Source of the DNA: Vitis vinifera
Lineage: Eukaryota; Streptophyta; Magnoliopsida; Vitales; Vitaceae
Length of the DNA stretch: 64,000 nt
Assembly (NCBI RefSeq): GCF_030704535.1
Contig: NC_081812.1
Location: 17,927,501-17,991,500 of the forward strand
Direction of reading: 5' to 3'
This document shows, one piece after another, positions 1 to 64,000 of this stretch (the stretch's first letter is position 1; every line of letters starts with the position of its first letter). The notes beneath the pieces were generated by a model, which had not been told where the DNA came from, ran no database searches, and was given only the letters and a program-made list of their open reading frames with translations. Both the position numbers and the translations under genes were made by a program.

Positions 1-1402
1 TTAAATAAATTAATAAAATCATTAAAAACATTAAAAATTAAAATAAATTTTTGAAAACAATCAATAAATCAAACATTGTGTTCCCATTTTTAAATTTAAA
101 ATTTTCTTATTTTTAAATAAAATTCTGATTTTTAAATTTTAAATAAATTTTTTATTTCAAAGTAAATTTCAAATTCATTATTTTTAATTTTTATTTTTAT
201 AATTGTTGATGAGATGAATGATAATTAAAATTATTATTCTTGTTTATAATTTGATAGATTAGACAAAATTTATTATTTTAATTTTTAATTTTTTATTATA
301 ATCTTAATAATATATAAAATATATATTTATGACATTATCGGTTTGATTATGGTTCAATTGCAAGTCTAATTAATGAACTGTGAATCAGTAATTTTTTCGA
401 TTTAACGATTAGTCTAATCCTGAAAACATTGCTTTTTAGCTTAATATTAGTAAAAAAGTCATAAACTAATAAAACTATTGATTTAATATAAGAAATTTAT
501 AGAGATCTCTTATTAGTCCTTAAAAAGCCATAACAAATTTATTTGTTTCAACAAAAATAAAATGAATTAATTCATATTTTATTGGTTAGAAGATAAATCT
601 AACCATTTGTTACTTATCGAAAACAAATCATATAATTAATTACAAGTTGACATATGACAATCAAAAGATGTATAAAAAGTAATAAAATTTCATAAAAAAA
701 AAAAAGAAACTTTTGAAGACAATGACATTTTACGGTATTCATATAATTAAAAGATAATACTTAAATGATTAAAAATTATATCTTTTACCGAAAAATATGG
801 TAATTTTTATATAAATATATTAAACTTGGATTTTACATATTGAAGTTCTCATTTTACTTTTTCTTTTCTTCTTTTAAATGCGAATACACTCCGTTCACTC
901 TCAAAAGTCAAAAAATCAAATAAAAATACAATGATACATGTGGTTGATGCTAGAATGAAGTAGTGCAACAACTTGCTTCTATTATATTTTTTTGGAGCAG
1001 AGTTGCGGTGGAATTTTTGGGAAAATATCACATACACCAAACTTAGAATACTTTAAAGCATGGGATCATCTCGTGGGGAAAGCTATCCTATAAAAATGTC
1101 GCATTCAAAACAAAATACCCTATTTAGTAGAACTTGATATGAAGTGTGAAAGTTTCATCCACTTAACCTACCATATTTCAAAGCACGAGATCACCTTTCA
1201 GAGATCCTAATAATTATTTTGATTATACACACCCCTCTGACGGTGACAGTGACTTAAATTTCAAATCGGCCGCCGCTATCCACGCTGCCCATGCTTCAAA
1301 TTTCAAATTTAAAGTGGCGGGATGCTGCCCACGCTTCAAATTTAAAGTGGCAGGATGCTGCCACCGAATTTCAAATTTAAAGTGGCTGCCAAGGGCATGG
1401 GA
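1..1402. other. AT-rich intergenic DNA with duplicated-repeat remnants
   Basis: I see no gene here. The stretch at about 780-1060 resembles 24230-24480, and 1030-1240 resembles 16950-17010 plus 18280-18400, so it belongs to the segmentally duplicated flank shared by the SDR genes. The copy at 1066-1110 lacks the foldback element that interrupts the paralogous sequence at 17020. Short open frames here have no recognisable protein features. Confidence 0.6.
1290..1395. repeat. Short repeat units with TTCAAATTTAAAGTGGC core
   Basis: Three imperfect copies of a unit with the core TTCAAATTTAAAGTGGC, separated by GGATGCTGCC-type spacers, stand out as a GC-richer patch. The same block recurs at about 20266-20340. 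The Mutator-like element at 1403 is inserted at its right edge. Confidence 0.65.
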
Positions 1403-1549
1403 AGGATTTTTGATAATAGTACGGCAGTTTAAAAAAATAATTCCTAAATTACCATTATGAAAAAATTAATTCCAAATCTATTGTAATTTTTGTTAAGTAG
1501 GAGGGAGAACGTTATTTTTTTTTTTTTAAATCATCTCTTTGAAAAACGA

Positions 1550-1745
1550 TTTACATATAAAAAAATTATTTTTTGAAGATACGATTTGTAAAAGAAAAAA
1601 AATTGAAAGAAATCGTCTATTGAATAGACGATTTTCAAAAAAAAAAAAAAAAGGTTGGGAGAAGTCGTCTCTTAAAAAGACGATTTTCTTAAAAAAAAAA
1701 ACTAAATTATTTGGGAGAAATCGTCTTTTCAAGAGAAGGTTTTCC
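1550..1745. repeat. Cluster of TCGTCTCTTCAAGAGACGA-type palindromes, left side
   Basis: Several imperfect copies of a short palindrome around TCGTCTCTTCAAGAGACGA are separated by A/T runs. A matching cluster lies at 3078-3318 near the right end of the same element, and both recur in the sister element (6420-6590 and 7925-8160). Confidence 0.7.
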
Positions 1746-1788
1746 CTCAAAAAATAATAATTAATGATATATTTTTTACTAATATAAT

Positions 1789-1826
<38 letters not shown>

Positions 1827-3077
1827 TATAAAATTAATTAATTTTATTTATTAAATTTAATATATAAAAAATTATAATTATTGAGATATTTATCAATAAT
1901 AATATTTATAAAAATATAAATTAAGTTTAATACTTAGATATTGATTTTTTTTTATTTCTTCGATGATAGTTCATATGAACAAGATTATTGGTTTTTACAT
2001 TCATGATAATAGCTGATTTTTTTTTTAATTTTATTTTATCATGGTTGATACTTTATTAATTGTCGAGATATTTGTTAGTTTTTTAGTATTTATATAAATA
2101 ATATTATTGGATTTCTTATCATCATAATAAGTGATTTAGATTTTTTTAATATTAAAAACATTTGATGATTAAAAATTGACTTGGTGTTCATATTTATGAT
2201 GTTGTGTATTTGAATTTGAAGACTTTTATTTGGATATATAGTTTTTGAAAAAATGTTTTCTTAATTTTTATTTATTCTTTTTTATTTAATGGATTTTTTT
2301 GAAACCTATAACATTAAAAATTAAAAACAGATAAAAAAATTTTTATATAACAAAATATTTCCTCAATTTTTTCTTAATAAAAAATAGTTAATCATTTATA
2401 ATTTTAAGTGTATTAGATTATTTTTAAAGAAATATTTTATTATTTTTTCAAATTACTTTAGTTGTTTATCATTCATAATTTATAAATAAAATATTTTAAT
2501 ATACAAATGATTATTATTTCTTTTTAAATTGATTAGTACTTAAAAAATTACATCTCTTAATGCTGAAAATTTTATTGAAAATTAATTTATTTTTCTATAT
2601 TTTATTCCTTTTATAGTACTATTTTTAATTTTAAAATTTATATAATAAAATTAATTTAAAAATAAAAATAAAAATAAAAATATTTATTTTGTAAATAATT
2701 ATTTAATAAATTAATAACAAATTTACTTTTTATAAATGCATTTTTCACATAAAATTGATAATAAATTTTTAAAATTACAAAGCAAAAGAAAAAAAAATTA
2801 GATAAATATTATTTATCTTATAAATAAAAAACAATATCAAAGTAAATTAATTTTATTAGTTATAATTAATTGAATTAATTTAAAGAAAAAATTGAAGATT
2901 AAGAAGAAAATATTTTTTAAATCAATATCTAAATATTAAACATAATATATCAATAATCATAATTTTTTATATATTAAATTTAGTAAATAAAATTAATTAA
3001 TTTTATAATATATATTTATAATAATTATATTATTAAAAAAATTTATAGGGAATGAAAAAATGTTTTTTTTTTTGGGG

Positions 3078-3318
3078 GAGGAAATTGTCTCTTGAGAGAC
3101 GATTTCTCCCAAACAATTTTTTTTTTTTTTTTTGAAGGAGAAAATGGTATCTTGAAGAGACAGTTTCTCCCAACATTTAAAAAAAAAAAACAGAAATCGT
3201 CCCCTTCAAGAGACAATTTTAGTGTGTAAATTTAAAAAAAAGAAGTAATTTTAGAAATCGTATATTCAAAAGACGATTTCTTTAGTATATAAATCGTTTT
3301 CCGAATAGACGATTTTAA
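3078..3318. repeat. Cluster of TCGTCTCTTCAAGAGACGA-type palindromes, right side
   Basis: Four to five diverged hairpin units of the form ATCGTCTCTT-AAGAGACGAT are spaced by poly-T or poly-A runs just inside the right terminal inverted repeat of the Mutator-like element. They look like subterminal repeats rather than coding DNA. Confidence 0.7.
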
Positions 3319-3445
3319 AAGGAAATAATGTTCTCTTTCTTACTTGACAAAAACTACTGTAAATTTGGAATTATTTTTTCCACAACGGTAATTTATGAAT
3401 TATTTTTTTAAACTACCGTACTCTTATAAAAAATCTGGCATTCGA

Positions 3446-4129
3446 ATCCAAACAGGATGCTACGGTGGTTGCAACCTCATTTGTTAATATATGATAATAA
3501 TAATAAATATGTTAAAGTTCATTATTAGAAAATAAATAAATAAATTTTAATTATTTTATTTATTTAATTAATAAATATATAAATATATAAAAACTATCAT
3601 TATAATTTTCTTAATAAATATTTTTTAATATCATTTATATGATAATTAAATATTAAAAATATATAATTATTTATTTTACATTATTGGATGTATTTGAATT
3701 AAATAAATTATAGTTTAAATGTTCAATGTATCATCATTTATCTCATTAATCTTATTTTAAAAAATTACTATCGCTTCACTTTTAAAAAAATTTTATTTAT
3801 CATTTTAATTTTATTTAATTTTGAATGTTTTTATTTTAAAATATTTAAAATATAAATTTATTTTAAAATACTAAAATATTAAAAAAAATAATTAAGTTGT
3901 AATATTTTATATATTAAATTTAATTTGATTAGATAAATAATAAATTATTAATACCGATATATGGGACATGGACCGATGAATGGTACTTTATTACAAAAAA
4001 TTTCCATAAAACCTGGTTCGCAATGTGAATTTCAGAATTCTGAGTTGGTTACAACATGAAATATGAACATGAGAACGTTGACAAAACTAGGTTAATTTAT
4101 TAGGAAATAGAATTAAGAAGGGATTGATT
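3446..4129. other. AT-rich 3' flank of SDR gene 1
   Basis: No gene is visible. The sequence is homologous to 8286-8438 joined to 16167-16530, and to 20370-20850. At about 3960 it jumps straight to the sequence equivalent to 18660, so about 2.1 kb present downstream of gene 2, including a foldback element, is missing here. CTATC at 3594-3598 is the uninterrupted form of the site that holds the 7.7 kb composite at 8439. Confidence 0.7.
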
Positions 4130-5114
4130 TTAGTTTTGGGATGGATGGGTTGATGACGAGTGAGACTTGAGTACCATTCCCAAAGAGGGATTAGTAATGC
4201 TGTAACCGCCATCCACCACCAAGTTGATCCCGCTAACGTACTTGGAGTCATCGCTCCCCAGATACAAGGCTGCCTCTGCGATGTCTTCCGCCTCTAACGC
4301 CGCACCTTTTAGGTTGGCCGCAGAGGAAACTAACTCTTCAACCTTCCTCTTCTCCATTATTCCTACTCCTTTCTGTAACATGGGTGTTGGCACTCCGAAA
4401 GGAGATACACAATTCACTCTTAGCCCATATTGTCCCAACTCCACACATAAGTTGTTGGCAAGTCCCACCACAGCATGCTTCGATGCCACGTATGCATGTG
4501 AGATCTCCCCCGAAACAACTGAAGCCACACTTGACGTAAATATAATACATCCTGTCTTAGCTGGAATCATAACTCTAGCGGCATGCTTAGCGGCCAAGAA
4601 AGCCCCATACGCATTCACATCGAAAACCCGCTTAAAGTTTGTGTTATCAGAGAGTAAGATTTCTGAATCCACCTCGCCTGAGATGCCGGCGTTGCTGAAC
4701 ATGATGTCGAGTTTCCCATACTTGGATATGGCAGTGTCGACGGCGTTTTGGACGTCGGAGTCACATGTTACATCGCAGTGGTCATAGAAAACGGTTTCTT
4801 CTGGACCAATTTCTTTGCAAACGGAGCGCCCAAGTTGGTCTTGGACATCTGTAACTATGACCTTGGCACCATGTTTCACAAATAACTTGGCAGTGGAGGC
4901 GCCTATGCCACTGGCTCCGCCAGTTATTAGTGCCACCTTACCTGATAACCTGCAAAACAAAAGAAGCATTAATTAGTACATGAGAAACAACATCTCATAA
5001 AGATATTTAAGTAGTCTGGAGTACTGAATCTGTTAATAAAAGAAATGAAGATCACAAGCAAAAAGCCTAACAATCATCGGCTTACCTCTGGGTGAGGGGA
5101 ATGGCAGCATTCAT
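4130..5114 (-). CDS. SDR110C short-chain dehydrogenase/reductase, gene 1 (secoisolariciresinol dehydrogenase-like)
   Basis: Two exons on the minus strand encode about 282 residues: exon 1 is 5086-5114, exon 2 is 4130-4949, with a 136-bp GT-AG intron. Exon 1 reads MNAAIPLTQ, and the Arg codon is split by the intron. This start replaces the intron-derived start upstream of exon 2. The protein is a classical cytosolic SDR with cofactor motif TGGASGIG (19-26), acidic D44 after the second beta strand (NAD preference), NAG (96-98), and the tetrad N122, S150, Y163, K167. The family oxidises secondary alcohols of lignans, terpenoids or related metabolites; the substrate cannot be read from sequence. 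It differs from genes 2 and 3 at, for example, VTDVQD and GISGEVDSE. A TATA box lies 62 bp upstream of the ATG. The copy looks intact. Confidence 0.93.
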
Positions 5115-5175
5115 TTCTGCCGTGTGATGAAGAAGAGGAAAGATCTGGGGCAATTTCTTCTCAATGTTTTCTGTC

Positions 5176-5181
5176 TTTATA
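5176..5181 (-). promoter_or_regulatory. TATA box of SDR gene 1
   Basis: TATAAA on the minus strand in the context CCTATAAAGAC, 62 bp upstream of the chosen ATG. The same block precedes genes 3 and 5 and the truncated copy at 5343-5668, which supports the exon-1 start. Confidence 0.7.
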
Positions 5182-5342
5182 GGACAAAATTCTCAACAAT
5201 GTACGTCACAACTCCCAACTTGGTCATTTAAAAATAAAAGTTCTAAGCCCAAGACTGGGGCGGCTAAATTTCTTAACAATGGGCCGGTCGGGCCACGTTA
5301 GTCTTACAAATATATTCCAAGCATCTTATTCATTAAAAAAAG

Positions 5343-5668
5343 ATGTTTCACAAATAACTTGGCAGTGCAGGCGCCTATGCCACTGGCTCCACCAGTTATT
5401 AGGGCCACTTTCCCTGCTAACCTGCAATTCAAACAAAGGAAACATTTCATCTTTTACATATTTCCATGTGAAATGAATTAATTACATAAGAAATATCTCG
5501 TACCGATATTCTCAAAATTATCACATAATGATATGAAATGTATTTGTTTTAGAAGATTAAGTAGCCAGGAGTACCTGAATCTGTTAATCAAAAAATGAAG
5601 ATCATAAGCAAATTAAAAGCCTAACTATCATCGGCTTACCTCTGGGTGAGGGGAATGGCAGCACTCAT
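5343..5668 (-). pseudogene. Truncated SDR gene fragment (gene-2-like 5' end)
   Basis: Exon 1 (5640-5668, MSAAIPLTQ), a 218-bp intron and the first 79 bp of exon 2 (5343-5421) are nearly identical to gene 2. Exon 2 stops abruptly after the cofactor motif, at FVKH. From 5342 leftward the sequence becomes the upstream flank of gene 1, matching 29844-29910 upstream of gene 3. The join falls on a shared ATGT, so this is a microhomology or unequal-crossover deletion that removed the rest of a tandem gene copy. The remaining frame would read on into flank for a product of about 48 residues, without substrate or catalytic residues. Promoter and splice sites are preserved, so transcription is possible, but an enzyme is not. 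Confidence 0.88.
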
Positions 5669-5731
5669 TTCTGCTACGTGATGAAGAAGAGGGAAATGTC
5701 TGGGCTATCTCTACTCAATGTTGTCTATGCC

Positions 5732-5737
5732 TTTATA
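5732..5737 (-). promoter_or_regulatory. TATA box of the truncated SDR copy
   Basis: TATAAA on the minus strand, 64 bp upstream of the exon-1 ATG of the truncated copy, in the same context as the other family promoters. Gene 2 carries TACAAA at the equivalent position. Confidence 0.6.
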
Positions 5738-5819
5738 GGACAAAATTCTCGATATGGTAAGTCACAGTCAACTTCCAGGTTGGCCGTTTAAAAATAAAAA
5801 GTACTTTGTAGAAGCCCAT

Positions 5820-6278
5820 GTAAAAATAGGAACTCATAGTCATATAGATTAATCATACATGATTAAAGGATACTAACAATAGAAAATCACTATAAAGAAT
5901 ATACCTGTTTGAGCCATGATAAAAAAACGTGATTGATTGTTGTAACCAAGTCTTCCTCTCTATGATCTTGATAATAGCTATGGTGGCTCTATGGGAAAAT
6001 AGATAAACCCTTTTTTATCTAGATTAGAGAGGGGACTTAGCATAACTCAAATTGGATTCTCATTGGGCCCTCCCATAATGGGCTTTAATGAGACCCATAG
6101 CCTACACTTGCTACTCAACTGAGCTTCTACTCAAAAGATGCAAAACCCAATCCAAAATGTGATCACTAGTTAATTGGGCTTATTATAGAATAGATTATCC
6201 ATTAACCCGTTTTTGCAAATACAAATTATTCAATTAATGTTAGCCCGTTAAATTAAAGTGGCTGCCAAGGGCATTGGA
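5820..6278. other. Non-coding stretch between the truncated SDR copy and the second Mutator-like element
   Basis: Homology to the gene 2 upstream region ends at about 5820. What follows is moderately AT-rich sequence with short inverted pieces around GGGCCCTCCCATAATGGGC and no open frame of note. It is probably a repeat fragment of unknown class. Confidence 0.4.
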
Positions 6279-8276
6279 AGGATTTTTTATAATAGTACGG
6301 CAGTTTAAAAATATAATTCTTAAATTACCATTATGAAAAAATTAATTTCAAATCTATCATAATTTTTGTTAAGTAGGAATTTTTGTTAAGTAGGAGGGAT
6401 AACGTTATTTCCTTTTAAAATCGTCTCTTTGAAAAACGATTTACATATAAAAAAATTGTTTTTTGAAGATACAATTTGTAAAAGAAAAAAAATTGAAAGA
6501 AATCATCTCTTAAATAGACAATTTTTTCAAAAAAAAAAAAAAACTAAATTATTTGGGAGAAATCGTCTTTTCAAGAGACGATTTTCTCCAAAAAAATAAT
6601 AAATAATGATATTTTTTTAAATAATATAATTATTATATATATATATATATATATATTATAAAATTGATGAATTTTATTTATTAAATTTAATATATAAAAA
6701 ATTATAATTATTGAGATATTTATCAACAATAATATTTATAAAAATATAAATTAAGTTTAATACTTAGATATTAATTTTTTTTTATTTCTTCGTTGATGGT
6801 TCATATAAACAAGGTTATTGGATTTTGCATTCATGATAATAATTGATTTTTTTTTTATCAAGGTTGATACTTTATTAATTGTCGAGATATTTGTTAGTTT
6901 TTTAATATTTACATAAATAATATTATTGGTTTTCTTATCATCATGATAATAAGTGCTTTAGATTTTTTAATATTAAAAACATTTGATGATTAAAGATTGA
7001 CTTGGTGTTTATATTTATGATATTGTATATTTAAATTTGAAGGCTTTTATTTGGATATATAGTTTTTGAAAAAATGATTTCTTAATTTTTATTTGATGGA
7101 TTTTCTTGAAACCTATAACATTAAAAATTAAAAACAGATAAAAAATTTTATATAACAAAATATTTCCTCAATTTTTTCTTAATAAAAAATAGTTAATCAT
7201 TTCTAATTTTAAGTGTATTAAATTATTTTTAAAGAAATATTTTATTATTTTTTCAAATTACTTTAGTTGTTTACCATTTATAATTATTAAATAAAATATT
7301 TTAATATACAAATGATTATTATTTCTTTTTAAATTGATTAATACTTAAAAAATTATATCTCTTAATGCTGAAAATTTTATTGAAAATTAATTTATTGAAT
7401 AATAAATTAGTTTATTTTTCTATATTTTATTCCTTTTATAGTACAATTTTTAATTAAAGATTAATATTTTTAATTTTAAAATTTATATAATAAAATTAAT
7501 TTAAAAATTAAAATAAAAACAAAATTATTTATTTTTTAAATAATTATTTAATAAATTAATAACAAATTTATTTTTTATAAACTCATTTTTCACATAAAAT
7601 TGATAATAATTTTTTTAAATTACAAAACAAAAGAAAAAAAATATTAGATAAATATTATTTATTTTATAAATAAAAAACAATATCAAAGTAAATTAATTTT
7701 ATTAGTTATAATTAATTGAATTAATTTAAAGAAAAAATTGAAGATTAAGAAGAAAATATTTTTTAAATCAATATCTAAATATTAAACATAATATATCAAT
7801 AATCACAATTTTTTATATATTAAATTTAGTAAATAAAATTAATTAATTTTATAATATATATTTATAATAATTATATTATTAATTAAAAAAATTTATAGGG
7901 AATGAAAAAATGTTTTTTTTTTTTTGGCGGAAGAAATTGTCTCTTGAGAGACGATTTCTCCCAAACAATTTTTTTTTTTTTTTTTTGAAGGAGAAAATGG
8001 TATCTTGAAGAGACAGTTTCTCCCAACATTTTTTTTTTTTTAAAGAAATCGTCCCTTCAAGAAACGATTTTAGTGTGTAAATTTAAAAAAAAATAGAAAT
8101 CGTATATTCAAAAGACGATTTCTTTAGTATATAAATCGTTTTCGAAGAGACGATTTTAAAAGGAAATAACGTTCTCTTTTTTACTTGGCAAAAACTATCG
8201 TAAATTTGGAATTATTTTTTTCACAACGGTAGTTTAGGAATTATTTTTTTAAACTACCGTACTCTTATAAAAATCT
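6279..8276. mobile_element. Mutator-like non-autonomous element, copy 2
   Basis: Sister of the element at 1403-3436, with the same ends (AGGATTTTTTATAATAG and the inverse of CTCTTATAAAAATCT) and the same subterminal palindrome clusters. The flanking 9-mers GGCATTGGA (6270-6278) and GGCATTCGA (8277-8285) match at 8 of 9 positions. Both copies sit at the same point of a duplicated flank, so the pair most likely arose by segmental duplication after one insertion. No coding capacity is visible. Confidence 0.78.
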
Positions 8277-9399
8277 GGCATTCGAACAGAATGCTGCCAT
8301 GGTTGCCATTTGTTAATATATGATAATAATAATAAATATGTTAAAGTTCATTATTAGAAAATAAATAAATAAATTTTAATTATTTTATTTTAAATTTTAT
8401 TTATTTAATTAATAAATATATAAAATATAAAAACTATTTGTGGACCCCGCATTTCGGCTCATGCAAATCTTCCACTCGATGGCGAGCTTGATTTTAATTT
8501 TTGAAAAATGATTTTTATTGATTAAAAAAAATGACTTGAAGTCGCCGAAAAGATGGTTTGCGGAAAAACCGGATCGGGTTTGGGGTCAGGTTACTTATTG
8601 GGAAAGTACAGTAAAGACCGTAGCACCCCTCTAAGTCCCTAAAGTCGGGTTTCTACTAATAAAATGAAACTGATGTGGCAATTGATGCGTAAATCAATGA
8701 ATACCTAGAATGATCACATATTGTAAGTCAAAGCATATATGGATGAATGATGAGAGTGGGATGAGGTGCGTACCTGGGCAACGAACCACTATACGCTATC
8801 AAGACAGGAGATTAACGCACAATTAAGAAATAATCTCACGCATGTCATATAGTAGAATAAAGTAAATCAATCTCGTATGATAATCAGATCAATCAAACAA
8901 CCAATCACTCAATCAATCACGTATGTGGGGCCCCCACTAAAGCCCGATTTATTTTGAGTGAATAAATTTCGTAAATTCTATCGCTAAGAATCACGAAAAT
9001 AAATTCACACTTATTTTAAAACATCCTAAAAATCAAAGAAGATTTGAAAGTGGCTTGCCCGAAAGAAAATGATGGCCAAATTTGACTAAAAATGGGATTT
9101 TCATACCTAAAACCCTACAAGGACGAAAGATTTCTTTTAGATTTAAAACTATTTGAAAACCAAAGTTTGGAGAATTATTTGCAAAATGGGGTTTGAGAAA
9201 TCATTTTTTCAAAATCAAGGGATAAGGAAATGGGAGAATAAATAAATAAATAAATAAAAAGTGATATGCGGTCCAAAGTTGATCATGCAAAAGGTGGCCA
9301 TGCGTATCTGCCTTGGAGGTTTGATTAGATGCAAGCATCCCACTACAGTTACTGCATCTTGAAGACATGGCAAGTATCCAAAAATTTGAGAGGCTCCGC

Positions 9400-9985
9400 T
9401 CCTTAGCTTCCCTCAATCATTTCAATAATTTCCTCTTGTTTTGTACATTGTCAACAATGGTGATTCGTTCAGACTTTCCATCATCCACCACTACTTTTTC
9501 TAATGGCGCTGAAATTAATCCCCTTGGACGTCTTGGAGAACCAATGACAAGTGCCCAATACCTCCTTGGCAAAATTCTCTTCTTAGTGTCAATATTATTA
9601 TTTGATGCTCCAAATGTTTTCTCACGAAATATGGAATGCAGCATTGTAGCACTTGTTTGTGTCCTCCCCATGATTAAGATGCCACTACTATCCCTGTCCA
9701 GTCCGTGTGCTAGTCGAGGGGGGTTCTGAGCAGTCATATCTTAAATAAGTAGCAGCCAGTTCATCTAAAACTTCTTTTGATGCAAATGCCACCCTTAACA
9801 GGCAATCCCGAAGGTTTATTGACAACAATAATGGCTGGATCCTTATATAATTCAAGGCCATGGATAAAGTTTATTTCTTCATCCTTGCAATGGCACCCAT
9901 GTTTTTCCGAAGGCAACTCTTCAACTGTGATAGGAAGAAAAATTCGATCTCCTAAGTTCATCAAGTCCTTGGCTGACTCATGCAT
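9400..9985 (-). pseudogene. RluA-family RNA pseudouridine synthase fragment
   Basis: Reading on the minus strand, the piece first shows VVNKPSGLPV (within 9761-9970) and then, in another frame at about 9417-9715, the catalytic-loop region [15 protein letters not shown]. Both are hallmarks of RluA/RluD-type enzymes that isomerise uridine in rRNA or organelle RNA, and the Asp of LDRDSSG is the family's catalytic residue. The open frame is broken at least twice: a shift and stop after GGICIKR, and an extra C in a run of Cs before the catalytic motif. HRLDRD has become HGLDRD. The fragment lacks the S4-like N-terminus and the C-terminal part. It is a captured, decayed fragment. Confidence 0.82.
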
Positions 9986-10229
9986 GCAAAGAAATCTTGC
10001 CAATTTCAAAGTAGCCTCAAGTTCAAAGCTCAAGGGTGAAACCCTCTGAGCATTGTCTTACATAAAAGACTTTCTGTAATGCAAGATAACATTATTGTAC
10101 CGATATTTGACCTCCTCCTCCAAAATTGGATCCTTTTGGCCCATTCGGTCTATTAGTAGAGCACAAACACTGCCCTCCAGAGTTCCAGTATACCAGAAAT
10201 AAGTCCATGTCAACCGAGCAAGCTCTAAT
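9986..10229 (-). pseudogene. TRS120: TRS120 (TRAPPII subunit) fragment, second part
   Basis: Translated on the minus strand, this piece gives LEGSVCALLIDRMGQKDPILEEEVKYRY and then SFELEATLKLARFLC, which I recognise from plant TRS120/TRAPPC9 proteins, the TRAPPII tether subunit acting at the trans-Golgi and cell plate. It continues the piece at 14376-14782 across the CACTA insertion. It then joins directly, at about 9985, to the pseudouridine-synthase fragment, an artificial exon junction. It carries a frame change near 10030 and cannot encode a TRAPP subunit. Confidence 0.8.
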
Positions 10230-13200
10230 CACTACAAGGAAAAAGGTATATGGTGACATTTATAACGAGTCACCATAATCATAGGGTGTCACTACAACAT
10301 AACGTCACCTTCTCCACTGACATCATAGAGGGTACCAATTGGTGACGTATTTGGAAGTGACACCAAAGTAGATAAATGGTGACCCATTCGGAAGTGACAC
10401 CATATATTTCTAGTGATGATAGGGTGTCACATTAAATACATCATCTTTGAGTTATGATGTCACATTAAATGCATCACCTTTGAGTTATGGTATCACATCA
10501 TTGTAAATTATTGTGGAAGATATGATTGGTTTTAGTTGTTGATTTTTGTAATGCTTATGAATTAATAAGATTAACATGTTTATATTTTGTCCATAAATAT
10601 AACAATCATATTATATTTAACTCATTTTTCTGTAATGTTTATGGAATAACTCATAATACATTAATCATCTAATAATATTTGTATACCAAATGTTCACAAA
10701 AGGATAGTACGTCCAACATATCAAACCCATCAAAACTAAAAAAGAAGAGTGAATACATACCAAAACATGATTCAGAAATGTTAAAGATCCCAAGATTCAT
10801 GTATACCTCCATTTCATAAGCATAAAACTGGCTAACCATAAAATGACATAAAAGTCTCATCTAAAAATCTAAATTTCTCAGTTGCAATTAAAGTAACGTT
10901 TATGTCCTATAACGTATGACATAAGATTTACATTTAAAAACCCAAAATCTTGTTGCCTTCTTCTTTTTTATTCTCCATTTCACCCTCCCAAGAGTGTATA
11001 CTTGCATTTCAAAATTTAATGAGTTTTAGAGATTTTTATTGAAGAAAATAAACATGGATCGATGTTATCATAAATGAACAAATCTAAGAACTATTTTTTT
11101 TTTCAAATAGAAACATTATTCAAAGAATAAGCATTACTATACAATACCTATGGAAAAATTCATGTAGTAGCTAAGGGACTCACCATGCATGGTGATCATG
11201 ATGCATGAACATGATTCATGATTAGTTGTAGCACAAAAGTAGCCCATTCTCCTCTAATTTCATCGAATTCTACTTGAGAATATGTTTTTTTTTTTTATCA
11301 CCAAACTGAAATCAAATAAGAAAATAACATTAAAATGCATAACATTTGGAGGCCTAAAACTATGTACAATTCATTAAATAAGTAATACCTTTGAAGCAAT
11401 AATTGTAGGATAAAAAATTATCTCTTTAATGAATCTCATAACAAAGTAGCCACATTCGAACCCTCCTTCTTGTCTTGGACACTAATCGATCAATTATAAA
11501 ATAACATTAGTACTCACATATATAAATGGTGCAAATGCATAAGCTAATGTGTAAAGAAAAATTTTTGGATGTCACCTGCACTAGTTGCTAAGATGGCTCC
11601 CTCTTAGATGTTTTCTTTGCAAATATTCGAAGAACCCTATGTAAATAAGTTCAATGGGTACATTTTTAAAATAGGTAAATGTTATATGTTTTAATATATA
11701 TAAATAATCAAAAAAATGTGTTTGAGGTGAATGTATTTTTTTATTTAAAAATAATACTATGAAAAATAATAGGAAGAACTTACATGTTTACGATGTCATT
11801 TAAGTCCTCACATGGTTTGTGATGCACAGGGTCAAGATAATGGACTATCATTTTCCTTGGCTCAAGCACTACCTAAATATAAACCCTTTAAGTCCTCATA
11901 TCTATTTCTATTAACAAAATATAAAAACTTTCCAAAACTCAACTACTTAAATATAAAAACAAAATCAAATAAAATATCTAACTAATTGGATTTTAGAAAC
12001 TAAATAAACTATAAATAAACTAAATATAAAAACTAAATAAAATATCTATGCCCATGAATTAATTGAATAGGATAGAAAGACACAGAGAGAACATGGTTAT
12101 GGTTATGATTTCCATCTTATCATCTCCCGTCAATACCACACATGCCCATTTTAAGGTTGGACACTACTTTTGTTGCTAGACTTGGAAAGGGAACTTCAAA
12201 ATTGAAAACATAAATAAACCCTTCTGTAAAAAAAAATAACATTAAAATATAATTGAGCATTAAAATATTTACTCTCTTTCATCACTTTCATTTGAATATT
12301 AATAATCTCTTATTGAGATAGATACTTACAATTTAACAAAATAGAATTTCCTAATAATAAAAAATATAAAAATTTCTATTTCTATTAACAAAATATAAAA
12401 ACTTTCCAAAACTCAACTACTTAAATATAAAAACAAAATCAAATAAAATATCTAGCTAATTGGATTTTAGAAACTAAATAAACTATAAATAAACTAAATA
12501 AAATATCTATGCCCATGGATTAATTGAATAGGATAGAAAGACAAAGAGAGAACATGGTTATGGTTATTATTTCCATCTTATCATCTCCCGTCAATACCAC
12601 ACATGCCCATTTTAAGGTTGGACACTACTTTTGTTGCTAGACTTGGAAAGGGAACTTCAAAATTGAAAACATAAATAAACCCTTATGTAAAAAAAAATAA
12701 CATTAAAATATAATTGAGCATTAAAATATTTACTCTCTTTTATCACTTTCATTTGAATATTAATAATCTCTTATTGAGATAGATACTTACAATTTAACAA
12801 AATAGAATTTCCTAATAATAAAAAATATAAAAATTTCTATTTCTATTAACAAAATATAAAAACTTTCCAAAACTCAACTACTTAAATATAAAAACAAAAT
12901 AAAATAAAATATCTAGCTAATTGGATTTTAGAAACTAAATAAACTATAAATAAACTAAATATAAAAACTAAATAAAATATCTATGCCCATGAATTAATTG
13001 AAGATGATAGAAAGATACAGAGAGAACATGGCTATGGTTATGATTTCCATCTTATCATCTCCCGTCAATACCACACATGCCCATTTTAAGGTTGGACACT
13101 ACTTTTGTTGCTGGACTTGGAAAGGGAACTTCAAAATTGAAAACACAAATAAACCCTTATGTAAAAAAAAATAACATTAAAATATAATTGAGCCTTAAAA

Positions 13201-14372
13201 TATTTACTCTCTTTCATCACTTTCATTTGAATATTAATAATCTCTTATTGAGATAGATACTTACAATTTAACAAAATAGAAATTCCTAATAATAAAAAAT
13301 ATAAAATTTCTATTTCTATTAACAAAATATAAAAACTTTCCAAAACTCAACTACTTAAATATAAAAATAAAATCAAATAAAATATCTAGCTAATTGGATT
13401 TTAGAAACTAAATAAACTTAATATAAAAACTAAATAAAATATCTATGGCCATGAATTAATTGAAGAGGATAGAAAGACACAGAGAGAACATGGCTATGGT
13501 TATGATTTCCATCTTATCATCTCCCGTCAAAACCACACATGCCTTCCCGGATTGGTCCTTTTGGGGTTGGATACTCTCAACGAAATTCTATATCTCATTC
13601 CCACTTAGATACAAACAGAAAAATCATTCTTTTTTTTTCCTCTCTCGTTTTTTAGAAAGGATGAAGATTATGTGATAATAAATCTCAAAAAAATTATGTA
13701 CCTGTCATTCTCACACAAATACATATTAAAAATCATTCATTTTTTCCTGTTTTTCACTTTTTTTTAAAGACTTGATCATGTGTTTGGTTTAGATTAAAAA
13801 ATCAAAATCTACAGTTTTTTCTTCTATGTTAGAAGATTAAACCTAAATTTTTTTTCCCTACAACTCAAGAAAACACAATTCACAAAAACCTTAATACAAA
13901 GATGTTGAAACAAATAATATAATGACATTAATAAAAGAAAAAAAATGATAGATCCAAGAGATTTTGGGTTACCTGGGAGTCCACAAAGTGAAGAATGTCC
14001 GTTGTGAGCGTGTTGACTATGGATGGGTGAGAGAAAAGGTTGAAGAAGATCATGATTTTATATATAGGATTTATATATTGAGATTTTTTGGATTGTGGGT
14101 GAAATATGGAAACAATGGGATTTTTATATAGTATCCATCATTATTAATTCTAAAAGTGGGCTCATTAAGTTATAATATCTAAAAAAATTTATTTTATATG
14201 ATGTCACTTCCTAAAAAATGACACTATAAATATAAAATTAATATCATCTAACTACCTCAATTGAAGATTTTTTATATGATGTGTCACCTTTATTAATTAT
14301 AAACCCTATGGTGTCATTATTTTAAAAGTGACACCGTAAATAGTGACACCATAAACTATTTTTGTAGTAGTG
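10230..14372. mobile_element. CACTA (En/Spm-type) non-autonomous transposon
   Basis: The element is 4143 bp. It starts CACTACAAGGAAAAAGG and its inverted right end starts CACTACTACAAAAATAG, the family's diagnostic CACTA termini. The 3-bp target duplication AAT lies at 10227-10229 and 14373-14375. Subterminal repeats of the form TGGTGACA/GGTGTCAC crowd both ends (10250-10500 and 14200-14350), as expected for transposase binding. No transposase-like frame is visible. The interior carries about 465-bp tandem repeats. It interrupts the TRS120 fragment, so it is younger than the composite around it. Confidence 0.9.
11890..13545. repeat. About 465-bp tandem repeat, about 3.5 copies, inside the CACTA element
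   Basis: The marker ATGCCCATGAATTAATTG or close variants recurs at about 12049, 12509, 12984 and 13445, giving periods near 460, 475 and 461 bp. The copies differ by few substitutions. Each contains a conserved part with GAGAACATGGTTATGGTTATG and TCATCTCCCGTCAATACC, which might be old captured coding DNA, but no frame is open across a unit. Confidence 0.8.
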
Positions 14373-14375
14373 AAT

Positions 14376-14782
14376 GCAGTAGTATAATGGGCATTGGCAT
14401 CAGCAGGTGATCCAGCCAGTAAACAACAGTCACCTATAGTCCTCTGTGCTCGCTCTCTTACTGCCGTTCTCTAGCTGAGAGTCACCGGGGCAAAACCCGA
14501 AGCAGCGCTGGACCAGCGCGGAGGAGTAACCCTTACAGACGGCGGCGAACTGATCAACAACGGCGTCAAGATTGGGTGAGGAGGGGCAGTGACAAAGGCC
14601 GATGACAGCGAGAATATTGCGATTGGACTGGAAATCCTCCCAGGGACTGGGCGGTGAGCCGCCAAGCATGAACTTGAAGCGAAGGCTACCGGAGTCCCAA
14701 GGCTGATTGGAGAAGGGGCCCTTCTGGTGCTCTGTGTAGAAGGAACTGATGGTGGAGAGTGAAATGATGCAGTGGCGGAGTA
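14376..14782 (-). pseudogene. TRS120: TRS120 (TRAPPII subunit) fragment, first part
   Basis: Minus-strand translation gives ISLSTISSFYTEHQKGPFS, then FMLGGSPPSPWEDFQSNRN and VIGLCHCPSSPNLDAVVDQF, the N-terminal region of plant TRS120. Near 14430 it skips internal sequence of the normal protein and resumes at CCLLAGSPADANAHY, so an internal piece is deleted. It is then cut by the CACTA element at 14372. Upstream it is fused to the LAZ1-like piece at 14782. The DNA is GC-richer than its surroundings, as expected for captured exons. Confidence 0.85.
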
Positions 14783-15150
14783 GTCCCGAATTATTTGGCA
14801 GTTGAAGGCAGCATTGGAGTCCAACAGTGACAAAAACGATTCCAGTGCATACACAGGGACCATCAAAATGAGTCCAATTAGCAACTTCTGCTCCTCAGGC
14901 TGATCATAAGCAGCTAGGTGCTCGACAATAAGATACATGGACAGCACAAAAGCAACAAGCACGAATATGCTTGCACTAGAGATTGCCCTGCTGTAGACTG
15001 ATGGAGGCTTTGCATCAAGATCTAGTAACCGCGTTTTCCCTCCGATGCCGGAGCCACCATCTCCGGCTGACTGTTTTGACTCAGGGCTGGAAGGTTCTGC
15101 CTCAGCAACTGCTTGTGCAGCAACAACAACAAATTCATGAGCAGTCATGC
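14783..15150 (-). pseudogene. LAZ1/TMEM184-like (DUF300, OSTalpha family) fragment
   Basis: Minus-strand residues include two hydrophobic segments (ASIFVLVAFVLSMYLIV and LLIGLILMVPVYALESFL) followed by SLLDSNAAFNCQIIRD, the conserved block of plant LAZ1-homologue seven-helix proteins. Only about the first third of a family protein (about 120 residues) is present, preceded by a short alanine-rich N-terminus beginning MTAHEFVV. After IIRD the sequence switches directly to TRS120 in a different frame, so no native C-terminus follows. Confidence 0.75.
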
Positions 15151-15163
15151 TCCTTCAGCACTT

Positions 15164-15363
15164 GTGATATATCTTCGGATCCGCCTTCAATCCGCCCCTA
15201 ATAATGGTCAAAACGATCTGAAACTCAGCATTGTCGGTGGAGGAGGGGTCCGGAAACCTGCCGCTCTTGACGTACTCCTCCTCAGACTTGACCTCCTCGT
15301 GGATCAACAAGGTAGCATCGCCGCCGTCGTCCACGATGAGATAAGGGCCGCCACCGAGAATAA
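15164..15363 (-). pseudogene. SAHH: S-adenosyl-L-homocysteine hydrolase fragment
   Basis: Minus-strand translation contains LIVDDGGDATLLIHE, then the linker EEEYVKSGRFPDPSSTDNAEF and QIVLTIIRGGLKADP, characteristic of plant S-adenosylhomocysteine hydrolase (an internal stretch upstream of the NAD-binding domain). About 65 residues are present out of a normal protein of nearly 490. A stop follows at once, then the LAZ1-like piece begins. It is the outermost recognised fragment of the captured series. Confidence 0.82.
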
Positions 15364-16166
15364 AGAGTAAACAACAATGAAGCAAGGACCAAAACAGAGT
15401 ATAAAATGAACCCCCCAGAAAACAATGACCCGAGCCCCGTCTTATATTGAAGTCATAGGGCTTATGTATGGGTGGAAAAAGAAACCAGATGGAAACGAGA
15501 TTCAAACCAAATGGAGACTAGATTCAAGGATATCACTCAAACACACAAAGGAGAGCAAAAGAAGAATTCTCATTCTAAAATCAAACTTCACATGAAGAAC
15601 AGGGAGTGGATATAGTACAACACAGTCACAACAACCAAAAAAACATCAATGGCAATCTAAATATGGTCTAGCAAACGTACCTGAGAACGTTCCCTCTCTT
15701 TCTTTTGTTTCAGCTCCTTGTTGCCTTTCCCTCTCCTCTCTGTTCTCTTTTTCCAGAAAAATCTCTGTTTTCTCAGCTTGCCTCTCAAGAATGTCTCCCT
15801 CTAAGCTCTCCGAGACTCACCTCTCTGCAACCAGAAATCCCTACCCTCTGCAACTCCTCTCTGCCAGCCTCAAAAACCACCTCCTGTCAAAATATCTCCA
15901 GCCAGCACCTAAAAAGCATCCTTTCTGCCAACTTCCTCACTCTCTCATCCGCTCCTCCTCTGAAAAAATCCGCAACCAAATCACCACCCCCTGCACTCAC
16001 TAACGACCTGCAGCTTTTAGAATATACAGGTGTCCAACCCTGATTTGTTCTTCAATTCCACTACTATAGCAGCCATCCATGAGCCGACAAGTGGCTCATT
16101 GAGAGGCGCCCACCTGGTAAAAATGAGTTGCTGGGATATGACAAAAACCGAGCCCCAAGGTCTACA
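15364..16166. other. Right flank and terminus of the composite element
   Basis: Pyrimidine-rich sequence (15690-15990) contains, on the minus strand, a plausible donor CAG-GTACGT near 15680 and could be a 5' leader for the fused fragments. From about 16040 it resembles LTR-type terminal sequence and ends GAGCCCCAAGGTCTACA. No gene is recognised; the plus-strand open frames here have low-complexity Ser/Leu/Pro composition. Confidence 0.4.
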
Positions 16167-17019
16167 CTATCATTATAATTTTCTTAACAAATATTTTTTA
16201 ATATCATTTATATGATAATTAAATATTAAAAATATATCATTATTTATTTTACATTATTGGATGTATTTGAATTAAATAAATTGTAGTTTAAATGTTCAAT
16301 ATATCATCATTTATCTTATTAATCTTATTTTAAAAAATTACTATCACTTCACTTTTAAATTTTTTTTATCTATCATTTTAATTTTATTTAATTTTGAATG
16401 TTTTTATTTTAAAATATTTAAAATATAAATTTATTTTAAAATACTAAAATATTAAAAAATAATAATTAAGTTGTAATATTTTATATATTAAATTTAATTT
16501 GATTAGATAAATAATAAATTATTAATATCAATATATCACTTCTTACAGATATTTTTCTCTTTAACCATACCTATATCAATTACAATTAAAAAAATAACTT
16601 TAACATGTGCATTTTTATTTATTTTATCATTTTTTACAGTTTCTCCAAATATTTTTATGAATTTTGAATAATTTTCAGGGATATTTTTTTCAAAATATTT
16701 ATAAGTTATAGTAGGGAATTTGAATTTCGAATTTTCAAATTTTAGTTGTTTAATTTAATAGATTTAGTTCCTTGATTTTAACAACTTTCTTATAAGGAGG
16801 TTTTACCAAAGGATACATATTTTTATTTATTCACTTATCAATTTATTTATCAATTTTGAAGATCAAATGATAATGTAATCCACTAAAATTTTTATATATA
16901 CGGAAGGATTAAAACAACTTGCTACTATTATATTTTTCAGGTAGGGGTGGAATTTTTGAGAAATATTACATACACCTAACCTATGAATACTTAAAAGCAT
17001 GGATGACGTTGTGGGGAAA
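16167..17019. other. AT-rich flank between composite and foldback element
   Basis: No gene. It continues the flank interrupted at 8438 and matches 3598-3957 and 20512-20950. The part from about 16650 matches 24720-25080. Confidence 0.6.
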
Positions 17020-18243
17020 GAGTTTTGGGGCAAAATGGTCATTTCATGTAAACAAATATAACCTTTAGCTCCCTTCCAAAGCTTATGTTCAAACTAACCC
17101 CTTTATTGCTACATAAAAGTCTTGTTGGTTTTTTTTTTTTTTTTTTCTCAAAGAAAATTTTGAACTGAAGCCTCAATTACCGATGAGACTTCATTTCTGA
17201 ACTAAAGCCTCAATGCCAATTGAGGCTTTAGTTATTTTTATTTATTTTTACTTTAAAATATTAAATTATAAATTATTATTGAAATTAAAAATTTATACTT
17301 TAATAATAAAAATTTATATATTTAAACTTAAAATCTTATATTATTTTAATAAAAATAATTTGATAAATATAATAATAAATGAATATTTTATTTATCAATA
17401 AATTAACAAATTTAAAATATTAAAGTTATATTGCATATAAATAAGATATAAAATTATATAATTTATTAATTTAAGATATTTAATTTATTGTATTTTTAAT
17501 ATATTAATTTATTTGTATTTTGACAAATATTGAAATAAAAGTATAAGTTATTTGTACACACAATATATATGCTTTGAAGATATGTTTTGAAATTAGTTAA
17601 AAAAATTAATAAGAAAAAGTCTATAACAAAATCTAATTTTTATTAGTTTCATCAAAGTCACAAAAAAAAATACCTATTAAACATTTATATAGTGAAAAAA
17701 AACCTCTCGTCCCTAATCATAACAGGTATTACATGTGATAGAACTTAAATTAATAAATTATATAATTTTATATCTTATTTATATGTAATATAACTTTATT
17801 ATTATAAGATTATTAATTTATTGATAAATAAAATATTCAATTATTTTTATATTTATCAATTTATCTTTATTCAAGTAATATTAGATTTTTAAGTTTAAAT
17901 ATATGAATTTTTATTTTTAAAATATATGTTTTTAATTTCAATAATATTTTAAAATTTAATATTTTTAATTAAATTTTAAACTAAAAATAATAACAATAAT
18001 AACTAAAACCTTAATTGACAATTAAGGTTTTAGTTCAAAAGTGACGTCTTAGTTGACAATTGAAATTTTAATTAAAAAATAAAACCTCAATTGACAATTG
18101 AAGTTTTAACTTAATTTTTTTTATAAATAATATTACGATATGATTCTTATATGACAATAAAGAGGTTAGTTTGAGCGTAAGTTTTGAAATGTGACTAAAA
18201 GTTATATTTGTTTACATGAAAAGATGATTTTGCCCCAAAACTC
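17020..18243. mobile_element. Long foldback (inverted-repeat) element
   Basis: Inverted arms of roughly 450-500 bp (about 17020-17475 and 17745-18243) face each other across about 270 bp. The ends read GAGTTTTGGGGCAAAAT and the inverse of ATTTTGCCCCAAAACTC. Smaller inverted units around CTCAATTGNCAATTGAG lie inside the arms. The paralogous flank at 1066-1110 lacks the element. I could not identify a clean target duplication. A transcript through it would form a long hairpin. No protein is encoded. Confidence 0.7.
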
Positions 18244-18830
18244 CTTAAGAAAATTATCTTATCCGCATGTCACATTCAAAATAGAATACCCTATTAAAAA
18301 AAATTGGTAGAAGTTGATATGAGTTGTGAAAGTTTCATCCACTTAACCTAACCTAGCATGCTTCAATGCACGAGATCTCCTTACAAAGATCCTAATAATT
18401 ATTTTGATTATATACATCTATTTGGTTTAGTTAAATTAATGAAAATGGATATTTTGGTATATGAAAGAGAGTAAAATCATAACACGGAGTAGAGAAAAAT
18501 GCATTTTCGAGGAATTTTTAGTAATCAACGTTGGTTAGGGGTTTAAATGAGACTAGGACCAGTCAAGAAAATAAAAATTAAAAGGGTGAGTTGGAAGCGA
18601 GTCAGGTGGTTGAACATCCAACACTAGTTTGACTTTTCTAAATTTTTAGGATAACGTAATGGGACATGGACTGATGAATGGTGTACTTTTATTACAAAAA
18701 ATTTCCATAAAACCTGGTTCGCAGTGTGAATTTCAGAATTCTGAGTTGGTTACAACATGAACAATGAACATGAGAACGTTGACAAAACTAGGTTAATTTA
18801 TTAGGAAACAGAATTAAGAAGGGATTGATT
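18244..18830. other. 3' flank of SDR gene 2
   Basis: No gene. The segment from 18571 is shared with the region downstream of gene 3 (28455 on), and from 18656 with gene 1 (3960 on). Confidence 0.6.
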
Positions 18831-19897
18831 TTAGTTTTGGGATGGATGGGTTGATGACAAGTGAGATTTAAATACCATTCCAGCAGAGGGATTAGTAATG
18901 CTGTAACCGCCATCCACCACCAAGTTGATCCCGCTAACGTACTTGGAGTCATCGCTCCCCAGATACAAGGCTGCCTCTGCGATGTCTTCCGCCTCTAACA
19001 CCGCACCTTTTAGGTTGGCCGCAGAGGAAACTAACTCTTCAACCTTCCTCTTCTCCATTATTCCCAATCCTTTCTGTAACATAGGTGTTGCCACTCCGAA
19101 CGGAGATATGCAATTAACTCTTATCCCATATTGTCCCAACTCCACACATAAGTTGTTGGCAAGTCCCACCACAGCATGCTTCGATGCCACATATGCATGT
19201 GAGATCTCCTCCGAAACAACTGAAGCCACACTTGACGTAAATATAATGCATCCTGTCTTAGCTGGAATCATAACTCTAGCGGCATGCTTAGCGGCCAAGA
19301 AGGCCCCATACACATTCACATCGAAAACCCTTTTAAAGTTTGTGTTATCAGAGAGTATGATTCTTGACTCCATTTCGCCATGGACGCCGGCGTTGCTGAA
19401 CATGATGTCGAGTTTCCCATATTTGGATATGGCAGTGTCGACGGCGTTTTGGACGTCGGAGTCACATGTTACATCGCAGTGGACATGGAAAACGGTTTCT
19501 GCGGGACCAATTTCTTGGCAAAGGGAGCGCCCAAGTTGGTCTTGGACATCTGCCACTATGACCTTGGCACCATGTTTCACAAATAACTTGGCAGTGCAGG
19601 CGCCTATGCCACTGGCTCCACCAGTTATTAGTGCCACTTTCCCTGCTAACCTGCAATTCAAACAAAGGAAACATTTCATCTTTTACATATTTCCATGTGA
19701 AATGAATTAATTACATAAGAAATATCTCGTACCGATATTCTCAAAATTATCACATAATGATATGAAATATATTTGTTTTAGAAGATTAAGTAGCCAGGAG
19801 TACCTGAATCTGTTAATCAAAAAATGAAGATCATAAGCAAATTAAAAGCCTAACTATCATCGGCTTACCTCTGGGTGAGGGGAATGGCAGCACTCAT
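18831..19897 (-). CDS. SDR110C short-chain dehydrogenase/reductase, gene 2
   Basis: Exon 1 is 19869-19897 (MSAAIPLTQ), exon 2 is 18831-19650, and the 218-bp GT-AG intron splits the Arg codon, giving about 282 residues. The SDR core is complete: TGGASGIG (19-26), D44, NAG (96-98), N122, S150, Y163, K167. It is nearly identical to gene 3 across exon 2 but has a different intron and upstream region, which it shares with the truncated copy at 5343-5668. The probable role is NAD-dependent oxidation of a small secondary-metabolite alcohol in the cytosol, with the substrate unknown. The TATA position reads TACAAA instead of TATAAA, and CACGTG lies in the 5' leader at 19903-19908, so its regulation may differ from its twins. 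Confidence 0.92.
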
Positions 19898-19960
19898 TTC
19901 TGCCACGTGATGAAGAAGAGGGAAATGTCTGGGCTATCTCTGCTTTATGTTGTCTATGCC

Positions 19961-19966
19961 TTTGTA
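19961..19966 (-). promoter_or_regulatory. Altered TATA box of SDR gene 2 (TACAAA)
   Basis: The truncated copy has TATAAA at the same place in otherwise matching promoter sequence; here the third base is C. This may lower or shift initiation. Confidence 0.5.
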
Positions 19967-22900
19967 GGACAAAATTCTCGATATGGTAAGTCACAGTCAA
20001 CTTCCAGGTTGGCCGTTTAAAAATAAAAAGTACTTGTAGAAGCCCAAACCTTGGGCGGCTAGATTTCTTAATAATGGGCCGGCGGGTAAAACGTCAGGGC
20101 CTACGTTAGTCTGACAACTATATTTTAGGTATCTTATTACTGAAAGAATATGTCAACCGTTGTGAGTTGTGACCTTAATTAAAATAAAAATAAAATAAAA
20201 TAAAACTGTTGAAAGTTTGGCCGAAAAATCGCTTATCGACTATGAATAGGTCACCGCTACCCACCCTGCCCATGCTTCAAATTTCAAATTTAAAGTGGCA
20301 GGATGCTGCCACCGAATTTCAAATTTAAAGTGCTGCGCAAGGGATTCGAACCAGGCCAAAAATTCTTGGATTCAAGCTTGGTTGTTATTACACCTCGTTT
20401 GTTAATATGTTATAATAATAAATATGTTAAAGTTCATTATTAAAAAAAAAAAATTAATTATTTTATTTTAAATTTTATTTAATTAATTAATAAATATATA
20501 AAAAATAAAAACTATCATTATAATTTCTTTAATAAATATTATTTATATAATAATTAAATATTAAAAAGTCATATATACATCATCATTTATTTTACATTAT
20601 TAAATATATTTGAATTAAATAAATTATAATTTAAATGTTAAATGTATCATCATTTATCTCATTAATTCTATTTTAAAAATTACTATAACTTCACTTTTAA
20701 AATTTTTTTATTTATCATTTTAATTTTGAATGTTTTTATTTTAAAATATTAAAAATATACATTTATTAAAAAACACTAAAATATTAAAAAAATAATTAAG
20801 TTGTAATATTTTATAAATTAAAATTAATTTGAATATATAAATAATAAGTTATTAATTCTGATATATTCGATATTTTTTCTCTTTAACCATACCTATATCA
20901 ATTATAGTTAAAAAAAAAAACTAACATGTGTATTTTTATTTATTTTATCATTTTTTTACCATTTTTTCAAATATTTTTATGAATTTTGAATAATTTTTAC
21001 CTTATCAATATTTTTGTTAAAATATCTCCTTATATTTTTTTGATATTTCCTATATATCCGTAAAATCCAAGTATTGATCTAATTTTTTGTTTTTTTAAAG
21101 AAAAATTATAAATCTAAATTCTTTTTAAAAATCTTTATTAAATTAGTGACACTATTAGTTTTTTCCGTCAACCATGATCTTAATAGAAAAAAAATAAAAT
21201 AATAATGATAAATGGATGTTGACGTGGGAATAGTATGTGTTGGGAAAAGAATCAAAAGAGAGTAGTTGTGGCAAACTCCCATATTTTACAAGCCACTTTG
21301 CAAGAGTCCACTCCACATGCCTCAGCCACTTGCGCCGCCTGTTCTAGGTACCACGCACCTTACCTTCCAACAAATTAAAGAACTATCTTGATTGTGCCTT
21401 CGTCTTTTTTTAATTTGAAAGAAGTTAGCAAAAGATCTCGTATGGAGAGCCCTTGTGTGACAACAAGTTATCATCTTTTAATTTATTTTTTTGGTAGACT
21501 TAAAACATAATACAATATGCACTTTAATCAATTGTATAATATGCTATTAAACATAATACAATATACTTTTTTCTTTAATATTGTGAGAAATATTAATGAA
21601 GTTAAAATATTTTGAATTATTAGAAGTTTAAGAAATATTGAAATTTAGAGTTTGTTTAGCCTTTTAATTTAAAAATGTTTTTTTTTAAATAAAAACTAAA
21701 AATTAGTTTTTAAGATTTATAGTATTATTTGTGGTATGGAAAAATTAATCTGATTTATTTGATATCCTTTGTTTGATGAGAAAACAAGTCACTAATGAGA
21801 AAATTAGTCAGATTCTACAATATCAAACTTATGAGACTTAAAGGAATAAAGAAAGAGAATTTTAAAAAAGAAAAAAAACGAGGGAATTAAAAATCATAAA
21901 TAAATTAAGTAAATAAAAATAATATAAAAGGATTGGATTCTAAATGAACAAAATTTAACTTGAAAATGATCTTTTTGATGACGAAGAATGAAAGAGAAAG
22001 GGATTGATCCATAATAATATTTTATTCTTATTATAAGATCATGATTTGATTTCCATATCTTTGATAAAAAGAATAATCCTTTCCTTCTATAAAAATGGAA
22101 AATATTCAATTGAAACATGAAAATGTGACTAAATTGGTCCTAATTACTCTTTGAGACAAAACAAAAAAAGGGAGGAGATTCTTGAATAAAGAAAAAATCC
22201 AATGACTTCGATAAAACCGAATGAGGAATGGTATGAGTTGAAATAACATATATATGATTTTGTAGAGTGACCATTAGAGTGACTTATCTATAAACTTTTT
22301 CATTATTATGCACTAAAAACTCAACTTTACCCCATGTAAAGTTAGAATGCAATATTCCTTTACATTTGAAATCACTAGTTATATACTTGGTAATTGGTAT
22401 TGATCTTAATTCATAAAAACATTTTATAATCATAGTAATAGAAGGAAAAGTTGAAGTTTCCTTTCCTTTTGTGAGATGTCACACTATTCAAGTAACCTTA
22501 GATGTTGTTCATTCTAATTTCAAGACTTAGTTTATACTCTTTCTTAATCTAATGTCATGACCATCTAATGCTAGATCCAAGACCTTAAAAGGTTTTTTTA
22601 TAAAAAAATTATTTTTAAAGATTTATTATATTCTTGGAGTGTTGTTACCTTAAAAATAGTTTTTAAAAATAAAGTTAAAAAATAATAGTTTGAAGAGATA
22701 TTTTCACTTATTTTTAGAAAAAAAATATGAGCAAATAAAAATAGATTCACGAATATTATAAAAAGCAAAATATAATTTTTTTTTCCTTTTATTCTCTTTA
22801 GTGCTCAACATTTAAAATCTTTAAATATAATGTCTCTAAATTTTCTTGTTAGGTAAACAAATTTAAAACTTAGACTAAATTTTCTTGTTAGGTAAACAAA

Positions 22901-24299
22901 TTTAAAACTTAGAGGGACTTGATGCATGGGATTTGCTCATGTTTAAAATAATTTGGAATAAAAAAATTATCAAAATTAAAAAAAAAAAAAAAACTTAAAA
23001 CCTAATCAAAGTAAGGCTAGAAAGTGTTGCACCAAAACTAGTCATGATAGATTTTGCTTGTTCTCCTTTACATATAATTATGATTTTTTTGAATTTTTCC
23101 ACTAAGTAAATAGACTTTATAATTAAGACTTTAACGTGTTTGAATTCCTTAATCAACCTAATAATTTTTAAAAATAATTTAAAATTCATATACTAAGCCA
23201 ATTAATACAAGAGATTTATGAACAAAAATTGGTTCAAAATTTATTTTGTTATTTATTTTCTATGTAAAACTATTTGTCACTAAATAAATAAATAAATTTC
23301 AAATCAAATGACACTTAATACTTTAGATGTGTTAACAAGACTATTTGGACAAAACTTTTTTTTTTTTTAGGTGAAACTAGATACGTTACATAAACTTGAG
23401 TTAAATTCAATACATAAATTTCAAACAAAATTAACAAGTTTCCTTTTTTGTCAATCTAATACATTAATCTTTCATAATCTATAATTTATCAATAAAATTT
23501 TTAACTTTGTTAATTTAATTAATAATAATACTAAATAATGAGATATAAATGAAAATTACAATATCGAATAAAACTAATATATATATATATAATTGAAAGT
23601 TCTATTTATTTACAAAATTCTAAAAGGTTACTTTTAGTGAAAGCCCTAAATGAAGGAATTATTTGACACTTAAGCATAATTTAAAATTGACATTGCTTAA
23701 AAAGAAATGGGTGTTAATTTGAAAAGTGAGCAAAAATGGAAAAGCTTCTTTTTTTTTTTTTTTGAATTTACGCTTAAATTAAGGGGGAAAACAAAGAAGA
23801 TTATTTGAAAACAATTTGACTAATTTGAACTTGTTCTATATTTTTACTCACATTAACTTTTTAGCTTAATATTAGTATAAGAAAGGTTGTACACTAATAA
23901 AACTATTGATTTAGTAGAAAAAAAATTATAGAGACCTCTAACTAGAAGATAATGGAAAAGTATCTTTGTAACCATTCCATCGTGTCGTTGAAGGAACCAT
24001 AACAAATCTTTCTGGTCCATTAAAAATGAAACAAATTAATTGATCTTTCATTGGTTAGAAGACAAATATAGCGTTCATTACTTTTGGAAAAAAATCATAT
24101 AATTAATTACTAGTTGACACATGGCAATCAAGAGTGTATAAAAACTAAAAAGTAATGAAATTTCACAAGGAAAGAAACTTTTGAAGACATTATATTTTAA
24201 TGAATTCATATAATTAAAAGTTGTGCCTTTGACGAAAAGTATCCAAAATTTTAGTAAATTTTATATAGATGTATTAAATTTGGATTTTAGATATTGAAG

Positions 24300-24350
24300 T
24301 TTTTATTTTGTTTTGTTTTGTTTTGTTTTTTTGGTTTTTTTTTTTTTAAT
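24300..24350. repeat. TTTTG microsatellite and poly-T run
   Basis: About five TTTTG units are followed by T runs. Confidence 0.8.
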
Positions 24351-24802
24351 TTAAATGTGAACACACTTCCTTTCCATTTCTTTCTTGAAGAAAAGACATA
24401 CTGAAAAAGTTCACTTGAAGGTCAAAAATCAAATAAAAATACAATGGAACGAAGGTGTATGAACAAATTTCATAAAAGGTCTTGCAAAATTAGTAAAACA
24501 AATAAAAAAATAATACAAATAAAATATTTATTGAAATTAAAAATATTATGGGTATAATATCAATATAAAAAATAATATTATTTTCAAAAGAATATTTTTT
24601 TTTCTTATTCTGAATTCATTGAATAACACGTACACGTGTTACTAATTTGTAGAGAGATTTGATGAAATTTTTTCTTTTGTTACGAAGAAAACTTTTTCTT
24701 TTATTGTGAAAAGCCTCTTTTCTTGTATTGAATTTTCTCTTTTTGAATTTCAAATTTTCGGATTTTAATTAAAAAGATTTAGTTTCTTGATTTTAACAAC
24801 TT

Positions 24803-24841
24803 TTATTATTATTATTATTGTTATTATTATTATTATTATTA
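24803..24841. repeat. ATT trinucleotide microsatellite
   Basis: About a dozen ATT units with one G interruption. Confidence 0.85.
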
Positions 24842-25580
24842 TCTTGGAGATTAGTTTCCTTTTATAGGAAAATTATCTATAAAAGGATACATATTTTTAT
24901 TTATTCACTTATCAAGTTATTTATCAATTTTGAAGATCAAATGATAATTTAATCAACTAAAATTTTTATGTTTACATAAGGATTAAAACAACTTCTTCTA
25001 TTATATTTTTCAAGCGGGGTGGAATTTTTGAGAAATATTAGGTACGCCTAACTTATGAATACTTAAAAACATGAGATCACCTTGTGAGAGAGTTTTGGGG
25101 CAAAATAGCCCTTTCATGTAAACAAATATAACTTTTAGCTCCGTTTTAAAACTTATGTTTAAACTATAACCCCTTTATTCCCACATACAAGGATTGAAAT
25201 ATCGGTAAACACGGATATATCGGTACTTGAATTTTACGGATATATCGAAAATATCGGAGAAATATCGGTGGATATTTTTCATCAAATATCGGTGAGACAA
25301 AAATTATCCAAAATTGATGGGAATGCTTAAAAAAAGCCAAAGAATGATAAAATAAGCAAGAATATGCATGTTAAAGTTATTTTATAAGTGTAATTGACAT
25401 AAATATGATCAAAGAAAAAAATATCGGTAAATAGTTTACGATACTTGGATTTGAAGAATAAAAAATATGAAATTTGGAATTGTACACTTAGAAAGTTAGA
25501 ATTGAGTTAAGAAATATTTGATTTCATTAAATGAAAACAATTTACACATAAACATAATACATATGACATTGCAATGGTCC

Positions 25581-26490
25581 TTAATACCAAAATGAAGATC
25601 GATGTGGTTCCATCATATTGTTATTGTTAGATGAAGGGAGCCCATCTTGTTGAAGACAATATTCATACCAGGACATGGAGTTTCGATAGTATTGATTGTA
25701 TGTACGAACATGCCATGCATAAATTTCTTGAGTCCTACCAACAACTTGTCCATGGATAGGAAATCCAGGGTTTTCCCATGTGCTCGTTTGAAATCCTTGT
25801 TGTTGCAGCTGATGTGGAAGGTAGTATGGCATTTGTGTGGAAGAAGGATAGTTATACCTTTCATACTCTTCATCAGTGGAACTTGAAAGATTTTGAGGAG
25901 GCTGACCATAACTCATTGCATAAGGGGCATAAATGTTGGCTTCGTTTGATGAATCACTGAATTGAGTCTCTACACTCATCGACTCAAAACTGGCCGACAA
26001 TGAGTCCTCGTTGTATGGCATCATCCTTCGTTGTCTTCCTCTATATGGCTTTCCAATGGCTCCAACACCTGGACCGGCTCTTCTAGAGCCGTGGTCTTCA
26101 TCTTGAGTACAATGTGTGAAATCATCTTCACAAGTAAATGCCAAGGTTCTCCTCATCGTCCTCATCAATTAAATGCATATGTCTTCTTCCCATTGTGTCT
26201 CGCAGTTCTGCTCGAATCTCTTCTATATCAACAGCTTTCTTCGCTTTTGCCTTATTTCTTTGCTCTATAAGTCGTCTTATTTCTTGTTTCACTTCTGGAG
26301 GCACGTTAGGACACTTTTTTGTATTTGAATTAGGGTCTGTATGTGATAGGTGAAATTTAAAACGAGTAATCCCACCACTCTTTATTGCCAACCCACAGTA
26401 ATTGCATATTGTTCCATTTTTGTTCCCTTCCATAGGTGTACAATATTTCCAACAAGGATCTCGACCCATGGTACCGCTTTCACTAGCCAT
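25581..26490 (-). pseudogene. BED zinc-finger protein of the hAT element, frameshifted and without transposase core
   Basis: The first frame (26490 to 26128) begins MASESGTMGRDPCWKYC and holds a BED finger: CNYC, then GGITRFKFHLSH and KKCPNVPPEV, the DNA-binding module of hAT transposases. It is followed by a basic/acidic helix. The reading frame must then shift by one base between 26168 and 26128 to continue into a 195-codon Gln/Ser/Tyr-rich frame to 25581 that resembles the disordered tail of hAT-like proteins. The usual DUF659/catalytic middle and hAT C-terminal dimerisation domain are absent. It could be a degraded transposase, or a small DNA-binding derivative if an intron bridges the shift. 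Either way it cannot catalyse transposition. Confidence 0.7.
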
Positions 26491-26559
26491 TTTCTAAAAT
26501 TGAATTATGAAACTAATATCAAATTTAAAATTATTAAAGATAAAACATGTAAGAAATTT

Positions 26560-26935
26560 AATATGCATGAAATTGATAAGAACTAATAAAAATTGAAATT
26601 AAAATTGAATTATGCATATATGAAATAGATAAACATTACAATAAAATTTTGATAAGAATTAAAATAAATTAAATTTGCATATTCATGAAATTGATAAGAA
26701 TCACTACTAATAAAAATTAAAATTAAAAATGAATTATGCATATATGAAATAGATAAACATTACAATAAAATTTTGATAAGAATTAAATTAAATTAAAATA
26801 AATTAAATTTGCATATTCATGAAATTGATAAGAATCATTACTAATAAAAATTAAAATTGAATTATGCATATATGAAATAGATAAACATTACAATTACATT
26901 TTCATATGAATTAGAAAATATCAATTAAACTATAT
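26560..26935. repeat. About 125-bp AT-rich tandem repeat, three units
   Basis: The marker GAATTATGCATATATGAAAT recurs at about 26607, 26731 and 26859 (periods 124 and 128 bp), just upstream of the BED reading frame inside the hAT element. Confidence 0.8.
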
Positions 26936-27379
26936 ATAACAAATAAAATTTAATTATGCATAATAAAATAAATTTTATGAAAGGTAAGACATACCTTAAT
27001 TAGCCTTTGACTTGGAGTTAATCCCCTTCACCACCAAATTTTCAAAATAAAAAATTTTTGCTAGATCATATAAGAATTTTGATGTATGAAATGAAATGGA
27101 ATGTGGGTATTTATAGGAATTTTTTTGGTCAAACTAGCCGTTGGATGGTCAAACTAGCCGTTATAAATTAATTTTAACCGTTGGATCAAAATTTGGTTCA
27201 AATTTCACCATTAGATCTTCATATAACCGTTGGAAACACTCCATAGCCCTTGATAAAAGTCAAGATTGATTTTCCACCATTGGATCACAAATCTGACCGT
27301 TGGAGGCCTTTACATACACGGGTGAAATCTGGGCCATCAGATCCTCAAAAATTCAAAATTGGCCGTCAGATCAAAAGCA

Positions 27380-27585
27380 GGGAATCTTCAAAAAATCGCC
27401 GATTTTTTCAAAAAATCGTCGATTTATCGCGATTTTATCGGCAAAAAATCGCCGATTTTTCCGATTAATCGCCGATTTTGCCGATTTTTGGCCGATTTTT
27501 CCGTCGATCGATAATCGGTGCCGATTATCGTTTCGATGCCGCCCGATAACCGATATTTCTCCGAAATATCGGCGACATTTTCCGA
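27380..27585. repeat. Subterminal ATCGCCGATTTTT repeat cluster of the hAT element
   Basis: More than ten variants of ATCGCCGAT, CCGATTTTT and CGATAATCGG in both orientations fill the last 200 bp before the right terminus. Such clusters are typical transposase-binding regions in hAT elements. Confidence 0.75.
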
Positions 27586-28693
27586 TTTTTCAATCCATGC
27601 CCACATAAGAGTTATGTCATTTTTTTTTTAATATTAAAATTTGAACGGAAGCCTCAATTGCCAATCGAAACTTCATTTTTGAACTAAAATTTAAATTGAC
27701 AATTGAGACTTTAGTTATTTTTGTTTACTTTAAAATTTAATTAAAAATATTAAATTATAAATTATAATTGAAATTAAAAATATATACATCAATAATAAAA
27801 GTTTATATATTTAAACTTAATGATCTAATATTACTTCAATAAAGATAAATTGATAAATATAATAATAAATGAATATTTTATTTATCAATAAATTAACAAA
27901 TTTAAAATATTAAAGTTATATTGCATATAAATAAGATATAAAATTATATAATTTATTAATTTAAGATATTTAATTTATTGTATTTTTAATATATTAATTT
28001 ATTTGTATTTTGACAAATATTGAAATAAAAGTATATTCTTAAGTTATTTGTACACACAATATATATGCCTTGAATATTTGTTTTGAAATTAGTTAATGAA
28101 ATTAATAAGAAAAAGTCTATAACAAAATCTAATTTTTATTAGTTTCATCAAAGTCACAAGAAAATACCTATTAAACATTTCTTGTGTGAAAAAAAACCCC
28201 TCGTTCCTAATTACATGTGATATAATTTAAATTAATAAATTATATAATTTTATATCTTATTTATATGTCATATAACTTTATTATTATAAGATTATTAATT
28301 TATTGATAAATAAAATATTTATTTAATTTTATATTTATCAATTTATCTTTATTCAAATAATATTAGATTTTTAAGTTTAAATATATAAATTTTTATTATT
28401 AAAATATATGTTTTTAATTTCAATAATAATTTATAATTTAAAATTTTTTCCAAATTAAAAGGGTGAGTTGGAAGCGAGTCAGGGGGGGTTGAACATCCAA
28501 CACTAGTTTGACTTTTCCAAATTTTTAGGATAACGTAATGGGACATGGACTGATGAATGGTATTTTATTACAAAAAATTCCCATAAAACCTGGTTCGCAA
28601 TGTGAATTTCAGAAACAACATGAACAATGAACATGAGAACGTTGACAAAACTAGGTTAATTTATTAGGAAATAGAATTAAGAAGGGATTGATT

Positions 28694-29678
28694 TTAGTTT
28701 TGGGATGGATGGGTTGATGACAAGTGAGATTTAAATACCATTCCAAAAGAGGGATTAGTAATGCTGTAACCGCCATCCACCACCAAGTTGATCCCGCTAA
28801 CGTACTTGGAGTCATCGCTCCCCAGATACAAGGCTGCCTCTGCGATGTCTTCCGCCTCTAACACCACACCTTTTAGGTTGGCCGCAGAGGAAACTAACTC
28901 TTCAACCTTCCTCTTCTCCATTATTCCCAATCCTTTCTGTAACATAGGTGTTGCCACTCCGAACGGAGATATGCAATTAACTCTTATCCCATATTGTCCC
29001 AACTCCACACATAAGTTGTTGGCAAGTCCCACCACAGCATGCTTCGATGCCACGTATGCATGTGAGATCTCCTCCGAAACAACTGAAGCCACACTTGACG
29101 TAAATATAATGCATCCTGTCTTAGCTGGAATCATAACTCTAGCGGCATGCTTAGCGGCCAAGAAGGCCCCATACACATTCACATCGAAAACCCTTTTAAA
29201 GTTTGTGTTATCAGAGAGTATGATTCTTGACTCCATTTCGCCATGGACGCCGGCGTTGCTGAACATGATGTCGAGTTTCCCATATTTGGATATGGCAGTG
29301 TCGACGGCGTTTTGGACGTCGGAGTCACATGTTACATCGCAGTGGACATCGAAAACGGTTTCTGCGGGACCAATTTCTTGGCAAAGGGAGCGCCCAAGTT
29401 GGTCTTGGACATCTGCCACTATGACCTTGGCACCATGTTTCACAAATAACTTGGCAGTGCAGGCGCCTATGCCACTGGCACCACCAGTTATTAGTGCCAC
29501 CTTACCTGCTAACCTGCAAAACAAAAGAAGCATTAATTAGTACATGAGAAACAACATCTCATAAAGATATTTAAGTAGTCTGGAGTACTGAATCTGTTAA
29601 TAAAAGAAATGAAGATCACAAGCAAAAAGCCTAACTATCATCAGATTACCTCTGGGTGAGGGGAATGGCAGCATTCAT
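28694..29678 (-). CDS. SDR110C short-chain dehydrogenase/reductase, gene 3 (mosaic copy)
   Basis: Exon 1 is 29650-29678 (MNAAIPLTQ), exon 2 is 28694-29513, with a 136-bp GT-AG intron, giving about 282 residues. Exon 1, the intron and the upstream region match gene 1. Exon 2 from about 29490 leftward matches gene 2 (VIVADVQDQ, VHGEMESRI). All SDR motifs are intact: TGGASGIG 19-26, D44, N122, S150, Y163, K167. Only a few residues differ from gene 2. The gene therefore puts a gene-2-type enzyme under a gene-1-type promoter. The substrate is unknown and probably the same as gene 2's. The donor GTAATC is slightly weaker than the GTAAGC of its twins but is canonical. Confidence 0.93.
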
Positions 29679-29739
29679 TTCTGCTGTGTGATGAAGAAGA
29701 GGAAAGATCTGGGGCTATTTCTTCTCAATGTTTTCTGTC

Positions 29740-29745
29740 TTTATA
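29740..29745 (-). promoter_or_regulatory. TATA box of SDR gene 3
   Basis: TATAAA on the minus strand, 62 bp upstream of the ATG, in gene-1-type promoter context. Confidence 0.65.
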
Positions 29746-29919
29746 GGACAAAATTCTCAACAATGTACGTCACAACTCCCAACTTGATCATTTAAAAATA
29801 GAAGTTCTAAGCCCAAGACTGGGGCGGCTTAATTTCTTAACAATGGGCCGGTTGGGCCGCGTTAGTCTTACAAATATATTCCAAGCATCTTATTCATTAA
29901 AAAAAGATGTAAAATGTTG

Positions 29920-32664
29920 TCACGTTAATTAAAAAAAAAAAATACTAGTGGCCATGTGGCCCTCGTTGACAAAAAAGCATCTACCGTTTCAGTAGTATAA
30001 CTTATTTAGAATCTTATATTTACATAATTTGCTTAATATTATATATTTAATCCATATATGTAATTTTATGATTGAATTTGTATTATTAATTAATTAATTA
30101 GTCACTGTGCATTATATATTAAATTTATTAATAAAATATGAAGTGAAGCCAAGTGACTTGTTGGAAAAGGAAAATTAGGTACAAAAGTATTTTATCAATA
30201 TTTGGGGTGATAAAGTTTATTACGATTTGTCAATATAACTTGATTTTAATGTATTTTTGGTGGATTTGAGTTGAGTATGATGATATTTATATCAAATTTG
30301 TATCGATTTGCATAACTTATTTAAATAAATAGTTTTTATGTTAATTGCATAATATGAATTTAACTTGAATTGATCTATTTAATAACGGTATTGATTAAAT
30401 TAATTATAATTTTAAACTATTTAACCACTTTTAAATTTATTTTTAAATAAATAGATCAATTGAGTTATTCACATATTTGGTTGCGACATTAGTTGTATAG
30501 ACTTATACCAAACTTAACTTGATTATTAAATAAGACCTGATTACTAAATGAGTTAAATAAGTTACATGATATATTGGTCGATTTCATAATTAGGTGATAT
30601 TTGGGTTAATGTTTTTAACACAATTATCATCTGTATCGAGTTTTAGATGACTTATGTAGTAAAATATTTAAGCTTTGACAAAATATGATCATGACTCATT
30701 TACGTGAATTGCCACCCCTAATCAATGTCTATATTTTTTTTTTCAAGTTAACAAAAGATTTGGTATGGAGGATTTTTGTGTTTAATACAAGTTACGCATG
30801 CCCATTCATCTTTTAATTTATTTTTTTAGTTGGCTTGAACCATACTACAATATACTTTAATCAATGGTACAATATGCTATTAAACATAATACAATATACA
30901 TTTTTCTTTTAATACTGTGAAAAATATAATAAAGTTTAGAATTATTAGAAGTTTAAGAAATATTGAGATTTACCATTTGTTTTTCTATTAAAAATAATTT
31001 GATGATATCATACCCTTGGTTCTTGTTTTGCATGGTTATCAGACCTGATCACAAAGCATTGATGCATTCAATACTCATTTTTTGAAAGCCCTTTTTATCC
31101 CAAGTATATCGACATACAACAAGGTTACTTCTGGTGCTTCAGTCATTCAATCATACCTTCCTACCAAAAAGATGATCGATAACAAAGGTAAACTACCCCA
31201 TGGTCTTGCATTCTAAAAAAAACATGGGTGTTTTATCTTTCTTTTTCTTACCAATCTCACTTTGTTTTTTATTGTTAATGTGGGTGGTGTCGTATAGTGA
31301 GCAACCAACAAAACATTGTCTTATTGTACGGTTTCTCTAATCATTATTTAGTTGATATAGTGGTTGTTATCGAGTCAAATCTATTTGCACGTGAACTTCC
31401 TTTTTAATATTAAGTTTACGTTTGATTGATTAGATATACCAAAAAATAAAAAAATAATATATCATATTTCATGTTTATTCAATCATAAGATGAGTTATCA
31501 TATTTCATCTTCAATTAAATATGAGATAATTATAAGGTAAGATATAAGATATCAATTATAAATTTATAATATATATATCAAAGTTCTAGAATCATATGGA
31601 TAAAAACTTCGGTAAAGGTTTTAAAGGATCCACTAAAAAGCGCATGGATAAAAATATGAAAAATTGAAGCAGTTACTATTGATCTTATACCCTAACAATT
31701 AGGTAATTATATATAACCTTTTTTTTATTTATAATTAATGGATTATGTAATAGGACTTCATGGCAAACTTTCCATCTACCTCAAAGCACACACATTACTC
31801 CCTCTTGTAGCAAGGAAAGAGTCCATGGCTCCAATTACATATCTTAATTGAAAAGTCTCCCAAAAACAATGTTTGCTCAATTTTGCTAATTTAATGGAAT
31901 CTAAGTATTATTCCTTCATTTTCTATACTAAAAAAATTGCTTGGAATTTTTTCCCATCGGAAAAATTTGTCAGATATTTTCATGGGTGATTTTACAGTAC
32001 ATACCTTGATGTCAATGGAATGTTTTTGGACGTTTTGAATTTAAAAAATGAATAAAATGAAATAAAAATGGATAAAATATGAAACTATAATTTCTTTATG
32101 TCCTTTTCAATTTTATCACCTTTGGAATAAAAAAAAAAAAAGAAGGGGGCAGGAAACATACAATTTTAATTTTTCATTAGGGTTCAACTTTGTTTTCATT
32201 TTTCTTAATAATCATATAAGATCAATCAAGATTAATTCCTTTTAATTTTATTTATCAAATATATTTAATGGAGAAATATGAATGATAAATATAAAAAAGT
32301 ACAATGTGATTTTGGTAAGCATTTATATTATGTTCAAATTTCTCATGTTTTTCCTCTTAGGCAAATCTATGATAAAAGAGTTTTTTTAGGAGGATTTATG
32401 GTAAAATATAATAATCTATGATAAAATATAATAATTTAATTATTTATAAAATATATTTATTTTAATATAATTAAAATTTTTAAAAGTAATTAAAAAAATT
32501 AAAATTCAAAAAAAAAAAAATTAAACAAATGAATATGAGAATTTATCATATCTGTTTCGCCCCATCAATGAGACAGGAATGAGAATTATTTCAAATAAAC
32601 GGGGTGGGGTTAGGATGGGGGCGACTCGTCCCGAACCCGCCCATTTGCCATCCCTAGTCACTTA
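29920..32664. other. Intergenic AT-rich DNA with MITE-like remnants
   Basis: No gene. The stretch ending at about 30722 (GAATTGCCACCCCTAAT) and the one ending at 32655 (CCCGCCCATTTGCCATCCCTAG) look like right ends of small hAT-type MITEs, but I could not pair them with left ends. The Gypsy element begins nine bases after the second one. Confidence 0.45.
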
Positions 32665-33472
32665 TGTAGGGACCCCTCCCCTTGGGAAACACGTGGCACG
32701 CAGCTCATGGTGACGCGTGGCACGTGTTATCAGCCGGACTATCATCATCCGGATCCCCCTAAAGATATGCATGGTACAATTATCCTATCCGGATCACCTC
32801 AAGGAAAGGCAAACGACGTTTCAGCTTCTCCTATCCAAGGAAGAGCAAAAAACGCTGGCAGAGCGTAGACATCCGGATAGTCTCCACAACACATCCGGAT
32901 AATCAGCATGAGCCATCCGGATATTGATCATCTGGATGATCAATTAAAGTAAAGCGAGTCTTACACGCAATCACGACAAGCAGCCATGGCCCACATCCTA
33001 TCACCTGCAGAGTGAGAAGACAAGAGGAAGTGACAGCAAGTCACTTCCCACGATCATTCTACATAATCACTTCCCACGATCTCTGACAGCCGCATTACCT
33101 ACCATGGTCTCTGACAGCCATTCGTAGGATGATAGTGCTCCTACTAACACCTATTGTCATCATCACAACAGAAAATATCTCTTCACCATAAATGAGAGGA
33201 ACAGTACCCCTGAAGCTGTATATATATGCCTTCGCATGAAGAAGAAAGGGCTGATCCCCCGGTAACCTCTTGATACCTAGTAAAAGGCCAACTGATTTAT
33301 ATATCTCTCCCTCACCATGGCTAACAAAACCATCGGAGGGTGCGTCCGGACACCCTGTCCGGATGCCTTTTTGCAGGTACAAACGCTGAATCAAGAACCC
33401 TTTGTGTGTTGAGAATCGCGTGTCTATCCATTTAGCAGCAACGTGGTCCACCTGATACGCGAGGTGACAACA
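32665..33472 (+). repeat. 5' LTR of the Gypsy element
   Basis: 808 bp, TG...CA. Read against the 3' LTR it differs at six positions, all transitions, with no indels. It contains several ATCCGGAT/GTCCGGAC words and a TATATATA promoter motif. Confidence 0.97.
33218..33226 (+). promoter_or_regulatory. TATA motif of the 5' LTR
   Basis: TATATATAT about 255 bp before the LTR end, a likely U3 promoter for the genomic RNA; the same motif is at 42909 in the 3' LTR. Confidence 0.55.
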
Positions 33473-33473
33473 T

Positions 33474-33491
33474 TGGCGCCGTCTGTGGGAA
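33474..33491 (+). promoter_or_regulatory. Primer-binding site
   Basis: TGGCGCCGTCTGTGGGAA lies one base after the 5' LTR. TGGCGCCGT is complementary to a plant tRNA 3' end, tRNA-Asp being the most likely; the primer identity is inferred. Confidence 0.8.
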
Positions 33492-33528
33492 CCTTTATTT
33501 TTTTATTTTGATTCAGTTACTAGCAAAG

Positions 33529-35814
33529 ATGGCCACACCTTCCCAAAGTCGATCATCTGGTAGAAAGGAGGAAGATAACCACGAATGGCGTCAGGCCATC
33601 GAAAAAAGACAGTTGGCGAACGAAAAACAACTAAGAGCTCTCCTCCAGGAGACGGAGAGGTTAAGGGAAGAAAACGCGGTGTTACGCATTCAAGCCTCAA
33701 CTTCAGGCTCTCCTCGTCGTCAGCGTTCAAGGGGCCAGGTGGCAAACTCTAGGCCAGAACCAGAATCAATATATCCTGGGTCAACAGGAGTTGTCCCAAG
33801 AGCATACAACGCAAGGCCCCATGAGCCACGCACACCCATGCCTCGAGCTCCCCGTGAGGAAAGCTCAGATTCCACTCATTTTTCAGCAAAAAGACAACGT
33901 GATAGAAAATCACAGTTGTCAAGTTCTATGCGCGCAAGACTAGGCCCACAAGAGCCTGGGAGATCAAGGCCACCAGTAGCCACAACCCGGGCACCACGCC
34001 CCGATCCTGTGATCGCTCACATGGTGCAGAACGTACCTCCGCATCGTGACCCCATGGTCACCCCAGCGATGCGGAACGTTCACTCACACCTAGCGGAACG
34101 ACCAGCTGGGAAAAACCTCCCAAACGAGCCACCCATTGGCTCCATTAGCAAAAGGCTGGATGACATGCTCTCCACGCCCTTTTGCTCTCATATCACCCAT
34201 TACGAGCCCCCAAGGGGATTCCTCGTACCAAAGTTTTCCACATACGATGGAACCAACTATCCCTTCGATCACATCATGCACTATCGACAGCTTATGACGC
34301 TCGATATTGGCAACGATGCATTATTATGCAAAGTATTCCCCGCCAGCCTTCAAGGGCAGACCCTCTCATGGTTTCATCGCCTACCTCCTAACTCTGTTGA
34401 CAATTTAAGGGACCTCTCTGAAGCATTCGTGGGACAGTACTTATGCTCTGCTCGACACAAGCAGAATATCAGCACCCTCCAGAACATAAAAATGAGAGAC
34501 AACGAATCCTTGAGGGAATTTGTGAAACGATTTGGCCAAGCCGTACTCCAAATAGAGGTTTGCAGCATGGATGCTGTCCTACAGATCTTCAAAAGAAGCA
34601 TCTGTCCAGGCACCCCATTTTTCGAATCGCTGGCAAAAAAACCTCCTACAACGATGGACGATTTGTTCAGACTCGCTAACAAATATTCAATGCTCGAAGA
34701 TGACGTACGTGCAGCCACTCAACAAGTTTTGGTTGCCGGACAGGCTTCTAGAGATAACGCGGACAGACATGCCAAACCTCCGGACCGGCCAAAACCAGTT
34801 GACCGGAGGCAGGACGAGCCGAGTCGTCCAGATAGGCCGCCCATCACACCCCTATCCATATCATACGAAAAACTTCTCCCAATGATCCAAGGGTTGTCCG
34901 ACTTCAGGTGGCCTAGACCCCTCGAAACGGACCCATCTATAAGAGACCGCAGCAAGAAATGCGCCTTCCACAAAGACCATGGTCATATAACAGAGACATG
35001 TCGGTCCCTCCAGTATCTAGTTGAAAGGCTCATCAAAGCAGGACATTTAAAACAGTACCTCCGCTCAGATACTGGAGGAAGGGACGTATCTCAGCATCAT
35101 AACTCTGGGGCCCCGAGGGCCCCAGTCGCCCCCAAGGCTGTCATAAACTATATCAATGGGGACCCGTCTGACGAGGAATACGATTCCAGGCGTAAAAGGC
35201 AAAAATTGCTGCGGGCCGCGTCGATACGCGAACGCATCAATTCCATCCGGCCGGGTCTTACTGGAGAGGGCCCTCGCCCCATAGATGGGACAATCATTTT
35301 CCCACCAGTAGATCCCACCCGGACGCTACAGCCACATCGCGACGCCCTCATCCTCTCCCTAGAAATAGGAGATTTCGATGTAAGACGTATCTTGGTTGAC
35401 CCAGGCAATTCAGCCGATCTAGTACAAGCATCAGTCATTGGCCATATGGGACATAGTCTCGCGGGTCTCGAAAACCCCGGACGAATCTTATCCGGATTCA
35501 ACCGATCATCAACCACGTCCTTAGGAGACATTATACTGCCGGTCCAAGCTGGCCCAGTCACTCTCAACGTGCAATTCTCAGTGGTACAAGAGTTATCACC
35601 CTTCAATGTCATCTTGGGACGCACATGGCTTCACTACATGAAAGCCATCCCGTCCACATATCATCAAATGGTGAGTTTCCTCACCGACGAAGGGCAAACT
35701 GACTTGTATGGCAGCCAGTTAGCCGCTCGTCAGTGCTATCAAATAGCACGTGAGGCAGTCGCTAACCAGGAGGATGCATCTCCCCCTGAGCCTAGCATTG
35801 CACACGACCAATAG
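33529..35814 (+). CDS. Gag-protease of the Gypsy element
   Basis: The frame encodes 761 residues from the ATG at 33529 (MATPSQSRSS); the open frame extends slightly upstream without an ATG. A charged, proline-rich N-terminus precedes the retrotransposon gag core (around SLQGQTLSWFHRLPPNS to FVKRFGQAVLQI). A zinc-knuckle-like CAFHKDHGHITETC follows. The C-terminal third is an aspartic protease with active site LVDPGNSADL (family DxGSS/A) and the flap-side block FNVILGRTWLH. It processes Gag and Pol and forms the particle in the cytoplasm. It ends at TAG 35812-35814, after which the same frame stays open into pol, so this is the short product of a possible read-through polyprotein. Confidence 0.93.
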   Translation: MATPSQSRSSGRKEEDNHEWRQAIEKRQLANEKQLRALLQETERLREENAVLRIQASTSGSPRRQRSRGQVANSRPEPESIYPGSTGVVPRAYNARPHEPRTPMPRAPREESSDSTHFSAKRQRDRKSQLSSSMRARLGPQEPGRSRPPVATTRAPRPDPVIAHMVQNVPPHRDPMVTPAMRNVHSHLAERPAGKNLPNEPPIGSISKRLDDMLSTPFCSHITHYEPPRGFLVPKFSTYDGTNYPFDHIMHYRQLMTLDIGNDALLCKVFPASLQGQTLSWFHRLPPNSVDNLRDLSEAFVGQYLCSARHKQNISTLQNIKMRDNESLREFVKRFGQAVLQIEVCSMDAVLQIFKRSICPGTPFFESLAKKPPTTMDDLFRLANKYSMLEDDVRAATQQVLVAGQASRDNADRHAKPPDRPKPVDRRQDEPSRPDRPPITPLSISYEKLLPMIQGLSDFRWPRPLETDPSIRDRSKKCAFHKDHGHITETCRSLQYLVERLIKAGHLKQYLRSDTGGRDVSQHHNSGAPRAPVAPKAVINYINGDPSDEEYDSRRKRQKLLRAASIRERINSIRPGLTGEGPRPIDGTIIFPPVDPTRTLQPHRDALILSLEIGDFDVRRILVDPGNSADLVQASVIGHMGHSLAGLENPGRILSGFNRSSTTSLGDIILPVQAGPVTLNVQFSVVQELSPFNVILGRTWLHYMKAIPSTYHQMVSFLTDEGQTDLYGSQLAARQCYQIAREAVANQEDASPPEPSIAHDQ

Positions 35815-35820
35815 CAATTA
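35809..35820 (+). promoter_or_regulatory. Probable stop-codon read-through signal between gag-pro and pol
   Basis: CAATAGCAATTA: the amber stop sits in the exact context CAA-UAG-CAA-UUA known from tobamoviruses (consensus UAG-CAR-YYA), which permits a few percent read-through in plants. The reading frame is the same on both sides and no ATG opens pol. This is the expected way to make a small amount of Gag-Pol. Confidence 0.8.
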
Positions 35821-38800
35821 TTGGGTCCGGCGGACAAAGATCCCCCGGCAGCGGATCCCTTACAAACAATCCAAATCTCAGAAGAGAATGATCACCTCAC
35901 GAATATCAGTTCCCTCATGACGCAAGAAGAAACTCAGAGCATACAAAATATCCTTCGAAGCAACCAAGACATCTTCGCATGGACACATTCGGATATGAAA
36001 GGAATTCATCCCTCTATTGCCTCTCACAACCTTAACGTCTTTCCAGCAGCCAGACCCATTCGACAGAAGATTAGACGCTTTCATCCGGATAGACAAAGAG
36101 TTATCCAAGATGAAATTAACAAGTTGTTGAAAGCCGGATTCATCAGAGAGGTATCTTATCCGGATTGGTTGGCAAATGTAGTAGTGGTACCAAAGAAAGA
36201 GGGCAAATGGCGAGTCTGTGTTGATTACACCAATCTCAATAATGCATGTCCAAAAGACAGTTTTCCCTTACCACGAATAGATCAAATTGTGGATTCCACT
36301 TCCGGGCAAGGGATGCTCTCTTTCTTGGATGCCTTCTCTGGATATCACCAAATTCCCATGTCTCCGGATGACGAAGAAAAAACAGCATTCATAACGCCAC
36401 ACGACCTCTATTGCTACAAAGTCATGCCATTCGGACTAAAAAACGCTGGCGCCACGTATCAAAGATTGATGACTAAAATATTCAAACCTCTGATAGGCCG
36501 CTTGGTCGAGGTATACATTGACGATATCGTGGTTAAAAGCAAAACTCGAGAGCAGCATATCCTCCATTTACAAGAAGTTTTTTACCTCTTGCGAAAGTAT
36601 GGCATGAAGCTAAATCCTTCCAAATGTGCCTTTGGCGTGAGTGCTGGCAAGTTTCTGGGATTTATGGTCAGCCAAAGAGGCATAGAAGTCAGCCCGGATC
36701 AAGTCAAAGCAGTCATGGAGACACCTCCTCCCAGGAACAAAAAGGAGTTACAACGCCTCACAGGCAAGCTCGTTGCATTAGGGCGTTTTATAGCCCGCTT
36801 CACTGATGAGTTGCGACCTTTCTTCTTAGCGATACGAAAAGCTGGAACGCAGGGATGGACGGACAATTGCCAAAACGCGTTGGAAAGAATTAAACATTGT
36901 CTTATGCATCCACCCATCTTGAGCAGCCCCATCCCAAAGGAGAAGTTATACATGTATCTAGCTGTCTCAGAATGGGCAATCAGCGCCGTTCTATTCCGCT
37001 GCCCTTCACCAAAGGAGCAGAAACCTGTCTACTATGTCAGCAGGGCATTGGCAGATGTAGAAACCAGGTATTCAAAAATGGAGCTAACAGCCTTAGCTCT
37101 TCGAAGTGCTGCCCAAAAGCTCCGCCCCTATTTTCAAGCCCACCCAGTGATTGTACTGACCGACCAACCCCTTCGTAGCATTCTACACAAACCAGATTTA
37201 ACTGGGCGAATGCTACAATGGGCCATCGAATTGAGCAAATTTGGAATCGAATTCCAACCCAGATTATCCAAAAAAGGCCAAGTAATGGCCGACTTCGTGC
37301 TCGAATATTCACGAAGACCCAACCAGCACCACGAGTCAAGTGAACAGGAGTGGTGGACACTATGAGTTGACGGAGCCTCACGCTCATCGGGCTCTGGAGT
37401 TGGGCTCTTACTACAGTCCCCAACTGGGGAACATCTGGAGCAAGCCATCCGGCTGGGATTCTTCGCGTCTAACAATGAAGCAGAATACGAGGCCATCCTG
37501 TCCGGATTGGACCTCGCCCTTGCGCTATCCGTCTCCAAACTTCGGATCTACAGTGACTCGCAGCTAGTGGTAAGGCATGTCCAGAAGGAATATGAGGCTA
37601 AGGACTCACGCATGGCGCGATACTTGGCCAAAGTAAGAAGCACCTTACAGCAATTCACCGAGTGGACAATCGAAAAAATCAGGCGAGCTGACAATAGGCA
37701 CGCTGACGCTTTGGCCGGCATAGCTGCCTCCCTCCCTATCAAAGAAGCCATTCTACTGCCCATACATGTGCAAGCCAATCCCTCTGTCACAGAAGATTCC
37801 ACTTGCAACACCATTGAGGCAAACCAAACGGATCATCAAGAATGGACGCATAATATTGCAGAATATCTCCGGGCAGGCACTTTACCCGACGATCCTAAAC
37901 AAGCGCACAAAATCCGGGTGCAAGCTGCCCGTTTCACCCTGATCGGGGGGCACCTGTACAAGCGATCCTTCACAGGACCTTATCTTCGCTGTCTTGGGCA
38001 TTCAGAGGCCCAGTATGTGCTAGCTGAATTGCATGAAGGAATATGCGGAAATCATACGGGAGGACGATCCTTAGCACATAGAGCTCATTCACAAGGGTAC
38101 TATTGGCCAACAATGAAGAAAGACGCGGCAGCATATGTCCAAAAGTGCGATAAATGTCAAAGATACGCTCCCATTCCACATATGCCATCAGCAGCATTGA
38201 AATCGGTCTCAGGCTCATGGCCTTTCGCGCAGTGGGGCATGGACATAGTGGGATCCCTCCCAGCAGCACCTGCCCAGAAGAAATTCCTCCTTGTCGCCAC
38301 TGATTACTTCAGTAAATGGGTAGAAGCTGAAGCATATGCAAGCATCAAAGATAAAGATGTCACCAAATTCGTATGGAAGAACATTGTTTGCCGCTTTGGA
38401 ATTCCCCAAATCATCATAGCTGACAATGGTCCACAATTTGACAGCATTGCATTCAGGAATTTCTGTTCGGAATTGAATATCCGGAATTCATACTCCACGC
38501 CACGTTATCCTCAAAGCAATGGCCAGGCGGAAGCCACAAACAAAACTCTAATCAATGCCTTAAAGAAAAGGCTGGAGTAAACCAAAGGGAAGTGGGTGGA
38601 GGAGCTACCCGGCGTCCTATGGGCCTATCGAACCACACCCGGACGACCAACAGGAAATACTCCTTTTGCCCTCACATATGGAATGGATGCAGTCATTCCC
38701 ACTGAAATAGGTCTTCCTACTATCCGGACTGATGCAGCAAAACAAAAAGACGCCAACACGGAACTAGGAAGAAATTTGGACTGGGCAGACGAAGTCAGAG

Positions 38801-39078
38801 AAAGCGCGTCCATCCGGATGGCAGATTATCAACAAAGGGCATCAGCGCATTACAATCGAAAAGTTAGGCCCAGAAACTTCAAAAATGGTACGCTAGTACT
38901 TAGAAAAGTTTTTGAAAATACTGCTGAAGTAGGCGCGGGAAAGTTCCAAGCCAATTGGGAAGGACCCTACATAGTGTCTAAGGCAAACGAAAATGGAGCC
39001 TATCATTTACAAAAGCTAGATGGCACTCCGTTACTCAGACCATGGAATGTGTCCAATTTAAAGCAGTACTATCAGTAG
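35815..39078 (+). pseudogene. Pol of the Gypsy element: RT, RNase H, second RNase H, integrase, with two in-frame stops
   Basis: One reading frame, continuous with gag-pro, runs to TAG 39076. Reverse transcriptase shows LDAFSGYHQI (about 36330), MPFGLKNAGATYQ and the catalytic YIDD (about 36512). RNase H follows to about 37330. A second, archaeal-type RNase H begins at VDGAS (37366) and includes EAEYEAIL and YSDSQLVV. Integrase has an HHCC finger (about 38028-38160), catalytic D in WGMDIVG (about 38240), D in ADNGPQF (about 38420) and E in NGQAEATN (about 38530). TGA at 37363 falls at the start of the second RNase H and TAA at 38578 falls after the integrase core. Neither has a leaky context, so both look like later nonsense mutations. 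Confidence 0.9.
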
Positions 39079-39214
39079 AAAGTATACACAAGTGCAAATG
39101 AGAAAGAAGTATGTTTTATTGATATGAGTAAATGTAATTACAAAGAGATCTCCGGACCACAAAAAATACAAAAGGAAAAATTACAGCAGAAAAATTGCAA
39201 AAAGAGATAAACTA

Positions 39215-41645
39215 TCAGGGAGCGGGCTTCTCATGGAGCTTCTTTTCTTCACCCGGAGGAATTGAAGGGGTATCTCGCTTAATGCCGTTCTTCTTCATGC
39301 AGCAGCGATACCCAAAGATAAACGTATCATCCACTTGTTGCTGGTAATCCGCTGCAAGTTCCTCTCTTTCCACAGCAAACTCCCGTTCAAGTTCCTCTTT
39401 TTGCACATCCAGACGCAGCTGCAAGTCTTCCTTCTGTTTCTTTTCTTTCAAAACTTCTGTCCGGAGTTGACTCAATTCATCCCTTAGCCGGGCTGCCTCA
39501 CCCTCCGCCTCATGAAGGCGGCCCGTAGTTGATTCTTCTCGACCCTTTGCCTCAGCCAACTCCACCCGGAGGGCTTCATTTTCCTCTCGCATGGTGGATA
39601 GACTGGCCTCAGCCTCCTCCATTCTCAGACGCAGTTGATTTTCAATCTCTTGGCGCCGAGAGGAGAAGGTCCTCATATAGTTTGCAGTCTGCAGCAACTG
39701 AGTAAAAAGATCGTGTTGTTGAGACATGCTGCGGAGGCCCCTCACCAGCTGACACACAAACAAGAAAAGCAAAGACATAAATCATACTACAACAAACACA
39801 TCAGTGCAACAAAAAGTCAAAAAGCAAGAACACAAGACAACGATATACCGTTTCTATCATATCAAACATCTGAGCAGAGGGCTTGATGGCTTTCCAGTCA
39901 GGAGTAATCTGCTTTAACTTAACTTCCAACTCCGCGTAGCTGAAAGGGCTAGCAGGAGCGGCATCATCAGCAGATTCCTCCTCAGATGAGGAAGCTGAAG
40001 GTAACTCTTGTCCCGGAATCGGAGCCCCCATATCTTCGTCCGGACACATAGGTCCGGATGCATCCTCAGCCGGAATTATTGCCAGAGCGGCTGAGGTCTC
40101 AGTAGCCATCTCCACCTCGCCTCCATCCGGATGAGCGTCATGGGCAGAAGCGCAGCTAATTTCAATCTCTTGCTGCCGCTCTTGAAGCCGCTCAAAGAGT
40201 CTGGACTGTAGATCGCGCGTCAAACGCGGCTTCTTGAGGGGAGGCCCTTTCACCAGGACTATGGCCAAGCGATCCGGGTCGTCGGAAGGCTGACTTTGGG
40301 TTTCTGCCCCCGCTTCCTCCAACGGGGCCGTTTCAGCTGCATCAACATCCGGATTAAGGTTGCCCGGATGGTTGATAGATGCAGCTTCCTCAGCCACGAT
40401 AGCCAGGCGCGCAGCCGCGACTAAGGAATGACCTGAGTGATTCAACCCCGATATGCGTCCGGGGCCGCTTGAGATAGAGTGCGGAGCAGCATTTACTGGC
40501 TCCTCTATCATTACCTCCCCCTCATAGGTAGTTTGTGGAGGAGGAAACTCCTTGGGAGGAGTGGGTTCCTTCACATCCTTCCCATGCTTCTTCACTAGCT
40601 TCCCCCTCTTTCCTGGAATTTTCTTTGAAGGAGGGTCCGGACCCCCCTTCTGTCCGGGAGCCTTCCGGATAGTGCCTTCAGTTTTTTTCTGATCTCTATC
40701 CTCCAGGAGCTTTCGCCGCCTTTCAGCGTCAGCCTCTTTAGCTTCCTGATAGAGGGGGAGCTCCTTCACAGTATAATGCTCCCCAGACACTATCTCATCC
40801 TTTGCCAGTTTCCTAGGAAGAATATTGATAACATATTCCTGAGGCTCCCGGACGACCTCTATCAAATTCCGCGCGGAAAGCAATGTTTTGTAGGCCCTCT
40901 CCTTGGGATCTATTTCGAATAATTTGCAGACGCAGGCAAAGGACGCCTTTTCCACCCAATCCACAAGGTGGCCCCTCAATTCCAAACCTGCATTGTCAGC
41001 AACAAAAGGTGAGAATTCCGTCCGGAAAAATCAGAAAAAATCAGCAAAGCAAAATCCGGACACAAAAAATCGCAAAACAAGATTACCCGGAATTTTTAAG
41101 GTATAATTCGGAGAAAAAGGCCTCGACGGATGCTGCGATAGCCCCGCCCATCCACCCCAGACTGCCACCAGCCCCTTCGCCCCTCCCTTTGTCGAATCTG
41201 GTAGTTCTGTCACCATTTGAAGGGAGGGCAGGTGGGCGGACACACTGAAGATATCATTCTTTGCTTTCTTCAGGGAATAGACAAAGAACACTTCCAGTAG
41301 CGTCAGGTCGAGGCTGTACAGCATGTTGATGATGCTGCATCCCATCAGCACCCGGACAAGGTTGGGATGAATGAAGATGAGGGGAATCTGAGAGAAGTGG
41401 AGGAATTCCTTGAACAACGCCGGCAGAGGGAACCGGAGCCCCGCGTTGAATTGTTCCTTTGTGAAGAGGATAACGTTTTTTCCACCTTTCTCAGTAGGCA
41501 TAACCGCCTCCTCGTTCACCAAGTCTATCAATACGTCATGGGGGATGCGGAATCGCTCCCGGAACTCCTTCGCATTTAATTTGTCTATCGCCTTTTCGCT
41601 AGCCTCGCTGACCCGGGCAGATGAAACAGTATTTTTTGGAGTCAT
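39215..41645 (-). CDS. Antisense three-exon gene inside the Gypsy element
   Basis: Three minus-strand exons join in frame. Exon 1 is 41087-41645, exon 2 39849-40987 and exon 3 39215-39748, with GT-AG introns of 99 and 100 bp, for about 743 residues. Exon 1 (MTPKNTVSSARV) has a globular region around FRIPHDVLIDLVNEEAV and LPALFKEFLHFSQIPLIFIHP that resembles the plant 'putative gypsy type transposon' domain (Pfam Transposase_28). Exon 2 is acidic, Pro/Lys-rich and probably disordered. Exon 3 is a long Glu/Arg/Leu coiled coil (RLRMEEAEASLSTMREENEA). Extra antisense frames downstream of pol are known in Tat-type elements; their function is unknown. A TATAAATAG lies at 42115-42124, and a possible leader intron spans 41672-41905. 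No internal stops occur, in contrast to pol. Confidence 0.8.
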
Positions 41646-42114
41646 TTCTTACCACAAAGCCAAAGCAAAATCTACATACAAAAGCAATACAACCAATCAA
41701 ACCAAGCAGTCTGAAAATACACAAACCCTAACCCAAAACAGTCAGAAAAACCCCTCAAAAACCCCTCCAAAACAACAACAAAGTACCAACATTCAACAAC
41801 AATTGCAAACGACTCGTCCAAAACAACGCCCAAGCAAGCCAGAAAACAAGTGTAAAGAACCAGCAAACGCAACCAAAGGAACGGCAGTAGCAAAGAGATA
41901 CGTACCAAATACAGCACCGAAGAAGAAGAACGGGTACCGCCTTGATACAAAATCACCAGCAGCAAACCAACAAAGTCGCGATACAAAAGCACTGGTACAA
42001 AAGAGCTTTCGGAGTTTTTTTTCTCAGAAAAGCAAAGGGCGCAGAAAAAAGCAGTAAGAAAAAAGGCTCTCAAGAGAATGCAGTAGGAAAAAATACAAAA
42101 AGAGGTACAGTGCC

Positions 42115-42124
42115 CTATTTATAG
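42115..42124 (-). promoter_or_regulatory. TATA box for the antisense gene
   Basis: CTATAAATAG on the minus strand, about 470 bp upstream of the antisense ATG. A donor-like GGTACG (41905) and acceptor TATGTAG (41672) could remove a 234-bp leader intron. Confidence 0.55.
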
Positions 42125-42341
42125 CAGGACAGCCCCTCGGAAAGCCAAACCAACAGCCATGTTATCATTGAAACGACATATTGCCTGGGGATACACAGGG
42201 TCGGCGGCTCGTCATAAATACCTTTTTTTGGCTTCTGCACCCCTACTTGCCACGTGGCCCAGCCAAACGAAGGGACATCTTCAATTTTCAAAAGCCAGTT
42301 ATTTTTAACCCGCCCATTTTTTCGGGCAAAATAGGCAAGTT

Positions 42342-42352
42342 AAAAAGGGGGG
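42342..42352 (+). promoter_or_regulatory. Polypurine tract
   Basis: AAAAAGGGGGG ends three bases before the 3' LTR and is the plus-strand DNA primer site. Confidence 0.88.
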
Positions 42353-42355
42353 CAA

Positions 42356-43163
42356 TGTAGGGACCCCTCCCCTTGGGAAACACGTGGCACGCAGCTCATG
42401 GTGACGCGTGGCACGTGTTATCAGCCGGACTATCATCATCCGGATCCCCCTAAAGATATGCATGGTACAATTATCCTATCCGGATCACCTCAAGGAAAGG
42501 CAAACGACGTTTCAGCTTCTCCTATCCAAGGAAGAGCAAAAAACGCTGGCAGAGCGTAGACATCCGGATAGTCTCCACAACACATCCGGATAATCAGCAT
42601 GAGTCATCCGGATATTGATCATCTGGATGATCAATTAAAGTAAAGCGAGTCTTACACGCAATCACGACAAGCAGCCATGGCCCACATCCCATCACCTGCA
42701 GAGTGAGAAGACAAGAGGAAGTGACAGCAAGTCACTTCCCACGATCATTCTACATAATCACTTCCCACGATCTCTGACAGCCGCATCACCTACCATGGTC
42801 TCTGACAGCCATTCGTAGGATGATAGTGCTCCTACTAACACCTATTGTCATCATCACAACAGAAAATATCTCCTCACCATAAATGAGAGGAACAGTACCC
42901 CTGAAGCTGTATATATATGCCTTCGCATGAAGAAGAAAGGGCTGATCCCCCGATAACCTCTTGATACCTAGTAAAAGGCCAACTGATTTATATATCTCTC
43001 CCTCACCATGACTAACAAAACCATCGGAGGGTGCGTCCGGACACCCTGTCCGGATGCCTTTTTGCAGGTACAAACGCTGAATCAAGAACCCTTTGTGTGT
43101 TGAGAATCGCGTGTCTATCCATTTAGCAGCAACGTGGTCCACCTGATACGCGAGGTGACAACA
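42356..43163 (+). repeat. 3' LTR of the Gypsy element
   Basis: 808 bp, same length as the 5' LTR, with six transition differences; followed by the target duplication ACTTA. Confidence 0.97.
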
Positions 43164-43168
43164 ACTTA

Positions 43169-45045
43169 CATATTCTTACTTCTCAATTTAGAAATTGTCT
43201 CCTAAAATCAAGAAACCAAGAAATCCATACAGAAATTAAAAAGAGTATCTCTCTTCTTTTAATTCTCTCCTATCCCTCATGGCTCCTTCGTTCATTTTCC
43301 CCCGATTCTTTCTTTTTTTTGAACTAGCAGAGTTCATCAAAGGTAAGTTTTCTTCCTTAGAACCCTAGAATCAAAAGCAGTTCGGTTTTGATAAAACACA
43401 GAAAAATTAAGGACATTTAGAATTTTCAATTTCAGGTTTTCCATGTTTGGAAAATGAGAAACAAGAAAATCCTTGTGGTGATTGGAATGAGATTCTACAG
43501 TTTGAATCCTTTCATTATTTTATATTTGCTTGCGTAGTCCTACCGTCCATTCAATTATTGGAGTCAATGTTACTATTCCTTCCCTTCAATACAATGCTCT
43601 GTCTAAGCCCTGCTTTGTCTTGATCTAAAAGATTGTCTCTGATTTATTTGACTGAATGTTTACTGGTGGCTTAATAGGTAACTTGTGTTTCCAAATCCTC
43701 TATATAATCAATGCAACCTGTTATTCTATTACTTTGTACCTTTCCTTGGGTTCTCTATATGAATACACTGCATACAAATCTTTAATGATTCAAAGACAAA
43801 TTATTTATACCTTAAGGGCTCAAGTCCTATATTTTCATGAACTTGTTCATATTATGTGATATATCGAGGCTGCTCAATTATGCAGCGCCCTCCAGCTTCA
43901 TCAGAAGAGTTCCTACCATAGTTTTTAGACCAAAACTAAGAGGAAATCAGGACTGACAGTACCAATACCTTAGAAAGGACTTGGCTTGGTCTAATTCTAC
44001 CGGAAAATCTTGCCAAAGTAGGAAAATTTAAATCTTTTTGGGGCAAAGGTACTATTTTTATTTGCTCTCTTTTTAAGGTCCAAATGTTACTGCTGTGCTG
44101 TTTTAATCTTCCGGCTTGGTTGCTTGATTGATCATATGTTTGAGTGAGAATAAAGAAATAAATAAAGAGATATGGCAAGCCGAATTGACTTCCGTCTTGT
44201 CTTTTCTCTTTCTTTCTTTTCTTGTCTGCCCGTAAAATTCTCCGCTGTAACCTAGGCCTGAGGAATGCCTCCTATTGAGCTATCTTTCCTGCCCCTGATA
44301 CTGCTGCAGCCCTATTTGTCGATGAAGGGCCACTTGAGCTGATGGCCTTGGAGCACTTGCTGCTCCGTCTCCTGAAATTTGAAATGTTTGTTTCTATCGT
44401 TTAGAAACAATTTTTGTTTATAAATTATTTGTATTAATTAGATTATTATTTAAGTTTTAACTTTTTATTATTATTTAAATTATTAATTTTGTTAATGAAA
44501 TGTATTTCATATATGATTTGAAATTTATTCACTTGAAAACAAAAATATGAGCATATATAAAAAAGAAATTAATCAAATCATTCAAAATGAATTTGGCCAC
44601 GTTATAATGTTATCGAGGTCCTGACTTTTTAGTATTAATTCAATTGGTTATTAAAATAATAGTAGTTGAGTGTCAAATTATTTAAAAATTAATGAATTTT
44701 TTTATATCAAATATAGTTTGATTTAAAGATTAGTTACCAAAACAATTAAAGAAGTTAAAATAAATTCAAAAAAATTTATAATTTAAAGAAAATATTGTAT
44801 TTGAACCATTTTTGTGCCGATGGAGAGATAAGAAGATCGATATTATATTTAATTTTATTTATTTATTTATCATTTTTTAATCAATTTCTCTTATTCTTTA
44901 TTTTATTTTATTAAAATAGAAATAGAAAACAACTATCAAACCATCCTACCAGCTCTTAAAAACAGTTTTTTATTTTAAAAAATAACAAACCGTTTTTAAA
45001 TCACACGGGAAATAAATAACTTTTTAGTTTTCCCGATACATGGCT
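43169..45045. other. Intergenic DNA downstream of the Gypsy element
   Basis: At 43170-44390 the composition is less AT-rich than elsewhere, with a leader-like stretch and a donor-like AAGGTAAG at about 43340. It could be the remnant of a gene's 5' end, but I recognise no protein on either strand. From 44390 to 45045 it is AT-rich filler. Confidence 0.35.
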
Positions 45046-46043
45046 CTACGACAAGAGAGTTTTAAAAACCGATCCAAAGGAGGGATTAGTAATGCTGTAA
45101 CCGCCGTCTACCACTAGGTTCATCCCGCTGACATACTTGGAGTCATCGCTCCCCAGATACAAGGCTGCCTTTGCGACATCCTCCGCCTCCAATACTATAC
45201 CTTTTAGGTTGGCTGAAGAAGAAACCAAGTCTTCAACCTTGCTCTTCTCAATCATTCCTGCTCCTTGTCTTAACATGGGTGTTGCCACTCCAAATGGAGA
45301 TATACAATTAACTCTTATCCCATATTGTCCCAACTCCACACACAAGTTGTTGGCAAGTCCCACCACAGCATGCTTCGATGCCACATATGCATATGGGATC
45401 GCCCCCTCCGCAACAACGGAAACCACACTTGCAGTAAATATAATACATCCTGTCTTAGCCGGAATCATAACTCTAGCGGCATGCTTACCGGCCAAGAAGG
45501 CCCCATACGCATTCACATCGAAAACCCGTTTAAAGTTTGTGTTATCAGAGAGTATGATTCTTGACTCCATTTCGCCTGAGATGCCGGCGTTGCTGAACAT
45601 GATGTCGAGTTTCCCATACTTGGATATGGCAGTGTCGACGGCGTTTTGGATGTCAGCGTCACATGTTACGTCGCAATGGACGTAGAAAATGGTTTCTTCG
45701 GAACCAATTTCTTGGCAAAGGGAGCGCCCAAGTTGGTCTTGGACGTCTGCGACTATGACCTTGGCACCATGTTTCACAAATAACCTCGCAGTGCACTCGC
45801 CTATGCCACTGGCTCCACCTGTTATTAGTGCCACCTTGCCTGCTAATCTGCAATTCAAAGAAAAGAAACATTTCATCTTTTACATATTTCCCACGTAATG
45901 GTATGAAATATATTTGTATTAGCAATAGTCTAGATTGTGTATTTACTGAATGTGTTCATACAAAAATTAAGAGAATAATTTAGTAAAAAAACCCAGCTAT
46001 CATCAACTTACCTCTGTGTGATGGGAATTGCAGCACTCATCAT
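45046..46043 (-). CDS. SDR110C short-chain dehydrogenase/reductase, gene 4
   Basis: Exon 1 is 46012-46043 and exon 2 is 45046-45847, with a 164-bp GT-AG intron. Two adjacent ATGs give either MMSAAIPITQ or MSAAIPITQ; the second (46040) aligns with the paralogues and gives 276 residues. Motifs are TGGASGIG (19-26), D44, NAG, N122, S150 (FTAS), Y164 and K168; one extra residue before the catalytic Tyr (AEGAIPYAY) separates it from genes 1-3. The C-terminus ends at FKTLLS and lacks the last few residues of its relatives. It is clearly diverged from genes 1-3 but keeps full catalytic capacity, so it may act on a different substrate. The TATA-equivalent position reads TATGAA, a weak match. Confidence 0.92.
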
Positions 46044-48208
46044 TTCTGCAATTCGATGATATGCAGATAGAAATGTCTGGGCTATCGATCTTGTACTTCT
46101 GCCCAACGTTGACTACCTCTTCATAGGAAAAGACTCTTGATGCGACTATTAGTCTATTACCAACCCACACGTTAAATTTCAACCAAAGGGGGCGGCAGTG
46201 GAATACATACATATGAAACACAACACACACAACGGGGAAAAAGTGAAAAACATGGAAAAATTGCATGCATGCGAAAACGCGCGCACACACACCAAGTCTA
46301 TTGAATTTGGATTTTACAAATTTAAGTTTCTATTTTGTATTTTTTTAAATAGGCTTTTCCCTTCAAAACATTAGGATGGTGGGTAGGAGCTATGATGGGC
46401 CAAGGAACCTACTTTATTAGCAGCTACTTCCTTTTAATTTTATGAACATAATATAAATGTGTTAAAATATGCTGTCCAAGTCATTGAAAAAGAGGTTGTG
46501 TTAAATATCATCAAGCGTTTAAGTTATTTATTTTTATTATTTTCTTAATGCTGTTAAGTTGCTTATTTTTATTAATATCAAACTATTATTAAGTGTTAAA
46601 TCTATTTATTTTTATATATTAAAAAGAATTATAAAATCAATTATTATATTTTTTTATTTAATTTAAAAAATATATGATAATTTTACGTATTTTCAAATAT
46701 CCTAAAATATCATTATTTATTACCATAATAAAAATTTCATAATGATTAATTATTAGTAATTTAGCCTATTGTCAAATATACTAAAATATCATTATTTATT
46801 ACAATAATAAAAATATAAAATGATTAATTACCAGTATAAAATTAGTATTTGGATTATAATTAGGATTTATAATTATGTTTGATTGACAAGAAAATGTTAT
46901 AAATTTTTAAAATTAAGTCAAAGCTTCCTTTTATGTGATGTATCTTTAGATTAATCCATTTGCCATTGAAATGTGTGTACCATCGTTGATATTAATTATC
47001 AAATCTTGACTTCTTATTTTTCAAAAAGTAATTGAAACTGTTAATTCAAGTGGATATTGGTACGTGTGAATTATGTTTTGGAGTTCTAATTAAAAAAAAA
47101 TGGAATTGATGATCGGTGGTTTATTTTAGCTATGATGAGAAATTGAATATTGAAATTTTGTAGTAATTTCATTTTTACTCTAATTTTTTTTATGATTTTT
47201 AGTGTTTGTTATTTTTATTTTTTGTTGACAAAAAAAGAGAATGAATTATGACATAAAAATAATTACACCATGTGGTAAGATTTTGATTTTGATTTTTAAA
47301 TTTTGTGGATTGATTTTAAATTAATTTTTCACCCAAATTAAATGACTTTTATACTGTTGCTTTGGATTTTAAGTAACAATTTATGAGAATATTTATATGC
47401 AAATATTATTGAGAGAAAGAAGAAAAATAGGAAAAAATATATATATATATATATTTCAATCATATACGATAAATTTTTTAATTTAGAATAAATCCATTTT
47501 TCATTCAAATTACATATAAATATTTTAATTAGTTTTTAAAACAAGAATTATAAAAAATTTAAAAAAATGAATGTGGTCTTATTTTGTGTGAGAAATTGGA
47601 TTTGAATATTATAATAAAGTTAAATATTGAAAAGAAAAGTGGTAAAAAATGATTTTTTTTTGCACCAAAATAAAATTATTCTAAAAATGTGATAAGTTGA
47701 AAAAAAAAAGAAGACGCTAAAAATGTCTTAAATCTTAAGATAATCTGGTTTAAGAATTAAACAACTAAAACAAACAATGTGTATATGTTAAGACCAAACT
47801 TTTGTGCCAATTAACTTGTGAAAGAAAATAAAAAAACAAAGCAATTTGGTTGCTAAACTCTAGGAATGCGCATAGAAAATTTTGACATTAAATGTCATAT
47901 AAAATTTTATCTCCACATAATTCCAAAGCATGAACTTTCATAGACATAATGAAAATAATTACTATAGTAGTTTGCTCAAGTTTTGATTAAATTCATATTA
48001 CCTTTAATAACTTGAAATTTTATCAAATACTTCATTTTTTATATTTTTCGTTTGCTAGTTTCATTCTAAAAAGAATTAGATGTATTTAATCAAAGCTTTA
48101 GTAAAAGAGAATAAAATTAATTTTACTTTTATATCTAACAATATATTCCCTTACAAGCTCAATCTTTTTCTATTAATTTTGAATTTTTTATTTTTTTGTT
48201 ATTAAAAA

Positions 48209-48239
<31 letters not shown>

Positions 48240-49120
48240 GCAATTTTGATATAAAAAGGTATGTGAAAAATTATCGTTTCTTTGCATTTTTTTAATTTTG
48301 ATAAGATTTTTTGAGAATATAAGTTAAATTTTTATTTCTTGTATTGTACAGAAGTTTTTATATTTTGTATAAAAAATTTGAATCTTCAATTCATATGCCT
48401 TTTTTTTTTTTTTCTTTTTTTAAGATAAATTCGTCTTTGAATGTTTATAATCGCATTTTAAAAAGAGGTGTTAAAGATAAAGATATTTTTTTGAAAGAAT
48501 TTTTGTGGAGGAATTTTGTTGTTGATATGGAGGCTTCCTTTGTTGCACCATCTTTTGTTCTGTTCATGCAATCATCCTCGTCCTCTGGTTTTATCTTTGC
48601 ACCAATGTCAAGACCGACCATACCAACAAATAATAAATATAAATTGACAAATTAAACTTTAAAAGTTGTAAGAATACCAAGCATGCTCCTTGGCCCAAAA
48701 TCACATGAATTTCTGGTACTCATAACTATAACATTTAGACCCGGAAAAATATAAGAAAAAGAAATTAGAAATAAAAAAAAAGTAAAAAATAAATTTAAAA
48801 TCAGGACTACTTTAGAAATTTTGAAACGATGAATCTGTCCGCCCACCATATCATGATACGTGAGTAGATCATAGGACATCTAATTAAATAACCAAAAATA
48901 CTCTCACCATGGTCTAATCTTGTTAAACTCATGTTCCTCCGTGAGCTGGTACATTGCTCACGTGAAAATACTACATAGCGCAAATGTGGAATGATGACTC
49001 AGGGCACCGGTTTACAGACGCATTTTCTGTGAATGCATATACCTTCTGACACTGCCATATACGCTTCATCCTCACTCAAATTAAAAGTCCCAACAAAATG
49101 CCTACAACATCTGATTCTTC
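46044..49120. other. AT-rich intergenic DNA
   Basis: No gene. There is a (TA)n tract near 48216-48239 and a purine/pyrimidine-rich stretch at 46200-46300. Short frames such as 48344-48655 are low-complexity. Confidence 0.55.
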
Positions 49121-50046
<926 letters not shown>

Positions 50047-50112
50047 CTTTAACCAATGGAAGTGAATGGAATGCCTTCAACTATGAATAAATTTGCATGT
50101 TGCCCATGGCTT

Positions 50113-50118
50113 TTTATA
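50113..50118 (-). promoter_or_regulatory. TATA box of SDR gene 5
   Basis: TATAAA on the minus strand (in CCTATAAAAAG), 67 bp upstream of the ATG. Confidence 0.65.
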
Positions 50119-53100
50119 GGGGATATAGGACGCTAAGCTCTCAGAAAACATGTATGTCAGGTTGGTAAAAATCGTGGTACCACAAATTTAGAAAAAGCAT
50201 ACAACGTGAGAGCACATGCCCAACATTTCAATGATTTTATCAGGCTTCGAGGGCTGTTGGTAAAATTCTGATGGCAGAATCGTCACGACTCGCGAGTCTC
50301 CAAGAATTTACACCGACGAAGATTTCTATCGACCATAAATGAAAGCGGAAAGCCTACCCTACCGCTCCAACTACCTGCCAGTGAAGCACCGGGCCCTCCA
50401 AATAAAGACTCCAATTTAACTCTCTGTTTAAATCTACTCCCCATTCAAATTCATGATGTGACGCGTATGCCCATGACAATTCTTATGGTCATGAATACTA
50501 CATGAAATAAATCATGGATTAAGAAAAACATATCCACTTTCCCTAAAAATTGGGCTTTGTCAACTAGATGTGTCTTTTGCCCAACAAGACTTCGATTTTA
50601 ATAATGTGAATAATTACTTAGAACATGAAGGTGAGGAAATATTTGCTTACCCAATTCAGAATTCGAGTGCTGGGTCCTCATTCTCTGTCCATATGCTATG
50701 ACGCTCAACCTTTGTTTATGGAAAATTTCACTTGGTAATCAGCAGAAAAGTAAATGCTGATAGAAGGTTACTTGCCGTCCTTGTGGAATATACTTTGTTT
50801 TTGTATTGAATCAGTGAATTTCTTTATGCTAGTGAGTGATGTTGTGATTTTTTATTGTCTTGGGAATGAATTGGAATGCCCTCTTTAATTCCCCCTCCAG
50901 ATTCGCTTTTAGTTTGGATGATAGTTATGGAAAGTTGACGAGGATATAAAATAAAGAGAGAGTACCGTGTAATAAACTAGATTTTGAATTTCTTCCAATC
51001 AACCATAAAAGCTACTTCTAGAATAACCCAATCTTCCCCCATATTGATCTTTGTTATTGACGTCCATATTCGAAGGTTGAAGTATAGCCTTGCATTGAAT
51101 TGACATATTGAATGAGGCAGAAAATTGGGCCATGTCCACATCCAAGGTTCATGGTCAGTTCCCAATCGGCTTTAAAACTACATATATAGCTGGCGATGAA
51201 GGTCCCATTACCCGTAACATCGCAAATTGATTGATGTATATCAGTCGATTATTGGCGGAGCGCGGTGTTCAATAAATTCTAATATGCCATTTCTGGAAAC
51301 AATGAATGGAATAACGGGGTTCGCCTTGGACCATAGCCTACCCAATATAATGACTTCCAACAAATCAAGAAACAAGGGGCAAAGATATTGAGAGATGATA
51401 GACCCACATGGCTTCAATGATTCGATGCTCTAACCTATCTTCCCCTTATCCGCCTGTTTGACCTTGAGGCATCGTATCCATTTTAACAACAGCCATAATC
51501 CCTGTTTCTCTAAGAATTAGGTGATTATCATATGGAAAATATATAAGATAAGCAAAATTTTCTTATGTTAAATGTTGTACACCGTCATTTTTTCGGCTGA
51601 CTTTTATGGCGGTCAGAAACATCGCCAGCATTTGAATGAATGGTTATGACTTATCATCTCATGACGTACGAAATTTATCCGATTGATATGAATTTCTCAC
51701 TTCATGAACTATAAAGAAATTAAGGCTTTAATATACTATTTATCAATAGCTGGACCACAATGGAGAAAATATGAAAGCAGAAAGGACGTGTGAGCCATGC
51801 CTTTCATTGATCAAATGTTGTCGAGAAATCGTAGAGCGATTCACTGGAGAAGAAAAAAAAAATGGAAAAGGGTCCATTATTATCAATTTATCATGAAGAT
51901 GGTTCACTGGTAGGTAAGGCTACCACTGCTGTCTCAATAAATATTAATGTCGGCTCTCTCTCCGCTCACCCACCCTTCTGTCTTTTTCCATCTTGAAGTT
52001 ATTAGGCTCACCCATGGCTTGCACCTTTGCATTGCAAGTAAAAATAAAAAATCAATTTTATTTCTATTTATTAATATGTATGGATTACCTTTTGAAATAG
52101 GAATATAAATAAAATATTTAATTATTACAAAATCAAATTTTGCTTTTACTAAGATTTTTATTCATCTCCATTTTCATTCTATGTTTATTCGTAGTCTCAC
52201 TATCACATGCACCGTTAGGGTTTTGGATGGTTTAATTTCTATTTTTACATCTACCCTTTTAATGAATTTTATAAGGGTAAAAATGTTCTTAAATAAAATC
52301 TCTAAACTAGTTTTTTTTTTTCTTCCCTTCTTCTCTTTTATGCTCTTCATAATCTTAACAAAATTTATCAAAAAAGTTATATTTCTCACAATATTGATAA
52401 ACAAATACTTAATAGAAGTGTTAAAATAGGTATGTCATAATTTATTTTATTTTTGGAGTTAGAAGGAGAAAGTGTTGTGAATAGTATTTTGTGTTATAGG
52501 TTCAAACATTTTATTAATGTATGGGCTCTACATTTTTGGACATATTTAGAATATTCAAAATTGTACATGCAAAAGACTTGTTACTCTCAACAATTTTGAA
52601 CATATTCTCATTGTCCAAACTTCTTAATCCAAACATTTCCACAATGTTCAATCTTTAAAGTCCGAACTTCACAAAATAGGTTTTATTTTCATTTATATTG
52701 AACTTTTTCATTGTTTTTAACTCTTAAATCATTTCTGAATTCTTTTTAATTATTATTTTTAACTATTTTTATATCAATCTTTTCGCCAAAAATTACATAA
52801 TGAATAAGCCTTAAAAGACATTCAATGTGTTATGTTATAAGAATTTTCAAATAAAATGTATTAAAAAATTACAATTGACTATGAATATGTTTCAAATACT
52901 CTTCTATTATCAAATGAGTTCCAAAGAAGATGATTTTCCCTTCAAGTTTATGGTTAAAAAAGATGGAGAGAAAAATGGGAAGTGTATTTTGGGTATTTAA
53001 AAATTATAGGGTAGATGTATTAATAAGTTTTAAATTTTTAAATGAGAGTATAAATAAGGTGGATATAGAACGAATTTTGGTGAATGTAAATATAATCTCC

Positions 53101-54032
53101 CTCCCTATTAAAAAAAAAAAAAAGTATGTCGTACTATGTTATTTAAAAGAATAAAATGAATAATAGATTAATATATATATATATATACACTTGATTTTTA
53201 TTAATAGGTTAAAAACCATGATAAATGAAAATAATTGAAAGAAAAACCTCAACCTTATATTTTTCTTATTCTAAATAAAAATAATTGATATAAGAAATAA
53301 TTACCCAATTATAAATACAAAATAAAAAATACTTATTATTATAAGAAAATTTTACCATACTATATTTTCTTCATAATAATAGAAAGTTCTTAAAAATATA
53401 TATACATCTTAATAGAAAATTATAAATAAATTATTTGATATATTAATTATGGAAATTTTTTGTATTAAAAAAAGTGTAAATAACTTCTTTTATATAGATA
53501 AAATTTAGTACAGAGTTGTGCATTAATTCTGGGAATATTAGTGATATTTAAAATAGTTAAAAAAATTTCAATGAAAAATTTTATAAAAGAGAATGTCTTA
53601 TATGAATTAATAGATAAGTTTTGGTATTCCAACTGGATCGGAGGCTAAGTCCACGTTTAGGGCTATTGAATTCCGAAGAGTGGAAACTTCCAATGTTTTG
53701 AAAACCAGGCTAAACCGGTAAGTCGAACCGGTCCAACCATCATGAACCAATGACCTTTCGGTTTGGTTCCTCTCTTGAACCTTTTACCCATTGGACCAAC
53801 CTCGAACTGGGTAAATCGGACGGTTCTTCAGAAACAGAACGGTTCAACTCCCCTTATTTTTTGGCAAAATGAGCCACATTTACCATCCCGGCCCAGATTG
53901 CCTTGCAAAATGGGCCATGGATTGTTCATACTGCCTCACGGCCCATAAGCCGTTTGGCTTCTATGGATGAAAGAGGGAACCATGGACGACAGGTTCAGGA
54001 AAGAGTAGGTTCACCACTTCACAGCTCTTTTG

Positions 54033-54066
<34 letters not shown>

Positions 54067-55623
54067 CATGTTCCTTGAATGATGAAGAGGTCCCATGTTG
54101 GCACCTTCGTTACCCCAAGAGGCACAAAAGAGCTGCAGGGGATTTTGAAAAGAAAAAAAATAAGTATTTAAAAAAAAATATTTTTAAAAATTTGATAGTT
54201 AAACAATCATTTTCAAATCTATCATAATTTGTAAGTAATCAAATAAGTTTTAATTTAAATAAAGAATTTTGAATTTATTTTTTCAGGAGACAAATATTTC
54301 ATTTGAAAATATTTTTTTCAGCTATTAAAAAATTTAAATTATTTTTATAATCACCAGGTCAAACACACATTTGAAGGGATTTCTATCCGATCACAAGAGA
54401 GTCGCTGCAGCCTGCAATCACAAAGGCCACGCAGGAAGGTAGGACCGACCGTCTAGACTAGAAGCTAGACATGTGGAAGTTAGAGCTCCCATCATCTTTG
54501 ACATTTTCAAGCTCACTGGTTGGAGCAGTGAGGCTGACCTGGCACTCCATGAAAGTGCCAACATGCCACATCCTATTCCTAGATCAAGCATAGCCCCGAC
54601 CGCCATCACAGATCTAGAAGAGAAAGACTTCATAAAAAATACAAACCCTAGTGGTAAATGGAATTGAAAAATGATAAAGAAAACGTTTGCTAATATTATA
54701 TCAGTGACTGACAATAACCATTACCCGTCCCGTCACTACCAGATATAATTCTTCTTAGGGCAGTGACTGATCTGAAACCTTTACCAATTCCTTTTTGGCT
54801 TTTCTTTATTTTCAGGAGGCTGATCTTCTCATTGTAGCATTATAGCAGCATTCCAAGGGATATCTATTCGAGAGCCCATCATGTGGGGGCTTCTCCCTGT
54901 TTCTAGTAATAGTGCCATCCTGAGCCCCAACGATTTAGGCGCCCCATTACACATGGGATCATGGCCTACCAGTATTTGGAAACTTCATTTATCGACTTCT
55001 TCGATACTTCATCTCAGAAAAAAATATGACAAAACTGCTTGTAGTGTCCAGCTTGAGTGGAAAAAAGGTTACAATGGGGCTATGGAAAAGTCGCTCCCAT
55101 ATATCCCATTCTAGGACCAAACGAAGGACGAAAAATTTCACCTGAATGATAATAAATTAACAACATTTCTTTGTTTCTTTCTTATTTTATCTTTTTTTTT
55201 TTCTTAAAACAAGTCCAAAATTTTGGTTACGTGATAAATTCATGACACGTCTTCATGTAGAATCATCAATTCAGTGACAGATCATTTTTCTTCTATCCTA
55301 CGACCGGTCCGAATAATCCAAACATATAACCTCATTTAAATAAGAGAAAATTTTTCTTCTATTCTAAGGCTGTTCAAATAACCCAAATATGCTCCTCAGT
55401 TTAGACTTTTGCTTTGAATACGGAGGGACATATTCTCTTGAAAATATACAAAACTCCAAGCCTAAATATATTTGTGTATGCGTATATCTCTCTATTCCAG
55501 CCAATCTCTTGCTTGTTTAATTTGTTCAACGCATTCTCCTAAAAGAAATTAATTACAATAATAATAGTATTGTTTGTACTATTATGTATATGTGATTTAT
55601 TAAGACTAATATACCCTCCTTGT
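50119..55623. other. Intergenic region between the divergent SDR genes 5 and 6
   Basis: No gene is supported. The region from 50230 to 51500 has near-average composition without recognisable protein. At 53690-53960 there is a GC-richer fragment with ACCGGT repeats (GTTTTGAAAACCAGG end) that looks like a transposon piece; a related end occurs inverted at about 62840-62860. (TA)n tracts lie at 53171-53186 and 54036-54060. Confidence 0.5.
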
Positions 55624-55624
55624 C

Positions 55625-55631
55625 TATAAAT
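55625..55631 (+). promoter_or_regulatory. TATA box of SDR gene 6
   Basis: TATAAAT about 124 bp upstream of the exon-1 ATG. Confidence 0.65.
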
Positions 55632-55748
55632 ACCTCAGTCGCCAGTCACAAGGCCACAGCCCAAGCTCCTGCTTCTTTCTCTTGTTGAGTACCCCCGACC
55701 TTGTTTCCTTTTCTCTCTGCTGAATACCCAGTGACAATGTCATAGATC

Positions 55749-57115
55749 ATGAGTACTGTTACTTCTTCGTTTGCATCCCCCTCCAAAAGGTAAACCTCTT
55801 TTTTATTTTTGGTACGCCCGAAATCATTCACGAACTTTTAAGCTCAGGCCCACTGTATTCCTTTACATCTACGTTGCTTAATTTCTTTTCTTACTAATTC
55901 CCATACTTCCTTTTAAAAAATCAGAATGGTTTACCATCTTCATATCAGTGGCCGGCACTTCTTTGATCCTAATGCATTCCATTTTCACACACCATTTCAG
56001 GGAAAAGCTTAGCCCACCCGTGATTTTCGATAAATGAAAATATCCATGTCATTTTTTTTAACCTGTTGTTAGCATATACTATATGTAATAGGTGATCAAA
56101 TTTTAAAAATAAAAAATTTAGAATTAATAAAAAAAATAAAAAGAAGAAGAAGAAAGAGACAGGTTTTGGGCTTGGGGATGGCTGCTATGGAAGTGTGTTT
56201 CCATGATCCAATGTAATACCGAGTACTTGTAGGTGGACTAGTACACAAGTAGTAGTTTTACTCGCCGTGGGATCTGCGTTGGATCTCGGTATATATGTAT
56301 ATGCATGGTTAATGTATTCTATTTTCAGGCTAGAAGGCAAGGTGGCAATTGTTACAGGTGGAGCAAGCGGCATTGGAGCAAGCACTGTGCGTCTTTTTTG
56401 GGAGAATGGTGCCAAGGTTATAATTGCTGATATTCAAGATGACCTTGGACAGGACATTACCAATAAGCTCGGTCAAGATGTTAGCTACATCCATTGTGAT
56501 GTATCAAATGAAGATGATGTGCAGAATCTTGTTGACACCACCATTTCCAAACATGGAAGACTCGATATCATGTATAATAATGCAGGGATCCTAGACCGCC
56601 ACCTTGGGAGCATCTTAGATACCCAGAAATCAGACCTGGACCGGCTTATTGGGGTTAACTTGGTTGGGTCTTTCCTAGGAGCCAAACATGCTGCAAGGGT
56701 CATGATACCTCAGAAAAAGGGCTGCATACTATTCACAGCCAGTTGTTGTACATCAATTGCAGGCATTTCAACTCATTCCTATGCAGTGACCAAGTATGGC
56801 ATTTGGGGGCTTGCTAGGAACTTGGCTGCTGAGCTCGGGCAATATGGGATAAGAGTAAACTGCGTCTCCCCTTATGGCTTGATTACTGGCATGGGGCAGC
56901 AGGGGCTCACCAGTGAAGAGGTAGAGGCAGCAGAGGCATCCTTGAGTGAGATGGGGAATCTCAAGGGAGAAGTTCTCAAGTCTGAGGGTGTTGCAAGGGC
57001 TGCACTCTACCTGGCTAGTGATGAAGCGAGTTACGTGAGTGGGCTCAACCTTGTGGTGGATGGAGGCTTCAGTGTAGTCAATCCTACCATGATCAAAGCT
57101 TTTAATATGCATTGA
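55749..57115 (+). CDS. SDR110C short-chain dehydrogenase/reductase, gene 6 (plus strand)
   Basis: Exon 1 is 55749-55789 (MSTVTSSFASPSK), exon 2 is 56329-57115, with a 539-bp GT-AG intron at the family's conserved split Arg codon, giving about 275 residues. Motifs are TGGASGIG (23-30), D48, NNAG (97-100), N124, S152, Y165 (YAVTK) and K169. It is the most diverged member ([25 protein letters not shown]) and the only one on the plus strand. The intron position rather than sequence identity ties it to the cluster. The upstream in-frame ATG at 56267-56329 lies in the intron and is not used. A tandem decayed copy follows it. Confidence 0.92.
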
Positions 57116-57755
57116 TCGAAATTGTATGACTACTTCCTGCAGTCATTCCAGAATTGAAATAGATAAATGGAGTGCTTAGTTAGGTGATTGGGGGTGAAAT
57201 TTAGATTATTCACGAGTATTAATTTGTTACCTCCGATTGAAGTAATGCTTCACTTGTTTTCATTTTTGTAATAGAACTATGTGCGTGACCGATCTTGCCT
57301 TATGGGAGTCTGAATTCCACACATGAAAACATGACAATGGCCAACTCTGCATTAGGTTTAGTGATTAATTTTGCGATTGGGTTGACGGATCGATATGCTC
57401 TTCTTTTCTCAATGGATGACTACTTAAAATCTCAATTAAAATCACGTCCTATAATGTTTACGCCAGGAACCACCATATCTTTTCATCCGCCAGTTATTAG
57501 AGGCTGAGTTTGGGTTAGATACGCACTTGAATGTATATCCGCTGCTGTCCCAGTGACAACACGATTGCTGGGAGGCTATGATTGGCTTGGCTACTTAATT
57601 GAATGGCACCCGGTCCTCAATTTCCCGGTGCTGGAGACTTGAACATTTTAGATTTCTCAGCATGGTTTTCATTTACCACAAGAAATTATTTATTAACCTA
57701 ATTCTTATGAAGAGTAACTGTCTGCTAGGGAGCAAACTATATATGATGGAAGAGC

Positions 57756-58105
57756 AACGGTGCCCCACAAAAAGATGCTGCACACTGTTTTCTGTACATC
57801 AACTGCAGGCATTTCAGCCAGAACTTGGTATCTGAGCTAGGGCAATGTGGGATAAGAGTGAATTGCGCCTCTCCTTCTGGCGTGATCACTGCTACAGGGG
57901 CAGCAGAAGGCAAGATTGAATAAAATGGGGAATCTCGAGGGAGAAGCTCTCAAGGCTGAGGGTATTGCAAGGTCTGCATTCTACTTAGGTAGTGATGGTT
58001 ATGTCAGCGGCCTCAACCTTGTGGGGATGGAGGGTCCAGTCTCGTGAATCCTATCATGGTGAAAGCTTTCAATTCATGTTACTTATTTGTATTACAATTT
58101 CTGCA
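57756..58105 (+). pseudogene. Decayed tandem copy of SDR gene 6 (3' part)
   Basis: Sequence parallel to the C-terminal half and 3' leader of gene 6: AACTGCAGGCATTTCAGCC, a GQCGIRVNC-like block, KGEALKAEGIARSAFYL and a final SGLNLV. A deletion joins GISA directly to NLVSELG and so removes the catalytic YxxxK segment. Further indels break the frame (for example at the poly-purine around 57910 and at GTGGGGATGG). The shared flanking piece around TTAGAGGCTATG occurs after both gene 6 (57495) and this copy (58437), which marks a tandem duplication of about 0.95 kb. Confidence 0.82.
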
Positions 58106-58506
58106 GTCATTGATCTCTAAATAAACAAAAACAAATGGAGAGCACTGTTTGGCCGTGAAGTTTCGTAATAAGAGCGCATGCATCTTGTTGTCTTATTACT
58201 TGAGTGATCAATTCCACACATTAAATCATTGTAAATATTTTAGCCAGGATGTTAACTTCTCTGAAATATAATGTCCTTATGCCTAACACTCTCAAACATC
58301 GATGATGTCGCAGGCACTGCAAAAGCCAGGAGTGGGCAGAGGAATAATGGGAGTGGGATTAGTGGGGATGCATGTTTATTTATCCCTTTTTTTTTTAATC
58401 GTGTGACAAAATGGCTATCTCATGCTGCCCAATTCTTAGAGGCTATGGTTGGGTGAGACAAGCACTTCCAAATATCCCCCATAAACAATATAATAAAATA
58501 AAATTA

Positions 58507-58568
<62 letters not shown>

Positions 58569-59473
58569 TATTATAACTATCTATCGCTATTTTTGAGTTA
58601 CCTTTAATATTTGAGTTTAAGAACTTATTGTTCTTAACAACTAGATGTTATTTTTAAAAGTCGAACATTTTGTAATAATTATTAAAACATTATCCGTATG
58701 TCTACTTACAACTATTTTTATAATTTCATTAGAATATCTAATAACCCATACTGATACACTTCTATTATCTACCCTTAAACCATTAAAATTTAATTTAAAA
58801 CTTTCATTAATGGGAGGAATTCAATGAATCTATTTTTCAACTACGCGAGATACATTATATCATTCGTTTTGAAGATAAGAATCAGTCACACATTCCTGAA
58901 GATTTTAAAAGTTTAAGAGAGTTTTCTCAGTAATGAGAAAGGGGTTGGATTGAATTTTTTTAAACACTATGTGATTTATATGGATTTGTACATTCCATAA
59001 AATAATAACTTTTCCCAAAGGACAGTTGAAGAATTTGCAATTAATTTTGTAGTTTTTATACACCATTTCAATCGAAGATAAAAAAAATCACCTTCAAACA
59101 AAAATGGTGTGAACAATTAAACTTGATGTGACTCCAAATTCTTTGAACAAAAGAATTTAAAAATATGGTTAATATTTTTAATATTTTGATTGCATAGACA
59201 ACGTACATGTCTAAAATTTTCATTCTTCTAGCTATTAAGAACTTGTGAGTAGGGAAAGCATTTTTAATAACAACCATAAGAAAAAATTTATTTTTGGCAT
59301 AATATTTAATTTCTAAATCCAATGCAGAAATTTGGGTTTAGGGTACACCAAAAGCTTTCTCATTGTCCAAGATTTTGATTGAAGAGTGAACTTACCATCT
59401 TGAGATAAACCCAAAAAAAACTCCAAATTAGTTTTTATTAAAAGAAAGGAAATAAACTTTCCAAGATGCAAGA

Positions 59474-59504
<31 letters not shown>

Positions 59505-59600
59505 TTTATTTTTGTAGATTTAAGCATCACTTCAGAAAAAGTGTTCTTTTGTCATTCTACCTTGAATAATTGGACAACCAAGATATTTGTTAAACCATTA
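58106..59600. other. Intergenic AT-rich DNA
   Basis: No gene. It contains the (TA)n tract listed separately and short low-complexity frames only. Confidence 0.5.
58514..58565. repeat. (TA)n microsatellite
   Basis: About 25 uninterrupted TA units. Confidence 0.95.
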
Positions 59601-59639
59601 GAAAACTTCAATCCAATATATGGCACATTCATGTCTTGA

Positions 59640-61890
59640 TTTTCTTTCTATCAATTGAATAATAGAAGGAAGAAAATAAACCAACCATAAAGAACACAAA
59701 AAACACATAATGATTTACTTGGTTCAGCTTAAAGCCTACATCCGTGGACAAAATAATAATAATCATAAATAAATAAAATAAAAAATAAATAAAATAACTT
59801 TCACTATTACTGAATAAGATTACAACCCTAGAGTTCTCAAATATCAAAGTCTCAATTACACCCAAAAAGATACTCTACCTAAGTTATTATGTTCCTAATA
59901 TTGGACAACATCTCAAATTTCTAATTGAAATATATTCATTTTTATATAAGAAACATCATATAAAATATTTCCTAAGTTAATATGTGATTGTAATTAGATT
60001 TTTATATAATAGGGAAAGCTAACAAGAATATCTTTATAAATATTTTAGGTTAAGAGGGAAAAAAATTATGAGAGAGAAATGAACTTGTGAAGACTATACA
60101 TAATGGATAGAGATGTGAAGAAAAGTAAGAAACATCTAGTAAAGTAAAAGAGGTCACCAAAAGGGCTCATGGTTTTGAGTGAAAATATGAAAGGTGGGGA
60201 AATGTGGATGTTTTGGGACCTAATAGTTGTATTTATTTTTATTCTCTATAATATTATTTATTGTATAATGGAATGCTATCTCTCATTTATAAAGGTAGAC
60301 ATGATTGGTTGAATCATATTACTCTTGCATTTTTGTTTGTGATTTGCTTTATTTTTGTGGTTTTTCTTTGATTTGTTTCCATTAAAACTTTTATTGACCC
60401 AACAAGTGATATCAAAGCTTCCACATATACAAGAAAAATAAGATGTTTTGAGACCTAATAATTGTATCTTTTTTGTCCTCTATAATATTTTATCGTATAG
60501 TGGAATGTTATCTCTAATATGTGGAGGTAAGTATAGTTGGTTAAACCACATTAAAACCTTATGTACCTTTGTGTGTGGTTTATTTTATTTTTATGCTCTT
60601 CCTTTGATATGCTTTCATTAAAGCTTTCACTAACCCAATTAGTGGTTCAGAGTTTTCACATGCATAAAAAATGGAATTAGAGCTTTTGATTGAAGGTATC
60701 TAGAAGAACCTTGAAAGAACAAAGAAGAATATAGTATAAAAGATAATTGCCAAAAGGAATTTTTGTTAAGGTGAAATCAATTATTCTCTCATAAGAATGT
60801 GATACAAGAAACAAGAATTCCGTAGCATATGACAAGATCATAGTACACAAAGAGAACCATGTCACACTAGAAGAGTAAGACACACAAAAAAGTTGTATAT
60901 CGGGGTGAGACAAAAGATTGAATTAATGGAATTTGATTTGAGATGAAAATTATTGGATAGTGTCTCAAATTCCTAATTTGAATATATTCATTTTTGTAAA
61001 AAGAATAACTATATAAATATTTTAAGTCATGAGAGAGAAAAGTTATGAGAAAAAAATGAGTTTGTGAGAACTAAACATGATAGATAGAGATGTAATGAAA
61101 AACAAGAGACACTTGGTGGGGCAAAAAGATTTCTAGTTCAATACGAAGATACAAAAAGTGGAAAATTTTGGGATGTTTTAGGACCCAATAGTTGCATTCA
61201 GTTTTATATTTTTTGTAATATTCTCTATTACATGGTAAATGTTATCTCTTATCTGTAAAGATATGTATGATTGGTTAAATCACATTAAAATCTTATATAC
61301 TTTTATGTATTGATTGCTTTATTTTTGTGTTCTTTCATTAATTTGTTTGCATTAAAGCTTCCATCGAACCAACGTCTAATTACATAGGAACATCTATATA
61401 GGAAACTAATTGCATGATTGTCAAAAATACCTATTCCTAAAAGAAGATCTCACAATAGATTTTGATAACCTTAAGTTCATCATTCTCTTCATTATTGGTA
61501 GAGTATCTCTACCTTTCAATGTTTTTCCTAACCCTTGTTGAATTAACAAGGCATACATCTTAACATATTATAAATTGAAATCATTTCTTCTATCAAACTT
61601 TGCAACCTCAAACTTTATTATCATTATAAGTTTAATAACTTAAGCTCAGATACCAGTTTGTTGTGAAAAATCATGACAAAGAATAATAATAGGGAAAAGA
61701 AAATAGGAGAATAAAAATAGAAAATATATAAAGTATACAATAATTTACGCGGTTTGATTTAAAACCTATATTCACAATCGAATATGAAGAAAAGCTTTCA
61801 CTACCCTAGAGATCTCAAATCTTAAAGCCCAATTACACCCAAAAAGAAACTCTACCTTTCAATCAAAATTTCTTTCTTATATGTTCCTAA
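59640..61890. repeat. Degraded LTR-retrotransposon-derived repeats
   Basis: Blocks recur in the same order. About 59940-60415 resembles 60960-61375, a partial third copy lies at 60430-60670, and about 59690-59900 resembles 61700-61890. The first block ends in AACAAGTGATATCAAAGCTT, which looks like a mutated initiator-Met tRNA primer site (TGGTATCAGAGC) following an LTR. No protein remains. The class (probably Copia-like) is inferred. Confidence 0.5.
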
Positions 61891-61930
61891 TTACATAGGA
61901 ACATTTCATATAGAAAACTAATTGTATAAT

Positions 61931-61933
<3 letters not shown>

Positions 61934-61978
<45 letters not shown>
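61934..61978. repeat. (TA)n microsatellite
   Basis: About 22 TA units within the degraded repeat region. Confidence 0.95.
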
Positions 61979-61982
<4 letters not shown>

Positions 61983-62039
61983 GTCTATAACTAAAAGAAT
62001 ATCTCATAATAGAATATTTTCTTTATAATAGTAAGAAAC

Positions 62040-62520
62040 TCTTATACAAGAATTAGGAGTGTAACTTAGTTGGGTTAATCCAACCCAATCTAAACTCAAC
62101 TTGATTTTTGGATGAGCTTACGCAATCAATTTCAATATTCGAGTTAGGTTTGAGTTAGGTTTTTTCAATTTAAGGTTAATTCAAGTCGATTGGCTAAGGT
62201 TCAAATAACCTGAACTCGATTTAATATTTTTATTATCCTCTAAGATATTTATTTATATTTTAGATTTTTAAGAAAAAATATCAAATATCATATCATTTCT
62301 TTTCATTTTTTTTAGAAAGATATATAAATTTATTTGTACCTTTTGTTTACATTTTAAAATTTTGTCATATTTATTATTTAAATTTTTATATAAATATATA
62401 TAAAAAAAATTTATAAAAACATTACCAATGGATTTTGAATTATACAACTTGTTGAACCACTTAATTTGAACTTAGACAAATGAGGTTGGGTTGGGTAGCT
62501 CAATAACTCATCTATTCAGT
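62040..62520. mobile_element. Probable small hAT-type MITE
   Basis: The left part TTAGGAGTGTAACTTAGTTGG with GGGTTAATCCAACCC, and the right part rich in GGTTGGGTTGGGTAGCTC, resemble the ends of common plant hAT MITEs. I could not define exact termini or a target duplication. Confidence 0.35.
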
Positions 62521-64000
62521 TTGCATACCTCCCTTCAAATCCCATGGACCGTGTGGCATTTTGCCTAGAAAAAAAAGGAAAAAAAAACAAGAAAGCCAAA
62601 TCGGCTTCCATGAAGAAGCTTGGACTTGGCCTAATATGAGTTGGACAAAAAGTTTGGAAGAAAAGAGCAAAAATATGAGTTTTGGAAAGACGGGAAAAAA
62701 AAAAGGGGGCTTGGGCCTATTTGGAAACGGGAAGCCCATGAATCGAGTTGGCTCACTGATTCAACAGTTTCACCATCGGATGGACCAATTAGTTCAACTC
62801 ATTTTCAACATAGTAAACTGAACTCCGATGGCAGGTTGGATTTTTAAAACATTGCTTAAAATAGAATTTGAAAAACCTCAATATCATAACTCGTAAAAAG
62901 CCAACCTGTCTTAGAGGCCATGATTGGGATAGAGTGGGTATCCTCCCCATTCTGCCATTAATTCTTATTGGCTATGACTGCCTAGGCCATGCTAAATTCG
63001 ACGGTTCTTTAATCCCAGGTTTGCCCAATTGATACGCAAGGGAACTTCCCTGTGGCGCTAGATTCAACCCTGCGTGTTCTTAGCTCTGTGCCTACATGTG
63101 CAACTGTTATGTAAATTTGGGCAATAGGTTTCTAGTCAATCCAAAGTCCGCTAAAAGATTCTGGGCCATGTTCGATGCCGCCCCTCTAAGGTAAGGTTTA
63201 GACTGATCTTTAAAATCCAAGACACTAAAACCCAATAAAAAGGTACAAAATTATTATGCGGTGGGATTTCGACCTTGGCCAGAAGGGACATATATGACCA
63301 TTGAACCAAACTTTTATTAGTTTTAAAATGCAGTTTTTTATATTTATTAAATGGCTGGGAGGAGAATTATGCTCCGGAGCTTTATAATAGGTCCAAGCCC
63401 ATTGAAGGTAAAAAATAATAATGCCCCCCTTTTTTGTCTTTTTTCTTTAGTTTATCATTTTTTTTATTTTTTTTATTTTTATTTCAACTTCCTCTTTTCA
63501 TCCTGATCATGTCGTTGTTATCATCATCATCATCATTCTTGTAATTAATGAAAAAAAAAAAAAAAAAACGTTTCTACATAGAAAAGATAACTACCTGAAA
63601 TAAAAATATTATAGATTTTACTTATATTCAAAAAATAAAAGAGAAATATATATAACCTTAGAATTTTTTTGTCATCAAGTCAACATGAATGAGAACCATT
63701 TTAGATTTTACCTGGCAATGAAAGCATGTGGCATACATATCATCAAAGGAGAGATCCTATGCGGAAACCAGGTATATCTATTCCTAGATAGGAAGAAATT
63801 TGAAATTTTTTTTTCCAAGGTTAGGTTTAGTTTCAAAAAATGTTCAGTTCTCGTATTTAGCTGTATTATGAATTTTTTTTTAAAAAAAAAATCAAATATA
63901 ATTAAAAATATGTATTAATCTTTACTGTAAAAAATTAAAATTAGTGAAATGAGTTTGATACCATATACAAAAATAATTTATTTATTATTTTTTGTGTTTT
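62521..64000. other. Intergenic DNA to the window end
   Basis: No gene. The stretch 62750-62860 resembles, inverted, the transposon-like fragment at 53690. The rest is T-rich and A-rich filler, with a short TCA microsatellite near 63520. Confidence 0.45.

What the first reader, a model, noticed from the sequence alone, without database searches (positions are those of the whole stretch)
35809..35820. Tobamovirus-type leaky stop CAA-UAG-CAA-UUA joins gag-pro to pol
Gag-protease ends in TAG and the same frame stays open into RT with no ATG. The six bases after the stop and the codon before it match exactly the plant read-through context known from tobamoviruses. Most plant Gypsy elements use one continuous frame or a frameshift, so a recoding amber would explain the Gag:Gag-Pol ratio here. 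It looks selected rather than accidental, because the other two stops in pol lack such context.
Basis: partly seen in the sequence, partly recalled or inferred. Interest (0 to 1): 0.85.

Follow-up and report, generated by a model that had tools for sequence, protein, structure and literature searches.

The report
Conserved leaky stop in grape retrotransposons
A family of jumping genes in grapevine, apparently including the one linked to white berries, keeps what looks like a deliberate "leaky" stop signal of the tobacco mosaic virus type between its coat and enzyme genes, probably so that each copy makes much coat protein and little enzyme.

Summary
The window is grapevine; the 10.5-kb element (LTRs 99.3% alike) is a Gret1-type Ty3/gypsy retrotransposon of the Retand kind. 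Gag-protease ends in CAA-TAG-CAA-TTA and the frame runs on into RT. Among 30 close copies this is the one in-frame stop shared by more than two (29 of 30). In a genome-wide pattern count with the stop and next six bases left free (292 sites, 100 listed), 98 of 100 listed have a stop and 100 fit CARYYA. Of 37 junctions, many from families only 54-75% alike, 36 keep the stop and 35 keep CARYYA. In a 23-lineage alignment the dodecamer is the most conserved 12-base stretch, silent positions included; no nested RNA structure is conserved; coding constraint runs on directly behind the stop. The stop at 37363 is in 2 of 30 copies, that at 38578 in 0 of 20 others. A copy upstream of a VvMybA1-like gene, probably Gret1 itself, carries the same signal. 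The signal type is known from tobamoviruses, and leaky stops were already proposed for SIRE1 and RIRE2; this is a strongly supported variant of a known kind.

The parts
32660..32664 (.). 5-bp target-site duplication ACTTA (left)
   Evidence: sequence directly
32665..33472 (+). 5' LTR (TGT...ACA)
   Evidence: matches the 3' LTR with 6 differences over 809 aligned bases
33473..33491 (+). probable primer-binding site next to the LTR
   Evidence: position only; tRNA not identified
33529..35814 (+). gag-protease frame from its first ATG to the TAG (frame open from 33436)
   Evidence: PF03732 gag; protease models are not hit in the window but are listed for five of 120 relatives
35809..35820 (+). 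leaky-stop signal CAA-TAG-CAA-TTA (the finding)
35815..37365 (+). pol part 1: linker, reverse transcriptase, RNase H; ends here at a TGA found in 2 of 30 copies
37366..38580 (+). pol part 2: second RNase H-like domain and integrase; ends at a TAA found in 0 of 20 other copies
38581..39078 (+). pol part 3: to the end of pol (no Pfam match)
39215..41648 (-). antisense frames 39215-39781, 39801-41030 and 41031-41648 between pol and 3' LTR, as described for Retand elements
   Evidence: weak PF04195 in the last one, E 0.021, below cut-off
42342..42352 (+). polypurine tract next to the 3' LTR
   Evidence: sequence directly
42356..43163 (+). 3' LTR
43164..43168 (.). target-site duplication ACTTA (right)

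Best explanation
The TAG at 35812 is a programmed leaky stop. Most ribosomes end there and release Gag-protease; a minority insert an amino acid at UAG and go on in the same frame to make Gag-protease-RT-RNaseH-integrase. The signal is the linear tobamovirus-type context CAA-UAG-CAA-UUA (class CARYYA), with no conserved nested RNA structure behind it. It is kept by selection throughout the Gret1-type families of grapevine, so that particles get much structural protein and protease and little polymerase. Shown here: frame, position, conservation of stop and context beyond what the amino acids need, coding constraint directly behind the stop. Inferred: read-through, its rate, the amino acid inserted (tyrosine, from the tobacco mosaic virus case), the benefit for assembly. 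This particular copy carries two further stops in pol and is probably defective in its own right.
For: Close copies: over the codons of 34000-37600 in 30 copies the stop at 35812 is in 29 of 30; all other codons together hold 19 stop cells of 35,970. Genome-wide pattern with nine free bases: 292 sites, reversed control 0; of the 100 listed, 96 TAG, 2 TAA, 2 TAT, and 100 CARYYA (97 CAATTA, 2 CAGTTA, 1 CAATCA, counted by hand). 37 junctions (window plus 36 fetched): TAG 34, TAA 2, TAT 1; next six CAATTA 34, CAACTA 1, TAATTA 1, AAATTG 1; codon before CAA 34, CGA 2, CAT 1. In the gap-free alignment of 23 lineages none of 146 other 12-column stretches is as conserved; summed silent-position entropy at codons -1, +1, +2 is matched or beaten by 55 of 100,000 random triples. 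Glutamine is CAA in 25 of 25 and 26 of 26 cases at -1 and +1 but varies (15 CAA, 7 CAG) at +20; leucine is TTA in 26 of 27 at +2 but spread over four codons at +16. pN/pS between the stop and the window copy's first ATG is 0.37. Proteins: of 120 listed relatives 73 end at this point (71 exactly), 70 of the 73 with Q, down to 62% identity, ten of the 73 from Vitis riparia. Gret1-type rows stop at exactly 792 aa in 33 of 97 rows (hand count), whereas 25 of 150 rows of a gag-model search of the same genome, lineages not identified, lie in one frame of 1500 aa or more (hand count). The tobacco mosaic virus context gave 32% read-through in a plant dual reporter, another type I context 11% (PMC2754532, passages).
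Against: No protein or reporter data. All DNA evidence comes from one genome; other species only as predicted proteins of genus Vitis. Three places in the genome carry a sense codon (TAT). Two fetched copies have lost the CARYYA form (L064, L075) and three have another codon than CAA before the stop. Within close copies the twelve bases are not exceptional: 230 of 1,197 codon-spaced windows vary as little. Codons +9 and +10 are also silent-site invariant, so an invariant silent site need not mark read-through. 47 of the 120 listed proteins do not end at this point; ten of them run on past it or nearly reach it, the other 37 end or diverge earlier (gene models). The aligned rows include decayed copies and the anchored comparison allows no gaps.
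Confidence: 0.9

Rival explanations
1. The stop is an inherited accident of a master copy: the families move with enzyme supplied in trans and nothing selects for the stop or its context.
For: Non-autonomous Retand clusters exist (PMC11963269, passages); copies share descent, so close copies are not independent (mean pairwise difference 4%).
Against: Pol behind the stop is under purifying selection (pN/pS 0.34-0.37); stop and context survive across families whose silent sites differ at 56-71% behind the stop; 27 of 37 junctions remain at a 90% redundancy cut.
Confidence: 0.04
2. Pol is made from a spliced RNA that lacks the stop, as in Ogre elements, with the AG of UAG perhaps serving as acceptor.
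For: Ogre elements use an intron between gag-pro and RT (PMC6317226, passages); AG occurs in the stop itself (92% of 37) and at +96 (81%); the rarer donor GC is conserved at -87, -90 and -98 (82-89%).
Against: No GT is conserved in the 100 bases before the stop (best 40% of 35); no spacer, the frame is coding on both sides; conservation reaches six bases past the AG in CARYYA form. Donors further upstream were not tested.
Confidence: 0.03
3. Pol is started separately (re-initiation or internal entry) behind the stop.
For: [quoted passage not shown]
Against: No conserved ATG: none in the stretch read in 13 of 37 junctions and at eight different places in the rest; the stretch before the window copy's first ATG is coding-constrained. 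Starts at other codons were not tested.
Confidence: 0.02
4. The conservation reflects the protein sequence DQ-QL (for instance a protease site) and not read-through.
For: D, Q, Q and L are conserved as residues (22, 25, 26 and 27 of 27).
Against: The stop itself is conserved; silent positions of the codons -1, +1 and +2 are nearly fixed.
Confidence: 0.02

Closest known systems
Gret1, Retand-lineage Ty3/gypsy element of grapevine
   Same: A copy on C2 whose 3' LTR ends about 180 bp before a MYB frame of VvMybA1 type has the same CAA-TAG-CAA-TTA; it is 88% alike to the window over 275 bases around the junction and its fetched LTR parts match the window LTR at 83-86%. Gret1 is one of four Retand reference elements in PMC11963269 (passages).
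   Different: The window copy is another subfamily and carries two further stops.
Tobacco mosaic virus replicase leaky UAG (type I context)
   Same: UAG followed by CAR-YYA with CAA codons on both sides, directed by that context alone (PMC2754532; PMC2194720; passages).
   Different: There it splits replicase; here gag-protease from pol of a retrotransposon. Read-through not measured here.
RIRE2 of rice (gypsy type)
   Same: Cited for read-through candidates among gypsy retrotransposons of rice (PMC2754532 citing Ohtsubo 1999; the 1999 paper was not seen). Named beside Grande and Retand as having antisense frames (PMC11963269).
   Different: Its stop context is not known to me from any call.
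SIRE1 of soybean (copia type)
   Same: In-frame stop, read-through claimed (PMC2194720, passage and reference); that it is UAG with CARYYA and leaks at about 5% is recalled, no call.
   Different: Stop lies between pol and the envelope-like gene (recalled; the passage says gag/pol or pol/env for the group).
Murine leukaemia virus gag-pol UAG
   Same: Same frame, UAG between gag and pol (PMC2194720, passage).
   Different: Uses a purine-rich spacer and pseudoknot (same passage) and has protease behind the stop (recalled); here protease is before it and no conserved nested structure was found.
Tca2 and VdLTRE5 (fungal copia elements)
   Same: Stop between gag and pol in one frame.
   Different: UGA and no CARYYA (PMC3441728, passages; PMC2194720).

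Membership tests
Retand lineage / Gret1 family | Ty3/gypsy order gag-protease-RT-RNaseH-integrase | tested here: met
   the protease itself was not hit in the window, but protease models are listed for five of the 120 relatives (P0043, P0048, P0073, P0097, P0120)
Retand lineage / Gret1 family | second RNase H-like domain before integrase (Tat group) | tested here: met
   PF13456, E 1.4e-18, at the start of the third frame
Retand lineage / Gret1 family | long region from pol to 3' LTR (2.9-6.6 kb) with antisense frames | tested here: met
   39079-42355, 3.3 kb, three antisense frames; range from PMC11963269
Retand lineage / Gret1 family | TRP28 domain (PF04195) in an antisense frame | tested here: inconclusive
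   15.5 bits, cut-off 26.2, E 0.021
Retand lineage / Gret1 family | placement of RT in a tree with reference elements | not tested
   no reference sequences were at hand
Retand lineage / Gret1 family | similarity to Gret1 at VvMybA1 | tested here: met
   the MYB gene was recognised by eye, not by a search
Type I (tobamovirus) leaky stop | UAG followed by CARYYA | tested here: met
Type I (tobamovirus) leaky stop | no need of downstream RNA structure | tested here: inconclusive
   no conserved nested structure (consensus -1.0 kcal/mol, four pairs), which fits; need was not tested and pseudoknots are not covered
Type I (tobamovirus) leaky stop | measured read-through | not testable with these tools
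   needs a reporter or mass spectrometry
MuLV-type read-through | conserved pseudoknot behind the stop | tested here: inconclusive
   no nested structure conserved; a pseudoknot search was not run
Ogre-type intron between gag-pro and RT | non-coding spacer with splice sites | tested here: not met
   no spacer, no conserved GT within 100 bases upstream; GC dinucleotides are conserved there

The most novel reading that the evidence does not exclude
A tobamovirus-type leaky UAG at the gag-protease/pol border is an ancestral, selected trait of Gret1-type (perhaps all two-frame Retand) retrotransposons, read by tyrosine tRNA, with protease kept on the abundant side of the stop so that only RT, RNase H and integrase are dosed. 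The three sense-codon places seen in the genome all carry TAT, a tyrosine codon, which would fit selection for the residue that read-through inserts; three are too few to prove it, and among the database proteins one running on past the stop has Y and one has W there.
Probability: 0.45. Interest if true: 0.7.

Novelty: new variant of a known kind. Interest (0 to 1): 0.58.

Why it matters
How plant gypsy elements set the ratio of structural protein to enzyme is mostly unknown; the surveys seen here describe two-frame elements, with a mechanism given in the passages only for Ogre (an intron). Here sequence alone, over many copies, points to one mechanism and to the exact twelve bases, in a family that very probably includes Gret1, the insertion behind white grapes. 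It makes a direct reporter test possible and warns that annotation may split such polyproteins or take them for broken.

Tried and rejected
A hairpin CCAATA-GCAAT-TATTGG around the stop looked attractive in the window but folds little better than shuffles (z -0.35 and -1.0), and its 3' arm is not kept in other families. A downstream structure: none conserved. Relatives outside Vitis: viral contigs twice and genome contigs once gave no relative; the protein search lists the best 120 of 212 hits, of which the named ones are Vitis and two (P0101, P0107) have no name; the other 92 were not seen. Literature: ten searches (one search was rejected for its wording) showed, in the listings and passages seen, no report of this signal in Gret1 or Retand; Gao 2003 and Havecker 2003 are not held and Ohtsubo 1999 was not looked up.

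Rows dropped before counts: pN/pS and the 23-row alignment left out L063, L072, L074 and L090 (shifted or rearranged behind the junction); the redundancy cut at 90% kept 27 of 37. Junctions were picked by hand from the tables (20 and 16 rows), favouring distant or low-scoring rows. The samples overlap a little: four places of L031-L060 are also in L001-L030, and L094 is also L044.

Full report
What is there. The twelve bases at 35809-35820 are CAA TAG CAA TTA, as reported. They lie in a 10.5-kb LTR retrotransposon: LTRs 32665-33472 and 42356-43163, a 5-bp duplication ACTTA on both sides, a polypurine tract before the 3' LTR. The LTRs differ at 6 sites, all transitions; K = 0.0075 gives about 0.3 My at 1.3e-8 or 1.5 My at 2.5e-9 per site and year (rates recalled). 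Gag lies before the stop, RT, RNase H, a second RNase H-like domain and integrase behind it. Antisense frames fill part of the 3.3 kb between pol and the 3' LTR, one with a sub-threshold match to PF04195, as described for Retand elements (PMC11963269, passages).

Where it comes from. The genome held for the window has 495.6 Mb in 21 contigs, and the named relatives among the 120 listed proteins are Vitis, mostly V. vinifera. One junction of the family, on C2, lies in an element whose fetched LTR parts put its ends about 10.4 kb apart, its 3' LTR ending about 180 bp before a reading frame MESLGVRKGAWIQEED...NYLKPDIKRG (distances worked out by hand). I recognise this from memory as VvMybA1; if so that copy is Gret1, the insertion of white grapes (Gret1 at VvMybA1: PMC9097378, passage). 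It carries the same twelve bases (L079).

Close copies. The 30 loci cut from the 40 scored matches to the 601-bp junction (521 candidates; window copy included) were read in frame over 34000-37600. The stop at 35812 is in 29 (28 TAG, 1 TAA), the codon before is CAA in 30, the next six bases CAATTA in 30. No other codon has a stop in more than 2 of 30; there are 19 stop cells of 35,970 elsewhere. The stop at 37363 is in 2 of 30 and the one at 38578 in 0 of 20 other copies. This ranking favours copies like the window, so close copies alone say little about the context: 230 of 1,197 codon-spaced 12-base windows, this one counted, vary as little.

Whole genome. A pattern with fixed flanks, up to two mismatches and nine free bases found 292 sites, its reversed control none; 100 were listed. 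All 100 listed fit CARYYA; 96 have TAG, 2 TAA, 2 TAT (counted by hand); the other 192 were not seen. Thirty of the listed copies, 82-97% alike to the window, give 29 of 30 stops at this place, every other stop in at most 2 of 30 (four of the places were already in the first set).

Distant families. With two proteins as queries (P0091 and P0104, 67% and 62% identical to the window's protein) I chose 36 rows by hand and fetched only the junctions. With the window that is 37: TAG 34, TAA 2, TAT 1; the next six bases CAATTA 34, CAACTA 1, TAATTA 1, AAATTG 1. 33 of the 36 are 54-91% alike to the window over up to 275 bases; three shifted or rearranged ones score 37-43% in the gap-free count. In a gap-free alignment of 23 lineages the dodecamer has mean entropy 0.11 against 0.76 elsewhere, and none of 146 other windows is as low. 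The silent positions of the flanking codons are nearly fixed, whereas 18 other conserved codons have a mean top-synonym share of 0.77, two of them (+9, +10) being invariant too. That is what selection on an RNA signal would leave.

Mechanism. The stretch directly behind the stop is coding: pN/pS 0.37 before the window copy's first ATG and 0.34 beyond, no conserved ATG, no conserved GT donor within 100 bases though some GC dinucleotides are conserved there, no conserved nested structure. Same-frame read-through by the linear tobamovirus-type context is the simplest account. In a plant dual reporter the tobacco mosaic virus context gave 32% read-through, with tyrosine identified at the stop in a second assay (PMC2754532, passages). 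In a gag-model search of this genome 25 of 150 rows lie in one frame of 1500 aa or more (hand count, lineages not identified); Gret1-type rows have frames of exactly 792 aa in 33 of 97 rows (hand count), and the two places with frames over 1000 aa are ones where the junction has TAT instead of the stop. Because protease lies before the stop, the ratio set would be Gag-Pro to Gag-Pro-Pol.

What is known. Plant surveys report two-frame elements in some lineages, and an intron in Ogre (PMC6317226, passages). PMC11963269 reports that gag and pol lie in one frame in 59% of Retand clusters and in two in the rest, without a mechanism in the passages seen. PMC2754532 says read-through candidates had been found among rice gypsy elements, citing the RIRE2 paper. 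SIRE1 of soybean is listed among elements with an in-frame stop (PMC2194720, passage; its CARYYA context recalled). Two fungal copia elements with a gag-pol stop lack CARYYA (PMC3441728, passages). So the parts are known; the combination of a tobamovirus-type context at the gag-protease/pol border of a Ty3/gypsy family, with evidence over many copies, did not turn up in the ten searches named under Tried and rejected. RIRE2 could prove to be the same thing.

Limits. One genome, no expression data, no other genus. The VvMybA1 identification rests on a reading frame recognised by eye.

Noticed in passing
4133-4972(-), 18834-19682(-), 28697-29536(-), 45049-45879(-), 49124-49951(-), 56207-57112(+): Cluster of similar reading frames that look like short-chain dehydrogenases (GKVALITGGASGIG; recognised by eye); the retrotransposon sits between the third and fourth.
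   Followed up: partly
39215-41648 (-): Three antisense frames in the element, one with a weak PF04195 match, of unknown role.
   Followed up: partly
C1:25694284, C9:6125127, C14:2420477 region of G000: The three sense-codon variants of the stop seen in the genome are all TAT (tyrosine), the residue identified at the tobacco mosaic virus stop.
   Followed up: partly
11898-13543: Short-range tandem or overlapping direct repeats (92-96% alike).
   Followed up: no
35839-35844 and the aligned junctions: Codons +9 and +10 behind the stop are also invariant at silent sites where the residue is kept; no explanation.
   Followed up: no
L088, L093: Two copies have CGA instead of CAA before the stop.
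   Followed up: no
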